Source: Stigmatella aurantiaca DW4/3-1
Lineage (GTDB): Bacteria; Myxococcota; Myxococcia; Myxococcales; Myxococcaceae
Direction: 5' to 3'
DNA: 64,000 nucleotides
Assembly (NCBI RefSeq): GCF_000165485.1
Contig: NC_014623.1
Location: 1,569,501-1,633,500, forward strand
The translations under genes were made by a program, and so were the position numbers. A model generated the notes under the pieces. The model ran no database searches. It saw only the letters and a list, made by a program, of their open reading frames with translations, and had not been told where the DNA came from. Shown in pieces: positions 1 through 64,000 of the stretch. Every line of letters starts with the position of its first letter. Position 1 is the first letter of the stretch.

Positions 1-1
1 G

Positions 2-532
2 TTCGGGACGAAGAACGCGCGGAGCCTCGTCATCCTCCAGTTCAATCCGGCGGGGGGCCTCTCGTGGGGGCAGGACCTGCCGGGCGTGGACGGCCACATT
101 TCGGGCGTGGCGGTGATGCCGGATGGTTCGGTGGTGGTGACGGGCGAGGCGCTGGACCCGGTGAGCTGGGGAGACACCAAGTTGCCCTCGGCGGGCCCCT
201 TCGTCCTGACGGCGGATGCCCAGGGCCAGCCCCGGTGGCTGCGCCGGCCCGCGTGCGATGACATGTCCTCGCCGCCCTCGGTGGCGGTGGAGCCGGGCGG
301 CACGGTGGTAACGGCCTGCGGGAGCCGGCTCTCGCTCTATGGCGCGGATGGAGCGCCCCGCGGCGAGCGCACGCTGCAACCCGAGAACTGCACCGAGGGC
401 GCGTGCACCGTGACGAGCACGGCGGTGGCGCCGACGGGGGGCGGGGAACTGGTGGTGACGGGGAGCCAGCGGCACGGGGTGACCACCGACGGGTGGAACC
501 AGGACGCGTTCCTGCGCCTTGTGACGCCCTGA
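2..532 (+). CDS. C-terminal part of a beta-propeller-like secreted protein (5' end outside window)
   Basis: The reading frame is open from base 2 and ends at the stop at 530-532, giving the last 176 residues of a longer protein. The text has repeated blade-like units with motifs such as ISGVAVMPDGSVVVTGEA and SSPPSVAVEPGGTVVTACG, each pairing a small hydrophobic strand with a Gly/Asp turn. This resembles the repeat proteins (WD40/SBBP/NHL-like) common at the myxobacterial surface. No catalytic motif is visible. The beginning, including any signal peptide, lies before base 1. The exact family is not assigned; a lipoprotein with beta-propeller repeats is the likeliest reading. Confidence 0.6.
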   Translation, partial: FGTKNARSLVILQFNPAGGLSWGQDLPGVDGHISGVAVMPDGSVVVTGEALDPVSWGDTKLPSAGPFVLTADAQGQPRWLRRPACDDMSSPPSVAVEPGGTVVTACGSRLSLYGADGAPRGERTLQPENCTEGACTVTSTAVAPTGGGELVVTGSQRHGVTTDGWNQDAFLRLVTP

Positions 533-608
533 GCCTCTTTCCGGTCCCGGGGCCGGAGGCGGGGAGAGGTTGTGGACGGGGCCCGAGCCTGCCTGTCATG
601 TTCGGGCC

Positions 609-1541
609 ATGATGAGAAGGGATTCCTTGCTCGCTCTCCTCCTGCTGGGGCTTCCGGCCCCCGCGCTGGCTGCCCCTCCTGCCCCCGCCAAGACCATGTC
701 CGCGAAGCCGTTGCCTGCCCCCGCTGATCTCGAGACGGAAACGCGTGCCTGGCACGCCGAGCGCATCGCCCGGCTGTCGGCCGAGGATGGCTGGTTGAGC
801 CTGGTGGCCCTGCACTGGCTGGAGGAGGGAGAGACCCGCCTGGGCTCGGCCCCCAGCAACGCCCTGGTCCTCCCCGCGACGGCCCCGGCCCAGGTGGGGG
901 TGCTGACCCGCAAGGGGGACACGGTGAGCCTCACCCCCCAGCCGGGCGTTCCCCTCACGGTGGAGGGAAAGCCCTTTAAAGGAGGCGCGCTGCGCACGGA
1001 TGCCTCGGGCAGTCCGGACACGGTGGCCCTGGGCTCTTTGCGCTTCTTCATCATCCGCCGGGGAGACCGGTTGGGCGTCCGGGTGAAGGACTCCGAGGCC
1101 CCCACGCGCAAGGGCTTCCACGGCATTCCCACCTATGCCCCCAACGCCGCGTGGCGTGTGGAGGGCCGCTTCGAGCCGGCCACCACCGAGAAGAAGATCG
1201 CCGTCCCCAACGTGCTGGGCGAGGTGGAGGACATGGTCTCCCCGGGCACCGTCCTCTTCTCCGTGGGCGGCCAGGAGTACCGGCTGTCCCCGGTGGCGGA
1301 GCCTGGCTCGAATCAGTTCTTCTTCATCTTCGGAGACCTGACCAACCGCGACGAGACTTATGGGGCCGGTCGCTTCCTCTACACGGACCTGCCAAAGGAC
1401 GGGAAGGTGGTCATGGACTTCAACCGTGCGTACAACCCGCCGTGTGCCTTCACCCCCTTCGCCACCTGCCCGCTGCCGCCCCCTCAGAACAAGCTCAAGG
1501 TCCGCGTGGAGGCCGGCGAGAAGCGCTTCGGCGACCACTGA
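609..1541 (+). CDS. Secreted DUF1684 family protein
   Basis: 310 residues. I chose the ATG at 609 because it begins a clear Sec signal peptide (MMRRDSLLALLLLGLPAPALA); the in-frame extension to 570 adds only non-signal residues. The body matches DUF1684 (PF07920): an N-terminal helix with W-HAERIARL-----GWLSLVALHWL and a C-terminal block with DETYGAGRFLYTDLP, VVMDFNRAYNPPCAFTPFATCPLPP and NKLKVRVEAGEKR. The function of this family is not established. The conserved PPCAFTPFATCPLPP segment with two Cys could be a binding or catalytic site. It appears to be transcribed alone. Confidence 0.85.
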   Translation: MMRRDSLLALLLLGLPAPALAAPPAPAKTMSAKPLPAPADLETETRAWHAERIARLSAEDGWLSLVALHWLEEGETRLGSAPSNALVLPATAPAQVGVLTRKGDTVSLTPQPGVPLTVEGKPFKGGALRTDASGSPDTVALGSLRFFIIRRGDRLGVRVKDSEAPTRKGFHGIPTYAPNAAWRVEGRFEPATTEKKIAVPNVLGEVEDMVSPGTVLFSVGGQEYRLSPVAEPGSNQFFFIFGDLTNRDETYGAGRFLYTDLPKDGKVVMDFNRAYNPPCAFTPFATCPLPPPQNKLKVRVEAGEKRFGDH

Positions 1542-1663
1542 GCCTCCGCGCCTGCAAACAGGTGGGATGACGCCGTACATATGCTGAGCGTGTGGCCGAC
1601 CGAGCGAATGAGGGCCCAATAAGGGCTTGAGCCCAGAGCGTGAGGCCGTAACAGTTCCATCCC

Positions 1664-4600
1664 ATGGAACAGGGGCGGCGCGCGACGGACCGGAAGGCCA
1701 TAGGTCTGCTGGTGAAGCTCAAGCATTTGGATGTGGGGAGCTTCGCTGAGGAGTTCGCCACCAACTTGAGCCCTGGCGGGATGTTCATCCGGTCGCGGAC
1801 CCCGCAGCCGGTGGGCACGCCCGTGAAGTTCGAGGTGCAGATCGCCGGTGGCGTGCGGGTGCTGCGCGGCACGGCGGTGGTGCGTTGGGTGCGTGAGACC
1901 GCCACCGCCGAGGGGCCGCCGGGCATGGGGCTCCAGTTCCACGAGTTGGACCCGGTCACCCAGGCGCTGATTGACCGGATGCTCCTCATCAACAAGGCCG
2001 CTGCGGGCCGCAAGGCGGCGCCCCCGGTGCCCGCGGCCGCCCCCGATGCGTTGGAGCGGGAGATGCTGGCCAGGGGCATGTTGTCCCGCCCCGCCGCGCC
2101 TTCCCCCTCGGCGCTGCCGGCCATCGCGCCCGTGGTCGCCCCCGTGGCTCCCAAGGGGATTCAGCGCCCTCCGCCTCCCGTTCCGAGGATCGAACCGCGA
2201 GAGGAGGAGAGCGCCGATCTGTCCGCGCTGCTCGATGACCTCGCGGACCTCGGCATGGGAAAGCCTTCCATCACCCCGCCTCCCATCGCCCCGCTCTCGG
2301 CCGGACGGTCCTCGCCGCCGGTTCCCCCGCCGCCTCGGGGAGACGTGGACATCTCGATCTCCGATCTGCTCGGCACTACCCCGCCGACGGGGACGCCCGC
2401 GGTGAAGTTCCAGGTGCTCGACGAGCCCATGCCGGATGTGGACTTCGAGATGGAGTCGCTGAGCGGCGAGACCGAGCTGCCCGTGGCGGTGGGGTTGGCG
2501 CTGGACGACATCGACCCCACGCCCGTCCAGCGGTCCGCGCCCGAGAGTGCTCCGGTCATCCAGGGCCGTCCCTTGGCGCCGCCGCCCCCTCCGCCCGCGC
2601 CGGTGGTTCAATCCCGGCCCGCGCCGCCCGCCGTGCAGGCGGCCCCGGTCGTGCAGGCGGCCCCGGTCGTGCAGGCGGCCCCGGTCGTGCAGGCGCCGCC
2701 TCCACCCGCCCCGTCCCCGCCCGCGCCGGTGGCTGCCGCGCCGGTGGCCCCCGCGCTTTCGCCCACTTCGGACGCCGTGCTCCGCAAGCCCGGAGGGGGC
2801 GTGGAGTTCGACCTGGACCTGGGCGACGGAGACTCGCTGGAACTGGGGCGCGATGCTCCCGGCAATTTCCGGGGGGGACGGGCTTCCGTGCCTCCCCGGA
2901 AGGCCCCCCAACCGCCCCGGCCTCCTCCTCCCGAGCGGCCTCCCCTGACGGCGCGGCCCGTCTACGCTCCGCTCGCGGACGCACTGCCGCCTCCGGTGCC
3001 GTCGCCCCCACCCCCGGCTCCCTCATCCCATCTGCCCTTCCCGGAGACGGAATCCACGCAGGTGCTTCCGTCGCCGCTGGTCCGGCCGGTGCCCGCGAAT
3101 CCGGCCACCTCGGGCTTGCCTCAGACGGTCTTTCTCCCTCCGCCCACGCCGGTCACGGGGGTGGGCCCCATCATCGGCGTGGACCTGGGCACCACCAACT
3201 CGTGCGTGGCCATCATGGCCAACGGGCGGCCCACGGTGCTGCGCTCGAAGGAGGGTTACTTCACCATCCCCTCGGTCATCTCGCTCACGGCGCAGAACAA
3301 GCTGCTCGTCAGCCACCGGGCGAAGAACCAGCTCGTCCTGCGGCCCACGCAGACCATCTATGGGGCGAAGCGGCTCGTGGGCCGGCCCTATGACAGTGCC
3401 GTGGTGAAGCAGGTGCGCGAGCGCTTCCACTACGAGATTGCGCCCGACGCGGCGGGCCGCGCGGCGGTGCGGCTGGGCGCCTACGTGCTCTCGCTCGAGG
3501 AGGTGCAGGGGCTCATCCTGCGCGAGTGCAAGGAGATCGCCGAGAGCCAGCTCAACCAGCGGGTGGAGCGCGCGGTGGTGACGGTGCCCGCCTATTACTC
3601 CGAGCCACAGCGCGAAGCGGTGCGCAAGGCGGGCGCCCTGGCGGGGCTGAAGGTGGAGCGCATCCTCAACGAGCCCACCTCGGCGGCGCTCGCGTATGGC
3701 CTCAACCGGGAGCTCACCAAGAAGGTGCTCGTCTATGACCTGGGGGGTGGCACCTTCGATGCCACCATCCTGCGCATCGAGAAGAACGTCTTCGAGGTGA
3801 TGGCCACCGGAGGCGACATCTTCCTGGGAGGCATCGACTTCGACAACCTGCTCGTGGACTTCCTGCTGGAGCGCTTCCAGCAGTTGGAGGGCATCCCCTT
3901 CCAGGGAGACGGGGTGGCGCTGTCGCGTGTGAGCGAGGCGGCCGAGAAGGCGAAGATCGCCTTGTCGGAGCGCAATACCCACGAGGTCCACATCCCCATG
4001 CTGCTGGTGGACGAGCTGGGCCGCGCGCGGGATTTGCGCTTCACGATGACGCGCGCGGAGCTGGAGCGCATCTGCGAGGCGCTGGTGGCGCGCTCGCTGG
4101 ACGTGGTGCGGGATGTGCTGCTGGATGCGCGCATCAAGCCCAGCGACGTGGATGACATCATCCTGGTGGGTGGGCAGAGCCGCATGCCGTTGGTGCGCGA
4201 GAAGCTCAAGGCGCTGTTCGGCAAGACGGCGCACGCGGGCGTCAACGCGGACGAGGCGGTGGCACTGGGGGCGGCGATGTACTCGACGGCGGTGGGCAAG
4301 GTGAGCAGTGTGGTGCTCATCGACGTGCTGCCGATGACGATTGGCCTGGCGATGCCGGGAGGCGCCTTCCAGCGCGTCATCGAGCGCAACCAGCCCCTGC
4401 CGGCGCAGCGCTCGTTCGCGGTGTCCACGGTGCGGGACAACGAAGAGGTGCTGGAGCTGTCCATCTTCCAGGGAGAGGACAACCACATCTCCGCCAACGA
4501 GTACCTGGGCACGGTGCGGCTGGAGGGACTGCCCAAGGGGCCGAAGGGCTCGGTGCGGGTGGCGGTGACGTTGAAGCTGGATGCCGAGTGCGTGCTGTAC

Positions 4601-4798
4601 GTGGAGGCGCGCGAGTACACGACGCGCAAGTCCGTGCGGGCGACGCTGGCCACGCGCTACACGCCGGATGAGCTGGCCAAGCAGCTCAAGGTGGACGTGA
4701 ACGCGGCGCGCGCGGCCGAAGAGCGCCGGGGCGCGGACCTGAAGGAGCGCGCGGGCCGTTTCTGGGGCTTCTTGAAGCGGGTGGTGGGGCGGACATAG
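1664..4798 (+). CDS. PilZ domain - proline-rich linker - Hsp70 (DnaK-like) fusion protein
   Basis: 1044 residues. Residues about 1-112 form a PilZ-type domain of the myxobacterial TIGR02266 kind (RRATDRKAIGLLVKL, NLSPGGMFIRS, MGLQFHELDP). Residues about 120-495 are a Pro/Ala/Val-rich low-complexity linker with a tandem VVQAAP repeat (about 2632-2694). Residues about 500-1044 are Hsp70: phosphate-1 loop IIGVDLGTTNSCVAIM, VVTVPAYYSEPQREA, ILNEPTSAALAYGL, phosphate-2 VLVYDLGGGTFDATI, adenosine motif ILVGGQSRMPLVREKL, then a beta substrate-binding domain (LPMTIGLAMPGGAFQRVIERN) with a shortened lid. By family knowledge, PilZ domains may bind cyclic-di-GMP and Hsp70 is an ATP-dependent chaperone. 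Coupling the two is inference. There is no signal peptide, so it is probably cytoplasmic. Confidence 0.9.
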   Translation: MEQGRRATDRKAIGLLVKLKHLDVGSFAEEFATNLSPGGMFIRSRTPQPVGTPVKFEVQIAGGVRVLRGTAVVRWVRETATAEGPPGMGLQFHELDPVTQALIDRMLLINKAAAGRKAAPPVPAAAPDALEREMLARGMLSRPAAPSPSALPAIAPVVAPVAPKGIQRPPPPVPRIEPREEESADLSALLDDLADLGMGKPSITPPPIAPLSAGRSSPPVPPPPRGDVDISISDLLGTTPPTGTPAVKFQVLDEPMPDVDFEMESLSGETELPVAVGLALDDIDPTPVQRSAPESAPVIQGRPLAPPPPPPAPVVQSRPAPPAVQAAPVVQAAPVVQAAPVVQAPPPPAPSPPAPVAAAPVAPALSPTSDAVLRKPGGGVEFDLDLGDGDSLELGRDAPGNFRGGRASVPPRKAPQPPRPPPPERPPLTARPVYAPLADALPPPVPSPPPPAPSSHLPFPETESTQVLPSPLVRPVPANPATSGLPQTVFLPPPTPVTGVGPIIGVDLGTTNSCVAIMANGRPTVLRSKEGYFTIPSVISLTAQNKLLVSHRAKNQLVLRPTQTIYGAKRLVGRPYDSAVVKQVRERFHYEIAPDAAGRAAVRLGAYVLSLEEVQGLILRECKEIAESQLNQRVERAVVTVPAYYSEPQREAVRKAGALAGLKVERILNEPTSAALAYGLNRELTKKVLVYDLGGGTFDATILRIEKNVFEVMATGGDIFLGGIDFDNLLVDFLLERFQQLEGIPFQGDGVALSRVSEAAEKAKIALSERNTHEVHIPMLLVDELGRARDLRFTMTRAELERICEALVARSLDVVRDVLLDARIKPSDVDDIILVGGQSRMPLVREKLKALFGKTAHAGVNADEAVALGAAMYSTAVGKVSSVVLIDVLPMTIGLAMPGGAFQRVIERNQPLPAQRSFAVSTVRDNEEVLELSIFQGEDNHISANEYLGTVRLEGLPKGPKGSVRVAVTLKLDAECVLYVEAREYTTRKSVRATLATRYTPDELAKQLKVDVNAARAAEERRGADLKERAGRFWGFLKRVVGRT

Positions 4799-4814
4799 CC
4801 GGGCGGAGGAGCTG

Positions 4815-6167
4815 TTAGCGGCTCGGCGAGGCCTCCGGGGGCTGGGCTGGGGACTCCTCCGGCTTCCCGCTCCGGGCGGAGGGGGTGAGCTCGTCCCGGA
4901 CGATGCCGCCCCCCTTCATGACGAAGCGCACGCGTTGCACCTCGGTGATGTCGGTGAGGGGATCTCCCGCGACGGCGATGAGGTCCGCGTACCGGCCCTT
5001 CTCCAGCGCGCCCACGTGCTCGGACAGGCCCAGCAGCTCCGCGGCCCGTGACGTCGCTGCGCGAAGGGCCTCGAGCGCGGGCAGCCCCGAGCGCTGGAGC
5101 GCGACGATCTCCCGGGCATTTTGGCCCTGGGTGGTGGGCGTGCTCGCGTCATAGCCGCTGACGATCTTCACACCGAGCGCCTGGGCCTGCCTCACCACCT
5201 GGCGGACGGACTCGGCGGATTTCATGCGGGCCTGGCGCGCGCTCTCGTGAGGGGCCTGCTCGGCGAGTGTTTCCAAGATGCCCAGGGTAGGAACGAAGAA
5301 GGCCCCTTTGTTTTTCATCATCTCGAGGGCGGCGCGGTCCGCCTGATGCCCGTGTTCGATGGAGTCCGCGCCCGCCTGGAGCGCGTTGCGGATGGCCTCG
5401 CTGCTCACGGCGTGCACGGCGACCTTGCGATGGGCCTTGTGCGCCTCCTCGACGATGACGCGGAGCTCCTCGATGGTGAGGGTGGGGGTCATCCAGTCGG
5501 CATAGACCTTGAGCAGATCGGCCCCTTGGGCCAACTGCTCGCGAGCGGCACGGCGGGCCTCCTCGATGCCGCTCACCATCCGTGCCCCCGTGGGAAAATG
5601 GGTCAGGTCGGACGAGATGCCGAAGGGGTGGTACTGGCCCACGGCGGCGATGCCCTGGGTGGCCACGAGCATGCGAGGCCCCTCGACGAGCCCCTGACGG
5701 ATGGCGTCGCGCAGGGCCACGTCCGCATAGCCGGTGCCCTCATTCTCCACATCGCGCACGGTGGTGAAGCCCGCGCGCAGCGTGGCCCGGGCATTGGCCG
5801 CGCCCTCCAAGGTGCGGAAGGCCTGGGTTTTGGTGAGCAGGTCTCGCTCGTACGCCATGCCCTCGGGAGTGTCCGGGAACCGCGCCATGAGGTGGGTATG
5901 GCTGTCGATGAGTCCGGGCAGCACCGTGGCCTGTCCCAGGTCGATGACCCGCGTGCCTTCGGGCACGGCAAGGGCTGGGCCGACGGCGCTGATGCGGCCA
6001 TTCTCGATGAGAAGGACAGGGTTCTGGATGTACTTGCCGCTGCGGACATCGAGCATCCGGGCCGCGCGCACGGCGAGGGAGAGGGGCGGAGGGGCTGGCT
6101 GGGCGGCCGCGAGGGCGCCCAGGACCAGGAGGAACAGAGACAGGAGCCTGGCAACCGTGGAGAGCAT
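4815..6167 (-). CDS. Secreted metal-dependent amidohydrolase
   Basis: 450 residues from the ATG at 6167, where a signal peptide begins (MLSTVARLLSLFLLVLGALAAA); the frame runs 24 codons further up but those residues look non-coding. It belongs to the amidohydrolase superfamily, imidazolonepropionase/Xaa-Pro dipeptidase-like branch: HxH metal motif in GLIDSHTHLM, bridging region KVYADWMTPTLT, the two His of KVAVHAVSSEAIRNA and DSIEHGHQAD, and the late Asp in IVSGYDASTPTTQGQ. Likely a periplasmic or extracellular peptidase or amide hydrolase; the substrate cannot be deduced. Transcribed opposite to the Cys-rich protein gene at 6255. Confidence 0.88.
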   Translation of the reverse strand: MLSTVARLLSLFLLVLGALAAAQPAPPPLSLAVRAARMLDVRSGKYIQNPVLLIENGRISAVGPALAVPEGTRVIDLGQATVLPGLIDSHTHLMARFPDTPEGMAYERDLLTKTQAFRTLEGAANARATLRAGFTTVRDVENEGTGYADVALRDAIRQGLVEGPRMLVATQGIAAVGQYHPFGISSDLTHFPTGARMVSGIEEARRAAREQLAQGADLLKVYADWMTPTLTIEELRVIVEEAHKAHRKVAVHAVSSEAIRNALQAGADSIEHGHQADRAALEMMKNKGAFFVPTLGILETLAEQAPHESARQARMKSAESVRQVVRQAQALGVKIVSGYDASTPTTQGQNAREIVALQRSGLPALEALRAATSRAAELLGLSEHVGALEKGRYADLIAVAGDPLTDITEVQRVRFVMKGGGIVRDELTPSARSGKPEESPAQPPEASPSR

Positions 6168-6254
6168 TTCCGCGTATTCTCCCGCGTGCGGCGGGTGGGC
6201 GCATAGCGGGGAGAAATGCCTGTTCTGTGGAGGCAACAAGAAGAACTCCCAGGA

Positions 6255-7157
6255 ATGCCGGGACGAGTGCGGCGAGTGAACGGGCGGTTGATGCTGGGCG
6301 GCCTCGCAGGGCTTCTCCTCGCCCTGCCGCTCATGTTCCTCCTGAAGGGGCTTCTACAGCCCAAACTTCCTGAGTCTCTCCCCCATGGCAAACAGCTCAG
6401 TCCGGTGTTGGATACCGAAGAGAGCACGCGAAGGAGTACCTACCGCCGCGAGTGCGGGCTGAGCCAGGAGTGTGAACCTCCACTGGGTTGTGTGTTCGAC
6501 GCCCGGATCCGCTCCTGGTATTGCACGGACAGTCAATGCAATACGGATGTTGGGTGTCCGGAGGGGCAGGTCTGCCAGAGCATCGCCACGGAAGGTGATG
6601 GCCCCTGGGTCAGGTTCTGCGTTCCCGTGGGAAGCCGCATGGAAGGGGAGCGTTGCTATGAGCTTCCTGGAGACAAGGACGCGGCGTGCTCGGCGGGCCT
6701 GCTGTGTGTGGGCCAAGGCGGATGGTGTGCGCGGCCATGTCTCTCGGACACCACGGAGGCTTGCCCCAAAGGTTTCTTCTGCGCGAGGACCCTTCCGGAG
6801 CCTGCGTGCCTTCCCTCATGTGAAGAGCGGGGATGCCCTTCCGGGCAGCAGTGCATTCTCCAAGAGGACGGAGGCAGAGCCTGCGTGGAAGTGTATGGAG
6901 ACAATTGCCAGCAGACTCCTTGTCCTCAAGGGCGCCAGTGCGACGTTGAGCAAGTACCGGAGCACCCCAACAAGGTGTGGATGGCGTGTCGCGAGCGGTG
7001 CGGCGAAGGGCTCCCGCCCTGCTTCGAGGGAAGGGTTTGTGACGGTTGGCGATGCAAGCCTGCGTGTGCTCCTCAGGAAGTCACGGCGTGTGGTGCAGGG
7101 TACCGTTGCGAAAAACGCAGGCCGGACAGGCCTTATGCGTGTCAGCCGGACTGGTAG
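6255..7157 (+). CDS. Membrane-anchored Cys-rich protein
   Basis: About 300 residues. The ATG at 6255 is preferred over the frame start at 6216 because it places a basic stretch directly before one hydrophobic segment (LMLGGLAGLLLALPLMFLLKGLL, about residues 12-35), a signal anchor. The rest is extracellular and very Cys-rich (roughly 30 Cys) in units such as CGLSQECEPPLGCVFD, CPEGQVCQ and CPKGFFCARTLPEPACLPSCEERGCPSGQQC. These resemble the Dickkopf-type Cys-rich repeats found in many myxobacterial surface proteins. No enzyme motif. Possibly adhesive or structural. The start is uncertain (ATG at 6291 also possible). Confidence 0.72.
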   Translation: MPGRVRRVNGRLMLGGLAGLLLALPLMFLLKGLLQPKLPESLPHGKQLSPVLDTEESTRRSTYRRECGLSQECEPPLGCVFDARIRSWYCTDSQCNTDVGCPEGQVCQSIATEGDGPWVRFCVPVGSRMEGERCYELPGDKDAACSAGLLCVGQGGWCARPCLSDTTEACPKGFFCARTLPEPACLPSCEERGCPSGQQCILQEDGGRACVEVYGDNCQQTPCPQGRQCDVEQVPEHPNKVWMACRERCGEGLPPCFEGRVCDGWRCKPACAPQEVTACGAGYRCEKRRPDRPYACQPDW

Positions 7158-7185
7158 GTTTCTGAGGCCGCGAAGGTTTTCTGGG

Positions 7186-7710
7186 CTACATCAGCTCGCG
7201 CAGCAGGGCCTGTCCCTGGGGCCACGCTCCCAATCCCGAGTCGGAGTTGATGTGCCCCGCCCGCCCCGCGTCCTCCAACTGGCAGCCCCAGTCCCGGGCC
7301 ATCTGCTCGGAGCATTCGAATGAGGCATAGGGGTCGTCTCGCGACGCGATGAGGATCGAGCGGAAGGGGAGGCGTTGCCGAGGGATGGGTGCGAACGCCC
7401 GGCAGGCTTCGGGCACGCCGGGATGGGCGAGGTCCGGAGGGGCGACCAGCAACGCGCCCTGGATGGGCCGGGCATAACGTGCCGCCCAGTGCACCACGGT
7501 GCTCACCCCGAGCGAATGCGCGGCCAGCAGGGGTGGTTCGGCACACGCGGAGAGGGCCGCTTCCAGCGCGGTGACCCACGCTTCGAGCGTCGGCTGCTCC
7601 CAGTCATGCTGCTGAACCCGAAGGGCTTCCGGCAAGAGGCGTTCCCAGGCGCTCTGCCAGTGCTGGGGGCCGGAGTTGCAGTAACCGGGGATGATGAGCA
7701 GGGGGGCCAT
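7186..7710 (-). CDS. RBBP9/YdeN-type serine alpha/beta hydrolase
   Basis: 174 residues from the ATG at 7710. The frame is open far upstream, but that part is antisense to the amylase gene. Matches the RBBP9/YdeN family in length and motifs: N-terminal LLIIPGYCNSGPQHWQSAWE, nucleophile Ser in LLAAHSLGVSTVVHW, Asp in ILIASRDDPYASFE, and His in DAGRAGHINSDSGLGAWPQG. This family comprises small cytoplasmic serine hydrolases of poorly known substrate. It ends 29 bases after the end of the convergent Cys-rich protein gene and is divergent from the amylase gene (7789), so the 78-base gap between starts must hold both promoters. Confidence 0.88.
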   Translation of the reverse strand: MAPLLIIPGYCNSGPQHWQSAWERLLPEALRVQQHDWEQPTLEAWVTALEAALSACAEPPLLAAHSLGVSTVVHWAARYARPIQGALLVAPPDLAHPGVPEACRAFAPIPRQRLPFRSILIASRDDPYASFECSEQMARDWGCQLEDAGRAGHINSDSGLGAWPQGQALLRELM

Positions 7711-7788
7711 GCCACGATGATGCCATTCCCGGCGCGCGTCTGCCCCCCTGGCTGGCCCTGGCGCGGGAGGTGCTGGTAAACGGCTCCC

Positions 7789-9474
7789 ATGCCTCACACC
7801 CGCTTGCTGCTCCTCCTGGCTGCGTTGACTTGGACGGCCTGTGCCACGAATCCCTCCAGTGGAGATCCGGCAGGGGGCAGGCCCCCTCCGCCGTCCGGGA
7901 GCCAGGGAGAAATCGAACCCGTGGCTGGCACCGAGTGGTACCGCAAGGCGGTCTTCTACGAGGTGTTCGTCCGCAGTTTCCAGGACTCGAACGGGGACGG
8001 AAAGGGGGACCTGCCGGGCCTCATCTCGCGCCTGGACTACCTCAATGACGGCAACCCGGAGACGCAGGACGACCTGGGCGTGGACGCGCTGTGGCTGATG
8101 CCCGTGTTCGCCTCGCCCAGCTACCACGGTTATGACGTGGTGGATTACGAGCGCATCAACCCCGACTACGGCACCTTGGAGGACTTCGAGCGCCTGTGCG
8201 AGGAGGCCCACCGCCGGGGCATGCGCATCATCATCGACTTCGTCATCAACCACTCGGGGGTGCAGCACCCGTGGTTCGTGGAGTCCGCCTCCTCGCCCAG
8301 CTCGCCCAAGCGGGACTGGTATGTGTGGGGGCCAAGGGATCCCGGCTGGAAGCAGCCCTGGGACATGTTCTCCACCGCCCCCACCTGGCATCAGAAGAAC
8401 GGCGCCTATTACTACGGCGTCTTCTGGGGCGGCATGCCGGACCTGAACATGCGCACCCCGGCGCTGCGCGAGGAAGTGAAGCGCCTGGCGTCGCTGTGGC
8501 TCGCCCGAGGGGTGGACGGCTTCCGGCTGGATGCGGCGCGCTACCTCATCGAGACGGGGGGCGGCGCCGGGCAGTACGACACGGCGGAGACGCATGCTTT
8601 CTGGAAGGAGCTGGCCGCGCACGTGCGGCAGGTGAAGCCGGATGCGGTGCTGGTGGGCGAGAACTGGAGCACCACCCCCATCATCGCCACCTATTACGGG
8701 GACACGGGAGGGGTTCCGGGAGGCGATGAGCTGCCGCTGAACTTCAACTTCCCGCTCTCGGAGCAGATCCTGGCGGGCCTCAATGCGGACAACGCCGCGT
8801 TCATCGCCGCCAAGCTGGTGGAGATGGGGGGCGTGTACCCCGCGGGCATCAGCGATGCGCCCATCCTGACCAACCACGACATGGTCCGGGTGGCCACGCA
8901 GCTGGGCGGCAATGGCGGCCGGAAGGCCAACGCGGCGGCGCTCCTGCTCACCCTGCCGGGGACGCCCTTCCTTTATTATGGAGAGGAAGTGGGGATGACC
9001 AACGGCACCACCTCCAACGACGAGGCCAAGCGCACGCCGATGCCCTGGGACGGGACGCCGAAGGGGGGCTTCACCACGGGGACGCCGTGGTTCGGTTTTT
9101 CTCCAGGCCATGCCTCGGGGAGCAGCGTGGCGGCGCAGACGGACGTGGCGGAGTCGCTGCTGTCGCGCTACCGGAAGCTCATCCACGTCCGGCAGGCCTC
9201 GGAGGTGCTGAGCCGGGGAGGGCTTCAGGTGCTCAGCGCCACCACCGGCCGCGCCCCCTCGCTGGCCTTCGTGCGCTTGCTGGGGGACGAGCAAGTGCTC
9301 GTGGTGCACAACGTCACGGACAGCAGCGTGTCCGTGGGGCCCTACAACCTCCCGGGCTCCAAGGCCGAAGTGCTGTTCGAGGACCGGGGCGTGGGAACCC
9401 TCACCCGGGCCTCGAATGGCTGGCAAGCCACCTTGCCTGGACGCGCCACGGGCATCTGGCGGCTCCAGCCCTGA
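7789..9474 (+). CDS. GH13 alpha-amylase family lipoprotein
   Basis: 561 residues. It begins with a lipoprotein signal peptide (RLLLLLAALTWTAC, Cys about residue 18). The catalytic (beta/alpha)8 barrel shows the GH13 blocks in order: IIIDFVINHSG (region I), DGFRLDAARYL with nucleophile Asp (II), AVLVGENWS with acid/base Glu (III), ILTNHDMVRVA with the transition-state Asp (IV), plus FYEVFVRSFQDSNGDGKGDLPG near the start and GTPFLYYGEEVGM late. It ends with a C-terminal beta domain. Expected to hydrolyse alpha-glucans outside the cell. Oligo-1,6-glucosidase or alpha-amylase specificity cannot be told apart here. Confidence 0.92.
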   Translation: MPHTRLLLLLAALTWTACATNPSSGDPAGGRPPPPSGSQGEIEPVAGTEWYRKAVFYEVFVRSFQDSNGDGKGDLPGLISRLDYLNDGNPETQDDLGVDALWLMPVFASPSYHGYDVVDYERINPDYGTLEDFERLCEEAHRRGMRIIIDFVINHSGVQHPWFVESASSPSSPKRDWYVWGPRDPGWKQPWDMFSTAPTWHQKNGAYYYGVFWGGMPDLNMRTPALREEVKRLASLWLARGVDGFRLDAARYLIETGGGAGQYDTAETHAFWKELAAHVRQVKPDAVLVGENWSTTPIIATYYGDTGGVPGGDELPLNFNFPLSEQILAGLNADNAAFIAAKLVEMGGVYPAGISDAPILTNHDMVRVATQLGGNGGRKANAAALLLTLPGTPFLYYGEEVGMTNGTTSNDEAKRTPMPWDGTPKGGFTTGTPWFGFSPGHASGSSVAAQTDVAESLLSRYRKLIHVRQASEVLSRGGLQVLSATTGRAPSLAFVRLLGDEQVLVVHNVTDSSVSVGPYNLPGSKAEVLFEDRGVGTLTRASNGWQATLPGRATGIWRLQP

Positions 9475-9513
9475 GGGGAGGCAGAGCCCTCCCCCGGGCC
9501 TGTCCCACGGGCG

Positions 9514-11613
9514 CTACCAGATCTTCACGCGCTGCTCGGGCGGCAGCCAGGCGCCGTCGCCCTCCTTCACGCCGAAGGCCTGCTGGAACTCCGGCATGTT
9601 CCGCACCACGCCGTTGACGCGGTACGGGCCCGGCGAGTGCGGGTCCGTCACCAGCATCTGCCGGAGGAACTCGTCCCGGAAGATCGAGCGCCAGATCTGC
9701 CCCCAGCCGAAGAAGAAGCGCTGGTCGCCCGTGAAGCCGTCGATAATGGGGGCCGGCTGGTCCTTCAGTGACAGCTTGTAGGCGCGCCAGGCCACCGTGA
9801 GGCCGCTCAGGTCTCCGATGTTCTCGCCCAGCGTCAGCTCGCCGTTGACCTTCATCGTGTCGATGGGATTGAACTGGCTGTACTGCGCCACCAGCATGCC
9901 CGTGCGCTGCTTGAAGGCCGCCTGGTCCTCGGCGGTCCACCAGTCGCGCAGGTTGCCGTCGCCGTCGGAGCGGCTGCCCTGGTCGTCGAAGCCATGGCTG
10001 ATCTCGTGGCCGATGACGCCGCCGATGGCGCCATAGTTCACCGCGTCATCCGCGTCGGGGTTGAAGAACGGAGGCTGGAGGATGGCGGCCGGGAAGACGA
10101 TCTCGTTGAGCGAGGAGTTGTAATAGGCGTTCACCGTCTGCGGCGTCATGCCCCACTCCTTGCGGTCGATGGGCTTGCCCAGCTTGTCCAGGTCCCTCTG
10201 GAACTCGAAGACGCTGGCGCGCCGCACGTTGCCCACCAGGTCTCCGGGGACAATCTCCAGCTTGGAGTAGTCCTTCCACTCGTCCGGGTAGCCGATCTTC
10301 ACGGTGAACTTCGACAGCTTGTCCTGGGCCTGGGCCTTGGTGGTGGGGCTCATCCAGTCGAGCTGGTCGATGCCCTGCTTGAAGGCCTCGCGCAGGTTGG
10401 CCACCAGCAACTCCATGCGCTTCTTGGACTCGGGGCTGAAGTGGCGGGCGACGTAGAGCTGGCCAACCGCCTCGCCCATGCCCCCCTCCACTGTCTCCAC
10501 ACCGCGCTTCCAGCGCGGGCGGATCTCCTGCTGGCCCTGCAACGTCTTGCCCCGGAAGGCGAAATGGGTGTCCTCGAACGCCTGGGTCAGCAGCGGGGCG
10601 TACGCATCGAGCACCTTGTAGGTGAGGTACTGCCGGAGCACCGGCAGGGGCGTCGTCTTCAGCGTGGCCACCATGGCCTGGAAGAAGTCCGGCTGACGGA
10701 CGATGACGGCGGGCGTCTTCTCCGCGCCCACGGCCTTCAGGTAGCGCGACCAGGAGAAGCCGGGGGTGAACTTCTCCAGCTCCGCCACGCTCTTGAGGTT
10801 GTAGGTGGCCTCGCGGTCGCGGTTGCGCGCCCGCTCCCAGCTCTTCTCGGCCAGCTTCGTCTCCAGCGCCAGGATGGCCTTGGCCGCGGCGGCGGCGTTC
10901 TTCTCCCCGCCGAGCGTGAGCAGCTTCTCCACGTAGGCCTGGTACGCGGTGCGCACCTCGGCGAAGCGGGGCTCCTGCTTGAAGTAGAAGTCGCGGTCCG
11001 GAAGGCCCAGGCCGCTCTGGGTGATGTAGGCGATGTAGCGCGTGGCGTCCTTGGCGTCCTGGCCCACGAACAGCGCCACCGGCGCCTGCACGCCCTCGCG
11101 GTTCAGCTTCCCGAACAGCTCGGGCAGCGCGTCCGCACTCTTCAGCTCGGCCACCTGCTTCAGATCCGCGCGGATCGGCTCCAGGCCCAGGGACTCGATG
11201 CGCTGGGTGTCCATGAAGCTCTGGTACAGGTCGCCCACCTTCTGCGCGTCGGAGCCGGGCTTCTTGTCTTGAGCGGCCGCGGCCTCCTCGATGATCTCCT
11301 TGAGGGCCGCCTCGCTCTTGTCGAGCAACTCGATGAAGGTGCCGTAACGCGCCCGGTCGGCGGGAATCTGCGTGTTCTGGAGCCAGCCGCCGTTGACGTA
11401 CTGGTAGAAGTCATCCTGGGGCCGCACGCGGGTATCGAAGTTTTTCGCCTCCACGCCACTGGGCTTGCTGGCCGAAGTGGCGGACGCCTCCGGCGCGGAG
11501 GCGGGGGGAGGAGGGGGAGGAGGGTTTTGCGGCGAGGTGGCGCAGCCCGCGAGGAGCAGGGCACTGAGCGCACCAGGGGCCCAGAAGACGCGGGCAAGAG
11601 GCTTGAAGCTCAT
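9514..11613 (-). CDS. pepO: M13 family metallopeptidase (PepO/neprilysin-like) lipoprotein
   Basis: 699 residues. It starts with a lipoprotein signal peptide (ALSALLLAGCATS). An N-terminal M13 domain (DDFYQYVNGGWL near residue 66) is followed by the catalytic part: VNAYYNSSLNEIVFPAAILQPPFF, the zinc motif HExxH in GGVIGHEISHGFDDQGS, the third ligand Glu in LGENIGDLSG, and the C-terminal DPHSPGPYRVNGVVRNMPEF and VKIW typical of the family. It is an outer-membrane-attached or periplasmic zinc endopeptidase acting on peptides. Convergent with the amylase gene (40-base gap). The gene symbol follows the family name. Confidence 0.93.
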   Translation of the reverse strand: MSFKPLARVFWAPGALSALLLAGCATSPQNPPPPPPPASAPEASATSASKPSGVEAKNFDTRVRPQDDFYQYVNGGWLQNTQIPADRARYGTFIELLDKSEAALKEIIEEAAAAQDKKPGSDAQKVGDLYQSFMDTQRIESLGLEPIRADLKQVAELKSADALPELFGKLNREGVQAPVALFVGQDAKDATRYIAYITQSGLGLPDRDFYFKQEPRFAEVRTAYQAYVEKLLTLGGEKNAAAAAKAILALETKLAEKSWERARNRDREATYNLKSVAELEKFTPGFSWSRYLKAVGAEKTPAVIVRQPDFFQAMVATLKTTPLPVLRQYLTYKVLDAYAPLLTQAFEDTHFAFRGKTLQGQQEIRPRWKRGVETVEGGMGEAVGQLYVARHFSPESKKRMELLVANLREAFKQGIDQLDWMSPTTKAQAQDKLSKFTVKIGYPDEWKDYSKLEIVPGDLVGNVRRASVFEFQRDLDKLGKPIDRKEWGMTPQTVNAYYNSSLNEIVFPAAILQPPFFNPDADDAVNYGAIGGVIGHEISHGFDDQGSRSDGDGNLRDWWTAEDQAAFKQRTGMLVAQYSQFNPIDTMKVNGELTLGENIGDLSGLTVAWRAYKLSLKDQPAPIIDGFTGDQRFFFGWGQIWRSIFRDEFLRQMLVTDPHSPGPYRVNGVVRNMPEFQQAFGVKEGDGAWLPPEQRVKIW

Positions 11614-11734
11614 GGGACTCCAGGAAAGGAGGGGGGGATTGGGGTGTTACTGAATCCGGTGGCGGATCGTCCACACCGGGTGCGCCGCGAACAGAGCATT
11701 CTGGGGTCTATTTCCAAGCATCATTTCGGGATGC

Positions 11735-12592
11735 TCAGAATCGGCGCAGGGAGGACCAGGCAAAGGGCTTCCAGAAGGGCGTGGCCACCTCCGGGTCTTC
11801 CAGGGAGAACCAGGGCCCCTGTCTTCCAGGAGAGAGGACGTGAAAGTCCTGGGCGGGGATGAAGCCCTGGCCGAGAAGCGCCATCCGCCGGCCTTTGACA
11901 TCGTGCGCCACGTCCAGCACGAGCACGGCGTGGCCAGGGTTGCCGCCCGCCACGAAGAAGTCACCGGGCCGCACGTCCTCGCGCCCCGGGTGGTTCTTCT
12001 CCGCCTGGAGCGACAGCGTCCCCGCGTAGGTGAAGACCAGGTCCAGATAGGCGCGGAACGTGGGGCGCGTCTTGGAGGCGGGGCCCTTGGGCTCCCACGC
12101 CACCTTCGAGCCGGAGATGCGCGGGCGATTCCCCGCGGCGTACTGCGACCAGGAGGCCAAGTGGCCGCTGGTGAAGCGGTAGGCAATGCGCTCCTTCTGG
12201 TTCGTGGCCCACTGCCACTCGGCATGGAGCCGGATGATGGAGTCAGCGCATTGCTGGAGGTTGGCGGTGCCGATGTCCAGCTCGGCCACCGCCGCCAGCC
12301 GCCTGTCCTCTCCCGCGAGGATGTCGCCTCCCTGGGAGTCCCGCACGGGTGTGCCCGGGGGACGCAGCGGCAGCCCCCGCAACCAGGCCGCGAAGGTTCC
12401 TGGCTCCACCGCCACGCGCGTGTAACCGGCCGGGGGGGGGAAGGCGGCCTCCAGGGGGCGCACGGAGACAGAAGGGGAGAGCCAGGGGTAGCGCGCCAAC
12501 TCCTCCCGGGTGGGTGGGTGGGACTCCGCTTCCGCGCGGGGCGAGAGCAGCACAGCACCAAGCAGGAGGCAGTACAGGGCGAGCCGGTTCAT
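11735..12592 (-). CDS. Secreted DUF4846 family protein
   Basis: 285 residues starting at the ATG at 12592, the first residue of a signal peptide (MNRLALYCLLLGAVLLSPRAEA). The open frame reaches 12886 but that stretch is antisense to the monooxygenase gene. Conserved features of DUF4846 are visible: the YPW start after the signal, GTFAAWLRGLPLRPPGTPV, QQCADSIIRLHAEWQW, and VRPGDFFVAGGNPGHAVLVLDVA. The GGNPGHAVLVLDVA block resembles an active-site region. Biochemical function unknown. Stands alone between convergent and divergent neighbours. Confidence 0.8.
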   Translation of the reverse strand: MNRLALYCLLLGAVLLSPRAEAESHPPTREELARYPWLSPSVSVRPLEAAFPPPAGYTRVAVEPGTFAAWLRGLPLRPPGTPVRDSQGGDILAGEDRRLAAVAELDIGTANLQQCADSIIRLHAEWQWATNQKERIAYRFTSGHLASWSQYAAGNRPRISGSKVAWEPKGPASKTRPTFRAYLDLVFTYAGTLSLQAEKNHPGREDVRPGDFFVAGGNPGHAVLVLDVAHDVKGRRMALLGQGFIPAQDFHVLSPGRQGPWFSLEDPEVATPFWKPFAWSSLRRF

Positions 12593-12677
12593 GGGGCAGG
12601 GGTCTCCAAGCGCCAGATAGTGGAAAGGAAGGCGGGACCCGCTGCCCCGCGGCCAGAGGGCGCGGTAGCCTGGGCCC

Positions 12678-12995
12678 ATGTCCCAGAGTCTGCTGGTCGT
12701 CCACGTCCATGTCCACGTGAAGCCCGAGCACGTGGACGCCTTCCGGGAGGCCACGTTGGCCAATGCCCGGCAGAGCGTGAAGGAGCCGGGCATCGCGCGC
12801 TTCGACGTCATCCAGGACACCGAGGACCGGACGCGCTTCGTGCTCGTGGAGGTGTACCGGACGGCGCAGGCCCCGGCCGCGCACAAGGAAACGGCGCACT
12901 ATCAGGTGTGGCGAGACCTCGTGGCGCCGATGATGGCCGAGCCGCGCACGAGCAAGAAGTACCTCAATTGCTTTCCAGACGATGCGGGGTGGTGA
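12678..12995 (+). CDS. Antibiotic biosynthesis monooxygenase (ABM)-fold protein
   Basis: 105 residues, the usual length of ABM/quinol monooxygenase-like ferredoxin-fold proteins (LsrG/YgiN type). Visible signatures are an N-terminal strand [20 protein letters not shown], the conserved [21 protein letters not shown], and the [10 protein letters not shown] segment of the dimer interface. These proteins act on quinones or small ketones, or act as isomerases. The gene overlaps the start of the iron alcohol dehydrogenase gene, so the two are probably co-transcribed and act on related substrates, as such pairs do in aromatic degradation clusters. The substrate is unknown. Confidence 0.85.
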
Positions 12996-14163
12996 GGTGA
13001 GCGGCCTGGGATTCGAGTTTGCCACCGCGACGCGCATTCTGTTTGGCGCGGGCCGCATGGCCGAGGCGCCCGAGGTGATCCGCTCGCTGGCCGGGGGCCG
13101 GATTCTGATCGTCACCGGGAGCACGCCCTCGCGCGCGGCGCCCTTGCGCGAGGGGCTGGACCGGCTCGGGCTGTCCACGGTCGTCTTCCGGGTCGAGGGA
13201 GAGCCCACGCTGGAGCTGGTGCGCGAGGGCACCGCCACGGCCATCGCCGCGGGTTGTGACGGGGTGGTGGCGTTGGGCGGCGGGAGCGTGCTGGACGCGG
13301 GCAAGGCCATCGCGGCCCTGGCGGCCAATGGCGGGGACCCGCTCGATTACCTGGAGGTGATTGGCCGGGGACGGCCGTTGACGCAGCCGTCCGTGCCCCT
13401 GGTGGCCATTCCCACCACGGCGGGCACGGGCTCGGAGGTCACCCGCAACGCGGTGCTGGGCTCAAAGGAAGCGCGGGTGAAGGCGAGCTTGCGCAGCCCC
13501 CTCATGCTGCCCCGGGTCGCGCTGGTGGATCCGGACCTGCTCGCGGGCGCGCCCAACGCGGTGCTGTCTTCCAGTGGGTTGGACGCACTCTCTCAGCTCA
13601 TCGAGCCGTTCGTCTGCTCGCGCGCCAACCCGCTCACGGACGCGCTGGCCCGCGAGGGCATCCGCCGCTCGGCGCGCTCCCTGCGCCGCGCGGTGCTGGA
13701 GGAACTCGGTGCGCCGGAGCGGGAGGATCTGGCGCTGGCCAGTCTCTTTGGCGGCTTGTGCCTGGCCAACGCGGGGCTCGGGGCGGTGCACGGCTTCGCG
13801 GCCCCGGTGGGGGGCATGTTCCATGCGCCCCATGGCGCGGTGTGTGCGTCGCTGTTGCCGGCCACGTTGGAGGTGAACCTGCGGGCGTTGCGCTCCCGGG
13901 CCCCCTCGCACCCGGCGGTCTCCCGCTTCCAGGAGGTGGCGGCGTTGCTCACTGGGCGGACGGAGGCCTCGGCGGAGGAGGGCATCGCGTGGGTGAGGGA
14001 GCTCTGCCAGGCGTTGAGCGTGCCGGGCCTGGGCCACTATGGCCTGACGCAGGCAGAGGTGCCCCTGTTGGTGGAGAAAGCCCGTGCGGCGAGCAGCATG
14101 AAGGCCAACCCGCTGGTCCTCACGGATGAGGAACTGTCCGAGATCGCCCTCCGCTCCCTGTAA
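12982..14163 (+). CDS. Iron-containing (group III) alcohol dehydrogenase
   Basis: 393 residues from the ATG at 12982, which overlaps the preceding gene by 14 bases; a GTG at 12997 just after that gene's stop is an alternative start. Fe-ADH features: nucleotide-binding [13 protein letters not shown] and [37 protein letters not shown], and the metal-site His cluster in [27 protein letters not shown]. The family reduces aldehydes or maleylacetate-type ketones with NAD(P)H. Coupling with the ABM-fold gene suggests a shared pathway for an oxidised aromatic or carbonyl substrate; this is inference. Confidence 0.88.
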
Positions 14164-14176
14164 GCGTGGGCGGGCG

Positions 14177-15658
14177 CTACTGCCGGCCGCGCTTCCCGTT
14201 CGCCCAGTCCTCATAGACATTGAAGGACTTCATCTGCTCCCGGAGGTTGGTGGAGCCGATGAGCGCATCCACCTGGGCGCGGGACTGCCGCGGCAGCTTC
14301 TCGTCCATCTGGGCAAAGCCCCAGGCGAGCGCCGCGACGGTGGCCGCGTTGAGCCGGAGCTGGAGCGGGTCGCACTTGTCCAGCTCATCCGAGCGGGCGT
14401 GGTAGTTGGGGCCGTAGAGGGCAGGCTCCTGGTTGGCCACCAGGTTGGCCACGCCCTGGAGCATGAAGTCGAAGTTGTCCGTGCCGACGATCGGCTCATC
14501 CACCTGCGTGAAGGGGCCGAGTCCCTTCACCGGCTCCAGGGCCCGGTCCACCAGGGCGGGGAGTTCGGGACGGCCTCCGGTGAAGAAGCCCGTGATGCGC
14601 CCGCAGCCGATGTCGAACGAGGCCGCCACGGTGTGCCGGTCCAGCTCGGACGCATGCGTCTTCGTGTAGCCCCAGGAGCCATACATCCCCTGCTCCTCGC
14701 CGTTCCACAGCGCGAAGCGGAGGGTGCGCGCGGGCTTGAGCCCCAGCCGGCGCATCTGCCGCGCCACATCGATGAGCAGGGCCACGTTGGCGCCGTTGTC
14801 CAGGGCCCCCGTGCCCAGGTCCCACGAGTCCAGGTGAGCGCCCATCACCACGACCTCGTCGGGGCGCGTGGTGCCGCGAATCTCGCCGATGACGTTGTGG
14901 CTCTCGTAGGCAGGGCCCGATTGGAGCTCGATCTCGGCGGTCAGGGTCAGCGCCGCGCCGCCGCGCAACAGCCGCATCGCGCGCAGGGCGCCATCCCGCT
15001 CCATGACGAGCATGGGCCGCGTGTTGCGCTCCCCCACGGACACGTTGTGCCGGTAGAGCTGATTGCCGGGACGTGAGCCCATGTAGACCACGCCCTGGGC
15101 CCCCGCGGCGAAGGCCCGCTGCTCGATGTCCGCGGCCTCCGCGTATTCGCGGAACAGATCATCGATGTTCTTCAACTCCTGTGTCTCCACGAGCAGGAAC
15201 GCCCCCTGGGCCCGCGCACCGAGTGACAGGAAGTCCTTCTCGGAGCCGTGGCCCGCGTCCCGCAGGGGCGCTGCCAGTCCACCCGGTGGGGTCGCGGTGG
15301 AGAAGGGCATGGCCGCCACCCGGGGGGAGAAGCGGACATCGGCTCCGCTCACGGTGGCGCGCGCGGAGCGCTCCAGCCACAAGGCTGGCAGGGTGAAAGA
15401 CTCCTTGCGGGCGGGGATCCCCGCCTCGCGGAAGCGCGCGAGGGCCCACTCCACCGAGCGCAGGTTGGCGGGGGAGCCCGTGGCCCTTCCGCCGATCTCG
15501 TCGGTCAGGGACTGCAAATCCCGCAGCAGGGGGGTGTCCCCGAGAAAGGTGGCCACCAGGCGCTCTGCGTCGGCTTGCGCGGAAGGCTTTCCTGGGGCGG
15601 GAGCGGGGGCCATGGCCAGGGAGAGGCCGAGGACGAGGGACATCAGGGGGGAGGGCAC
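14177..15658 (-). CDS. Secreted M28 family metallopeptidase
   Basis: 493 residues with an N-terminal signal peptide (LMSLVLGLSLAMAPAPA). A protease-associated region (about 120-220) is followed by the M28 catalytic domain. Zinc ligands and catalytic residues are visible: VVVMGAHLDSWDLGTGALDNGAN (His, Asp), LWNGEEQGMYGSWGY (Glu-Glu), IVGTDNFDF (Asp) and the final His in YGPNYHARSDELDKCD. Length and order fit plasma glutamate carboxypeptidase-like aminopeptidases, which release N-terminal amino acids from peptides in the periplasm or outside the cell. Convergent with the alcohol dehydrogenase gene (13-base gap). Confidence 0.92.
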   Translation of the reverse strand: MPSPLMSLVLGLSLAMAPAPAPGKPSAQADAERLVATFLGDTPLLRDLQSLTDEIGGRATGSPANLRSVEWALARFREAGIPARKESFTLPALWLERSARATVSGADVRFSPRVAAMPFSTATPPGGLAAPLRDAGHGSEKDFLSLGARAQGAFLLVETQELKNIDDLFREYAEAADIEQRAFAAGAQGVVYMGSRPGNQLYRHNVSVGERNTRPMLVMERDGALRAMRLLRGGAALTLTAEIELQSGPAYESHNVIGEIRGTTRPDEVVVMGAHLDSWDLGTGALDNGANVALLIDVARQMRRLGLKPARTLRFALWNGEEQGMYGSWGYTKTHASELDRHTVAASFDIGCGRITGFFTGGRPELPALVDRALEPVKGLGPFTQVDEPIVGTDNFDFMLQGVANLVANQEPALYGPNYHARSDELDKCDPLQLRLNAATVAALAWGFAQMDEKLPRQSRAQVDALIGSTNLREQMKSFNVYEDWANGKRGRQ

Positions 15659-15670
15659 GAACGCGGATCC

Positions 15671-16027
15671 TCAGGAACGGTAGCGGCGCCGCAGCTCGTC
15701 GATGGAGAGGCCACTCCACTCGGAGAGCTGCCGCACGGCATCCCGGGCGTGAATGAAGTACAGCGTGTCTCCGGCAAACACGGAGAGGAACACCCGTCCA
15801 CACCCCGGCAGCTTCGCGCCCTTGGCTTCGAGGTACTCCACCAGACGCGGCAGGAGGCGCTCGAGCAAGTAGGGGCGGATGTTTCCATCCGGGAGCATGA
15901 ACTCGTAGCTGATGGCCTCGGCGAACTCCCCGTCCTGCTCCTGCCGGGTCCGGGAGATGGCGACGTTGGCCTCGTTGGAGGGGGCCTTGGAGAAGGCGAG
16001 GCCCAGGAAGGTGTCGGTGTCGCTCAT
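15671..16027 (-). CDS. Small conserved protein translationally coupled to aromatic amino acid hydroxylase
   Basis: 118 residues from the ATG at 16027; its start codon overlaps the stop of the upstream hydroxylase gene (ATGA), so the two are translationally coupled. I do not recognise the family. The sequence is acidic at the start (MSDTDTFLGLAFSKAPSNEAN) with strands like AISYEFMLPDGNIRPYL and VFLSVFAGDTLYFIHARDA and a basic C-terminal helix (SIDELRRRYRS). No signal peptide or membrane segment. The tight coupling suggests a role linked to the hydroxylase (regulatory subunit or accessory), which is inference. Confidence 0.72.
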   Translation of the reverse strand: MSDTDTFLGLAFSKAPSNEANVAISRTRQEQDGEFAEAISYEFMLPDGNIRPYLLERLLPRLVEYLEAKGAKLPGCGRVFLSVFAGDTLYFIHARDAVRQLSEWSGLSIDELRRRYRS

Positions 16028-17613
16028 GCGACACACTCCTCCTGAGGTGACAGGACGCGCAACTCTTCCACCTCGGCCTTCAGCAGCCAGTCGTCGGGGA
16101 AGCTGGCGGCGGCCCGGGAGATCTGCTCCAGCCGCCCAGGCAGGACCTGGTGGGATTCGCGCATGGCGCGGACCTCACGGTAGAGCGTGGCCAGCGCCGG
16201 GTGCAGGGCATCGGCCTTGCGGGCGCGTGCCTGGACTTCCCCCTCGCCCTCGGTAAAGGAGTCCATCTCTCCGAACCACCGGTCCCAGGCGCCGGGATCC
16301 GCGGGGCCTCCCGCCACCGAGGGCAGCCCCGTGCCGAGGAACAGCCGCGCCACCGAGGGCAGCTCCAGCGGCCGGCCGCCCAGCGACCCGCGCAGGCGGA
16401 GCACCTCGCCCTCGCCGCCGGCGAAGCCCTCCAACCGCAAGCCGCTGGCCAACTCGAGCTGGAACGGCCCCTGTTCCGGCAACTTCCCCTCGCCAAAGGC
16501 GACCAGGGTGAGGCTCTGCCAGGGCTTGCCGAGGGACTTCCCGTTCTGGGAGAGCATGAGGGGACCCGCGAGGGACACCAGGGCCGTGGAGAGCCCTTCC
16601 GCCACGGGCCGCGTGCCCGGCAGCAACTCCACCACGCGGCCTGTGATTTCGCGCCCATCCGAGAGCACGAGGTGATTCACCGTGCGGGCGCGCTGGGCCT
16701 CTTGCAAGCCGTAGTCTCCGCCCCGCTTCCACGACAGGGTGGCCTCGAACGCCTCGAGCACCTCGAAGAGGTGTTCAAAGTCCCGCGCGACGAAGAGCTG
16801 CGGCTGCATGCGGGTGATGTCGTAGTCGGTCCTCACACACTCCAGGCTCAGCGGGACGCGCTTCACCGCCGGGGTGAAGCAGTGCTCCGCCTCGCCGATG
16901 CTCGACAGCAGGCCAGCGCCATACAGGCGAGGCTGCTCCAGGCTGCCCACGAGCCCGTACTCGGCCGTCCACCAGTAGAGCCGGGAGGCCTGGGTGCTCT
17001 CGCTGACGTAGCGGCGGCTCTGCGAGGCCGCCTCCAGCCGCGCTTGGGCGTGCTCGACGGCCGCGGGCGTGGAGGTCGGGTCCTCCTTCACCACGCTGAG
17101 ATGGCGGATGGCCTCGAACACCGCCTGATCCTCCACCGTGGCGATGGACTTGAAGCCGACGACGCCGCTGCGCTGGAGGTACTCGGCATAGCGCGCGTGG
17201 GCGAGGATGGGGGCGTGGCCCGCGCTCTCGTGGACGATGTCCGGAGCGGGGGTATACGGGATGTGCTCGTGTGTGCGGATGTCGGCCGCGATGGCCAGCA
17301 CCCTCATGGACTGCAACTCGGTGAAGACGGCGGGCGGGATGAAACCGCGCACCCCCACCGCCGCCCAGTTCAACCGGGCCAGCCGCTCGTTCATCTCGTC
17401 CAGGCTGGGGATGCGCTCCACGCCAATGCCCGTGGCCTGAAGTCCTTCCAGGTAGACCGGGTGGGCCTTGTCCGACAGGTGACGGCTCAGGCGGCGGAGG
17501 ATGTGGCGCCACACCGCTTGGTCCCGGGGCGTGTACGACGCGTAGTCCTGTCCCACGACATAGCGGCGCAAATGGGCCGGCAAGCGGGCAAGGGTTCTTT
17601 CCGTCGGGGTCAT
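16024..17613 (-). CDS. phhA: Aromatic amino acid hydroxylase (phenylalanine 4-monooxygenase type, long form)
   Basis: 529 residues, about twice the short bacterial PhhA. The N-terminal half is the catalytic pterin-dependent domain: GFIPPAVFTELQSMRVLAIAADIRT, iron His ligands in APDIVHESAGHAPIL, and Glu ligand in YWWTAEYGLVG. The C-terminal half (about 320-529) is an extra domain of unknown role (VNHLVLSDGREITGRVV, LRLEGFAGGEGEVLRL). It hydroxylates Phe (or Tyr/Trp) using tetrahydropterin and O2. Long forms of this kind occur in myxobacteria and Bacteroidetes. A LysR gene lies 75 bases upstream on the same strand but ends in a terminator, so this gene likely has its own promoter in 17614-17674. 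Symbol by homology. Confidence 0.87.
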   Translation of the reverse strand: MTPTERTLARLPAHLRRYVVGQDYASYTPRDQAVWRHILRRLSRHLSDKAHPVYLEGLQATGIGVERIPSLDEMNERLARLNWAAVGVRGFIPPAVFTELQSMRVLAIAADIRTHEHIPYTPAPDIVHESAGHAPILAHARYAEYLQRSGVVGFKSIATVEDQAVFEAIRHLSVVKEDPTSTPAAVEHAQARLEAASQSRRYVSESTQASRLYWWTAEYGLVGSLEQPRLYGAGLLSSIGEAEHCFTPAVKRVPLSLECVRTDYDITRMQPQLFVARDFEHLFEVLEAFEATLSWKRGGDYGLQEAQRARTVNHLVLSDGREITGRVVELLPGTRPVAEGLSTALVSLAGPLMLSQNGKSLGKPWQSLTLVAFGEGKLPEQGPFQLELASGLRLEGFAGGEGEVLRLRGSLGGRPLELPSVARLFLGTGLPSVAGGPADPGAWDRWFGEMDSFTEGEGEVQARARKADALHPALATLYREVRAMRESHQVLPGRLEQISRAAASFPDDWLLKAEVEELRVLSPQEECVA

Positions 17614-17674
17614 GGCGCACTCCTCTCCCTGGACCCCGCAAAGGTAAGGCGGGAGGAAAGCGACGGAAATTCGT

Positions 17675-17700
17675 AAAAATCCGAAGTTCTATTCGGATTT
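17675..17700 (-). terminator. Rho-independent terminator of the LysR gene
   Basis: On the minus strand a 9-bp stem AAATCCGAA / TTCGGATTT encloses a six-base loop and is followed by further T residues. The 5' arm codes for the last residues of LysR, and the TAG stop lies in the loop. It would separate LysR transcription from the hydroxylase gene. The stem is AT-rich for this genome, so strength is uncertain. Confidence 0.55.
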
Positions 17701-18633
17701 CCGACGTTTGAGGGTCAGCCGCTGCTTCAGGCCCTTGAGGATGAGGCGGGCCTCGGCGCTGAGCGCACCCGAGGGCCAGAGCGCCACCACCTCGACCACC
17801 TGGGACTGCTCTTCGTGCAGGGGCCAGACGTGAAGGTCCGGGGGAAAGGGGTGGACCGGCCGCAGGTCCGGGGTGATGGCACAGGCGTGGCGGAAGGCGT
17901 GGAGCACGTCGAAGAGGTGGAGAAAGCTCTCCACGCGGGCCACCTCGCGCACCGTCACCTGGTGGTTCGTGAAGCGGGCGCTGTTGGCGCCCCCGTAGGG
18001 GTCATCCTGGAGCCAATCCACGAAGGGCTGACCATCCAGCTCCTTCACGTGGAGCGCCTTGCCGGAGCGGGCCGGGCGGGCCAGGGCGCTGTCCGGCCCC
18101 GCCAGCACCACGAAGGGAAGGCTCAGCAGCGATTCGGCCTCCACGCCCCGGTGGGGGGGCAGTGGGGTGAAGCCCACGACGAGATCTCTCTGCCGGGTCT
18201 GCGCTTCGCGGATCAGCTCGAAGGGACCGCCAAAGCCAATCTCCAGCTTGATGGAGGCCTGGGCGGCATCCCGGGCGATGTCCTTCAGCAGCATCGAGGA
18301 GAGCGTGTGGTTGAGGCCCAGGCGCAAGCTGGGCTCGGTGCTGGTCAAGTCCCTCAACCGCTTGATGTCGAGCTGGTGCAGCGGCGTCTGCGTGCCCGAG
18401 TAGAGCCGCCGGCCGCGAGGGGTGAGCTGCAACTTGCGCCCCGGTCCGCGCTCGAGCAGGGGCTCGCCATCCCCCAGGGCTTGTTCGAGCGCGCGAAGGT
18501 GCTCGCTCACCACGGAGCGGGCCACGCCCAGGTGCTCGGCGGCCCCCTCCAGGCTGCCGGCCTCGACCGAGGCCGCGAAGGCCTCCAGCCAGATGAGGTG
18601 TCGGGGGAGCTTGCGCGGGGGCACGGGCCCCAT
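17689..18633 (-). CDS. LysR family transcriptional regulator
   Basis: 314 residues from the ATG at 18633. N-terminal winged helix-turn-helix: LIWLEAFAASVEAGSLEGAAEHLGVARSVVSEHLRALEQALG (residues about 13-54), then LTPRGRRLYSG. The effector-binding domain follows (SIKLEIGFGGPFELIREAQTRQRDLVVGF). Length is normal. It is encoded upstream of the aromatic amino acid hydroxylase on the same strand and could control that gene or the divergent solute-binding protein gene at 18737; both are plausible because the 103-base gap at 18634-18736 holds the divergent promoters. Confidence 0.88.
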   Translation of the reverse strand: MGPVPPRKLPRHLIWLEAFAASVEAGSLEGAAEHLGVARSVVSEHLRALEQALGDGEPLLERGPGRKLQLTPRGRRLYSGTQTPLHQLDIKRLRDLTSTEPSLRLGLNHTLSSMLLKDIARDAAQASIKLEIGFGGPFELIREAQTRQRDLVVGFTPLPPHRGVEAESLLSLPFVVLAGPDSALARPARSGKALHVKELDGQPFVDWLQDDPYGGANSARFTNHQVTVREVARVESFLHLFDVLHAFRHACAITPDLRPVHPFPPDLHVWPLHEEQSQVVEVVALWPSGALSAEARLILKGLKQRLTLKRRKSE

Positions 18634-18736
18634 GTTGCACCAGCCGAACGCTGGCCGCCGGTTTTCTCGCCCCCCCCTGGCGGCCCGCCGTTCGCATGAC
18701 GATTTTGAGAGCCGTCGAGGAGGTGGAGGAAGACGG

Positions 18737-19450
18737 ATGCCAGGGGCCGGGGCGAGGACGGCGGGGGTGTTGATGGTGCTCGTCCTGGGCGCTGGCTGCG
18801 GAATGCTCCGGGATCCCGAGGGGACGCTGGAGCGGGTGCGCGGGGGCACCCTGCGGGCCGGTGTGGTGGAGCGGCCCCCCTTCACCCAGGTCGGCCAGGG
18901 AACACCGGTTGGGGTGGAGGTCCTCCTGGTGGAGGAGCTTGCCCGCTCCCTGGGGGCAAAGGTGGAGTGGACGGTGGGGACCGAGGCCCGGCTGATGGAG
19001 GCCTTGACGCACCGGAAGCTCGATCTGGTCATCGGGGGAATCCCCGCGGACACCCCCTACGGCGCACGGGTGGCCCTGAGCCGTCCCTATTTGCGCGCAA
19101 GGCTCACCGTGGGCGCTCCCGCGGGCGAGGCCGTCCCACGCGAGCTGAAGGGCCACCCCGTGGCGGTGGAGCCGGGGCACGCGGCCATCGCGTTGCTGGA
19201 AGAAGCAGGCGCGGTTCCCAAGCCAACGTCGCAGGTGCATGCGGCCTCCGGTCTGCGCGCGGGGTTCGACTGGCAGCTCGAGGCGTGGGGGTACACGGCG
19301 GGGGAGTTCACGCTGAAGAACGAGGAGGTGCTGGTGGTGGTGGCCCCCGGAGAGAACGGGTGGCTCCGCCAGGTTGACCTCTTCTTGCACGAGAGCGCTT
19401 CCAAGACCCGTGACAGGCTCGTCCAGTCCGCGCGAGGAGGCGCGCGATGA
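18737..19450 (+). CDS. Periplasmic solute-binding (SBP family 3-like) lipoprotein
   Basis: 237 residues from the ATG at 18737, which follows a GGAGGAAG ribosome-binding site; the frame extends up to 18422 but that part is antisense to LysR. Lipoprotein signal VLMVLVLGAGCGM. The body has type 3 solute-binding features: GTLRAGVVERPPFTQVG, PVGVEVLLVEELARSLGAKVEWTVG, and RKLDLVIGGIPADTPYGARVALSRPYLRARLTV. No transporter permease is adjacent. Instead the gene overlaps (ATGA) a cation diffusion facilitator gene, so the pair may sense or handle a common solute, possibly a metal or metal chelate. That is inference. Confidence 0.83.
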   Translation: MPGAGARTAGVLMVLVLGAGCGMLRDPEGTLERVRGGTLRAGVVERPPFTQVGQGTPVGVEVLLVEELARSLGAKVEWTVGTEARLMEALTHRKLDLVIGGIPADTPYGARVALSRPYLRARLTVGAPAGEAVPRELKGHPVAVEPGHAAIALLEEAGAVPKPTSQVHAASGLRAGFDWQLEAWGYTAGEFTLKNEEVLVVVAPGENGWLRQVDLFLHESASKTRDRLVQSARGGAR

Positions 19451-20403
19451 GGACCGCGGAGCCGTTCGATCTGCCCCCCGAGAAGATGAAGGTCCTCGGA
19501 CGGGCGAAGCGGTGGGAGTGGATCTCGCTGGCCTATCTCGTGTCCGCCGTTGTTGGCATTTACTTCACCTTGGGCAACTCGCAGGCCATGAAGGCCGCGT
19601 GGCTGGAGGACTTGCTCAGCCTCATTCCTCCCCTGGCGTTCCTCATCGGAGGCCGGGTGTGCCGCCGGCGGCCCAACGGCGAGTTCCCCTATGGTTATCA
19701 CCGGGCCACCACCATCGCGTACCTCGTGGGGTCGCTGGCCCTGCTGGGGATGGGGCTCTACCTCTTCGCCGATTCGGTCATGAAGGGGGTGGAGGGCGAA
19801 CACCCCACCATCGGTTCGGTGAAGCTCTTCGGGCACGTGGTGTGGCTCGGCTGGCCCATGTTGCTCGCCCTGCTCTGGAGTGGGGTGCCGGTGGTGCTCT
19901 TGGGCCGGCTCAAGCGGCCATTGGCCGAGCAGCTCCACGACAAGGTGCTGTACGCGGACGCGATGATGAACAAGGCGGACTGGCTGACCGCGGGCGCGGC
20001 CTTTCTGGGCGTGCTGGGCATCGGCCTGGGGTTCTGGTGGGCGGACGCGGTGGCCGCGGGCATCATCTCCCTGGACATCTCCCACGATGGGCAGAAGCAC
20101 CTGCGCGCCGCGCTGGGAGACTTGATGGACAGGGCCCCGCGGACGCTGGACTACAAGCATCCCGTGGAACTGCCCGAGCGCATCCGCCACACCGTCGAAT
20201 CCCTGGACTGGGTGGAGAGTGCCCAGGTGCGTGTGCGGGAGGACGGCCACGTGTTCTTCGCGGACGTGGAACTGGTGCCTCGGCCTGGAACGGAGAACCT
20301 CGTCCAGCGGCTCACCCATGCCACGAGGGACCTGAAGCGCTTGGACTGGAGGCTCCACGAGGTGCTGCTCGTCCCGGTGGAGCGGCCGGCTCGCCCGGCA
20401 TGA
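19447..20403 (+). CDS. Cation diffusion facilitator (CDF) family transporter
   Basis: 318 residues with about six membrane segments (ISLAYLVSAVVGIYFTL, LLSLIPPLAFLIGG, TIAYLVGSLALLGMGLYLFA, MLLALLWSGVPVVLLG, LTAGAAFLGVLGIGLGFWWA) and a C-terminal cytoplasmic domain (PERIRHTVESLDWVESAQVRVREDGHVFFADVELV) of the CDF ferredoxin-like type. Candidate metal residues in the membrane are EDLLS in TM2 and YADAMMNKADW in TM5, in place of the classical HxxxD pairs, so specificity may differ from Zn exporters. Translationally coupled to the solute-binding protein gene (ATGA overlap). Confidence 0.85.
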   Translation: MRTAEPFDLPPEKMKVLGRAKRWEWISLAYLVSAVVGIYFTLGNSQAMKAAWLEDLLSLIPPLAFLIGGRVCRRRPNGEFPYGYHRATTIAYLVGSLALLGMGLYLFADSVMKGVEGEHPTIGSVKLFGHVVWLGWPMLLALLWSGVPVVLLGRLKRPLAEQLHDKVLYADAMMNKADWLTAGAAFLGVLGIGLGFWWADAVAAGIISLDISHDGQKHLRAALGDLMDRAPRTLDYKHPVELPERIRHTVESLDWVESAQVRVREDGHVFFADVELVPRPGTENLVQRLTHATRDLKRLDWRLHEVLLVPVERPARPA

Positions 20404-20412
20404 GGGCCCGGC

Positions 20413-21069
20413 TCAAGACCGGGGGGGCTGGTGGCCGTAGGTCTTGAATTTCTCCAGCACCACGGCCATCTCCGCCTCGTCGAGCAGCACGGGCTCACCG
20501 GCTTGCAGCGCCCGCCAGTACATGGCGGCGAGGGTCTCCACCTCGACGGCCAGCTTGTAGGCCGCGGCGAGGTCCGCTCCCACGACAATCATTCCATGGT
20601 TGGCCAGCAGGCAGGCCTTGCGCCCTTCGAGCGCGGCCACGGCATGGCGGGACAGCGCCTCGGTCCCGAAGGTGGCATAGGGCGCGCAGCGGATGGAGGA
20701 GCCCCCGGCCTTCGCCACCATGTAATGGAAGGAGGGAATGGAGCGATGGAGGCACGCCAGCGTCGTGCAGAACATGGAGTGCGCGTGCAGCACCGCGTTT
20801 ACCTCGGGCCGGACCTCGAGGATGTCCCGGTGGAAGCGCCACTCCGTGGAGGGGATGCGGGGCCCCTCGTGGCTGCCGTCGAAGCGCATGAGGACGATGT
20901 CCTCGGGCACGAGCGATTCGTAGTCCATCCCCGAGGGGGTGATGAGAAAGCCCTCCGCGACGCGCAGGCCGAGGTTGCCGGAGGTGCTCTGGTTGAGCCC
21001 GGAGGCGTTCATGCGCCGGGCGGTGGCGATCATTTCCTCGCGCAGGGCGAGGTGCGGAAGCGGGCTCAC
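20413..21069 (-). CDS. Class II aldolase, FucA-like (probable 5-methylthioribulose/5-deoxyribulose-1-phosphate aldolase)
   Basis: 218 residues from a GTG at 21069 that overlaps the mtnA stop (GTGA), hence translational coupling. Class II aldolase motifs: [15 protein letters not shown], catalytic Glu in [11 protein letters not shown], Zn His ligands in VLHAHSMF and [11 protein letters not shown], and [16 protein letters not shown] and [10 protein letters not shown], which match L-fuculose-1-phosphate aldolase closely. Next to mtnP and mtnA, the expected role is cleavage of 5-methylthioribulose-1-P or 5-deoxyribulose-1-P to DHAP and an aldehyde (the Ald2/DrdA step of the DHAP shunt). The methionine-salvage dehydratase MtnB has the same fold, but the FucA-like loops make aldolase more likely. 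Confidence 0.82.
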
Positions 21070-22181
21070 GTGCCGGTTCCCCGGACCGTGCGCCGCTCGG
21101 GAAAGAGCGACAGCAGCCCCTCGGAGGAGGCCGCGCACACCCCGCGCTCGGTGATGAGCCCCGTGACCAGCCGCGCGGGCGTCACGTCGAAGCCGTAGTT
21201 GGCCACGGGGCTGCCGGGGGCGGTGACGTGCACGGATACCACCTCGCCCGAGGCGAGCCTTCCACTGATGTGGGTCAGCTCGGTGCCATCCCGCTGCTCG
21301 ATGGGGATGTCCCGGACGCCATCTTCGAGGGTCCAGTCGATGGTGGGAGAGGGCAGCGCCACATAGAAGGGCACGCCGTTGTCCTGCGCCGCGAGGGCCT
21401 TCAGGTAGGTGCCAATCTTGTTGGCCACATCGCCCCGGGCCGTGGTCCGGTCCGTGCCGACGATGCACAGGTCCACCTCGCCGTGCTGCATGAGGTGGCC
21501 GCCCACGTTGTCGGCGATGACGGTGTGGGGGACGCCGTGCTGCCCAAGCTCCCAGGCGGTGAGGCTGGCGCCCTGATTGCGGGGCCGCGTCTCGTCCACC
21601 CAGACATGGACGGGCAGCCCCGCGTCATGGGCCAGGTACACGGGGGCCAGGGCGGTGCCCCAATCCACGGTGGCCAGCCAGCCGGCGTTGCAGTGGGTGA
21701 GGACGTTGATGCGGCCCTGTTTCCCTTTGCGCGCCCAGGCGGCCTCCAGGAGCGGCACCCCGTGGGAACCGATGCTCCGGTTGAGGGCCACGTCTTCATC
21801 GCAGAGGGCGGCGGCGCGGCGGTAGGCCTCGGCCAGACGTCCCGCGGGGGACAGGGGCTGAAGGGTGCGGCGCATCTCCTCCAGGGCCCAGCGCAGGTTG
21901 ATGGCGGTGGGCCGGGTGGCCAGGAGGACCTCATGGGCCCGCGCCAGGGCCTCGTCCGAGGCATTCTCGCGCAAGGCGAGGCAGATGCCGTAGGCGGCGG
22001 CGGCGCCGATGAGGGGAGCGCCCCGGACTTGCATGGAGCGGATGGCGTGGGCCACTGCTTCCAGCGTGGTGAGCCGCACCTTCACGAAGGCATGGGGCAG
22101 GCGGGTTTGATCGATGATGCCCACGGAGGTGCCATCGGCTTCGACCCAGATGGTGCGCGTGGGCTGCTCGTGAACCTTCAT
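21066..22181 (-). CDS. mtnA: S-methyl-5-thioribose-1-phosphate isomerase
   Basis: 371 residues from the ATG at 22181 ([14 protein letters not shown]), giving the normal MtnA length. Motifs of the eIF2B-like isomerase fold: [16 protein letters not shown], catalytic Cys region [14 protein letters not shown], Asp region [23 protein letters not shown], and [12 protein letters not shown]. It isomerises 5-methylthioribose-1-phosphate to 5-methylthioribulose-1-phosphate. It lies between mtnP (25 bases upstream) and the class II aldolase (overlapping), forming one operon for salvage of methylthioadenosine and related nucleosides. Confidence 0.95.
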
Positions 22182-22206
22182 GGGCTTGCTCCTGGGGAGA
22201 AAGGGG

Positions 22207-23085
22207 TCAGCGCCGCAGGACCCGGCCCGCCACGGCGTCCAGAAGGGGGAGGAGGGCGGGATCCCGGGCATCGGGGGCGGTGATGATCGCGGTGTCCAGG
22301 GCGGTCTGACAGCCATGACGGCAAGGACCCGAGTGTCCCGTCAGGAGGGGCGCCACACGCTTGACCAGCGCGCGAGCAAGCCCCGCGTTGCCGTGGAGAA
22401 CCTCGATGATCTGCTCGACGGTGACGGCGTCATGGCCCGGGTGCCAGCAGTCGTAGTCCGTCACCATGGCCACGGACGCGTAGCAAATCTCCGCCTCGCG
22501 GGCGAGCTTGGCCTCCGGCATGTTGGTCATGCCGATGACGTCGCACTTCCAGCTCCGGTACAGCTCGCTCTCGGCGAGCGACGAGAACTGAGGCCCCTCC
22601 ATCACCAGGTAGGTGCCCCCGCGCCGCAGGGAGATGCCGGTCCCCTCGGCCGCCTTCACCACCGCATCGCCGAGCCGGGTGCACACAGGCCGGGCCATGG
22701 AGACATGGGCCACGCAGCCGGTGCCGAAGAAGCTCTTCTGGCGGGCGAAGGTGCGGTCGATGAACTGATCCACGACGACGAAGGTGCCTGGGGGCAGGTC
22801 CTCGCGCAGGCTGCCCACGGCCGACAGCGAGAGGATGTCCGTGACGCCGCTGCGCTTGAGCGCGTCGATGTTCGCGCGGAAGTTGAGCTCCGAGGGCGGA
22901 ATCCGGTGGCCGCGCCCGTGCCGGGGCAGGAACACCACCTGCTGCCCGTCCAGGCTGCCAAAGCACAACTCATCCGAGGGCTCGCCAAACGGGGAGGACA
23001 CCTTGCGCCAGGTGACGTCCTTCAAACCGTCGATCTGGTAGAGGCCGCTGCCGCCAATGATTCCGAGAACGGGAGGAGAAGGCAT
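22207..23085 (-). CDS. mtnP: S-methyl-5'-thioadenosine phosphorylase
   Basis: 292 residues. Phosphorylase signatures: [15 protein letters not shown], phosphate-binding [35 protein letters not shown], base-binding [54 protein letters not shown]. It cleaves 5'-methylthioadenosine (or 5'-deoxyadenosine) with phosphate to adenine and the ribose-1-phosphate derivative used by MtnA. First gene of the mtnP-mtnA-aldolase operon. No mtnK, mtnW, mtnC or mtnD homologue is present in the window. Confidence 0.95.
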
Positions 23086-23168
23086 GAGGGCTCCGGGACA
23101 GGGGAACAGCCGCGCGTCGGGGCGCAGTCTTCACTGCCGTGGCCTGGGGAGGCAACAGTGAAGGCGGA

Positions 23169-24566
23169 TTATCCCTTTTTGGCGGTGCTGGCCAGCTCCG
23201 CGGGCGCCTCGGGCGCGGAGGTGGGGTGGGTGAGCTGCGCCAGGGCGGCCTCGGGTTGGGGCGTGCGGCCCAGCTCACGGGGCAGGAACAGGAGGACGAG
23301 GAGCGCGGGGGCCATGGCCACCGTGGTGAAGGTGAAGAAGCCCGCCCAACCCAGGGACTCGGCGAGGAAGCCCGAGGCGGCGCCCATGAGGTGCATGGGA
23401 ACGGCGGACAGGCTGGAGAGCAACGCGTATTGGGTGGCGGAGAAGCTCCGGTTGCAGAGGGCCGTGATGAAGACGGTGATGGCGGCGCTGCCCATGCCTC
23501 CCGTGAAGTTGTCGGCGCCCACGGTGAGCGCCAGGAAGAGGGGGTCTTTTCCCCGTGCCGCCAGCGCGATGTAGAGCAGGTTGGTGAGCGCCTGGGCCGA
23601 GCCGAAGAGCAGCAGGCTTCGCTTGATGCCCAGCTTCGCCACCAGCACGCCGCCCAGCACGGCCCCGGCGATGGCGCCCGCCATGCCCACGAACTTCTGG
23701 ATGACGCCCAGCTCGGTGTTGCTGAAGCCCAACTCCAGGGTGAAGGGCGTGGTCATCCGGAAGGCCACCGCGTCGCCCACGCGGAACAGGACGATGAAGA
23801 GCAGCGTCCCCAGGGCGAGCCGGTAGCGCCAGAGGGCCCCGGTTGCCGTCTTGAAGAAGGAGGGGGCTTCCTGCTGGGCTTCGGCCGTGGGGGAGCGCGC
23901 CCGGTTCCGCTGGAAGAAGTCCACGAGCGGCTCCACCACCGAGGCGACGAGGGAGAGGGGCCGGTGGGAGGCCGGTGGCTCGGGGGCCAGCAACGTGGTC
24001 ACCACGCCCACCGCCATGAGCGCCCCCATGACGGCATACGTGGACGTCCAGCCGATGAGGTCCGACAGCGTCAGCGCCACCGCCATGGCGAAGATCATCC
24101 CCACGCGGTAGCCGAGGGTGAAGGTGGTGACGCCGAGGGCGCGGTCCTCATCCGAGAGCAGATCGGTCCGGTACGCGTCCGCGACGATGTCCTGGCTGGC
24201 GGAGAGGAAGGCCACCAGCGCGGCCAAGCTGGCCATGAGCATCGTCTGGCGGCTGGGATCCACCTGCCCCATGACGACGAGGGCAAGGGCCAGCAACACC
24301 TGGGTGACCAGCAGCCACCCGCGCCGCCGCCCCAGGAAGGGCGGGTAATAGCGGTCCATCAGCGGCGCCCAGGCGAACTTGAAGGTGTAGGAGAAGCCCA
24401 CCAGGGAGAAGATGCCGATGGTTTTCAGCGACACCCCCTCGTTCTTCATCCATGCGGAGAGCGTGCTGCCCGTCAGGTACAGCGGCAGGCCCGAGGAGAA
24501 GCCCAGGGCGAACATCAACAGGACGCGAGGGTTTCTCAGCGCGGACAGGACGGAGGGAGAGGACAT
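23169..24566 (-). CDS. ampG: AmpG-like muropeptide MFS transporter
   Basis: 465 residues with about 12 membrane segments. N-terminal FALGFSSGLPLYLTGSTLSAWMKNEGVSLKTIGIFSLVGFSYTFKFAWAPLMDRYYPPFLGRRRGW is the AmpG signature, and AFLSASQDIVADAYRTDLL is also typical. It imports anhydro-muropeptides through the inner membrane for cell-wall recycling. Transcribed divergently from the glycerol ABC operon across a 214-base gap that holds both promoters. Symbol by family. Confidence 0.9.
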   Translation of the reverse strand: MSSPSVLSALRNPRVLLMFALGFSSGLPLYLTGSTLSAWMKNEGVSLKTIGIFSLVGFSYTFKFAWAPLMDRYYPPFLGRRRGWLLVTQVLLALALVVMGQVDPSRQTMLMASLAALVAFLSASQDIVADAYRTDLLSDEDRALGVTTFTLGYRVGMIFAMAVALTLSDLIGWTSTYAVMGALMAVGVVTTLLAPEPPASHRPLSLVASVVEPLVDFFQRNRARSPTAEAQQEAPSFFKTATGALWRYRLALGTLLFIVLFRVGDAVAFRMTTPFTLELGFSNTELGVIQKFVGMAGAIAGAVLGGVLVAKLGIKRSLLLFGSAQALTNLLYIALAARGKDPLFLALTVGADNFTGGMGSAAITVFITALCNRSFSATQYALLSSLSAVPMHLMGAASGFLAESLGWAGFFTFTTVAMAPALLVLLFLPRELGRTPQPEAALAQLTHPTSAPEAPAELASTAKKG

Positions 24567-24730
24567 AGGTCGGTCGAAGGGCGCACTCTACGCCCTCCCA
24601 CGCTCAGGCGATGCCTGCTTCCCCGTGGGGAGTGTCCGCTTGTCTGAGGGGGAGGAGGGCGCGCCGGGGGCGGCGGGGCGCTCAGTTCCCGACGCCATGC
24701 GTTATCGAAGGAATCTGGCCACGTCCGGAG

Positions 24731-24748
24731 GTTGACCCTAGAGTCAAC
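24731..24748. promoter_or_regulatory. Inverted repeat, candidate operator of the glycerol ABC operon
   Basis: GTTGACCCTAGAGTCAAC is an 18-base palindrome with a single mismatched pair, 32 bases before the TTG start of the first ABC gene and inside the only large gap between that operon and divergent ampG. Its half site (TTGAC) also resembles a -35 box, so a regulator bound here would overlap the promoter. The regulator is not identified. Confidence 0.45.
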
Positions 24749-24780
24749 GCCCTGAAGCTTCGCGAACCGAGGACAATGGG

Positions 24781-25879
24781 TTGAAGCACGGCATCGAGCT
24801 CGACAACGTCACCCGGATGGCCGGTGGGGAGATGCACCTGGCGGACATCCAGCTGGCGTTGGAACCTGGTTCATTCAACATCCTGCTGGGCCGGACGCGG
24901 GCGGGGAAGACCTCGCTCCTGCGGTTGATGGCTGGGCTGGACCGGCCGACCTCGGGCGCCATCCGCTTCAACGGCGTGGACGTGACGCGCTGGGATGTGC
25001 GCCGCCGCGATGTGGCCATGGTGTATCAGCAGTTCGTCAACTACCCCTCGCTCACCGTCTACGAGAACATCGCCTCGCCGCTGCGGCTGGCGGGCAAGCT
25101 GGGCAAGCCGGAGATCGACAAGCGGGTGAGGGAGACGGCCGCCGTGCTGCGCCTGGAGCCGTTCCTGCAACGGCTGCCCGCGGAGCTGAGCGGCGGCCAG
25201 CAACAGCGCACGGCGATGGCGCGCGCCTTGGTGAAGGACGCGTCGTTGCTCCTGCTCGACGAGCCTCTGGCCAACCTGGACTACAAGCTGCGCGAGGAAC
25301 TGCGCACGGAGATGCGGCAGATCTTCCGGGACCGTCCCGCCGTCATCGTCTACGCGACCACCGAGCCCACCGAGGCCTTGCTCCTGGGAGGACGCACCGC
25401 CGTGCTCCACGAGGGGCGGCTGCTCCAGACGGGCTCGACCTTGGAGGTCTACCAGGCGCCGGCCACGGAGCAGGTGGGCCAGGTCTTCAGCGATCCGCAG
25501 ATGAGCCTGTGGACCGTGGAGGTGACCGGCGCCGAGGTGCGGCTGTCGCCCGAGCTGGCCTTCCCCCTCTGCGGACATCTGCGCGGCCTGGCCCCGGGGC
25601 CCTACCGCCTGGGGCTGCGGGCCCACCACCTGAGGCTCGCCCCGGCGTCGGCCACGGATGTCCGTTTGCCGGTGCGCGTGGAGGTGGAGGAGATCAGCGG
25701 ATCCGAGACGCTCATCCACGCCACGCACGGGCGCCACGCGCTCTCCGCGCAGGTCGAGGGCGTTCACCGGCACCCGTTCGGTGCGGCACTGGACCTCTTC
25801 TTTTCACCCTCCCGGCTGTTCGCGTTCGGCCCGGACGGCCGCCTGGTGGCCGCACCCCCCTCCACTCAGGAGGGCGCGC

Positions 25880-25893
<14 letters not shown>
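24781..25893 (+). CDS. glpS: Glycerol ABC transporter ATP-binding protein GlpS-like
   Basis: 370 residues from the TTG at 24781; the nearby ATG at 24776 is out of frame. ABC ATPase with an unusual Walker A (LLGRTRAGKTSLLRL), Q-loop AMVYQQFVNYPSLTVYENIA, signature LSGGQQQRTAMARALV, Walker B LLLLDEPLANLD; the H-loop His is replaced (YATTEPTEALLLG). A C-terminal CUT1-type regulatory (TOBE) domain follows (residues about 240-360). GlpS of the glpSTPQV system has this A-G-K-T Walker A. The gene overlaps the next one by 14 bases. It energises glycerol or polyol uptake together with the second ATPase. Confidence 0.85.
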
Positions 25894-26968
<1,075 letters not shown>

Positions 26969-26980
26969 GGAGGAGTGCGG

Positions 26981-27849
<869 letters not shown>

Positions 27850-27853
<4 letters not shown>

Positions 27854-28647
27854 GACCCTCCCGGCTCATCGCCCCGCTCTACCTGCTGCTGAGCCTGGTG
27901 CCCATCTACTGGCTGGTGAGCATGTCGCTGAAGACGAACGAGGAGATTTTGGGCCCGTTCTCGCTCTTCCCGAGGTTGCCCACGCTGGCCAACTACCTGG
28001 TCATCTTCACGGAGCCGGATTGGCGCCAGGGCTACATCAATTCGCTCACCTACGTGGGCATCAACACGGTGCTCTCGGTGGTGCTGGCGCTGCCCGCGGC
28101 GTATGCCTTTTCGCGCTACCGGTTCCTGGGGGACACGCACCTGTTCTTTTGGCTGCTGACCAACCGCATGGCGCCCCCGGCCGTGTTCCTGCTGCCCTTC
28201 TTCCAGCTCTACTCGAGCATCGGCCTGTTCGACACGCCGTGGGCCGTGGCGCTGGCGCACATGCTCTTCACGGTGCCGCTGGCGGTGTGGATCCTCGAAG
28301 GCTTCATGTCCGGGGTGCCACGCGAGATCGACGAGACGGCCTACATCGACGGCTACAGCTTTCCGCGCTTCTTCCTGCGCATCTTCCTGCCGCTCATCCG
28401 CTCGGGCGTGGGCGTGACGGCGTTCTTCTGCTTCATGTTCAGCTGGGTGGAACTGCTGCTGGCGCGCACGCTGACCTCGGTGGAGACGAAGCCCATCGCC
28501 GCCACGATGACGCGAACGGTGAGCGCGGCGGGCATGGACTGGGGCGTGCTCGCCGCTGCGGGAGTCCTCACGCTCATTCCGGGCGCGGTGGTCATCTACT
28601 TCGTGCGCAACTACATCGCCAAGGGCTTTGCCCTGGGGAGGGTCTGA
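27850..28647 (+). CDS. glpQ: Glycerol ABC transporter permease GlpQ-like
   Basis: 265 residues, MalG-like CUT1 permease. About six membrane segments and the EAA loop in FMSGVPREIDETAYIDGYSFPRFFLRIFLPLIRSG. Start overlaps the stop of the previous permease gene (ATGA). It forms the second channel half. Followed after 6 bases by the DUF2160 gene, as in known glycerol ABC operons. Confidence 0.9.
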
Positions 28648-28653
28648 GCCGCC

Positions 28654-28922
28654 ATGGACTTTCAATGGATGGCGTGGACCTTGGAAACGGCCCTGTTCTT
28701 CGGGGTCATCGCCGCACTGCTGCTGGCCTATACCGTCTGGGGACTGGTTTCTCCTTCGGTCCCCCGGCGTGGCTGGTTGCCCATGCCCACGGGACGGGGA
28801 GACCGCCTGTTCCTGGGGTTGATGGGCAGCGCATGGATCAACCTTGCCTGGCTTGGGCTGACGGAGGCCCCGCAGGGGATCGCCGTGGGCCTTTCACTGC
28901 TGTTCATGCTCGTCATCGGAAG

Positions 28923-28932
<10 letters not shown>
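28654..28932 (+). CDS. DUF2160 small membrane protein of the glycerol ABC system
   Basis: 92 residues with three hydrophobic segments (TALFFGVIAALLLAYTVWGLV, LFLGLMGSAWINLAWLGLT, GIAVGLSLLFMLVIG) and the DUF2160 core PRRGWLPMPTGRGDRLFLGLM. It lies between the permease and solute-binding genes, the position DUF2160 proteins take in glpSTPQV loci. Probably a small accessory subunit of the transporter. Overlaps the next gene by 10 bases. Confidence 0.88.
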
Positions 28933-30725
<1,793 letters not shown>

Positions 30726-30744
30726 CGCACACGGTGTGAGGGCG

Positions 30745-30813
30745 GCGGGTTCGATTCCCGCCGCCTCCATCCCGAGAAGCCCAGCAATCTTAACGGGTTG
30801 CTGGGTTTTTCTT
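30745..30813 (+). repeat. Left attachment-site repeat (attL): 3' half of a tRNA-like domain plus terminator
   Basis: Bases 30745-30761 form a perfect T arm (GCGGG TTCGATT CCCGC), followed by a 7-base acceptor 3' strand CGCCTCC and A at 30769. With a GGGGGCG 5' strand this gives a G3-U70 pair and A73, the pattern of tmRNA or tRNA-Ala. No 5' half exists here: glpV coding sequence ends 20 bases upstream. A terminator hairpin follows. Perfectly repeated at 44418-44486; weaker similarity continues to 30869, inside the integrase 3' end. Confidence 0.85.
30777..30811 (+). terminator. Rho-independent terminator in left repeat
   Basis: CCCAGCAA (30780-30787) pairs with TTGCTGGG (30798-30805) around a 10-base loop and is followed by TTTTTC. 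It can terminate the glycerol operon and, in reverse, the integrase gene, but by position it belongs to the tRNA-like gene end that the element targets. Confidence 0.8.
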
Positions 30814-30859
30814 GGTCCTCGTTTTCATCATGTGCCTCCAGTGTGCCCCTCTGGCGTCT

Positions 30860-32047
30860 CTAGCCCAGAGCAGCGCGCGGCTGGGGAATGGGACGATCCA
30901 GTTCCTGCACCGCACTCTCCCGTGCCTCGGGTGACAGGTGCGCGTACCTCATGGTCATCTCGATGGTGGCGTGCCCCATCAACTCCTGGATGACCTTGAG
31001 AGCCACGCCCCGCATCGCAAGGTGGCTGCCGTAGGTGTGGCGTAGGTCGTGCCAGCCGATGGAACCCTCCGGGCGGCTGACTCCTGCCCTACGCAGCGCT
31101 CGCAGGAGCGGGTGCTTAGTCATCCCAGCGGTGAGCGGGCGACCGTCCGTCTGGCAGAACACGTAAGGGCCGCATAGGTGCCGGTGTGCCTTGAGTGCTT
31201 CCACCGTTGACGTGGGCAGGTCCACGGTCCTTTCCCGTCCACCCTTGGGCAGCCCCACCACGTCGCGCCAGATCGTCCGGCGCACGTTGAGTTTGCCGCG
31301 CTGCAAGTCCAGGTCTGCCCACTGGAGCCCGATCAACTCTCCAAGCCGCAGCCCCGTCTTGAGCGCCACGAGGATCAACGTCCGCCACTCCGGCTCAGCG
31401 GCATTACTCATGCGCTCGGCTTCCTCGAAGGAGAGGAAGTCAAAGGCGGGCTTGTCCGTCTTGAACAGCTTGACGCGCGGGACGTGTTGGAGCACGCCCT
31501 GTTCTTGAGCCAGTGCCAGCAACTTGTGCAGGACCGTCAGAACGTTGTTGATCGACTTGAGGGAGAGCAGCTTCACCGCACCGGAGCCCTTGCGCTTGAG
31601 GAGGGCCGCCCGCGTGGGAGTTTCCTTCCGTGCGCGCGCCCCCGAGGGCTTCTTACGCATGGCCGCCTTGAAGTCTTCGATCTCCGCTGGACCGATGGCA
31701 TCAAGGGGCATGTTGCCGAACGCGGGGATCAGGTGATCATCCAGGATCTGCTGCTTGGTGACGACGCTGGAGTGCTTATTGTTGTTCTCGCTGTACGTCA
31801 GGAAGCGCGGGACGAACTCCCCGAGGGTGAGAACCCGACCCGCGCCGTTCTCCTTTCCGAAGGTTCCGGTCAAGAGTGCATGGCGTATCTGTCGCTCGTA
31901 CTCTTCAGCCCCCCTGCGGGTGTTGATGGGCGAGGCCTTGCGGATCCGCTCCACCCTGCCGCTGGGGTGCTGGTACTTGACGTCCACCCACCACGCCTCT
32001 TGCACCTTGCCCTCCTGAGTCTTCCACTGCCGCAGTCTGACGCTCAT
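30860..32047 (-). CDS. int: Tyrosine-type site-specific integrase
   Basis: 395 residues. N-terminal arm-binding and SAM-like core-binding regions (LTLGEFVPRFLTYSENNNKH), then the catalytic domain with the R-H-x-x-R-H-Y set: TGLRLGELIGLQWADL, HDLRHTYGSHLAMRG, VIQELMGHATIEMTMRYAHLSPEA. It catalyses integration and excision of the island at the flanking repeats. Start overlaps the stop of the excisionase gene (ATGA). The 3' end lies inside the repeated flank, only about 50 bases from the perfect repeat. Confidence 0.93.
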   Translation of the reverse strand: MSVRLRQWKTQEGKVQEAWWVDVKYQHPSGRVERIRKASPINTRRGAEEYERQIRHALLTGTFGKENGAGRVLTLGEFVPRFLTYSENNNKHSSVVTKQQILDDHLIPAFGNMPLDAIGPAEIEDFKAAMRKKPSGARARKETPTRAALLKRKGSGAVKLLSLKSINNVLTVLHKLLALAQEQGVLQHVPRVKLFKTDKPAFDFLSFEEAERMSNAAEPEWRTLILVALKTGLRLGELIGLQWADLDLQRGKLNVRRTIWRDVVGLPKGGRERTVDLPTSTVEALKAHRHLCGPYVFCQTDGRPLTAGMTKHPLLRALRRAGVSRPEGSIGWHDLRHTYGSHLAMRGVALKVIQELMGHATIEMTMRYAHLSPEARESAVQELDRPIPQPRAALG

Positions 32048-32268
32048 GACTTCGTGTCTCCGAGCGCAGGTCTGCTGTTACCGGGGCTCCACGTTAGCAG
32101 CGTGTCCCGGTGGATGCGGAGGATTCGCCCGAGCCGTGCAACCCCGGGCACCTGTTCGAGCCGGATCGCCTCGTAAAGGGTTTTCCGGTTCACCCGCAGA
32201 AGTTCGGCGGCTTCCTCCACGGTGAGAAAGGCGGGCGCGGTGTTCGCAGCCAGAGGGGGCGCGCTCAT
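32044..32268 (-). CDS. xis: Excisionase-like MerR/HTH_17 DNA-binding protein
   Basis: 74 residues. Helix-turn-helix of the excisionase/HTH_17 type: FLTVEEAAELLRVNRKTLYEAIRLEQVPGVARLGRILRIHRDTLLTW. Directly upstream of and overlapping the integrase gene (ATGA), the usual place for a recombination directionality factor that also tunes integrase expression. Symbol by role, not by sequence identity. Confidence 0.85.
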   Translation of the reverse strand: MSAPPLAANTAPAFLTVEEAAELLRVNRKTLYEAIRLEQVPGVARLGRILRIHRDTLLTWSPGNSRPALGDTKS

Positions 32269-32477
32269 GGCCGTTCCCCCTCTTGCGGCGTCGCCTGGAG
32301 AGACCAGCGACGCGCCCTGGCGTTGCTGCTGGCGTTCCCAGCGTTGTCACCGGAGCTTCTGCCAGTGTTCTCGCCGGTGTTCTCGGCGTTTCTGCCGGTG
32401 GTGTCACCGGCCAGCCAACGGCGCACGACTGCGCCGCACATGGAGGGTTGCCCCTCCAGGGAGTTGATCCCACCCAT
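32265..32477 (-). CDS. Possible small low-complexity protein upstream of excisionase
   Basis: A 70-residue frame whose stop overlaps the excisionase start by four bases (ATGA), the only reason to believe in it. The middle is a low-complexity Asn/Gly/Thr/Ala stretch (RNAENTGENTGRSSGDNAGN) arising from an imperfect repeat at about 32331-32405. No known domain, weak ribosome-binding site. Could equally be a chance frame in repeat DNA. Confidence 0.3.
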   Translation of the reverse strand: MGGINSLEGQPSMCGAVVRRWLAGDTTGRNAENTGENTGRSSGDNAGNASSNARARRWSLQATPQEGERP

Positions 32478-33144
32478 CGCCCTGCCCGCCCTTCACAAAC
32501 TCGCCAACCTGCCCAGAACTACCCAAAGCAGGAGTGACACAGCGCAGCGCCTTGTGTCCAGACGCGGGGCAAAGCGCGAGCGGTGATTGGCAAGCGTGCG
32601 GCCGGGCAACCAAGGGCCCATGCGGGCGGGTGGATGGAGCGTGCGCGGTGCAGGGCATGGGGCGGCTGAACCGTGGCGGACACAGAGCGGTGACGGGGCT
32701 TGATACGGGACTTCTACGGGACTTCTACGGGGTGCAGCTCGGCCCCACGGCCGGTGCCACCGGAGCCTACGCCCGGCGCCACCGGAGCCCACGCCCGGCG
32801 CCACCGGAGCCCACGCCCGGCGCCACCGGAGCCCACGCCCGGCGCCACCGGAGCCCACCAACGGCCCCACGCCCGGCGCCACTATGCTCGTATCGGGGCG
32901 GGCCTGTGCGCCAGTGGAACCCGCGCGTCGGACGGGTGAAGTTGCGCCCGGTGGAGTCTCCCGCGTCCAGGCTCACCTGCTGGGCGCGTGGAGCCCTCAA
33001 GCATGAGTCGTGGCGTGCGCAGTGGGACCGTAAACGGCGCGCGGAAAGGACGCCGACGGCTGGCGCATGGACAGCGCCTGACTTCGACGCGGGGGCGCTC
33101 CCCTGTCTGCTACTCTGGGGGCCTACCCGGGAGGTTCCCCCGCC
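32478..33144. other. 667-base stretch without a convincing gene
   Basis: Long frames exist on both strands but have no family signal and are explained by GC bias. The stretch holds the 22-bp tandem repeat (about 32749-32881) and, at its right end, the promoter and GGAGG ribosome-binding site (about 33129-33134) of the DUF2381 gene. Confidence 0.6.
32749..32881. repeat. 22-bp tandem repeat (minisatellite), about 5-6 units
   Basis: The unit ACGCCCGGCGCCACCGGAGC plus CC repeats head to tail with a 22-base period (the GGAG of successive units falls at 32762, 32784, 32806 and so on), with one diverged unit near the right end. The unit contains the palindrome GGCGCC. There are no unique spacers, so it is not a CRISPR. 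It is non-coding or at most part of a frame-cycling reading frame, since 22 is not a multiple of 3. Confidence 0.85.
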
Positions 33145-34047
33145 TTGTTCCGACCCTTCACCCCAGGTTTTGCGCTCGCCTCCCTGCTGGTGAGCCTCAC
33201 CGCTGCGGCACAGGCCGCGCCCGCAGGGCGCCCCGTCGTTCTCACGGGCAAGGCTGGCGATTCACCGTTGATCTATGTGGCGCCTGGCACCGTCACGGTG
33301 ATCCTGCTGGGCGCTCCGATCCTGCGTGAGTCTGCCCAGGTGGAGGGCCGCGCCCGCTTCGCTGTATTCGAGGTGAGTGATCAAGGCGTGACGCTCTCGC
33401 CTTTGGCAGCGCTCGGTCCCGGTGAACGGCTCGCGCTGCGAGTCACCTACCGCGAGGGCTCACCCGCAAGCGTCGTGTTCCTGCTGACTGGGCAACCGGG
33501 CGCGGCGGATGGCTTGGTCAACGTGAGCCGCCCGCCGCAAACTTTCGAGGCGTGCCGCGTGGAACTGTCCGCCACGCGCGAGCGGTGCGAGGCGCAAGCC
33601 AAGGAACTGGAGGCGTTGAAGGCCCGGCCCGCAGCCTTGAGCCCTGCTGCCGTGGCGCTCGCGGGCTTCGTGACCAAGAAGGGCATGAGGGGAGCAGAGT
33701 TTGAGAAAGCGTGCTTCGCCGCGCGTGGGAGCGAGCTTCGCCCCGTCGTGTGCTGGGGCCTCGGGGGGGCAACGTGGAGCGTCGTTGTCCTTGATGTGAG
33801 CAACACCGGGGGAGAGCCGTGGGCGCCAGCGTGGGCCGAAGTTACGCCCGCAGGAGGGGAGCCGCGCCGCGCTCGCGCGGTCCTCTCTGGGCAAGCAACC
33901 ATCCCGCCGGGCGGTGTGGTGAGCGTGGCCGTGGAAGTGGAGATGCCCGCGCGTGAGGAGGAAGCATGGCTAGGAGCGCTGCACGCGGTGCGGGTGTGCA
34001 ACAGTGACGGGAGCCGCTGTCTGTCCATTCCCGAGGTGAAGCTGTAG
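33145..34047 (+). CDS. DUF2381 family secreted protein (myxobacterial TIGR02268 type)
   Basis: 300 residues from a TTG at 33145 preceded by GGGAGG. Signal peptide (FALASLLVSLTAAAQA). The body shows the DUF2381 pattern: an N-terminal beta domain (LIYVAPGTVTVILLGAPILRESAQVEGRARFAVFEVSDQGVTLSP, LGPGERLALRVTYREG), a coiled-coil-like CRVELSATRERCEAQAKELEALKA, and a second beta domain ending LHAVRVCNSDGSRCLSIPEVKL. This is a large paralogous family restricted mainly to Myxococcales; members commonly precede a membrane Ser/Thr kinase gene, as here (22-base gap). Exact role unknown; perhaps an envelope sensor or ligand-binding partner of that kinase. Confidence 0.85.
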   Translation: MFRPFTPGFALASLLVSLTAAAQAAPAGRPVVLTGKAGDSPLIYVAPGTVTVILLGAPILRESAQVEGRARFAVFEVSDQGVTLSPLAALGPGERLALRVTYREGSPASVVFLLTGQPGAADGLVNVSRPPQTFEACRVELSATRERCEAQAKELEALKARPAALSPAAVALAGFVTKKGMRGAEFEKACFAARGSELRPVVCWGLGGATWSVVVLDVSNTGGEPWAPAWAEVTPAGGEPRRARAVLSGQATIPPGGVVSVAVEVEMPAREEEAWLGALHAVRVCNSDGSRCLSIPEVKL

Positions 34048-34069
34048 CCACTGGCGAGAGGTGCACGGC

Positions 34070-35974
34070 ATGTTCGCGGATTTTGATCCCTTGGACTTGA
34101 AGCCCGGCCAGATGGTGAGCGACTGGCGCATTGTCCGACGCATCGGGAGCGGCGGTTATGCCGTCGTCTACGAGGTGGAGAGGGACGGCGAGCGCTTCGC
34201 GCTCAAGGTGGCCTGTCAGACAGAGCGCAGCATTGATCCGAGGCAGACGGACGCGCGCGCGCGGCGCGAGGTGGCGTGCCTCCAGCAACTCAGCCACCGG
34301 AACATTATCCGCATGTTGACGAGTGGCCGGTGGCCGCATGCGCGCTCTGGCTTCCACTACATCGTTCTAGATTTCGTGGACGGCTACACGCTCGCCCGCT
34401 GGGTCGAGCGGACTAACCCGACGCCGCATGAAGTCGTCGTCCTGTTTCTCAAGCTGTTTGACGCCCTGGAGCACATGCACGCGAAAAAGGTGCTCCATCG
34501 GGATTTGAGCCTGAGAAACATCATGGTCACCAAGGATGGCGAGCCGGTGATCATCGACTTTGGAGCGGCGGACTATGCGACCGCTGAAGATTTGACCGAC
34601 GGGCCGCTACCCCCAGGAACGCCGCGCAACCGCAGCCCCGAGGCTCAAAGCTTCTGGGATGAAAACCGCCTCAAGCACGGGGCCCGTTACACGTTCAAGG
34701 AAACGGACGATATTTTCGCGCTCGGGGCCAACCTCTACGACGTGCTGACGGATCCGACACCGGAACGCAGCGAGCGGCGGCCCGTGCTCAATAGCATGTT
34801 GCTGATGCCGCCCACCCCGTATCGGGCAACCAAGGGGCGCGTTCCAGGGGAGTTGAGCGCCTACGCGATGAAGCTGATCCATCGTGACCTGGAGGTGCGG
34901 CCTGCGACCGCGAAGGATGCGCGGCGCCTGCTGGCAGACTTGGAGCGCTACGAGGGCGCCGAGTGGCGAGAGCTCCCCATTCACCCGGCATCCTCGCAGC
35001 TACTGCCAGAGCCCCCGGCAACGGAGCCCTTGCCAGTGGAAGCGCGACAACCCGAGGGCCCGCAGGAGCCGATCCCTTCCCATCCGTTCCCGGTGCAGGC
35101 GGGGTCAGCGGATGCGGCGACCGTGCCTTCTGCTGCGGCCGGGGGGCCTGTGCAGCACATCCCGCGCCGTGCGTGGCTGCGTCCGGTGTTCCTCGGGACG
35201 TTGGCTCTCTCTGTCTTCGCGGCTGTCGTGGCCGCATCCGTGCTGCATAGGCCAGCGCAACCCGAACCGCCCCCCGTGGCCAGGAGCGCACCAGCAGAGC
35301 AACCCCCAGCCTCAAGCCCTCTGGCCGAAAAGCCGACAAGCCGCCCCGAACGGTTAGCCTCGCCTCTCCCTACCCAGAAGGAGGCGAGCCTGTCCGTGAA
35401 GCTGCCCGACAACTCCCCAACGCTCACCAACGGCGTACCCGACCCGCAGCAGGTCCAGAAGGCCAGCGGGCGGCGCGCGCTCATCAAGAAGTGCGCGGCG
35501 CTCGTGGCCTCCGTCGCATGGCTTGAGGCGGGCTGCACTGGCGTGCAGACGCGCCCGGATCCCGAGCCGTGCCCCGAGGAAGCCGTTAAGGCGATGCGGA
35601 AAGAGCTAGGGTGGTCAGTGGGCTACCAATACTCCGGGCCCGGCATCCTGCTGGACGTGACCAAGGGGACCTACGAGGAGCAACGCGAGCAACCCACGAC
35701 CGTTTGGAAGGATGGGCCCGTTACGGGGGCGCTGATCAGGGCGGAAGGCAAGGCGCCTGCGGGGATGAGGGTAGATGGGCATCTGTGGACGACGGGAGAT
35801 CGCATCTATGGACGATACGTCCGTGCCCACCTTCCAGGCGGGCGCACCGTGCCGATCTGCCTCGAACTGGCGAACCAGGGCGAATTGGGCTCGACCCTGG
35901 AAGAGGGCTCGAAGCCCGGCGCCCCTGTGGCCTCCAAGGTGTCCGGGACGGTAGCCGTTGAGCGGTGGAGGTGA
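34070..35974 (+). CDS. Membrane Ser/Thr protein kinase (Hanks type)
   Basis: 634 residues. I chose the ATG at 34070, 8 bases after GAGAGG; GTG 34061 is an alternative. Kinase domain residues about 10-310 is complete: RIGSGGYAVVYEV, catalytic Lys in RFALKVAC, HRDLSLRNIMV with Asn, VIIDFGAAD, and an APE-like NRSPEA. A Pro-rich linker and one membrane helix (VFLGTLALSVFAAVVAASVL, about residues 373-393) follow, then an outside domain (residues about 480-634) containing a Cys (EAGCTGVQTRPDPEPCPEEAVKAMRKELGW). The outer domain probably senses an envelope signal. Forms a two-gene unit with the DUF2381 protein. Confidence 0.9.
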   Translation: MFADFDPLDLKPGQMVSDWRIVRRIGSGGYAVVYEVERDGERFALKVACQTERSIDPRQTDARARREVACLQQLSHRNIIRMLTSGRWPHARSGFHYIVLDFVDGYTLARWVERTNPTPHEVVVLFLKLFDALEHMHAKKVLHRDLSLRNIMVTKDGEPVIIDFGAADYATAEDLTDGPLPPGTPRNRSPEAQSFWDENRLKHGARYTFKETDDIFALGANLYDVLTDPTPERSERRPVLNSMLLMPPTPYRATKGRVPGELSAYAMKLIHRDLEVRPATAKDARRLLADLERYEGAEWRELPIHPASSQLLPEPPATEPLPVEARQPEGPQEPIPSHPFPVQAGSADAATVPSAAAGGPVQHIPRRAWLRPVFLGTLALSVFAAVVAASVLHRPAQPEPPPVARSAPAEQPPASSPLAEKPTSRPERLASPLPTQKEASLSVKLPDNSPTLTNGVPDPQQVQKASGRRALIKKCAALVASVAWLEAGCTGVQTRPDPEPCPEEAVKAMRKELGWSVGYQYSGPGILLDVTKGTYEEQREQPTTVWKDGPVTGALIRAEGKAPAGMRVDGHLWTTGDRIYGRYVRAHLPGGRTVPICLELANQGELGSTLEEGSKPGAPVASKVSGTVAVERWR

Positions 35975-36212
35975 GCCGGGCCCGGTAGAGCGCTTGCGGG
36001 CATTGGACAGGCAACGCGCGTCGGCCAGGTGAAGCTGGCCCGGTGGCTCCCTTTCGCATCGAGGCGGGCCTACCGGGGCGTTCCGCTGATGCTGTAGCCA
36101 GAGATCGCGCCGCGTCTAACCTTGGGCGTCGTTCCATGTCCCTGCACATGCCAGGTAGTGTTTCCCTCCGTTGCGCGGCGCCCTTTCGCGTGCTGCCAGG
36201 AGCCGATCCCAC

Positions 36213-37412
36213 ATGGCTACTTCTCGCCAACCCTGGAGCGTCCCGGGGGTGATTCTCTTCTCTCACGGCGATCTCTCGTATGAGGTGGATCTGTCGCGTC
36301 CGTTGGTCGAAGAGTTGGCGCAATCCAGGCTCGGGGAAATGACAGTCCCAGCCTGGGAGCGCACCGAGAAGAAGCGCCTGCGGGAAGTCATCGTCCGGTC
36401 CCTGCCGCCCACGTCGTCAGACGAGCCCGAAACGCTGGAGAGGATGCGCGCGCGGCTCCGGGAAGAGGCGCACCTCGCCACGTACCTGCAACACCCGAGA
36501 ATCGCCCGCACCCTCGGGCCCTACGAAGTCCAAGGCGTTCTCTACATCGTGTCTGACCGTGTAGAGGGCACCTCGATCAACACCCTGATCACCTACTCGC
36601 AGATGCGCGAGAAACTCCTCTCCCCGGCGTTCTGCCTCTACGTGGGCGCCGAAGTCGCGGGAGCCCTGCACTCCGCACACACCTGCAAGGACGAGAACGG
36701 CGCCCCGCTGGGCATCGTTCATCGGGACTTGAACCCCGCCCGCATCTTCCTGGAGCCAGAGGGAGGGGTGATACTGACGGACTTCGCCCGCGCGCGCTCC
36801 CTGCTGCCGGGCCGAGTGGCATCGACGCTGCCGCGCCCTCAAGGCGACGTGTTCTACTGCTCCCCCGAGGCGTTGCTCTGCGAGGAGACCGATCCGCGCT
36901 CGGATCTGTTCTCACTGGGGCTCGTGCTGCTGGAACTGGCCACTTGGCGACACCTCTACAGCACCGCCACCGTGCGGCCCGACGACTTGGAGGAGGCGCT
37001 AACGGAGAAGGTAAAGGGGAAGGTTCTGGACGCGGCGATGACGGCCATGGAGGCAGACCTACCGGACCATGCCGAAGACTGCATCCTGCGGGCTGCCACG
37101 TTCACCCGGGAAGAAGTGGACGAGCTCACCCAGCCGCTGGCGCACCCGCTGCGCGCCATCGTCCGCAGGTTGATCCAGCGGAACCCGGAAGATCGCTATC
37201 AGTCGGCGGCTGAAGTGGAGGCGGAACTTCGGGCGGGCCTTGCTGCGCTGGGAGCCCCCTACGGGCCCAAGGAGGCGCTAGACGAGGTGCTGCTCTCTCT
37301 GACGGGGGCCAGCATGAGCCGGGACGTTCTCGGGCCCACGAGCGAGAGCCAGCTACCGCCCAACATGGTGACGGAAGAGGACATCATCAACGAGCGGGAC
37401 AGCACTCCCTAG
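36213..37412 (+). CDS. Predicted protein pseudokinase
   Basis: 399 residues from the ATG at 36213 (CAGGAGC ribosome-binding site). Clearly a protein-kinase fold (EEAHLATYLQHPRIARTLGPYEVQGVLYIVSDRVEGTS, IVHRDLNPARIFLEPEGGVILTDFARARSLL, VFYCSPEALLCEETDPRSDLFSLGLVLLELATW), but key residues are changed: no glycine-rich loop, the VAIK Lys appears as Arg in VIVRSLP, the Asn after HRD is Arg (HRDLNPAR), and DFG is DFA. The C-terminal tail ends MVTEEDIINERD. It may act as a scaffold or bind substrates for the active kinase upstream. Cytoplasmic; no membrane segment. Confidence 0.82.
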   Translation: MATSRQPWSVPGVILFSHGDLSYEVDLSRPLVEELAQSRLGEMTVPAWERTEKKRLREVIVRSLPPTSSDEPETLERMRARLREEAHLATYLQHPRIARTLGPYEVQGVLYIVSDRVEGTSINTLITYSQMREKLLSPAFCLYVGAEVAGALHSAHTCKDENGAPLGIVHRDLNPARIFLEPEGGVILTDFARARSLLPGRVASTLPRPQGDVFYCSPEALLCEETDPRSDLFSLGLVLLELATWRHLYSTATVRPDDLEEALTEKVKGKVLDAAMTAMEADLPDHAEDCILRAATFTREEVDELTQPLAHPLRAIVRRLIQRNPEDRYQSAAEVEAELRAGLAALGAPYGPKEALDEVLLSLTGASMSRDVLGPTSESQLPPNMVTEEDIINERDSTP

Positions 37413-37548
37413 CTACCCGCCGCGCCCTCTCTCTCGCTCCCCGCAGGCCCTGCTTCGGCGTCGTGGCGTCTCCCCTCTGACCCTCGCCGTCCGCCGCTGG
37501 CCCTTGGGGCCTTCACCCGTCCGACAGGACAACGCCCGCAGGTTCCGT

Positions 37549-38022
37549 ATGCCAAGAGCCCCCGCGAAACCTCCCGCTGCTGCACGCTCCCGGCGCCCCA
37601 CGGAGCGCAACCGCAAGCCCTCCCCACTGCCGCGACACATCGAGATCCGGCAGCGCCGATTACCTGTCACCCTGAGCGCGGCCTTGAAGCAGGCACGCAA
37701 GCGGGCAGGCATGACTCAAGCAGAAGCAGCCGAGGGCATCGGCATCGCTCCCGAGGTGTACGGGCGCATGGAGCGGGGGGGCGTACTGCCGAGCGTTCCA
37801 ACGCTGTTGCGCATGTGCCTGATTCTCGGCAGCGGCCCCCATGAACTGATGGGGTTTGCCGAGGTGGAGTCGGGGCAGAGTGCCCCCGGGGCAAACACGG
37901 TGCCCCCTGGCCTGAGTGACACGCCCGAGAAGCGCTGCCTATTGCGCCGCCTCGCTCGCCTGGACAGTCCGAGGCTCAAGGCACTGGCGCGGTTGGTCGC
38001 CTTACTTCTGTCGGGGCGCTGA
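37549..38022 (+). CDS. XRE family helix-turn-helix regulator
   Basis: 157 residues from the ATG at 37549 (frame open to 37504). A basic, Pro/Arg-rich N-terminus (PRAPAKPPAAARSRRPTERN) precedes an XRE helix-turn-helix at about residues 45-105 (LKQARKRAGMTQAEAAEGIGIAPEVYGRMERGGVLPSVPTLLRMCLILG). Short Leu/Arg-rich C-terminal helix (LLRRLARLDSPRLKALARLVALLL) may dimerise. Likely controls island genes, the usual job of such regulators on integrated elements; targets unknown. Confidence 0.85.
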   Translation: MPRAPAKPPAAARSRRPTERNRKPSPLPRHIEIRQRRLPVTLSAALKQARKRAGMTQAEAAEGIGIAPEVYGRMERGGVLPSVPTLLRMCLILGSGPHELMGFAEVESGQSAPGANTVPPGLSDTPEKRCLLRRLARLDSPRLKALARLVALLLSGR

Positions 38023-38482
38023 ACGCCAAGGGCTGCGGGGCCGCCATCCTCGCCAAGCACGCGAACACATCCAGGGCGAATGTCCTGCGCAGCAGTTCGG
38101 CCCAGTCCAAACGGGGTGTGCGCTCCTTCCTCGGCTCCTCCACCGTCGCGGCAAAGGCAGGGCTCTCCTCCTCCAGCCCCGGCTCCGCCCCCGCTTGAGG
38201 GAGACAGAAATGGCCGCTGCTTCGCGCCCGGAGCAAAGACACCATGGAAGCGGATGAGGTTCAGCTTGGGTGGGGGCACCAGGGACGCCACACGCCGTAA
38301 AAGTTCCAGCCCGGTGAAGAAGAGGTGCGCGGTGCCGTCCGGCAGCGGGCGCTTACATCCCCGCAGCGCACCTCCTCTATGCCGCATGGCGACGGAACGA
38401 CGTGTAACGGCTGCGCTGCTCGGCACTAATCCCTGTCGAGCACACGCAGTGAAGGGTGTGCGAGGACAACAGGAGGTGAGCC
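38023..38482. other. 460-base stretch with a transposase relic
   Basis: No intact gene. It contains the decayed minus-strand transposase fragment at 38208-38354 and the leader of the small gene at 38483, including its AGGAGGTGAG ribosome-binding site. The remaining sequence looks like eroded coding DNA. Confidence 0.6.
38208..38354 (-). pseudogene. C-terminal fragment of an IS91-like (Y2) transposase
   Basis: On the minus strand, about 49 residues read PLPDGTAHLFFTGLELLRRV then ASLVPPPKLNLIRFHGVFAP then GAKQR. This is the conserved C-terminal block of putative IS91/ISSgsp1-type transposases (usually LxFxPLELLxRLAALVPPPRxHLxRYHGVLAPxA). Sequence before and after in the same frame has no transposase similarity, so it is a relic of an insertion element eroded at both ends. 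The family call rests on memory of the motif. Confidence 0.6.
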
Positions 38483-38608
38483 ATGCGGTGCATGACCCCA
38501 CATCGTCGAATCAAACGGAGGAAGAAGAAGGGCCTGCCCAAGCCGTGCGGCAGCTCGCTCGTCTTCATCCCGGCCGAGGATGGCACCTACATCCCGGTTC
38601 TGCTGTAG
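38483..38608 (+). CDS. Small basic protein, 41 residues
   Basis: The frame begins MRCMTPHRRIKRRKKKGLPK, continues PCGSSLVFIPAEDGTYIPVLL and stops at 38608. A near-perfect ribosome-binding site (AGGAGGTGAG at 38471-38480) precedes the ATG at 38483, which strongly supports translation. Highly basic N-terminal half (RRIKRRKKK) suggests nucleic-acid binding; the C-terminus is a neutral strand. No known family recognised. A second small gene with its own ribosome-binding site follows after 32 bases. Confidence 0.6.
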   Translation: MRCMTPHRRIKRRKKKGLPKPCGSSLVFIPAEDGTYIPVLL

Positions 38609-38640
38609 AGCCCCGACGTCGCCATGGGAGGAGAGTTGCT

Positions 38641-38790
38641 ATGAGCCATCAACCGGCTTCCCGCCGTTGCGAATGTCCGCGAGTGAGGTACACGACCACT
38701 TCGCGCGGCATTAGGATCTATGCTTGGTGGTACGGCGAAGAATTCTTCGTCTTACACACTCGGGGGTGTGTGAACAGAAGGACGCTTTAG
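38641..38790 (+). CDS. Small Cys-containing protein, 49 residues
   Basis: The frame reads MSHQPASRRCECPRVRYTTT, then SRGIRIYAWWYGEEFFVLHT, then RGCVNRRTL. A GGGAGGAGAG ribosome-binding site lies 5 bases before the ATG. Three Cys (CEC and a late C) and a Trp-Trp-Tyr aromatic core suggest a compact, perhaps metal-binding, fold. No family recognised. Together with the preceding 41-residue gene it forms a small-protein pair of the island. Confidence 0.6.
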   Translation: MSHQPASRRCECPRVRYTTTSRGIRIYAWWYGEEFFVLHTRGCVNRRTL

Positions 38791-39827
38791 ACGACCCAGC
38801 GGCGCCGACTCTCGCAAGGGGGGCGGCGCCGAAGCAAAGGACATGAGCGGGGCTACGGGATAGTCGCCTTCAGTGCCGCGCCCGAGTACGTGCTATAGGC
38901 GCAAGGAGACGTACCAAGTCCCGGTGGCCAAGTTGGCAATCGCGCAGCCCGGCTGGCGTGCAGCGCGTGCTCGAACTGGCTCCTGAGAACTGGACCGCCA
39001 CGGTGCAGCGCCCCGAGTGTCGCCACCGAGGTTGGGGGGTACCAATTCCACCGAAATCACCGACTACCAGAGGAGCACCCGGTGATTTCAGAGCGGTTCT
39101 TCGCCCGAGCCGACAGCGCGCCGATGCCGCAGGGCTGGTGCTCCGTTCGTGATCCACGGCGGTTTCGGGCCGGACTGGTCCTCCCCGAAGAGGGCGACGT
39201 CAGATCGAGGGTGGTGCCCTACTGGTCCTTCCTGCCTGTGGCGGGGGACTACATCCCCCGGGCCCCTGTGGCTCCCGTCCGGTCCTCGCAAACAACGGCT
39301 CGGCTCGTCCTGAAGCGTGTATCAGTGATCGCAGGGCGGCGCATTCTGAACGGATGCTCCGTGGTCCCCTGGTCTTCGGTGATGAGGTGGTCCTCAAGAC
39401 CTCGGTGGTTCCAGTAAACAGGGGTGGTCCTCTGGTCCTCGGTGAAACCGGTGGAAGTGGTCCTCACCCTGGTCGGTGGTGACACCCCGAGGCCCTCGCC
39501 GAACTGGACGCTAACGTCTTCCGTCAGGCGGCGCTCGGGCTCCTCAAGCCGGCTGCCACGGAGTAGGGCTGCCTGTCACGCATCGATCGGCGCGCCGACC
39601 GACGGTGCTCGCCGGACGCATACGGTAAATGACTCGGTTACTGGCATTGATCCCGCCATGTTCCTCGTAACCCCCCGAAATTACCGGGCTAGAGGAGCGA
39701 CTTCAGCCCTCACCCCCCTCTCTTTTTAGACTAAAAGGAACCTCACTTGATCTAAGGCCCTGTAACGCTGTGCCAGATGCCGACTATATGGGGAGTTTCT
39801 CGCGAATTCTTAGCTGCGGAGGTGATC
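38791..39827. other. About 1-kb gap with GGTCCTC-rich sequence and a composition boundary
   Basis: No gene is convincing on either strand. The part 39160-39480 contains repeated GGTCCT/GGTGGTCCTC motifs (for example near 39176, 39224, 39279, 39361, 39389, 39424, 39436 and 39458). From about 39650 the base composition drops toward AT, marking the border of the sigma-factor operon. The sigma gene leader includes GCGGAGGTGATC just before its ATG. Confidence 0.5.
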
Positions 39828-40502
39828 ATGTCGAGCGATCCTCCTGATGAGGAAAGTAGAACTTCTTCTGCTCAAGCAGAATCAAGTCGGACATCGGTAG
39901 AAACGACGGACAGTGACGCGTCTCCAGAATCCGGCGAGGCAATAACTCCTCATCAAGAACAGGGCCGCAGTTCTGACGCACTGTCAGACGCAGAGCTAAT
40001 GCACAGGATTGCACAAGGGGATCCAGCTGCACTCACTCTTCTTCGCAACAAACATGCTCCGTATCTTCGGACGGTTCTTCCCGAATGGTGTGCAGAGGAC
40101 ATCCAACAAGACGTATTCGAAATTATCCTAAAGTCTGCGTCCACATTTGACCTCTCCCGCCCGCTGCGCCCATGGCTGAAGGCAATCGCTCGAAATAAAT
40201 TCGCCCGGTATGCTAAAGCGCAGGTAGGCCCCTCAAAGAGCCTGATTGCCGAGCAGAGCGGCGACACGCTCACGAGCGCTCACGACCTTCTAGAGAAGGA
40301 AGTGGATGCAATCAAACTCCATGAGGCGCTGGCAAAACTATCTACTAGCGACCAGAAACTGCTAGAAGACATCTACTTGGAGGAACTCGATCATTCTACG
40401 GTGGCCAGGAATCTCAATATTTCGCCTATCAATCTTCGAGTCCGTCTCTTCCGAGCGCGCAAGAAGCTTCTTGAGATTCTGACGAAAGGATCAAAGCAAT
40501 GA
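39828..40502 (+). CDS. ECF-type RNA polymerase sigma factor
   Basis: 224 residues. I chose the ATG at 39828 because GGAGGT lies 6 bases before it; the frame opens earlier at 39777. An acidic, Ser/Glu-rich tail (residues 1-50) precedes sigma-2 (LMHRIAQGDPAALTLLRNKHAPYLRTVLPEWCAEDIQQDVFEIILKSASTFDLSRPLRPWLKAIARNKFARYAK) and sigma-4 (EALAKLSTSDQKLLEDIYLEELDHSTVARNLNISPINLRVRLFRARKKLLEIL). No sigma-3, so extracytoplasmic-function type. First gene of a tight operon; overlaps the next gene (ATGA). Codon use is AT-rich and unlike the chromosome. It probably drives its own operon. Confidence 0.87.
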   Translation: MSSDPPDEESRTSSAQAESSRTSVETTDSDASPESGEAITPHQEQGRSSDALSDAELMHRIAQGDPAALTLLRNKHAPYLRTVLPEWCAEDIQQDVFEIILKSASTFDLSRPLRPWLKAIARNKFARYAKAQVGPSKSLIAEQSGDTLTSAHDLLEKEVDAIKLHEALAKLSTSDQKLLEDIYLEELDHSTVARNLNISPINLRVRLFRARKKLLEILTKGSKQ

Positions 40503-40903
40503 GTGCCCCTAGTTCGGAATGCTCTTGGTTCGAGCACCTGCTTGAGAGTGGTAACGACCTCTCAGAAGAGGATGAAGCACGCTATTTGGCTCATCTTGAA
40601 AATTGCGCCCACCACCGACAGGCGAGTGAAGACTCTGAGCGGATCATTCGGGCTCAAATTCGCAAGTACGCGACAGGATTCAAGACATCCCGTGTGGCAA
40701 CTGAAGCGGACTTTCTCGCTCTTGCTAGCGCTGGAGCAAGAATAAATCTTAGACTGAGGATGCACCAAAACGAGGAACCTATCGCACAACTCCAGCGCGA
40801 TGGAAGGCTTATTGGATATCTTCGCCTTGGGGAAGTCATCTTCAACAAAACGGCGACACTTGATGACCGTATCGCAGTGGTGAGACTTCTCGATGAACTC
40901 TAA
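40499..40903 (+). CDS. Putative anti-sigma factor with zinc-finger-like motif
   Basis: 134 residues, starting within the sigma gene stop (ATGA). Near residue 30 is RYLAHLENCAHHRQ, fitting the anti-sigma zinc motif HxxxCxxC with His in place of the last Cys. The remainder (EADFLALASAGARINLRLRM, PIAQLQRDGRLIGYLRLGEVIF, DDRIAVVRLLDEL) is soluble: no membrane helix, so a cytoplasmic sensor. Position, size and motif argue for an anti-sigma factor for the upstream ECF sigma. The similarity is short, so this remains a prediction. Confidence 0.65.
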   Translation: MSAPSSECSWFEHLLESGNDLSEEDEARYLAHLENCAHHRQASEDSERIIRAQIRKYATGFKTSRVATEADFLALASAGARINLRLRMHQNEEPIAQLQRDGRLIGYLRLGEVIFNKTATLDDRIAVVRLLDEL

Positions 40904-43679
40904 CTCAACTCCAAAACCATCGCTTGCTAACGCGATCACAGACTTTGCAAGCCGCATTGACCCACTCGCTCCTGGCGCTGAGCATCTTTTGGAGGCCATT
41001 AACCGAATTCCTCTCACAGTCGGTGAAGCCAAATGGTCAGAAGAAGTCAGCATCCTCTCTGCCTTGACCTACTACACCCCAAAATCCTACCAACAGGAGC
41101 GATTGCTGTGGGGAAACCTTCTCCGCAATGCACTTGCGGAATGGTCTGGCCCCGAAGCACTTCAAACAGCTTTAAGATTTTTCTGCGCTATGTGCACGTC
41201 CCCGTCGGGAACTGGCTTTTTCTTTGACGCCAATGGCCAGTCCATCATGCAATACAGAGCATTACGAAAACCAGACTCAGAACAAAAAACACACCAACTA
41301 GTCAAACTCCTAGCATATCTAACAGGCAAGAATGACGTTCTCGGCATTCCCTTGAGCGACTTCAGCAGTCTCTGGTTGCAAGAAGCTGCGCTTGACTGGT
41401 TCTTTATGCTTGGCCGCCAGAAAGGCTTATGGTTTGTCCCAAACCGGATCAAGTCTTTCTTCAAACAGGTTCCAGGCTGCCACCGATGGGAAGCAGTCGC
41501 ATGGCTGGCATGGCTTTCCTCAGAAAACAGGGATTCGGATCTAACCGACAAACTACAGTACGGGAGACTCTTATCATCCATCTTCAGGATTGTCGAAAGA
41601 GTAGGCGAAGGACTATCGAAGAGCGAAATCTCCATTGCTGTTCATTTTGGCTTAACCAAGTTTGAAGATCTCCCTCTGGACAAAGCCCTCCTCAAGTTCG
41701 TACAACTAACTCTTCTCATTCACGCGGGAGCACAGAATCTTGAAGAAGCGTTCGTGCGGAGTTTGCGCCGTGTGTTATGCGACGTGCCAGAACTCGCTGG
41801 CAGCGCTGCCTGCATGCTTTATAGCAAAACTAACCACCTAAATCCTGTCCACCATATTGCGCGCGACATTCTCCAGGAACCATTGCCTCCCGAGTGGGAG
41901 CACTATAAAAGCTTCTATCTGATCAATCGTGCGTTTCTCGGTTATCATTTGAAGGACCCCTCGTTCGTGCCATCCCGCGAATGGGCAATCGCCTGCACCA
42001 AACAAGACATGCCGCCACTGTCTCGTTTTATTGGGTTTGCAGCGAGCGGCATCTGGCCCGAGGCAATTTTGAACAGCGAAGGTGTGGTTGAACAAAGCGC
42101 CGACATCTTCTCCTTGGCTCCGAATAGTCTTGCAAGAAAGCTCGTTGATTGGGCAGACAAGGTTCGCGAGAGAATCAAAGAACTGGCTGAGCAAATGCTT
42201 GCCGGCACTCGTTCGTGGGCAACGTTACTACTCGAGTTTAATCAATTCTCACCTCCTCCAGATTGCCCTGAATACCTTCATCCCAAAGGGATCGACTTTC
42301 TTGAAGTTTGTCTCCGCATGGCTTTCACCCTGGAGACAGTTCACCCTGTTCCTCGAAGCATTATGGAGCAATTTCTTAACGGGATCGTCGAATGCGCCCG
42401 CCGAGAGGATGCATATGTATCAATGCTAGCCGCCTTGGAGTCTTACTCCAGAAGTTCTGAATTAATTGCCTCCAAATGGCTTCAGCAAATCAACAAGCGA
42501 ATGCAACCGAACCCCACACACGGTGGCTTGTTCGATAGATACCGCACTCGTCTGCGCAATTGGTGGAAGCGATGGGAAGCTCATCGCGAACTCGCGGCCT
42601 GCACCGCGTGGATTGAACGGATCAAGGCTTTACCTATGGAGGCACTCCAGTCGCAGGTGTCCTCGGTGTCTCCCTCCAAGGTTTTAAGACTCTTACCTAA
42701 ACATTCTACTGTGACGTACTGCATCCCTCAAGAACACGGGGAGTTTTTTCTGCTATCTGCCGTTCGAGCTCGCTGGCATATACGCTACTCATTCGCGAAG
42801 TGCTTGCTAGATAGAGACGCCTTCCTTGAGTATGAAGCATGGCTGAGCATGAAGAACCGCTCCAGTTACGAACTAGCAAATGAGGACACCCTCTTTCCTA
42901 AAGCCGAAATCCGCTATTTTGAAAGTGTAGTCAAGCCACTGGCGTCGGTACTGGCGCAAGTAGGACCTAATGCTCCATTCTCTTATGTCCCGTGCCTCAG
43001 TGTCTTAGCAGCAATGGAGAAGAACTATCGCGCGGGGATCCCTCCCTCGGTCCCTGCTCGCACACTTATTGAGCCCCTCAAGAATCTGGAATCACGACAT
43101 TACCCTGACGTCGTAACGGCCGTACTCAGTTTCAAAGTGTGCGAAGAAAGAGATGGAACGCTGGTTACAGAGTTCCCCCGGGTCCCACTATTTGAGCATA
43201 GCAAGCACTTGCATGCACAGGCTAATCCCTCGCTGTTGCATTGGTTAAGACATAATTTCTTTCCGGCAGCGCAAACGCTAGGCTTAGTTGGCTGCCGTGC
43301 CCTTCAGAGTTTTCCAAAGGGAATAGGCCAACAGACCCTAATGTGGGAGGCCATTGCAGTTGGTTTCAGCGGTATCTTCGGGTCTGTCGTCGGATTCTTC
43401 GAGTTCAGCAAGCAAGAGCTCATTGATGGACTTGAGTTCAAAGAAGGGATTGACCAAGAACCACCCACTTCGGCAACACTGCAAGAAGCAGCGCTTCGGC
43501 ATATGACTAAACATCGTCCGGGCCAGCGGATGCTAGGCCATTTAGGAGCCGCCGAGGTTTCCCAAGGAATCGTATGGCCGCTCAAGGACCGTGTGAATCT
43601 GATCGCCGGAGGCGGCTTTGTCGGCGCAATCCCCACATCCCACTTGGCTTACATCTTGAAGTTTCGCAGTGAACCGTAA
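40893..43679 (+). CDS. Large protein of unknown family (928 residues) in the sigma/anti-sigma operon
   Basis: The gene overlaps the anti-sigma gene by 11 bases, so it belongs to the same operon. I recognise no domain. The text is mostly helical, rich in Trp, Leu and aromatic residues (SLWLQEAALDWFFMLGRQKGLWFVPNR; RWEAVAWLAWLSSENRD; RTRLRNWWKRWEAHRELAACTAW), suggestive of a helical-repeat scaffold. Near residues 820-836 is a hydrophobic, Gly-spaced stretch AIAVGFSGIFGSVVGFFEF that could insert in a membrane. No signal peptide, no Walker motif, no obvious nuclease or protease site. Composition is AT-rich like its partners. Function unknown; a sigma-controlled effector is the working guess. Confidence 0.85.
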   Translation: MNSNSTPKPSLANAITDFASRIDPLAPGAEHLLEAINRIPLTVGEAKWSEEVSILSALTYYTPKSYQQERLLWGNLLRNALAEWSGPEALQTALRFFCAMCTSPSGTGFFFDANGQSIMQYRALRKPDSEQKTHQLVKLLAYLTGKNDVLGIPLSDFSSLWLQEAALDWFFMLGRQKGLWFVPNRIKSFFKQVPGCHRWEAVAWLAWLSSENRDSDLTDKLQYGRLLSSIFRIVERVGEGLSKSEISIAVHFGLTKFEDLPLDKALLKFVQLTLLIHAGAQNLEEAFVRSLRRVLCDVPELAGSAACMLYSKTNHLNPVHHIARDILQEPLPPEWEHYKSFYLINRAFLGYHLKDPSFVPSREWAIACTKQDMPPLSRFIGFAASGIWPEAILNSEGVVEQSADIFSLAPNSLARKLVDWADKVRERIKELAEQMLAGTRSWATLLLEFNQFSPPPDCPEYLHPKGIDFLEVCLRMAFTLETVHPVPRSIMEQFLNGIVECARREDAYVSMLAALESYSRSSELIASKWLQQINKRMQPNPTHGGLFDRYRTRLRNWWKRWEAHRELAACTAWIERIKALPMEALQSQVSSVSPSKVLRLLPKHSTVTYCIPQEHGEFFLLSAVRARWHIRYSFAKCLLDRDAFLEYEAWLSMKNRSSYELANEDTLFPKAEIRYFESVVKPLASVLAQVGPNAPFSYVPCLSVLAAMEKNYRAGIPPSVPARTLIEPLKNLESRHYPDVVTAVLSFKVCEERDGTLVTEFPRVPLFEHSKHLHAQANPSLLHWLRHNFFPAAQTLGLVGCRALQSFPKGIGQQTLMWEAIAVGFSGIFGSVVGFFEFSKQELIDGLEFKEGIDQEPPTSATLQEAALRHMTKHRPGQRMLGHLGAAEVSQGIVWPLKDRVNLIAGGGFVGAIPTSHLAYILKFRSEP

Positions 43680-44417
43680 CCGACCACTTCATCAATCGCT
43701 ATCCAGGGTGAGTATTTGCCTTTAGCAAGTACCAATCAGAGGAGGTAGAGACATGGCGAAGTTGAATGTTGTCACTAGGACATGCTTCGCCTTGCGCAGG
43801 TAGCTGTAGCGCCGCTAGGAACCTGTCGGAGAACCTCGACGACCCACTACATCATGCGTGGTGTGATCTAAACGCACCGTTACAGATCGTATGTAGGAGG
43901 CGGTTTTCGGAGGTACTCCGACAAGCTCCTAGGGCTCCAGTTCTTCCAGCATGCTGACGATATTTGTGTAGATGGGGATGCTGCGCTCCTGGCGCAGTTG
44001 CCCTCGCTCTTACGCCCTGTTCGGCCCAGGCTCTCCCGGCCTTCGTGCGACCTGGGCAGGACCGGTGGCGGCGGCCACGACTCTGCAAGAACGCTACCCG
44101 GCAACCAGTCGGATCATCTGACGGCCTGGATCCCTCAATCACCGTGCTCGGTAACAGCCAGGGCACACGCTACTATCATCCTCCCACGGAGGTTCTCGTG
44201 AGTTCGTGAGCCCTGGGAGACCGGGGAACTCAGGCCGCTCGTGTCCAAACAGATTGCCCCTGTTGAGCCGCATGTGCCCCCAGTGGGCCCCTCCAGCGGG
44301 GATTAGAATGGGACGAAACGGGACGAAACGGGATGGGGCGGCAGAACGAACCAACGGAAGTTCAAGGCGTTAGCCGGTAACAGCGCGACCTGCTTAGGGT
44401 TTTGCTTCCGCCTTGTT
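43680..44417. other. Gap of about 740 bases at the right end of the island
   Basis: It holds the very short frame at 43753 and otherwise no gene I can support. On the minus strand near 43940-44020 a short open stretch (LRQERSIPIYTNIVSMLEEL followed by a stop) reads like the end of an eroded gene but is too short to assign. Just before the right repeat (about 44370-44417) the sequence faintly resembles the D and anticodon arms of a decayed tRNA, without a pairing acceptor stem. Confidence 0.45.
43753..43803 (+). CDS. Possible 16-residue peptide with strong ribosome-binding site
   Basis: The frame reads MAKLNVVTRTCFALRR and stops at 43803. GAGGAGGTAGAGAC directly precedes the ATG, an optimal Shine-Dalgarno region. 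It could be a tiny peptide gene, a leader peptide, or the 5' remnant of a truncated gene. No similarity recognised. Confidence 0.3.
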   Translation: MAKLNVVTRTCFALRR

Positions 44418-44486
44418 GCGGGTTCGATTCCCGCCGCCTCCATCCCGAGAAGCCCAGCAATCTTAACGGGTTGCTGGGTTTTTCTT
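44418..44486 (+). repeat. Right attachment-site repeat (attR)
   Basis: Identical over 69 bases to 30745-30813, with the T arm at 44418-44434, acceptor 3' strand 44435-44441, A at 44442 and the terminator at 44450-44484. Orientation is the same as the left copy, as expected for a single integration event. Confidence 0.85.
44450..44484 (+). terminator. Rho-independent terminator in right repeat
   Basis: Second copy of the CCCAGCAA / TTGCTGGG hairpin followed by a T run, as in the left repeat. Confidence 0.75.
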
Positions 44487-44542
44487 TGTCCTCGGTTTCT
44501 TCATTTGCCTTCAATGTACCCCTCTGGCGTCTCTAGCCCAGA
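44487..44542. pseudogene. int remnant: Relic flank of a second integrated element (integrase 3' end)
   Basis: After the perfect 69-base repeat the similarity to the left flank continues for 56 bases with about 8 mismatches, up to 44542. In the left copy this stretch is the non-coding spacer and the last codons plus TAG of the integrase gene (minus strand). The right copy keeps CTCTGGCGTCTCTAGCCCAG, i.e. Leu-Gly-stop of an integrase, after which homology ends abruptly. So a related element once lay to the right and has been deleted. Confidence 0.65.
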
Positions 44543-45232
44543 CACCTACCTAGTGGAGTGTCTTACAAGTTCTTCGACAGAGTCGTGAGGGTGTCGACGA
44601 ATCGATTTGTTTGGGCCCACCGTCGCCCTGAAGGACACGAATGCGGGTGCAGGCGCCCTTGCCGACGGAGGTCCGTTCAAACCTGTAGGACAGCCGTACC
44701 AGTTCGTCCCGAGTGCGCCGAGGGGCGACACCTCGAACCAACCGGTCCTACAACCCTACCCGTTCGTCCAGAGCGCGCCCGAGAGGGGTCCCCTCGAACG
44801 GATTAGCGAAGGGGAGCCGTGTGCCGAGGGAAGAGCGGGACGGCTGGCGCGGGAGGACCCGTCAGGACGGGGGGACCGCGCCGAGACGAGTGGCCCGCGA
44901 CCTGCATTCCCAAGACGTGGGCCCGTGTTCTCCGTCTCGTCACTCGCGGGTCTGTGCGAAGGCTTCGAGTGCGTGAACGACATCGCTCCCGACGATGTCC
45001 AAAGACTTCGCGGACAGTCCACGAGGCCGCTGCGGAGAGACGCACGTCGAGCGCTTTTCGCCACAGCACACCTGAGCCCTCTCTGGCCACGCTCCTCGCC
45101 CGTCCTCCCGTGGCCGGTCATCCGTGTCGTCAACCCAGCAGTCCCGCATGAGACCTCATGTCAGCCTGCGCGATGCGCTCCGTCATCCCGCCGTGGATCC
45201 ACGATAGTGTCGGGCACTGGAGGGCCCTGAGC
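44543..45232. other. 690-base gap with a diverged 60-bp direct repeat
   Basis: No supported gene. Two imperfect tandem copies of about 60 bases lie at 44676-44738 and 44738-44799, sharing TTCGTCC-GAG-GCGCC and ending in CCTCGAAC. The rest shows no family signal on either strand; the long frames look like GC-driven chance frames. Confidence 0.5.
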
Positions 45233-46276
45233 ATGCAGCCACGCATCTTCGTGACGGAGGACGACACGGACTGGCAGGTGCCGTTGGGCGGGCCAGGCCT
45301 GCTCCTGGACGTGCCGGCGGAGGCGCCCTGGAGACAGCGGCCCCAGATCCACGTCGAGGCAACCCGGCCGTACCTGCTGCGCATGGCGTTCCGGGGGCAG
45401 CCGCTGTTCTGGCTACGGGTGGACATCTATTGGGATGGGTGCGCGGTGCTGCGAGGGCCCTCCTCCCTGGAGGGATCCTTTCCGCGCATCACCACCGACG
45501 TGGCGCGACGCATGGGCGAGCCCGGCACCACTGCGTGGTGGACGCAATGGCTGCGCTGGTGGATCCAGTGCCTCCAGCAACCCGAGTCCTTGCTGCTGCA
45601 CACCGGGCGCTGGTGCCTCCGGCCGCTCCAGACAGTGCCCACGGTCGAGGCCCGGAGTCATCCTACGATGCCCACGGCGCAGGCCGGGGAGCGACCGGCT
45701 CCGCCCCATGCGCTGGACGCGGCGCTGAAGCACCAGACGTTCTGGACGGAGGACTGGCGCGGGCATGGCTTCCACGACTTGGAGGTGAGCAGTGGCAGCG
45801 TGCTGGCGCTGCGGGCGCCTTCCGCCGAGAACGATGGTCGCGTGAAGGCGTTTCGCAAGCAGGCGCGGGACGGGACGCTCCCCCCGGTGCTGCTGTTCTA
45901 CTTCGCGCTGGTGGGCAAGTGGCTGGTGGTGGACGGGCACGACCGGTTGCACGCGGCGCGCCTGGAGAACCGCACGCCGCCGCTGCTGGGGCTCTGGTCG
46001 GTCTTCGAGCAGCCAGTGCCTCAGGACGAGCGCACGCGGGCTCGGCAGCAGGGGTCCATGCAGGCCGCGGAGTTCCGGCTGCGGGGCAGGCCGATGGATG
46101 TGGACGCGGTCAACCGCCTCCTCGTGCGCGACCACGAGTCGGTGCGGAGGTTCGCTGGCACCCGCGGGTATCCCCTGCGGGGTGGCGGCGCTACCTGGAG
46201 GGCGGAGGTCGCCGCTTGGAAGAAGGGGTTGAGCGCAACCGCGTCCCCGGACGACTGGGCGGCCTTTGTGGAGTGA
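45233..46276 (+). CDS. Hypothetical protein with a ParB/sulfiredoxin-like loop
   Basis: 347 residues from the ATG at 45233, 12 bases after GGAGGG; earlier ATGs at 45158 and 45173 lack ribosome-binding sites. N-terminal half is a Trp-rich beta domain (LLLDVPAEAPWRQRPQIHVEATRPYLLRMAFRGQPLFWLRVDIYWDG). The C-terminal half contains PPVLLFYFALVGKWLVVDGHDRLHAARLENRTPPLLGLW, which recalls the DGHHR nucleotide-binding loop of ParB/sulfiredoxin-fold proteins. No other domain recognised; no signal peptide. A single-gene unit in a mosaic region. Function not assigned. Confidence 0.7.
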   Translation: MQPRIFVTEDDTDWQVPLGGPGLLLDVPAEAPWRQRPQIHVEATRPYLLRMAFRGQPLFWLRVDIYWDGCAVLRGPSSLEGSFPRITTDVARRMGEPGTTAWWTQWLRWWIQCLQQPESLLLHTGRWCLRPLQTVPTVEARSHPTMPTAQAGERPAPPHALDAALKHQTFWTEDWRGHGFHDLEVSSGSVLALRAPSAENDGRVKAFRKQARDGTLPPVLLFYFALVGKWLVVDGHDRLHAARLENRTPPLLGLWSVFEQPVPQDERTRARQQGSMQAAEFRLRGRPMDVDAVNRLLVRDHESVRRFAGTRGYPLRGGGATWRAEVAAWKKGLSATASPDDWAAFVE

Positions 46277-46692
46277 GGGGCGCCGTGAGCCCGCGCCATC
46301 TCTCTGCATTGCGACAGTTGTCTCGCGTGCCCGTCATCGACATATAGGAAGGACAGGAGCCTTGTTGGGGGGAGCGGGCGGCAGCAAAACGAGAGGTGAG
46401 TGCCGCTGACGGCTACCCCATGAGCCGCTTCTGGCCGAACGGGCCACGGAGGCAAGTCGAGTGCACTTGCCTTCATGGATTGAAGGTCATTTAGCTGGAA
46501 ATTTGCAACTCATGCCCACGGTGTTGGCGGTGCTGAGGGATGTCCAAGAATAGGCCATGGAACCACAGAGATTGCTCTCCGCCGAAGGGGAGATGTGGCG
46601 ACTGTCCGGCAGGGGCCACTCCCGCGTGACGGTCGCCCCATCTTTCAAAGCGACTTCCTCATCGTCTCGGGTAGGCCGCACTGCTGATGCGC
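46277..46692. other. 416-base gap without a gene
   Basis: I see no supported gene, repeat or RNA here. GC content is lower than in the chromosome and similar to the following minus-strand lipoprotein gene, whose 3' end begins at 46693. A terminator for that gene was not evident. Confidence 0.5.
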
Positions 46693-47940
46693 TCAACTGT
46701 CAAAGTAGGGCGAAAGCGGACCTGCCCAAAGGCTGGGGACGTCTCGCGAATTGGTGCCAGGAGCCGGGTTCGGTTGATAAGCGCGAAACTTGCCGTTCGC
46801 GGTACCGACCTGCGGAAACAACAGGCGTTGCGAGTAATCCATCTTCATGATTTCGACGGCTCCGGTGGAACTCACCGTATAGCTCTGCCCCACGGCAACC
46901 GAAACGGCAGTGGGCAAGGTGCACTTCCGGAAACCATAGCCCTGCGGCGGCGTACAGGCCGACTGCGCGCCCGTCGACGTATTTCGGATCGTCAGGGTGC
47001 CAACGCCAATACCCGATGCGATGAATCCGCCGAGTTCAGTGAAGGTGCGAGCGTAACGCGCGTTCGCGTACGCGACGGTACAGCCGACGCAATCGGTCGA
47101 GTAAGCGTAGTACGGCTGCCCTCCCAAGGTCGTCCCGTTCGACAACCGGAAACCGTATTGCGGCAATCGCGTTGCCGGGTGTGCTGTGTCGTTGTCGTTC
47201 ATGTAGGAACGGTACTGGCCATTGGCGGATCCATATCGCCATGAGGTGCCGCTGTCTTCGGACCATGCCACATGTTCGCGCGGATCAAGTGACAGGAGGG
47301 CGCCCGTCGCCGCCGCGCTCAGCTCATTGCGCGCATGGGGGCCTGTCAGGGCGGTATCGGCAAGCGGCATGTTGAACGAGAAGAAGTGGGCCGCCGGATT
47401 GGCGTGCGCATTGCTCACAATCAATGCGTACATCGTCCCGCCTTGGAGCGTTGCGGGGGTGTTCACCCAGGCAAGAACCGGGGTTGCGTCATTGAACTCC
47501 GCCTTGGCTTCATTGTGACGGGTGCAGGCGTTGACGGTTTCCGTGGCAATCACGGTCGCCGGAAGCCCCGTGGTGGGGTTGATCTGCACGAGACTCCCAC
47601 GGAGAAGCCCGCCGTCTCCAGCGCCATAACCCGCGTTGTTGGCGTCCCAGCAATTCGCACCGCGCAACTTGAAGCCGAAGTAGAACCGATCAATGGTGAT
47701 GGTGCTGCTTGGCACGAAGCGCAGCAGCGCCCGGTAGTTCGCGGCTTTCAGTGGCGAGTCGTTGACGTTCTCGATTCCGATTGGAATCGAGGCGGCCTTT
47801 CCACCCGCTGCGAGTGCCAGTGCCGAGCTTCCTCCGGCCAGGTGAGGATTGCCGTCGTCGTTGCCGCCACCGCATGCGGGGAGCAGGGTCACCGCGGCGG
47901 CAAGTGCAGCGCTCCATGTCGAGGATTGCAAGAGAGTCAT
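46693..47940 (-). CDS. Lipoprotein of unknown function, probably foreign
   Basis: 415 residues. Lipoprotein signal WSAALAAAVTLLPACGGGNDDG with a Gly-rich linker, a style common in Betaproteobacteria and Gammaproteobacteria. Beta-rich body (ANYRALLRFVPSSTITIDRFYFGFKLRGANCWD; ALIVSNAHANPAAHFFSFNMPLAD; HVAWSEDSGTSWRYGSANGQY; VAVGQSYTVSSTGAVEIMKMDY). The central part could be a carbohydrate-binding or jelly-roll domain, but I cannot name it. GC and codon use are visibly lower than in the neighbouring chromosome, suggesting transfer. Confidence 0.75.
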   Translation of the reverse strand: MTLLQSSTWSAALAAAVTLLPACGGGNDDGNPHLAGGSSALALAAGGKAASIPIGIENVNDSPLKAANYRALLRFVPSSTITIDRFYFGFKLRGANCWDANNAGYGAGDGGLLRGSLVQINPTTGLPATVIATETVNACTRHNEAKAEFNDATPVLAWVNTPATLQGGTMYALIVSNAHANPAAHFFSFNMPLADTALTGPHARNELSAAATGALLSLDPREHVAWSEDSGTSWRYGSANGQYRSYMNDNDTAHPATRLPQYGFRLSNGTTLGGQPYYAYSTDCVGCTVAYANARYARTFTELGGFIASGIGVGTLTIRNTSTGAQSACTPPQGYGFRKCTLPTAVSVAVGQSYTVSSTGAVEIMKMDYSQRLLFPQVGTANGKFRAYQPNPAPGTNSRDVPSLWAGPLSPYFDS

Positions 47941-48160
47941 GGGAAGTGGTTGAGTTTCCGTGTGCGAGGCGGTGACACTTTACTCGAGTCAAAACGGGAC
48001 TTGGCATGGACGGGTGAGCCAGTCGGCATTCTTTCGTTCTTCAAAGGTATTGAACTGTAGGTCAGCTCCTTCATGGTAAAGCTTGCAAAGGTGGTTCCAG
48101 GTCGCCGTGCTGGCGGTAAATCTCGCCTGCCAGGATCAGATAGGAAGGAGAGGAGGACGA

Positions 48161-49414
48161 TTGAGAGAGTGGGGTGACGCAGAGGAGACCAGGAAGGCCG
48201 TGAATTGTCGAGATCGCCTGGAAGCGCTCACGGGTGTGCTCAGACACTGGTCCGGGCTTTGGTCACGCTCCATCCTCCAGAATTGGCCGGAGTCCGGAGC
48301 CGCCTATCTCGAATCCTGGCTGTCTTATGCGGACTCACTCGATGAGAAGAGCGAGAGGATGCTGGATGATGGAGAGCTTCCAGGTGCCCCTCCTCAGTCG
48401 TTGCATTCGCTCTTGCTCGCGCTTCATGGGCTGACAGAGCTGCCGTGGCACCAAGGCATTCAAAGGCTGACGACTGCGGACGTACAGGGCCTCAATGCCA
48501 AGAAAGCGCATGAAATCGAGAGAGTCCTCTCTCTCCTCGGGCAGAGAACGCAGTCGATTCGCCAAGCGGTCGACATCGGTGGCGGCATGGGCCATCTCGC
48601 GCGTCTCTGTGTGAAGACGTTCGATTGGACTTTCCACAGCATCGATCGCGATGCCGCTTTGCAGGAGAAAGGCCGGGACTGGCTGCGGAGGGCCCGGATG
48701 CTACCGGGGGAAAAGCTGTGTTTCATCCATGCTTCTGTCGAAGACGGCCCGCAGAGCGCGATCGACCCGCTCTTTTCCGGTCGAGACAGAGCCTCGATGG
48801 GTCTACACACCTGTGGGCCGCTCGCGCTCACGCAGATTCGCAAGAGCCAGAAGGCAGGATTTCTTCTGAACGTTGGCTGCTGCTACGACAAGCTGGATCC
48901 CTCGCGGGATTATCCCGTGTCCAGCTTTGGGGAAGCTCATCAACTTCCATTCACACGGCATGCCCTGTTTCTGGCGACGCGAGGACGGCACAAGAAGACC
49001 GAGGCGGAGTTCGCTCTGATGAAGCGGGTGTACGAGCATCGTTTCACGCTTGATCTTTTGTTGAGGCGGAAGTTTCCCGATCTCGGCTTCGTGCGGGCTG
49101 GTGATGCGCCCAAGGCGCTTTATGCCGAGAGTTTTGCTGTCTATGCGCGAGATCGCTTGGAGCGCCTGCGCATCGACATCGGCATGACGGAATCCGCGCT
49201 GAATTCATTCGAAGGGTCCGTTCGCCCCGAGACGAGGCGCATCTTTCACTGTCATCTGCTGAGGGATCGTTTTGCGAGGGCCCTGGAACTCGTGATTCTG
49301 CTCGATCGCGCGATTCTCATGGAGGAGATGGGCTTTCAGGTCGAACTCCTACAAGTCTTCGATCCGCGCCTCTCACCCCGCAACATCGCGCTCATTGCCT
49401 CAAGAGCAGAGTGA
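48161..49414 (+). CDS. METTL25/RRNAD1-like SAM-dependent methyltransferase
   Basis: 417 residues from a TTG at 48161 placed right after AAGGAGAGGAGGACGA, a very strong ribosome-binding site; the frame extends to 48083. Helical N-terminal part, then the SAM motif QAVDIGGGMGHLARLCV (about residues 140-156) and the PF13679-like core: MGLHTCGPLALTQIRKS and FLLNVGCCYDKLDPSRDYP. The GLHxCGxL / NVGCCY pair is the hallmark of eukaryotic METTL25 and RRNAD1 proteins. The bacterial substrate is unknown (rRNA or protein methylation possible). Stands alone; composition lower in GC than the core chromosome. Confidence 0.8.
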   Translation: MREWGDAEETRKAVNCRDRLEALTGVLRHWSGLWSRSILQNWPESGAAYLESWLSYADSLDEKSERMLDDGELPGAPPQSLHSLLLALHGLTELPWHQGIQRLTTADVQGLNAKKAHEIERVLSLLGQRTQSIRQAVDIGGGMGHLARLCVKTFDWTFHSIDRDAALQEKGRDWLRRARMLPGEKLCFIHASVEDGPQSAIDPLFSGRDRASMGLHTCGPLALTQIRKSQKAGFLLNVGCCYDKLDPSRDYPVSSFGEAHQLPFTRHALFLATRGRHKKTEAEFALMKRVYEHRFTLDLLLRRKFPDLGFVRAGDAPKALYAESFAVYARDRLERLRIDIGMTESALNSFEGSVRPETRRIFHCHLLRDRFARALELVILLDRAILMEEMGFQVELLQVFDPRLSPRNIALIASRAE

Positions 49415-49530
49415 GCCTGCCCCAGTCGAGTGCTCTCCCGCCCTTGTGCCCTACCGGGGCTCTTGGCCGCCACCACCGGCCGTACCGCCCCCTCTTTCCA
49501 ACGACGGCCGGACCGCTCTGGTGGGTCAGC

Positions 49531-50538
49531 TCACTTTCCCCCGACTGGCTTTGGGGCAGGAGCGGCCTGGAAGGACTGTTCTTGCACGAGGGTCTTCGAC
49601 TGCGCATTGGCGCTGGCGCTCTCCTCCAGCCCAACATCGCGGGTGGTCTCTTGGAGGGTGCAGACGGTGCCGGCCCGACCCGAGCAGGGATCGATCGAGA
49701 CGACGGTGCACTGCGTCTTCCTCGTGAACTCCGCGCACGCCTTGCACTCGTTGATGGAGGCCCATCCCTCGAGTTCCTCATGGAGCTCCTTCCATTCCGC
49801 GCGCGAAGCGGGAGCCTCTTTCCTCCAACGGATGGCTGCTTTGCAGGCCTTCCGCGCGCACATCTTCGCATCAGCGCCCTTCTTCGACTGACACTCTTGA
49901 GCGCGCAACTCCACGGCTCCCGACGCCTCGCACGTCCACTCCGGCGTCGCCCCCGGGCCGCGGGATGTCTCCCCTGAGACGAGCACGATGCTGGGCTCGG
50001 GGCAGCTATCATCCCGCTGTATCACGCAGTGGCCGCCGAACGGAGACTGCGCGGGACAAGTGCCATCGTCGCAGTGCACGATCAGCAGGCCGGCGCGTTG
50101 CTCCTCTCGGTACGTGTAGCCCGGGAGCTGGATCGTGTGGCCGCAGCCCGTGATGCGCTGCGCGCACGCAAGCTCCTTCGGCGGTTCGATCGGCACGCAG
50201 GTGCCGTCGCTCACCACTCCCTGGGGCGCCAGGTTCACCCCCACGAGCCCCAGGTTGAAGTACGCCGACTCTCGGATCTTCTCATCGCCATATCGCACCG
50301 CGAGATTCGATGCGCGGATGGACTCCGCCTTCTTCCCGCGCTTCAGCTCGCAGAGCCCAAGGTCCGCCCAGATCGCGCCATGGGTGGAGGCGGCCTCGGC
50401 GGCCTTCAGCAACAGGGGGCAGGCTCGCGCGTAGTTCTTCGCGCGATAGAAAGCGAGGCCGGCTTTCCAGTCGCTGTCCAAAGCTTGGGCGAGAGCAGGT
50501 GTCGTGACGAGCAGGACGAGGACAAGGACGGAACGCAT
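49531..50538 (-). CDS. Secreted TPR-containing Cys-rich protein
   Basis: 335 residues with signal peptide (MRSVLVLVLLVTTPALAQA). N-terminal tetratricopeptide-like helices (WKAGLAFYRAKNYARACPLLLKAAEAASTHGAIWADLGLCELKRGKKAESI, residues about 23-95) are followed by a Cys-rich part (CVPIEPPKELACAQRITGCGHTI, CDDGTCPAQSPFGGHCVIQRDDSCPEP) and a tail with CKACAEFTRKTQCTVVSIDPCSG. Related proteins are frequent in Cystobacterineae. Probably a periplasmic or surface protein-interaction module. No enzyme motif. Confidence 0.78.
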   Translation of the reverse strand: MRSVLVLVLLVTTPALAQALDSDWKAGLAFYRAKNYARACPLLLKAAEAASTHGAIWADLGLCELKRGKKAESIRASNLAVRYGDEKIRESAYFNLGLVGVNLAPQGVVSDGTCVPIEPPKELACAQRITGCGHTIQLPGYTYREEQRAGLLIVHCDDGTCPAQSPFGGHCVIQRDDSCPEPSIVLVSGETSRGPGATPEWTCEASGAVELRAQECQSKKGADAKMCARKACKAAIRWRKEAPASRAEWKELHEELEGWASINECKACAEFTRKTQCTVVSIDPCSGRAGTVCTLQETTRDVGLEESASANAQSKTLVQEQSFQAAPAPKPVGGK

Positions 50539-50793
50539 GGGATATTCGCCTCCACCACGTGAGTGGAACTCTTTCGAACCACCACCATAAGCCGCCAGAA
50601 TTCTTGCGGCGTTGGTGGGCTGCCGTCGTGGAAGAACAACTGAAAATGGGGTTTTTCAGCTTTTATTCCGGCCGGGTCTGCCAACGCATCATCAGGGCAT
50701 CTCCACGGGGCTGCGGATGCGCATCTGCGGGTGCGTTGGGCTTCACGATCCGTGTATGGTCCCTGAGCCACTGTCAGCCCGGAGGCCCAGTCC

Positions 50794-51582
50794 ATGGTGT
50801 GTTCGTTCTGCCAGCACGGAGAGTGCATCAACCCGGCGCACGCGATGCCCACTCCTCCGGCCAGAGATGCGAGGGGGTGGCCGGTCGCCCTCGGGCTGCG
50901 CTCGGTTTGGCGCCGTCTCATCGAGGAGCACTGCATCGATTTGTCCGACCCCAGCACGCTGGAGAAGGTCAATGAGATCTACTATCGAAGTGGCGGGGAG
51001 AACTTCGGTTCAGGGACCGATGCGCTGTGGACCCACAAACGGGCGGCAGGAGGGGAACTGCACACGGCCATCCGCTACTCGCGCGAGTTTCCGCAAGACG
51101 AGCGTCGCAACATCCTCATCCGCTTCATTCGCGAGGTGCGTATCCGCGGGAGCCGCACGCCGGACTTCTTGGTCCTGCACCTGGGTGAGGACGCGGTGGG
51201 TCCCGAACACGTGGAGGTCCGCACGCTGACCCAAGCGAAACAGCAGGCCCGCGTGCAGCGGTCCAAAGGTGGCACGCACAAACAACCCCTGGTGCTCTCT
51301 TCACATGCCATCGAGAGAAAGCTCTTTTATGGGCAAATCGGCCAGCAGACACCGGGCGTCATCGTCTTCCACCTTCCGTTCGCCCCCCTGGATGGCAATG
51401 CCCTCCGGAATTGGCAGGCCCTCCTCGACGGCATTCGACAGCGGAAGGTCCAGTTCCCAATGGGGCTGTACCGCATCGAAGTAACGACCGGCACCCATGA
51501 TGCGACCACCAACACCCGGAGGATGTTCGTTTTCGAGCACGCCCGGCAATGGCAGGGATACGTCAAGGACCAGTATCGGTAA
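50794..51582 (+). CDS. Hypothetical protein with N-terminal Cys motif
   Basis: 262 residues beginning MVCSFCQHGECINPAHAMP, a CxxCxxxxC arrangement that might bind zinc. The following text (LHTAIRYSREFPQDERRNILIRFIREVRI; DFLVLHLGEDAVGPEHVEVRTLTQAKQQARVQRSKGG; TPGVIVFHLPFAPLDGNALRNW) has alternating strands and helices but no family I recognise. No signal peptide. It is isolated from other genes on its strand; no immunity or partner gene is apparent. Confidence 0.65.
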   Translation: MVCSFCQHGECINPAHAMPTPPARDARGWPVALGLRSVWRRLIEEHCIDLSDPSTLEKVNEIYYRSGGENFGSGTDALWTHKRAAGGELHTAIRYSREFPQDERRNILIRFIREVRIRGSRTPDFLVLHLGEDAVGPEHVEVRTLTQAKQQARVQRSKGGTHKQPLVLSSHAIERKLFYGQIGQQTPGVIVFHLPFAPLDGNALRNWQALLDGIRQRKVQFPMGLYRIEVTTGTHDATTNTRRMFVFEHARQWQGYVKDQYR

Positions 51583-51855
51583 GGGGAAGCTGGGGGGCTT
51601 TCTTCGATTCGTGGGGAAGGACGCGCTCACACGCGCGGTCTGAGTTCCCCTCTGCGAGCGGCTGGACGACGGCCTGCTCGGTGGAGGGGACGCGGATAGC
51701 GGTGTGGACCGGCTTCAGCTGCCCGGCCCCATCCCGTCGCGGCGTTGGCTCCTGGGTCGGTTCTGCAAGACCCGGATGAAGGGCACCGCTTGCCTCCACA
51801 CCTTGCGTTGTGGCGCGAGACGCTGGCCCATTGACGGCCGTCGAATGACCCATTA

Positions 51856-51865
51856 TGTATATACA
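51856..51865. promoter_or_regulatory. AT-rich palindrome upstream of arsR-like gene, candidate operator
   Basis: TGTATATACA is a perfect palindrome ending 5 bases before the ATG at 51871, in an AT-rich patch (51851-51880) that is otherwise exceptional in this genome. ArsR-family regulators commonly bind such AT-rich palindromes overlapping their own promoters. Confidence 0.4.
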
Positions 51866-51870
51866 CGAAC

Positions 51871-52197
51871 ATGCATATAGACGCCTTTCAGACCCTCGCC
51901 GACCCCACCCGTAGGCGCATTGTCGAAACGCTGCGCCGGGGCGAGCGGCAGGTCGGTGACATCGTCGAAGAGGCCGGCGTCCATCAGTCGGGCGTCTCGC
52001 GCCATTTGCGCATCCTCCACGAGTCCGGCTTCGTCTCGGTGCGACCGGACGGGCAACGACGGCTCTATTCCCTCAAGCCAGAGCCTTTTCAGGAGCTCGA
52101 TGCCTGGCTCTCGCCGTACCGGAAGCTCTGGGAAGAACGCCTCGACCGCTTCGGCGCGGCGCTCGAACAACGTCAAAAACAAAAGAACAAGAAGTAA
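51871..52197 (+). CDS. ArsR-family winged-helix regulator
   Basis: 108 residues. Typical ArsR/SmtB winged helix: FQTLADPTRRRIVETLRRGERQVGDIVEEAGVHQSGVSRHLRILHESGFVSVRPDGQRRLYSLKPEPFQELDAWL. The metal-binding CxC of true arsenic/cadmium sensors is absent; this subtype (SdpR/YczG-like) normally pairs with an SRPBCC protein. The downstream SRPBCC gene starts 18 bases after its stop, so the two form one operon. Probably autoregulated through the palindrome at its start. Confidence 0.88.
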   Translation: MHIDAFQTLADPTRRRIVETLRRGERQVGDIVEEAGVHQSGVSRHLRILHESGFVSVRPDGQRRLYSLKPEPFQELDAWLSPYRKLWEERLDRFGAALEQRQKQKNKK

Positions 52198-52215
52198 CGA
52201 ACAGGAGCAACGACC

Positions 52216-52692
52216 ATGGCCGAGGCGAAGAACATCATCATCGAGCGCACCTACCGCGCGAGCGTGCAGGATCTCTGGGACCTGTGGACGACGAAGGAAG
52301 GCTTCGAGTCCTGGTGGGGACCAGTGGGTTTCCGCGTCGACGTTCACGAAATCTCGGCGCGCCTCGGCGGCACGCTGCGCTACGACATGATTGCCCACGC
52401 GCCGGAAGTCATCGCCGAGATGAAGAAGATGGGTGAGCCGCTTTCGCACGCGACCCGAGGGACCTTCACCGAACTCGAGCCCCAACGAAGGCTCGCCCTT
52501 ACCCACGTCATCGACTTCCTGCCCGGCGTGAAGCCGTACGACAGCACGATGTGGGTCGACTTCGTCCCGTCCGGAAACAGCGTGCGCATGGTCGTGACGC
52601 TGAGCCCCATGCACAACCCGGAGTTCAGCCAGATGCAGAAGGAGGGCTTCAGCAGTCAGCTTACCAAGCTCGACCAACGTTTCGGAGCATAG
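52216..52692 (+). CDS. SRPBCC (AHSA1-like) domain protein
   Basis: 158 residues, a single START/AHSA1-like fold: IIIERTYRASVQDLWDLWTTKEGFESWWGPVGFRVDVHEISARLGGTLRYDM, and EPQRRLALTHVIDF. Such proteins make a hydrophobic cavity that binds lipids, polyketides or other small ligands. It is transcribed with the ArsR-like regulator, an arrangement seen in many soil bacteria, where the regulator usually senses a compound related to the SRPBCC ligand. Ligand unknown. Confidence 0.87.
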   Translation: MAEAKNIIIERTYRASVQDLWDLWTTKEGFESWWGPVGFRVDVHEISARLGGTLRYDMIAHAPEVIAEMKKMGEPLSHATRGTFTELEPQRRLALTHVIDFLPGVKPYDSTMWVDFVPSGNSVRMVVTLSPMHNPEFSQMQKEGFSSQLTKLDQRFGA

Positions 52693-52915
52693 GAACCGCC
52701 CTTCCATGAGGACGTCGCCCCCCGCGGTCGCTCTGGAGCGGGGGACGGAGGAGTCGAGAAGCTCGGAGCAAAAGGACCGCGAGGTTTGAGCGTCCGTGTG
52801 GTCAAAGCGGAAATATGGGCCTATTCATTTTAGCCTGCAAAACTGGTAGGAGGCGCTCAAGTTCCTCATGCCGCCACTCCGCAAGATGCAGCCCGGCACC
52901 CACCCCTGAGAAGCC

Positions 52916-53653
52916 ATGCTCAAACTTTTGTCCTCAGCTGTCCTCAGCCTGCTCATGTCCCTGGGGCTCACGCCCTCCACCAGCCCGGAACTGACGGAGG
53001 CGCTCGCGGTCACGACGACCACCGTTGCGACCCACAACACCCTTCACGGGAGCGCGAACGTCAAGCCGCTCGCGGACGTCATCGGCTGGCAGGAGGTGGA
53101 CACCGACGCGGGCCATTCCAAGCTCGGTGCACTCGAGTACTACGACCACTTCCGTCCTGGCGAGGGTCGTCTCGACGCCCGCAACTCCATCGCCATCTCG
53201 TGGCGCAAGAACAAGTACGAGAAGACGGGAGACGGCTCCCGGCTCACGCACGGAGGTGAGGCCGGGGTGACGCCCTCTCGCTTCGTGAACTGGGTGGTGT
53301 TGAAGAACAAGGACACCGGCGCGAAGCTGGCGTTCATCAACACCCATTACATCTCGGGCGCTTGGAACGGTGAGCACCCCGAGCGCCAGGAGCGCTGGCA
53401 GACGCACAACGCCGTGGTGCGCGAGGTTGTGGCGGATCTGCTCTCGAGGGGTTTGCCCGTCGTCCTGGTGGGCGACTTCAACCGTCCGCTCTCGCAGGAC
53501 ATCCCGGGGATGAACCACCTGCGGACGGCGGGTGTCGACGGCGTGCCCATCGACCAGATCTACGTCAGCCGTGGCATCGGCACCGGTCCCGCCGAACGTC
53601 TGGAGAAGTACGGCTCCGACCACTTCGCTTACACCGCGACCGTCCAGTACTGA
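52916..53653 (+). CDS. Secreted endonuclease/exonuclease/phosphatase-fold protein
   Basis: 245 residues with signal peptide (MLKLLSSAVLSLLMSLGLTPS). Motifs of the EEP (DNase I-like) fold are in order: VATHNTLHG, VIGWQEVDTD (metal Glu), FINTHYISGAW (His), VVLVGDFNRPLS (Asp-Asn), IDQIYVS, and YGSDHFAYTATV (final Asp-His). Short for the family. Likely a secreted nuclease or phosphodiesterase; the substrate (DNA, inositol or sphingolipid) cannot be decided. Appears monocistronic. Confidence 0.85.
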   Translation: MLKLLSSAVLSLLMSLGLTPSTSPELTEALAVTTTTVATHNTLHGSANVKPLADVIGWQEVDTDAGHSKLGALEYYDHFRPGEGRLDARNSIAISWRKNKYEKTGDGSRLTHGGEAGVTPSRFVNWVVLKNKDTGAKLAFINTHYISGAWNGEHPERQERWQTHNAVVREVVADLLSRGLPVVLVGDFNRPLSQDIPGMNHLRTAGVDGVPIDQIYVSRGIGTGPAERLEKYGSDHFAYTATVQY

Positions 53654-53745
53654 CACACTGAAGTGACCCCGGGGAGTGTGTCAAAAGTGGGTCGAGCGGG
53701 ACCTCCAGGTGCTCGGCGAGTTCCACAGCGTTCCACAAGGGCATT

Positions 53746-54381
53746 GTGCGGATTGGGGTGGGGGCAAAGGCGCGAGGCACGGGATTCATCGTGCGCGTCG
53801 AGTCCGGAGCCATCGATATTCTCACAGCCCTGCATGTAGTCGCAGACTTGGCGGCCTCTCGCGCCAGCCGGACTCCTGTCTGGCATGAAGTCAGCGCCCA
53901 GGTGCAACTCGGAAGCGGCGAGATCATCACGGTTCCCCTGGGGACTCAGGGCTCGCGGAGCAGCATCGACCAGGACTGGGCGCTCCTCCGCTTCGAGGGC
54001 GCGCTCCCCAGCCCGGTCGTTCCCCTCAGGCTCGCAGGCCTTGAATCGCGCCCCCATGCTCGGAAGTGGCAAACCTTCGGGTACAGCGACGCGGCCCCCG
54101 ATGCAGGCGAGCCCCACAGTGGTGACATCGAAGATGAGAGGGGGAACGTCATCTACCTCTTCGACAAGCAGGGGGCCTCCGGCACGGGCGGCTTCCTCTC
54201 GGGCTGCTCAGGGGCGCCTTGTATCGTCGAGGGGCATGTTGTCGGCATCATCGTCGAAGCGCTGCAGAGGAAAGAGAAAGAGAGGAAGGCACAGTCCATC
54301 CACGGCGCGGTCTTCGCGCTGCGCATCGAGGCGGTCGCCGTTGAGTGTGGTCTTAAGGACAGAGCCGCTCGACCGACTTGA
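53746..54381 (+). CDS. Trypsin-like fold protein with damaged N-terminus
   Basis: 211 residues counted from a GTG at 53746, but that codon lies inside what looks like conserved sequence (HKGIVRIGVGAKARGTGFIV). Trypsin/HtrA-like triad regions: His in IDILTALHVVADL, Asp in SIDQDWALLRFEG, nucleophile region SGCSGAPCIVEGHVVGIIVEAL, where Ser follows Gly-Cys. An upstream frame (53676, MCQKWVERDLQVLGEFHSVPQ) ends in the same place in another phase, so a frameshift or truncation near 53735 is likely. Its 3' end overlaps the convergent lipoprotein gene by 29 bases. Confidence 0.6.
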   Translation: MRIGVGAKARGTGFIVRVESGAIDILTALHVVADLAASRASRTPVWHEVSAQVQLGSGEIITVPLGTQGSRSSIDQDWALLRFEGALPSPVVPLRLAGLESRPHARKWQTFGYSDAAPDAGEPHSGDIEDERGNVIYLFDKQGASGTGGFLSGCSGAPCIVEGHVVGIIVEALQRKEKERKAQSIHGAVFALRIEAVAVECGLKDRAARPT

Positions 54382-55438
54382 TCTGAACTGCTCCGTCGAC
54401 GTTCGGGTCGTTGGTCTGGTCGCCGATGGCGATGGTGCCGGTCACCGAGAAGTTGTTCCGCGTGAGCTTCGCGACGCCGTCGATGCTCACCGTCGCCACC
54501 TTCGCTGCATCCACCGCCAACTCGTAGACATGATACGCGCCGTCGGTCACCGGGAACGCTGCGGACTGAGTGTCATCCGCCCAGCCGATCGCCGCGCTGT
54601 CGAGGTAGATCATCTGCGAACGATCCGTGCTGTTGCCGAACGGTGACGTGAAGCTCCCCAGGATGGCCGCGCCGCTGTCTAACGAGTTGTGGGTGTTCAC
54701 CGACTCGACTCGCATCGTGACTTGGAGCTTGAACGGCTTCGTTTCGTCGAACGCGTTCGCCCGTGTGATGAGCAGCTGCCCGCTCGTCCGCCCACCACTG
54801 TTTGTCGACGTCGCGAGGCGAACGTAGTCCGCGCCGTACGTGAGCGAGTTGGGCGCTTGCACGACCGTCGTCCAGCCTTGCGCCGTGATGTCGTCGCCGC
54901 CGACCAACAGCGGAACGCTCGCGCGCGCCGTCCACGTCGTCGTCGACGTCGTCGGCACGCACGTCTCGCAGGCGTTCGCCGGGTTTGGCGCACCCGCGGC
55001 GTAGACCACGCTGTCAATGAAGCACTTCGGGCTGCACATGCCGGCCGAGCAGACCTGTCCCGGGTTGCACGACGTCCCGTCCGCGCGTTGCGTCCACGTG
55101 GTCGCGGACGTCGTCGGCGTGCACTGTTCGCATGAATTCGCCGCGTTCACCGCCCCGGCGGCGACCTGCTTGCCGTCGATCTGGCAGAGCGCGACGCAGA
55201 CGCCACCCTCACAGGCCTCGCCGGTCGCGCAGGCATTGTCGCAACCACCGCAGTGATCCGGGTTGCTCTCGGTGCTCACGCAGGAGTCGCCGCACAGCGC
55301 GACGCCGACGCTGTTGCACATCACGGGCACAGATGCGTCGGGTGGATCGGCAGGGCGGGGGGTGGAATCTTCGCCGCAAGCAGCCACGAAGCCGAGCACG
55401 ACGATGCAGGAGAGGGTGACAGAGCGAATGGAGATCAT
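54353..55438 (-). CDS. Cys-rich lipoprotein with C-terminal beta domain
   Basis: 361 residues from the ATG at 55438 (lipoprotein signal MISIRSVTLSCIVVLGFVAAC). Two related Cys-rich units follow (NHCGG-like DHCGGCDNACATGEACEGGVC; then ANSCEQCTPTTSATTWTQRADGTSCNPG and ANACETCVPTTSTTTWTARASV), the second pair being an evident internal duplication. The C-terminal 180 residues resemble a concanavalin-like/LamG carbohydrate-binding domain (FKLQVTMRVESVNTHNSLDSGAAILGSF; VYELAVDAAKVATVSIDGVAKL). Surface protein, typical for myxobacteria. Confidence 0.8.
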   Translation of the reverse strand: MISIRSVTLSCIVVLGFVAACGEDSTPRPADPPDASVPVMCNSVGVALCGDSCVSTESNPDHCGGCDNACATGEACEGGVCVALCQIDGKQVAAGAVNAANSCEQCTPTTSATTWTQRADGTSCNPGQVCSAGMCSPKCFIDSVVYAAGAPNPANACETCVPTTSTTTWTARASVPLLVGGDDITAQGWTTVVQAPNSLTYGADYVRLATSTNSGGRTSGQLLITRANAFDETKPFKLQVTMRVESVNTHNSLDSGAAILGSFTSPFGNSTDRSQMIYLDSAAIGWADDTQSAAFPVTDGAYHVYELAVDAAKVATVSIDGVAKLTRNNFSVTGTIAIGDQTNDPNVDGAVQIKSVERLCP

Positions 55439-56993
<1,555 letters not shown>

Positions 56994-58367
56994 TCAGGCG
57001 TCACGCGCGGTGAACAGGCCCTTGGCGGTCACCGTGGCCGCCGCGATCAACGCCGGTAGGGCCAGGGCGGTCAGAATGCGCTCCACCCCCCAACTCGACA
57101 GGTACGCGCCGGAAAATGCGCCGAGGATGGCCCCGAAACGACCGATTCCGAGCATCCAGGCCACCCCCGTCGCCCGTCCTTGCGTTGGATAGAAGCGGGC
57201 CGCAAGCGCGCTCATCGAAGTCTGCGCGCCGCTCGTGAAGAAGCCGGTCGCGAGGACCATGGCCCCCAGTACGGTCACGCTACCGCTCGACCGCGCCGTC
57301 AGGAACACACTCAGCCCCGCCAACGCATAGAAGCTCGCGATCAATCCGTGCGGGTTGAACCGATCCATGGCCCAGCCAACGCCGATCGCGCTCACGGTTC
57401 CTCCCATCTGGAATAACGCGGTCACCGTGGCCGCATGACCGGTGCTGAAGCCCGCCTCGCCGAGCAGAGTCGGCAACCAGCTGGTGAGCGAGTACACGAC
57501 CATGAGTCCCATGAAGTAGGTCACCCACAGCAGCAGCGTGCCCCCGATGCGCTCTCGGCCGAGAACGTTGGCGACCATCGAGCCATCGTGGCGCACGTTG
57601 TGCTCTGGCACGACGAACCGCTCGGCGGCGATGGGGCCTGTGCCGGCGATCCGTCCCAGCATCTTTGCCACGCGGTCCGCCTGGCCTCGCACGGCGAGAA
57701 AGCGCGGCGACTCGGGCAGCGCCAGCATCAACACGGGAATCAGCAACAGGGGCGCCATCCCCCCCAGGATGAACATGGCCGCCCACCCGAAGGCCGGAAT
57801 CAACTTCGCTGCGATGAAGCCACCCGCCGCGGAACCCAAGGTGAAGCCACAAAACATCACCGTCACCAGCAGCGAACGGCGTCGGCGCGGACTGAACTCG
57901 GAGGTCAGCGTCGTTGCGTTCGGCATGGCCGCACCAAGACCCAGCCCGGTGAGTAGACGGAGGGTGATCAGTGTACCCATGCTGTCGGCCCAAGCCGTCA
58001 GCAGGCTGAAGAGGCCAAACGTCAGCACCGAGGCGATGAGAATGGTCTTGCGTCCGAAGCGATCGGCCAGTGGCCCCGTGATCAGCGCTCCGATCGATAG
58101 GCCGGCCAGGGCCGCACTCATCACGCCACCGAGGTTCGCGCGGGTGATGCCCCACGCTGCGGCGAGCGCGGGAGCGACGAAGCCCATGGCCGCGGTATCG
58201 AGCCCGTCGAGGAAAACGATGAGGAAGCACAACCCGACGGCCAGCCATTGCGTCGCCGATAATGGACGCTCGTCGATGAAGGACTGAACGTCGACCGTTG
58301 TCGCGCGGTCAGTGGGCAGTTGCGGTGGGACGAACGCGTTCGCGTCAGGCCTCTCAGTGGCATTCAT
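56994..58367 (-). CDS. pcaK: Aromatic acid:H+ symporter (AAHS/PcaK-type MFS transporter)
   Basis: 457 residues, 12 membrane segments. MFS aromatic acid symporter hallmarks: first helix DGLDTAAMGFVAPALAAAWG (the DGxDxxxxG motif), GPLADRFGRKTILI, and LPESPRFL. It should import 4-hydroxybenzoate or protocatechuate. Last gene of the pca transcript, 68 bases after the pcaDC fusion. Symbol follows the family. Confidence 0.9.
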   Translation of the reverse strand: MNATERPDANAFVPPQLPTDRATTVDVQSFIDERPLSATQWLAVGLCFLIVFLDGLDTAAMGFVAPALAAAWGITRANLGGVMSAALAGLSIGALITGPLADRFGRKTILIASVLTFGLFSLLTAWADSMGTLITLRLLTGLGLGAAMPNATTLTSEFSPRRRRSLLVTVMFCGFTLGSAAGGFIAAKLIPAFGWAAMFILGGMAPLLLIPVLMLALPESPRFLAVRGQADRVAKMLGRIAGTGPIAAERFVVPEHNVRHDGSMVANVLGRERIGGTLLLWVTYFMGLMVVYSLTSWLPTLLGEAGFSTGHAATVTALFQMGGTVSAIGVGWAMDRFNPHGLIASFYALAGLSVFLTARSSGSVTVLGAMVLATGFFTSGAQTSMSALAARFYPTQGRATGVAWMLGIGRFGAILGAFSGAYLSSWGVERILTALALPALIAAATVTAKGLFTARDA

Positions 58368-58435
58368 GGTTTTCTCCTTGATGCATGGGCCGGGTGACGC
58401 GACTGCGGCGCGTGGGGATGCGCGCGATGGAGGGG

Positions 58436-59623
58436 CTATTCAGGAGGCCTGGTGGCGCGGTCCTGCTCCGCGAACACCTCCTCCGCCAAGTGGAAGGCTG
58501 AGTTCGCGGCTGGTACGCCGCAATAGATCGCGGTTTGGAGCAGCACTTCCTTGATCTCATCGCGGGTGACGCCGTTGTTGCGCGCCGCCCTCAGATGCAG
58601 CCGCAACTCGGCCTCGCGGTTGAGCGCCACCATCATCGCGATGGTGAGCAGCGAGCGCGTGTGACGCGGCAGGCCGGGCCGAGTCCAGATCTCGCCCCAA
58701 GCGTAGCGCGTGATCAGATCCTGGAATTCGTCGTTGGTCGCACTGAGCCTGTGCATCGAGCGTTCGACGTGTTCCGTGCCCAGCACGGCCTTGCGAATCT
58801 CCAAGCCACGGGCATGGCGTTCGCGGTCGTCGAGGCGTACGCGAGGTTCGGCCAGGAACGGCATGAGCGCCGCGGCGAAGGCGGCCGGTGCCTCGACGGC
58901 GGAGAGGTGCGACGCGGGCAGGTCGACACGGCGGGCATCGTGAATCGCCTCCGCCAGCGCATCGGAATGTGCGGGTGTGGTCACCGGATCGGCGGTCCCC
59001 GCGATCACCAGCACGGGCGCCCGCACGCCACTCAACAGGGGTTGGAAGTCGGCCTCCGCGATCGCCTCGCAGCAGGCCGCATAGCCTTCTGGCCGCAGGC
59101 CCTGCAGGGTGTCCTGCATTCGCTTCGCGTCGTCGCCATGCGTGGCGATGTAGGCCTCCGTGAACCAGCGCGCGGGGAGGGTCGAGGCCAACTCGCCCAT
59201 TCCTTTCTCCCTCACCGAGGCCGCCCGTTCCCGCCAGGAGGCCGGATTGCCGATCTTGGCCGCGGTGTTGGCCAGCACTACCCGCTCCACACGATCGGCT
59301 GCGTGGCACGCCAACCACTGCGCGACCAGGCCTCCCATGGACAGTCCACAGACATGGGCCCGAGCGATGCCGAGCCCGTCGAGCAGGCCCTGTGCGTCAC
59401 GCCCCAGCCGCTCGATCGTATACGGGCCCGGCGGCGCGCCCGAGCCGCCATGACCGCGCATGTCGTAGCGCACCACCCGGAAGCGGCGCGCCAGGATGGT
59501 GGTCACGGCATCCCACATCGACAGCGTGGTACCAAGCGAGTTGCACAGCAGCAGGGCGGGTGCGTCTTCAGGCCCATCCACGCGCACGTTCAGTTCGATG
59601 TCATCGAGGCGGAGGGCTGGCAT
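58436..59623 (-). CDS. pcaDC: Fused 3-oxoadipate enol-lactonase / 4-carboxymuconolactone decarboxylase
   Basis: 395 residues in two enzymes. Residues about 1-255 are an alpha/beta hydrolase (PcaD): RFRVVRYDMRGHGGSG, nucleophile in HVCGLSMGGLVAQW, APVLVIAGTADPVTTPA (Asp), LPASHLSAVEAP (His). Residues about 265-395 are a carboxymuconolactone decarboxylase (PcaC): HVERSMHRLSATNDEFQDLITRYAWGEIWTRPGLPRHTRSLLTIAMMVALNREAELRLHLRAARNNGVTRDEIKEVLLQTAIYCG. They catalyse consecutive steps, so fusion saves diffusion. Start overlaps pcaB stop (TGATG). Confidence 0.95.
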   Translation of the reverse strand: MPALRLDDIELNVRVDGPEDAPALLLCNSLGTTLSMWDAVTTILARRFRVVRYDMRGHGGSGAPPGPYTIERLGRDAQGLLDGLGIARAHVCGLSMGGLVAQWLACHAADRVERVVLANTAAKIGNPASWRERAASVREKGMGELASTLPARWFTEAYIATHGDDAKRMQDTLQGLRPEGYAACCEAIAEADFQPLLSGVRAPVLVIAGTADPVTTPAHSDALAEAIHDARRVDLPASHLSAVEAPAAFAAALMPFLAEPRVRLDDRERHARGLEIRKAVLGTEHVERSMHRLSATNDEFQDLITRYAWGEIWTRPGLPRHTRSLLTIAMMVALNREAELRLHLRAARNNGVTRDEIKEVLLQTAIYCGVPAANSAFHLAEEVFAEQDRATRPPE

Positions 59624-61002
59624 CAGGGCAACTCCTGGGGCGCTCGCACCGCGTCGTGAGCGGCACAGGCACGCTCGATCCAGGTGGAGGCTTGACCGAG
59701 ATATGCGGCAGGGTCGAGCAGACGATCGAGTTCGGTGGCGGGTATCTGCTCAGCGACGGTTGCGTCCTGCCTCAGGACTTCGCGCAGTGGAAGCGACTCG
59801 GTCACGGAGCGCTTGCTCGCGGCTTCGATCAATCGATGCGCTTCGGCACGGCCGACACGTGGCGTGAGCGCGAGACTGACCGCCTCCGCCATCACGAGGC
59901 CATGGGTGATGTCGAGGTTCGCGCGCATTCGCCCGGCATCGATTTCAAAGCCTCGTACGAGGTGCAGCGCGTGCGCGAGCGCACCGCCCGCCAGGGACAC
60001 CAGTTCCGGCAAGGTCTCCCACTCGGCATGCCACGGACCCAGGCTGCGTTCGTGCTCTTGTGGCAAGGCTGCCATGAGTGTGGAGACCAGCCCCGGAGCG
60101 CGTGTCGCCGCCGCCAGCAGGGCGGCCGAGCCGACCGGGTTGCGCTTGTGCGGCATGGTGGAGGACCCACCCCGGCCGGGCGCGGAGGGCTCGAAGAGTT
60201 CACCTACTTCGGTCTGCATCAGCAGGCTGGTGTCGCGCCCCAGCTTTCCCAAGGTGCCAATCACCATGCCGAGCCACGCTCCCAGTTCCGCGATCCGGTC
60301 GCGCTGCGCATGCCAGGGCACGTCTGGCAGTGCGAGGCCAAGCTCGTGGGCGAGTGCCGCTGCGACCTCGGCGCCCCGCTCGCCCAGGGCGGCCAGCGTC
60401 CCGGAGGCCCCTCCGAACTGCAGCGCGAACAGGCGCGGTGCCAATTCCCCAAGACGCACGCGGTGGCGCGTGATCGCATCGAGCAGGCCGGCGAACTTCA
60501 TGCCCAGCGTGACGGGGGTGGCGTGCTGCAGCCAAGTGCGTCCCACCTGGAGCGTGGCTGCATGCCGCCGCGCCTGTGCCGCCAGCGCCCCGCCCAGCGC
60601 GGCCAGATCTTTCTCGAGGAGGGCCACCGCGCGCCGGAGTTGCAGGACGAGCCCGGTGTCCATCGCGTCCTGGCTGGTCGCGCCGAAGTGCACGAAACGT
60701 TCGGCCTCGGTGCTTTCTTGCGCGACTTGTTTGCCCAGCGCCTTCACCAGCGGGATGGCGCTGTTGCCGGCATCGGCCACGGCGTGGCTGAGGGCGTCAA
60801 GGTCATAGCGTTCAGCACGGCACGCACGGACGATGGGCTCCACCACGGAGGCCGGTACCACGCCCACGCGGGCCTCGGCCCGTGCGAGTGCCGCCTCGAA
60901 GTCGAGCATGCCCTGCAGCCGCGCGAGATCACCCAGCGCCTCGGACATGGCCTCGGTTGAGAAATAGACGTCGAAGAGCTGGCGGGACGGTCGGGTCATC
61001 AA
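59623..61002 (-). CDS. pcaB: 3-carboxy-cis,cis-muconate cycloisomerase
   Basis: 459 residues of the fumarase/aspartase superfamily with signature GGSSTMPHKRNPVGSA and the N-terminal FVHFGATSQDAMDTGLVLQLR. It closes carboxymuconate to 4-carboxymuconolactone. It is in the pca operon between pcaG (64-base gap) and pcaDC (overlapping), matching its place in the protocatechuate branch. Confidence 0.95.
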   Translation of the reverse strand: MMTRPSRQLFDVYFSTEAMSEALGDLARLQGMLDFEAALARAEARVGVVPASVVEPIVRACRAERYDLDALSHAVADAGNSAIPLVKALGKQVAQESTEAERFVHFGATSQDAMDTGLVLQLRRAVALLEKDLAALGGALAAQARRHAATLQVGRTWLQHATPVTLGMKFAGLLDAITRHRVRLGELAPRLFALQFGGASGTLAALGERGAEVAAALAHELGLALPDVPWHAQRDRIAELGAWLGMVIGTLGKLGRDTSLLMQTEVGELFEPSAPGRGGSSTMPHKRNPVGSAALLAAATRAPGLVSTLMAALPQEHERSLGPWHAEWETLPELVSLAGGALAHALHLVRGFEIDAGRMRANLDITHGLVMAEAVSLALTPRVGRAEAHRLIEAASKRSVTESLPLREVLRQDATVAEQIPATELDRLLDPAAYLGQASTWIERACAAHDAVRAPQELP

Positions 61003-61066
61003 TCAGGCGCACTGCCTTGGTCTGTCATGGGCCAGCGTCACCGCCGGTCCGTGAGTGTCCTCCGCT

Positions 61067-61624
61067 TCAGTAGTCGAAGAACACGGTTTCTTGGGGGCCC
61101 TGCATGCGAAGGGTCCAGTGGAAGCCGTCAGCGGCGGAACCGGTGGCTACCAGCGTGGGCCGCCGCGCCTCCGGCACCAGCGCCAGCACCGGATCCCGTG
61201 CGTTGGCCTCAGCCTCGTCCGGCAGATACAGCCGGGTGTAGGCATGCTTGAGCATGCCGCGCATGAACACGTTGACCGACAGGTGCGGTGCCTGCATGCG
61301 GGCGCTGCAATCAGCGACGCGACCCGGACGCACTGTGACGAGGGTGAAGCGGCCCTCGGCATCCGTCGGCAGCCGGGCGAAGCCACCAAAGGCGGGTGGC
61401 GGCGCATCGTGCGCGGTTTCTGGGAACCGGCCGTCGGCATCGGCTTGCCAGGTCTCGATGACGGCGTCGTTCACCGGCACCCCATTGCCGTCGAGCACCT
61501 GTCCGTGGAGCGTGATGCGCTCGCCGCGGACCTGGGGCCCGGTCAGGTCGGTGACCACTCCGGCGCCAAGGCCGATGATGAAATAAGGTCCGACGGTCTG
61601 GGACGCGCTCTGCTGGAAACTCAT
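61067..61624 (-). CDS. pcaG: Protocatechuate 3,4-dioxygenase alpha subunit
   Basis: 185 residues from the ATG at 61624, one base after the pcaH stop. Intradiol dioxygenase beta-barrel: SQTVGPYFIIGL, VRGERITLHGQVLDGNGVPVNDAVIETWQADADGRFP, GRFTLVTVRPG, and MQAPHLSVNVFMRGMLKHAYTRLYLPDE. The alpha subunit lacks iron ligands and pairs with PcaH to cleave protocatechuate to 3-carboxy-cis,cis-muconate. Open frame beyond 61624 belongs to pcaH antiphase. Confidence 0.94.
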   Translation of the reverse strand: MSFQQSASQTVGPYFIIGLGAGVVTDLTGPQVRGERITLHGQVLDGNGVPVNDAVIETWQADADGRFPETAHDAPPPAFGGFARLPTDAEGRFTLVTVRPGRVADCSARMQAPHLSVNVFMRGMLKHAYTRLYLPDEAEANARDPVLALVPEARRPTLVATGSAADGFHWTLRMQGPQETVFFDY

Positions 61625-61625
61625 T

Positions 61626-62390
61626 CTACTTCTCCCATGGCGTTTGCAGACGGCCTCGGAGGACGATGTCGAAGCGGTAGGCCAGTGCGATCTCGCTGAT
61701 CGCGTTCTCCCAGTCGAGCTGGGACACCAGGCGGTTGCGTGCTTTCTCGTCCGCGGTGGAGTTGAAGATCGGGTCGTAGGGCAGGAGCGCATCACCCGGG
61801 AAGTACATCTGGGTCACCAGCCGTGTGCCGAGGCCGGCGCCGAACAGCGAGAAGTGGATGTGCGCGGGCCGCCAGGCGTTGTAGTGGTTGCGCCATGGGT
61901 AGGCGCCCGGGCGGATGGTGGTGAAGCGGTAGCGGCCGTGCTCGTCGGTGAAGACTCTGCCCTCGCCGGTGAAGTGCGGATCCAGCGGGGCGTCATGCTG
62001 GTCGCGTGCGTGCAGGTAGCGCCCCGCGGCATTCGCCTGCCAGACCTCGACCAACGCGTGACGGACGGGCCGTCCGTTTTCGTCGAGCACGCGGCCACTG
62101 ACGATGAGCCGCTCCCCTTGGGGGGCGCCCGCGTGGCCTTGGGTCAGGTCGTCCTCGTGCTCTCCGAGGATGGTGCGTGAGAAGGCCGGGCCGGTGAGTT
62201 CCGACGGCGTCGCCGGGATGCGGACCAACGGCTGTGTGGGGCCGCGCAGCAGGGTCGACTGGTAGGGCTCGAACACGTAGTCCGGCTGGGTGTTCCAGAA
62301 AGGACGCCGGTAGCCGGGCAGGGGCTCGGGCGGAAGCGGGTTGCGCGGCAGGGCACCCGGGGCGTTCTGTGGTGGCTTGTCTCGGTTCAT
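61626..62390 (-). CDS. pcaH: Protocatechuate 3,4-dioxygenase beta subunit
   Basis: 254 residues from the ATG at 62390. Intradiol domain GQVLDENGRPV-like core (IVSGRVLDENGRPVRHALVEVWQANAAGRY), and the catalytic iron site: Tyr in RTIRPGAYPWRNHYNAWRPAHIHFSLFG (Tyr, Tyr, His, His pattern). It carries the Fe(III) centre of the PcaGH heteromer. Eight bases after pcaF. Start chosen by the usual MNRDKPP-type opening. Confidence 0.95.
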   Translation of the reverse strand: MNRDKPPQNAPGALPRNPLPPEPLPGYRRPFWNTQPDYVFEPYQSTLLRGPTQPLVRIPATPSELTGPAFSRTILGEHEDDLTQGHAGAPQGERLIVSGRVLDENGRPVRHALVEVWQANAAGRYLHARDQHDAPLDPHFTGEGRVFTDEHGRYRFTTIRPGAYPWRNHYNAWRPAHIHFSLFGAGLGTRLVTQMYFPGDALLPYDPIFNSTADEKARNRLVSQLDWENAISEIALAYRFDIVLRGRLQTPWEK

Positions 62391-62398
62391 GGGGCTCC

Positions 62399-63607
62399 TC
62401 AGACGCGTTCCATGGCCAATGCGATGCCCTGGCCGACACCGATGCACATCGTGACCAGCGCACGCCGACCGTTGCTCACGTGCAGTTGATGACAGGCGGT
62501 CAGGGCCAGCCGCGCGCCGCTCATGCCGAGAGGATGGCCCAGGGCGATCGCGCCGCCGTTGGGATTGACGTGCTCTGCGTCGTCGGGAAGGCCAAGCTGG
62601 CGCAGGCAGGCGAGTGCCTGCGCGGCGAAGGCCTCGTTGAGTTCGACGACGTCGAAGTCGCTCATCGCCATGCCGAGCCGCGCGAGCAGCTTCCGGGTTG
62701 CTGGCACCGGACCGATGCCCATCGTCCGCGGTGGCACGCCGGCGGTGGCCATGCCGAGGACGCGCGCCCTCGGCGTCAGGCCAAACCGCGCCACCGCGGC
62801 TTCGGAGGCAATGATCATCGCGGCTGCGCCGTCGTTGATGCCTGAGGCGTTGCCGGCGGTGACCGTCCCCGGCTCGCGGAACGGCGTCTTGAGCTTGGCC
62901 AGCCCTTCAAGCGTCGTCTCCGGACGCGGATGTTCGTCCACCAGCAGCTCGATCGTTTCCCCGCGCTTCTGGCCCTGAACCATCACGGGGATGATCTCCT
63001 GGGAGAAATAGCCGGACGCCTGCGCACGTTGGGCCCGCTGCTGGCTGCGGAAAGCGAACGCGTCTTGATCCTTGCGGCCGATGCCGTAGTCGGTGGCGAC
63101 GTTCTCCCCGGTCTCGGGCATGGAGTCGGTGCCGTAGAGCGAATGCATCTTCGGATTGACGAAGCGCCAGCCCATGGTGGTGTCCTCCAGGGTCTGGGCG
63201 CGGCCGAAGGCGCTGTCGGCCTTGCCGACGACGAGCGGAGCACGGGTCATCGACTCGACACCGCCAGCGATCGCGAGTTCGATTTCGCCAGCAAGGATCG
63301 CGCGCGCGGCGCTGCCGACGGCGTCGAGACCCGAGCCGCACAGGCGGTTGAGGGTGGTTCCGGGCACGTGGGGCGGGAGGCCAGCGAGGAGCAGGCCCAT
63401 GCGCGCAACGTTGCGATTGTCCTCGCCGGCCTGGTTGGCGCAGCCGTAGAAGACGTCGTCGATGGCCTCAGGGTCGAGCCGTGGGTTGCGTGCCAGCAGC
63501 GCTCGCATGGGCACGGCGGCCAGGTCGTCGGCACGAAGGCTTGCCAGGATTCCGCCGTAGCGGCCGATGGGCGTGCGGACGGCGTCACAGAGGAAGGCCG
63601 CGCTCAT
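62399..63607 (-). CDS. pcaF: 3-oxoadipyl-CoA thiolase
   Basis: 402 residues from the ATG at 63607. Thiolase motifs: [15 protein letters not shown], catalytic Cys in [55 protein letters not shown], and the second Cys in TMCIGVGQG. Splits 3-oxoadipyl-CoA to succinyl-CoA and acetyl-CoA, the final step. Its start overlaps the pcaJ stop (ATGA), so the two are coupled. The frame continues up to 63736 but that part is antiphase pcaJ. Confidence 0.96.
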
Positions 63608-64000
63608 GACGCCTCGCCCTCCTGGCCCTTGCCGTGCGCCGCTTGGGTGCGTGCGATCAGCGCCCGGAGCGCCTCCAACTCGTGCGCCTCGGGCGCCCGG
63701 GTCTCCACGACCTTCTCGGCGAAGCGGACCGGCCACCCGGTGGCGGCGGTTACCTGCTCACGGCTCACGCCTGGATGCAGGCTGACCACGGTCAGTTCAC
63801 GCGTCGTCGGATCCGGCTCCATGATGCACAGATCGGTGATGACGGCCGTCGGCCCCTTGCCCTTCAAGCCCAGGCGGTGGCGATGGTCGCCGCCCTCGCC
63901 ATGACCGACCGAGGTCACGAAGTCGAGCTTGCGCACGAAGCCGCGCTTGGACTGCTTGAGGATGAGCAAGACTTCCTTGGCGGAGCCAGCGATCTCCGGT
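63604..64000 (-). CDS. pcaJ: 3-oxoadipate CoA-transferase subunit B (5' end outside window)
   Basis: The last 131 or so residues of a CoA-transferase beta subunit; the frame is open to the window edge, so the start is beyond 64000. Family text: KRGFVRKLDFVTSVGHG, GKGPTAVITDLCIMEPDP and ELTVVSLHPGVSREQVTAATGWPVRFAEKV. It transfers CoA from succinyl-CoA to 3-oxoadipate, with PcaI (expected just outside). Together with pcaF, pcaH, pcaG, pcaB and pcaDC it completes the lower protocatechuate pathway. Confidence 0.9.
   Translation of the reverse strand, partial: PEIAGSAKEVLLILKQSKRGFVRKLDFVTSVGHGEGGDHRHRLGLKGKGPTAVITDLCIMEPDPTTRELTVVSLHPGVSREQVTAATGWPVRFAEKVVETRAPEAHELEALRALIARTQAAHGKGQEGEAS

Follow-up and report, generated by a model that had tools for sequence, protein, structure and literature searches.

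A 100-base stub behind an intact tmRNA-tail island in a myxobacterial chromosome as the probable remnant of a head-to-tail neighbour

Tandem accretion, decayed neighbours and islands at tmRNA genes are already known, as set out in published accounts (PMC5704250, PMC3146451, PMC2297512). In accretion involving cis-mobilizable elements (CIMEs), as PMC5704250 describes it, a newcomer integrates at an att site belonging to an element that is already in place, whether resident or decayed, which gives rise to head-to-tail arrays. The locus studied here resembles that situation in having a head-to-tail junction beside a decayed neighbour, but CIMEs are there described as keeping both att sites, whereas the neighbour here shows a left end only. 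A further likeness is to the tandem islands of Dehalococcoides, whose borders are marked by ssrA 3′-end copies; according to PMC3146451, however, the repeats there are all confined to the 100 kb downstream of ssrA and a serine recombinase acts as the integrase, while the cores described below occur chromosome-wide and go with a tyrosine recombinase. Salmonella genomic island 1 likewise can insert between genes at a secondary site and occurs in tandem arrays, yet it mainly uses the thdF 3′ end, one secondary site is reported (PMC2297512), and there is no tmRNA-tail core, unlike here. What sets the present case apart from these systems is the chromosome-wide distribution of tmRNA-tail cores, docking at a gene-end hairpin, and putative arm sites by which broken arrays can be read.

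The window, that is, the whole stretch of 64,000 nucleotides that we analysed (G000:C1:1569501-1633500), lies inside a single myxobacterial contig of 10,260,756 bases (10.26 Mb). A sequence-only reading had reported that 56 bases at 44487-44542 resemble the left flank of an integrase-bearing island. This similarity is real: the bases form the distal part of a 125-nt match between 30745-30869 and 44418-44542, recovered by a repeat search of the window (94% identity, start-to-start distance 13,673) and by a whole-genome search (right copy against left copy, E 3.5e-50). As that reading had also stated, they contain the Leu-Gly-stop of the integrase, as the reverse complement of CTG-GGC-TAG, and the similarity ends abruptly. 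The right copy stops ten bases inside an integrase gene; ten bases without similarity follow (44543-44552), and then a dispersed repeat begins. The features of the locus are collected in Table 1.

The intact island spans 30745-44442, with cores and arm-like sites that match at its two ends. The repeat opens with 25 nt that equal the tmRNA 3′ tail; the tmRNA gene itself lies elsewhere, at 7.58 Mb, and the 25-mer is identical at 30745 and 44418, giving the direct core repeats at both ends that mark a tyrosine-integrase island; the integrase frame is 91 bases from the core. Residues R234, K268, H333, R336, H359 and Y368, which we take to be catalytic, are invariant in five homologues. A genome search with the integrase gave 15 matches, of which five are full-length, one of these lying beside the tmRNA gene, and named relatives occur in Hyalangium, Archangium, Pyxidicoccus, Corallococcus, Myxococcus and others. 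Among 1891 plasmid records we found no close relative (all below 60% identity), the integrase stretch had no DNA match in the phage collection, and a Pfam scan of ten island ORFs detected neither relaxase or conjugation genes nor phage structural genes. The first 6.7 kb of the island (30745-37468) have a second copy, 96% identical, at G000:2446949-2453617. Within the island there are also a weak match to a Y2_Tnp transposase domain (37716-38501, minus strand, E 5.4e-05), perhaps a fragment, and a 22-nt tandem repeat in six copies at 32722-32892. Neither ARAGORN nor Rfam at gathering thresholds detected a tRNA or tmRNA gene in the window, so that the island does not abut an intact RNA gene; an island end at such a gene was accordingly rejected, the left end lying instead in a host gene-end hairpin.

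Table 1. Features of the island, its left flank and its right junction, in window coordinates
Feature	Position	Strand	Evidence or remark
Host open frame, 901 aa, left of island	28020..30725	+	ORF listing; 3′ part kept in all congeners
Host gene-end hairpin, stem GGGCGGCGGG/CCCGCCGCCT, loop TTCGATT	30740..30766	+	fold; 14 bases after stop codon; contains left core
Left 25-nt core	30745..30769	+	identical to tmRNA 3′ tail
Putative integrase arm site, island left end	30829..30851	+	0 mismatches
Tyrosine integrase, 395 aa, open frame intact	30860..32047	-	Pfam Phage_integrase E 5.9e-32
DUF2381 / TIGR02268 protein (cargo)	33145..34047	+	domain matches (Pfam, NCBIfam scans)
Ser/Thr protein kinase (cargo)	34061..35974	+	Pfam
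Ser/Thr protein kinase (cargo)	36171..37412	+	Pfam
Sigma-70-like protein (cargo)	39777..40502	+	Pfam
928-aa protein without known domain (cargo)	40893..43679	+	no match in Pfam or NCBIfam
Right end of island (block B)	44170..44417	+	tandem GGGAYG motifs at 44310, 44320, 44330; related right ends elsewhere in genome
Putative integrase arm site, island right end	44271..44293	+	1 mismatch
Right 25-nt core	44418..44442	+	identical 25-mer
Left-end stub of second element	44443..44542	+	stops ten bases into its integrase gene; includes 44487-44542
Third, decayed putative arm site, inside 44487-44542	44502..44524	+	3 mismatches
Dispersed repeat, ~470 bp, possibly MITE-like, adjoins stub	44553..45022	.	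imperfect inverted ends, read by eye

Across the genome the tmRNA tail occurs in 28 copies (at most 3 mismatches), one of which is the tmRNA gene itself, against none for the reversed control. These cores are spread over the chromosome with left and right partners mixed, ARAGORN detected neither a tRNA nor a tmRNA gene at any of the remaining 27, and tandem GGGAYG-like motifs stand in the 220 bases before 13 of the 28, compared with 12 of 4000 random stretches. Among the elements of this genome, like left and right ends have a short direct repeat in common: the word CATGTGCCYYCAGTGTGCCCCTC, in this form or in a close variant, is shared by window-type (r1) left ends and block-B right ends, TGTTGCACGTATGTCGCA occurs both in block A1 and at the integrase end at 6803232, and the tmRNA-site integrase end and block A2 have about 20 bases in common around TGTTGCG. 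By analogy with the lambda-type model, we interpret these words as probable integrase arm sites. All 16 cognate pairs among the 40 compared scored above all 60 shuffles, pairs having been labelled cognate only after the shared words had been seen, and all 24 non-cognate pairs stayed at noise level (scores 6 to 9, within the shuffle range). The putative arm sites reveal which left and right ends belong together. In the window, the 23-nt r1 arm word is found at 30829, 44271 and 44502, with none in 100 shuffles and a chance expectation of zero.

To the left, 29200-30760 aligns in all six congeners at 90-96%, and the left-flank gene is also kept in a sister genus (G042). In the six congeners and G042, the stop codon is followed by GGCGGCGGG, a seven-base loop (GTTGATT, GCCGATT, CACGCTT, CTCGAGT, TTCGATT or TTCGAAT) and a G/C-rich right arm. 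In this genome the local hairpin folds, as it does in all of these seven except G001, whose best 75-base fold pairs otherwise; ten further orthologues from two other genera differ in sequence, and most of them still fold into a strong hairpin. Since the hairpin stands at the same place in the congeners and G042, the left core appears to lie in a hairpin of the host similar to the tmRNA tail. Behind the hairpin, the sequence differs among this genome, G001, G002/G003, G004, G005 and G006: G001 has another end type there (by eye), G006 a lipoprotein gene, and the others differ again. The stub is absent behind the hairpin in all six congeners (blastn; by eye). The sequence-only reading had named one finding that would count against it, namely that the 56 bases are ordinary host sequence. 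We consider this next to impossible, because six of six congeners, as well as G042, keep the left gene without these bases behind it, and we found nothing in its favour. Related genomes had also been proposed as a place to look for an intact element at this spot; none with this integrase turned up at the orthologous place in the congener stretches fetched (20 kb each, except G001 with 40 kb, G005 with 2.5 kb and G006 with 4.4 kb). A search for the native right flank with the 19.5 kb behind the hairpin of G002 gave matches at scattered places in this genome.

The right junction reads as a cognate right end (44170-44417), a core (44418-44442) and a second left end (44443-44542), which is the chimeric junction of a tandem (accretion) array. 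A right end, a core and a left end with a third arm site together point to a head-to-tail junction with a second element, and the idea of two related elements in tandem, already voiced from the sequence alone, is borne out by this arrangement, with arm sites at 44271 and 44502. We therefore consider it likely that the 56 bases and the 44 that precede them are what survives of the left end of a second island of integrase type, placed head-to-tail behind 30745-44442, an island having docked in a tmRNA-tail-like host hairpin, accretion having followed at the same core, and the right-hand member having decayed to a 100-base stub. A similar junction exists in Corallococcus CA053C (L061), where a block-B-like end is followed by a tRNA-Asp-type core and then by an integrase-bearing r1 left end. 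The relic is closer to the left end at G000:2453593 (95.2%) than to the left copy in the window itself (94%), by a slight margin. A cis-mobilizable element keeps both att sites after integrase loss; behind the stub we found no remainder of the second element and no second right end, core or other att copy in 44560-64000, about 20 kb rightward.

Two other explanations of the junction deserve weighing. Just one intact island of the window has the 125 nt on both sides, as would be expected if a single island had an unusually long attachment repeat that belonged to both of its ends, with no second element. The two copies differ by 6%, however, and the stretch contains a third arm site and the end of an integrase gene. 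Moreover, other right ends of B type (2464894, 4544494) lack the stretch and run into other sequence, so that the stub belongs to a left end rather than to the right end, and we regard the long repeat as very unlikely. Somewhat less improbable, and still unlikely, is a chromosomal rearrangement between two cores that brought the stub here from elsewhere without any tandem integration at this place. The 28 cores with their mixed partners are consistent with such an exchange, and the 20 kb to the right have no synteny to what follows the hairpin in congeners. Against it, an extra event is required, and both sides of the junction are of cognate types, just as a tandem of like elements predicts.

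For the favoured head-to-tail tandem, the events may be pictured as follows. The integrase would recombine the core of a circular island with a chromosomal core, probably around GCGGG-TTCGATT-CCCGC. An island would initially have entered the host gene-end hairpin resembling the tmRNA tail, another would then have been added at the same core by accretion, and the right-hand island would finally have been reduced to the 100-base stub, by one deletion or by stepwise decay. Both the integrase-mediated recombination at the core and this order of arrivals are what we infer from the arrangement of ends.

Stubs of this kind are not confined to the window. Five of the 28 cores lead into a full-length integrase and nine into an r1 stub (partly by eye), the stubs reaching 36-125 nt from the start of the core. 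Because three copies of another type also align to 38, the three shortest stubs (36-40 nt) barely stand out, which leaves six as the safe number. Random deletion would be expected to leave some partial integrases, yet no core (0/28) leads directly into one; at the copy at 7562824, an integrase fragment lies 3.8 kb further on. We also considered integrase-less stubs as complete left ends kept for mobilization in trans. This is not a rule: the window stub alone extends beyond the arm site, which occupies positions 85-107 counted from where the core begins, and the others end at 36-82.

The sequence-only reading had further suggested that the mosaic of 44.5-55 kb might be left over from the lost element, and this was not borne out. 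The dispersed repeat that begins at 44553 has further copies in the genome near 734 kb, 1.24 Mb and 9.69 Mb, and parts of it in congeners. When the region was compared with congeners, as had been proposed, seven single-gene stretches (45-55.5 kb) matched scattered places. An att-like 25-mer (at most 4 mismatches, within 20 kb) was present in 3 of the 13 fetched congener regions that match genes of 44.5-55 kb, at 0.7 kb (L201), 1.2 kb (L210) and 9.6 kb (L212) from the matched gene. An origin of the mosaic in the second element is thus not supported.

Docking in a native hairpin applies to one of the two loci examined. At the integrase locus 6803232, the gene is present in G001, G002 and G003 without hairpin or tail, and this genome diverges from them at the stop codon; the notion that all dispersed cores sit in native hairpins was rejected on this ground. 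More widely, an RNA gene lies near the integrase end at 18 of 45 named loci. From the 27 loci without an RNA gene, 20 could be condensed to 17 sites, four Corallococcus loci being counted as one and L084, L091, L092, L094, L098, L100 and L101 left out (distant, partial or no recognizable core). At 6 of these 17 sites (L059, L062, L064, L071, L082, L099), an open frame with a length of 250 codons or more has its end no more than 30 bases before the core, compared with 401 of 18,400 random positions. Frame ends so close before cores could mean that elements dock where genes end, or that sequence has been eroded as far as the stop codon. At L059 and L062, tails of tRNA-Asp type come directly after the stops of protein genes, with an integrase present and no tRNA gene found there. 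Four Corallococcus integrase loci (L065, L066, L068, L070) lie behind the same protein gene, whose C-terminus is VQAKVTLIFAIQ, and have no recognizable tRNA-like core.

In a survey of 96 genomes of the family (at most 1 mismatch; reversed pattern absent from all 96), tail copies numbered 11-25 per genome in genus g1 (7 genomes), 19-33 in g3 (6), 4-20 in g7 (4) and 26 in g8 (1). The remaining genera had 0-13, and at least one copy was present in 61 of the 96 genomes, tmRNA genes included. Among the matches listed from the open-licence PMC literature, no title addressed dispersed tmRNA tails in myxobacteria. As a tentative proposal, which we hold to be possible and no better than that, the tmRNA-tail core could serve as a shared docking network in several myxobacterial genera, in which integrase subtypes with different arm codes use one core, dock at gene-end hairpins and the tmRNA gene, and leave dispersed arrays of modules, some of them integrase-less, carrying toxin-like lipoprotein genes and maybe moved in trans. 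The findings suggest a way for an integrase that is suited to the tmRNA tail to make use of gene-end hairpins of the host, and core and putative arm sites together provide a sequence code for reading broken island arrays in large genomes. Because the tail is found up to 33 times per genome in four genera, docking at it may provide these social bacteria with a considerable means of acquiring genes.

Small modules between two cores illustrate what such sites can hold. Two core-to-core modules of about 2.1 kb agree in 175 bases at the right end (94%) and in 38 at the left, but their interiors differ. A lipoprotein-like protein with a hydrophobic tail is encoded in three core-to-core modules. Its 50 matches in seven genomes include 30 with a locus, and a same-strand core lies 94-679 bases upstream in 7 of these 30 rows, or 6 of 28 distinct loci, against 0 of 30 in the reversed control. 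Such genes just behind cores are those at L009:11512-12150, G000:2464246-2464824, G000:9409814-9410397 and G006:C101:3403-3732. One of the core-linked loci is the orthologous hairpin place in G006. The protein may be a competition toxin with a partner gene, with a toxin of the SitA kind (PMC5562445) as one candidate. Other core-to-core modules contain large LysM/SH3 or DUF6861 proteins (L015:11228-13267, L024:6212-7765), which are perhaps polymorphic toxins.
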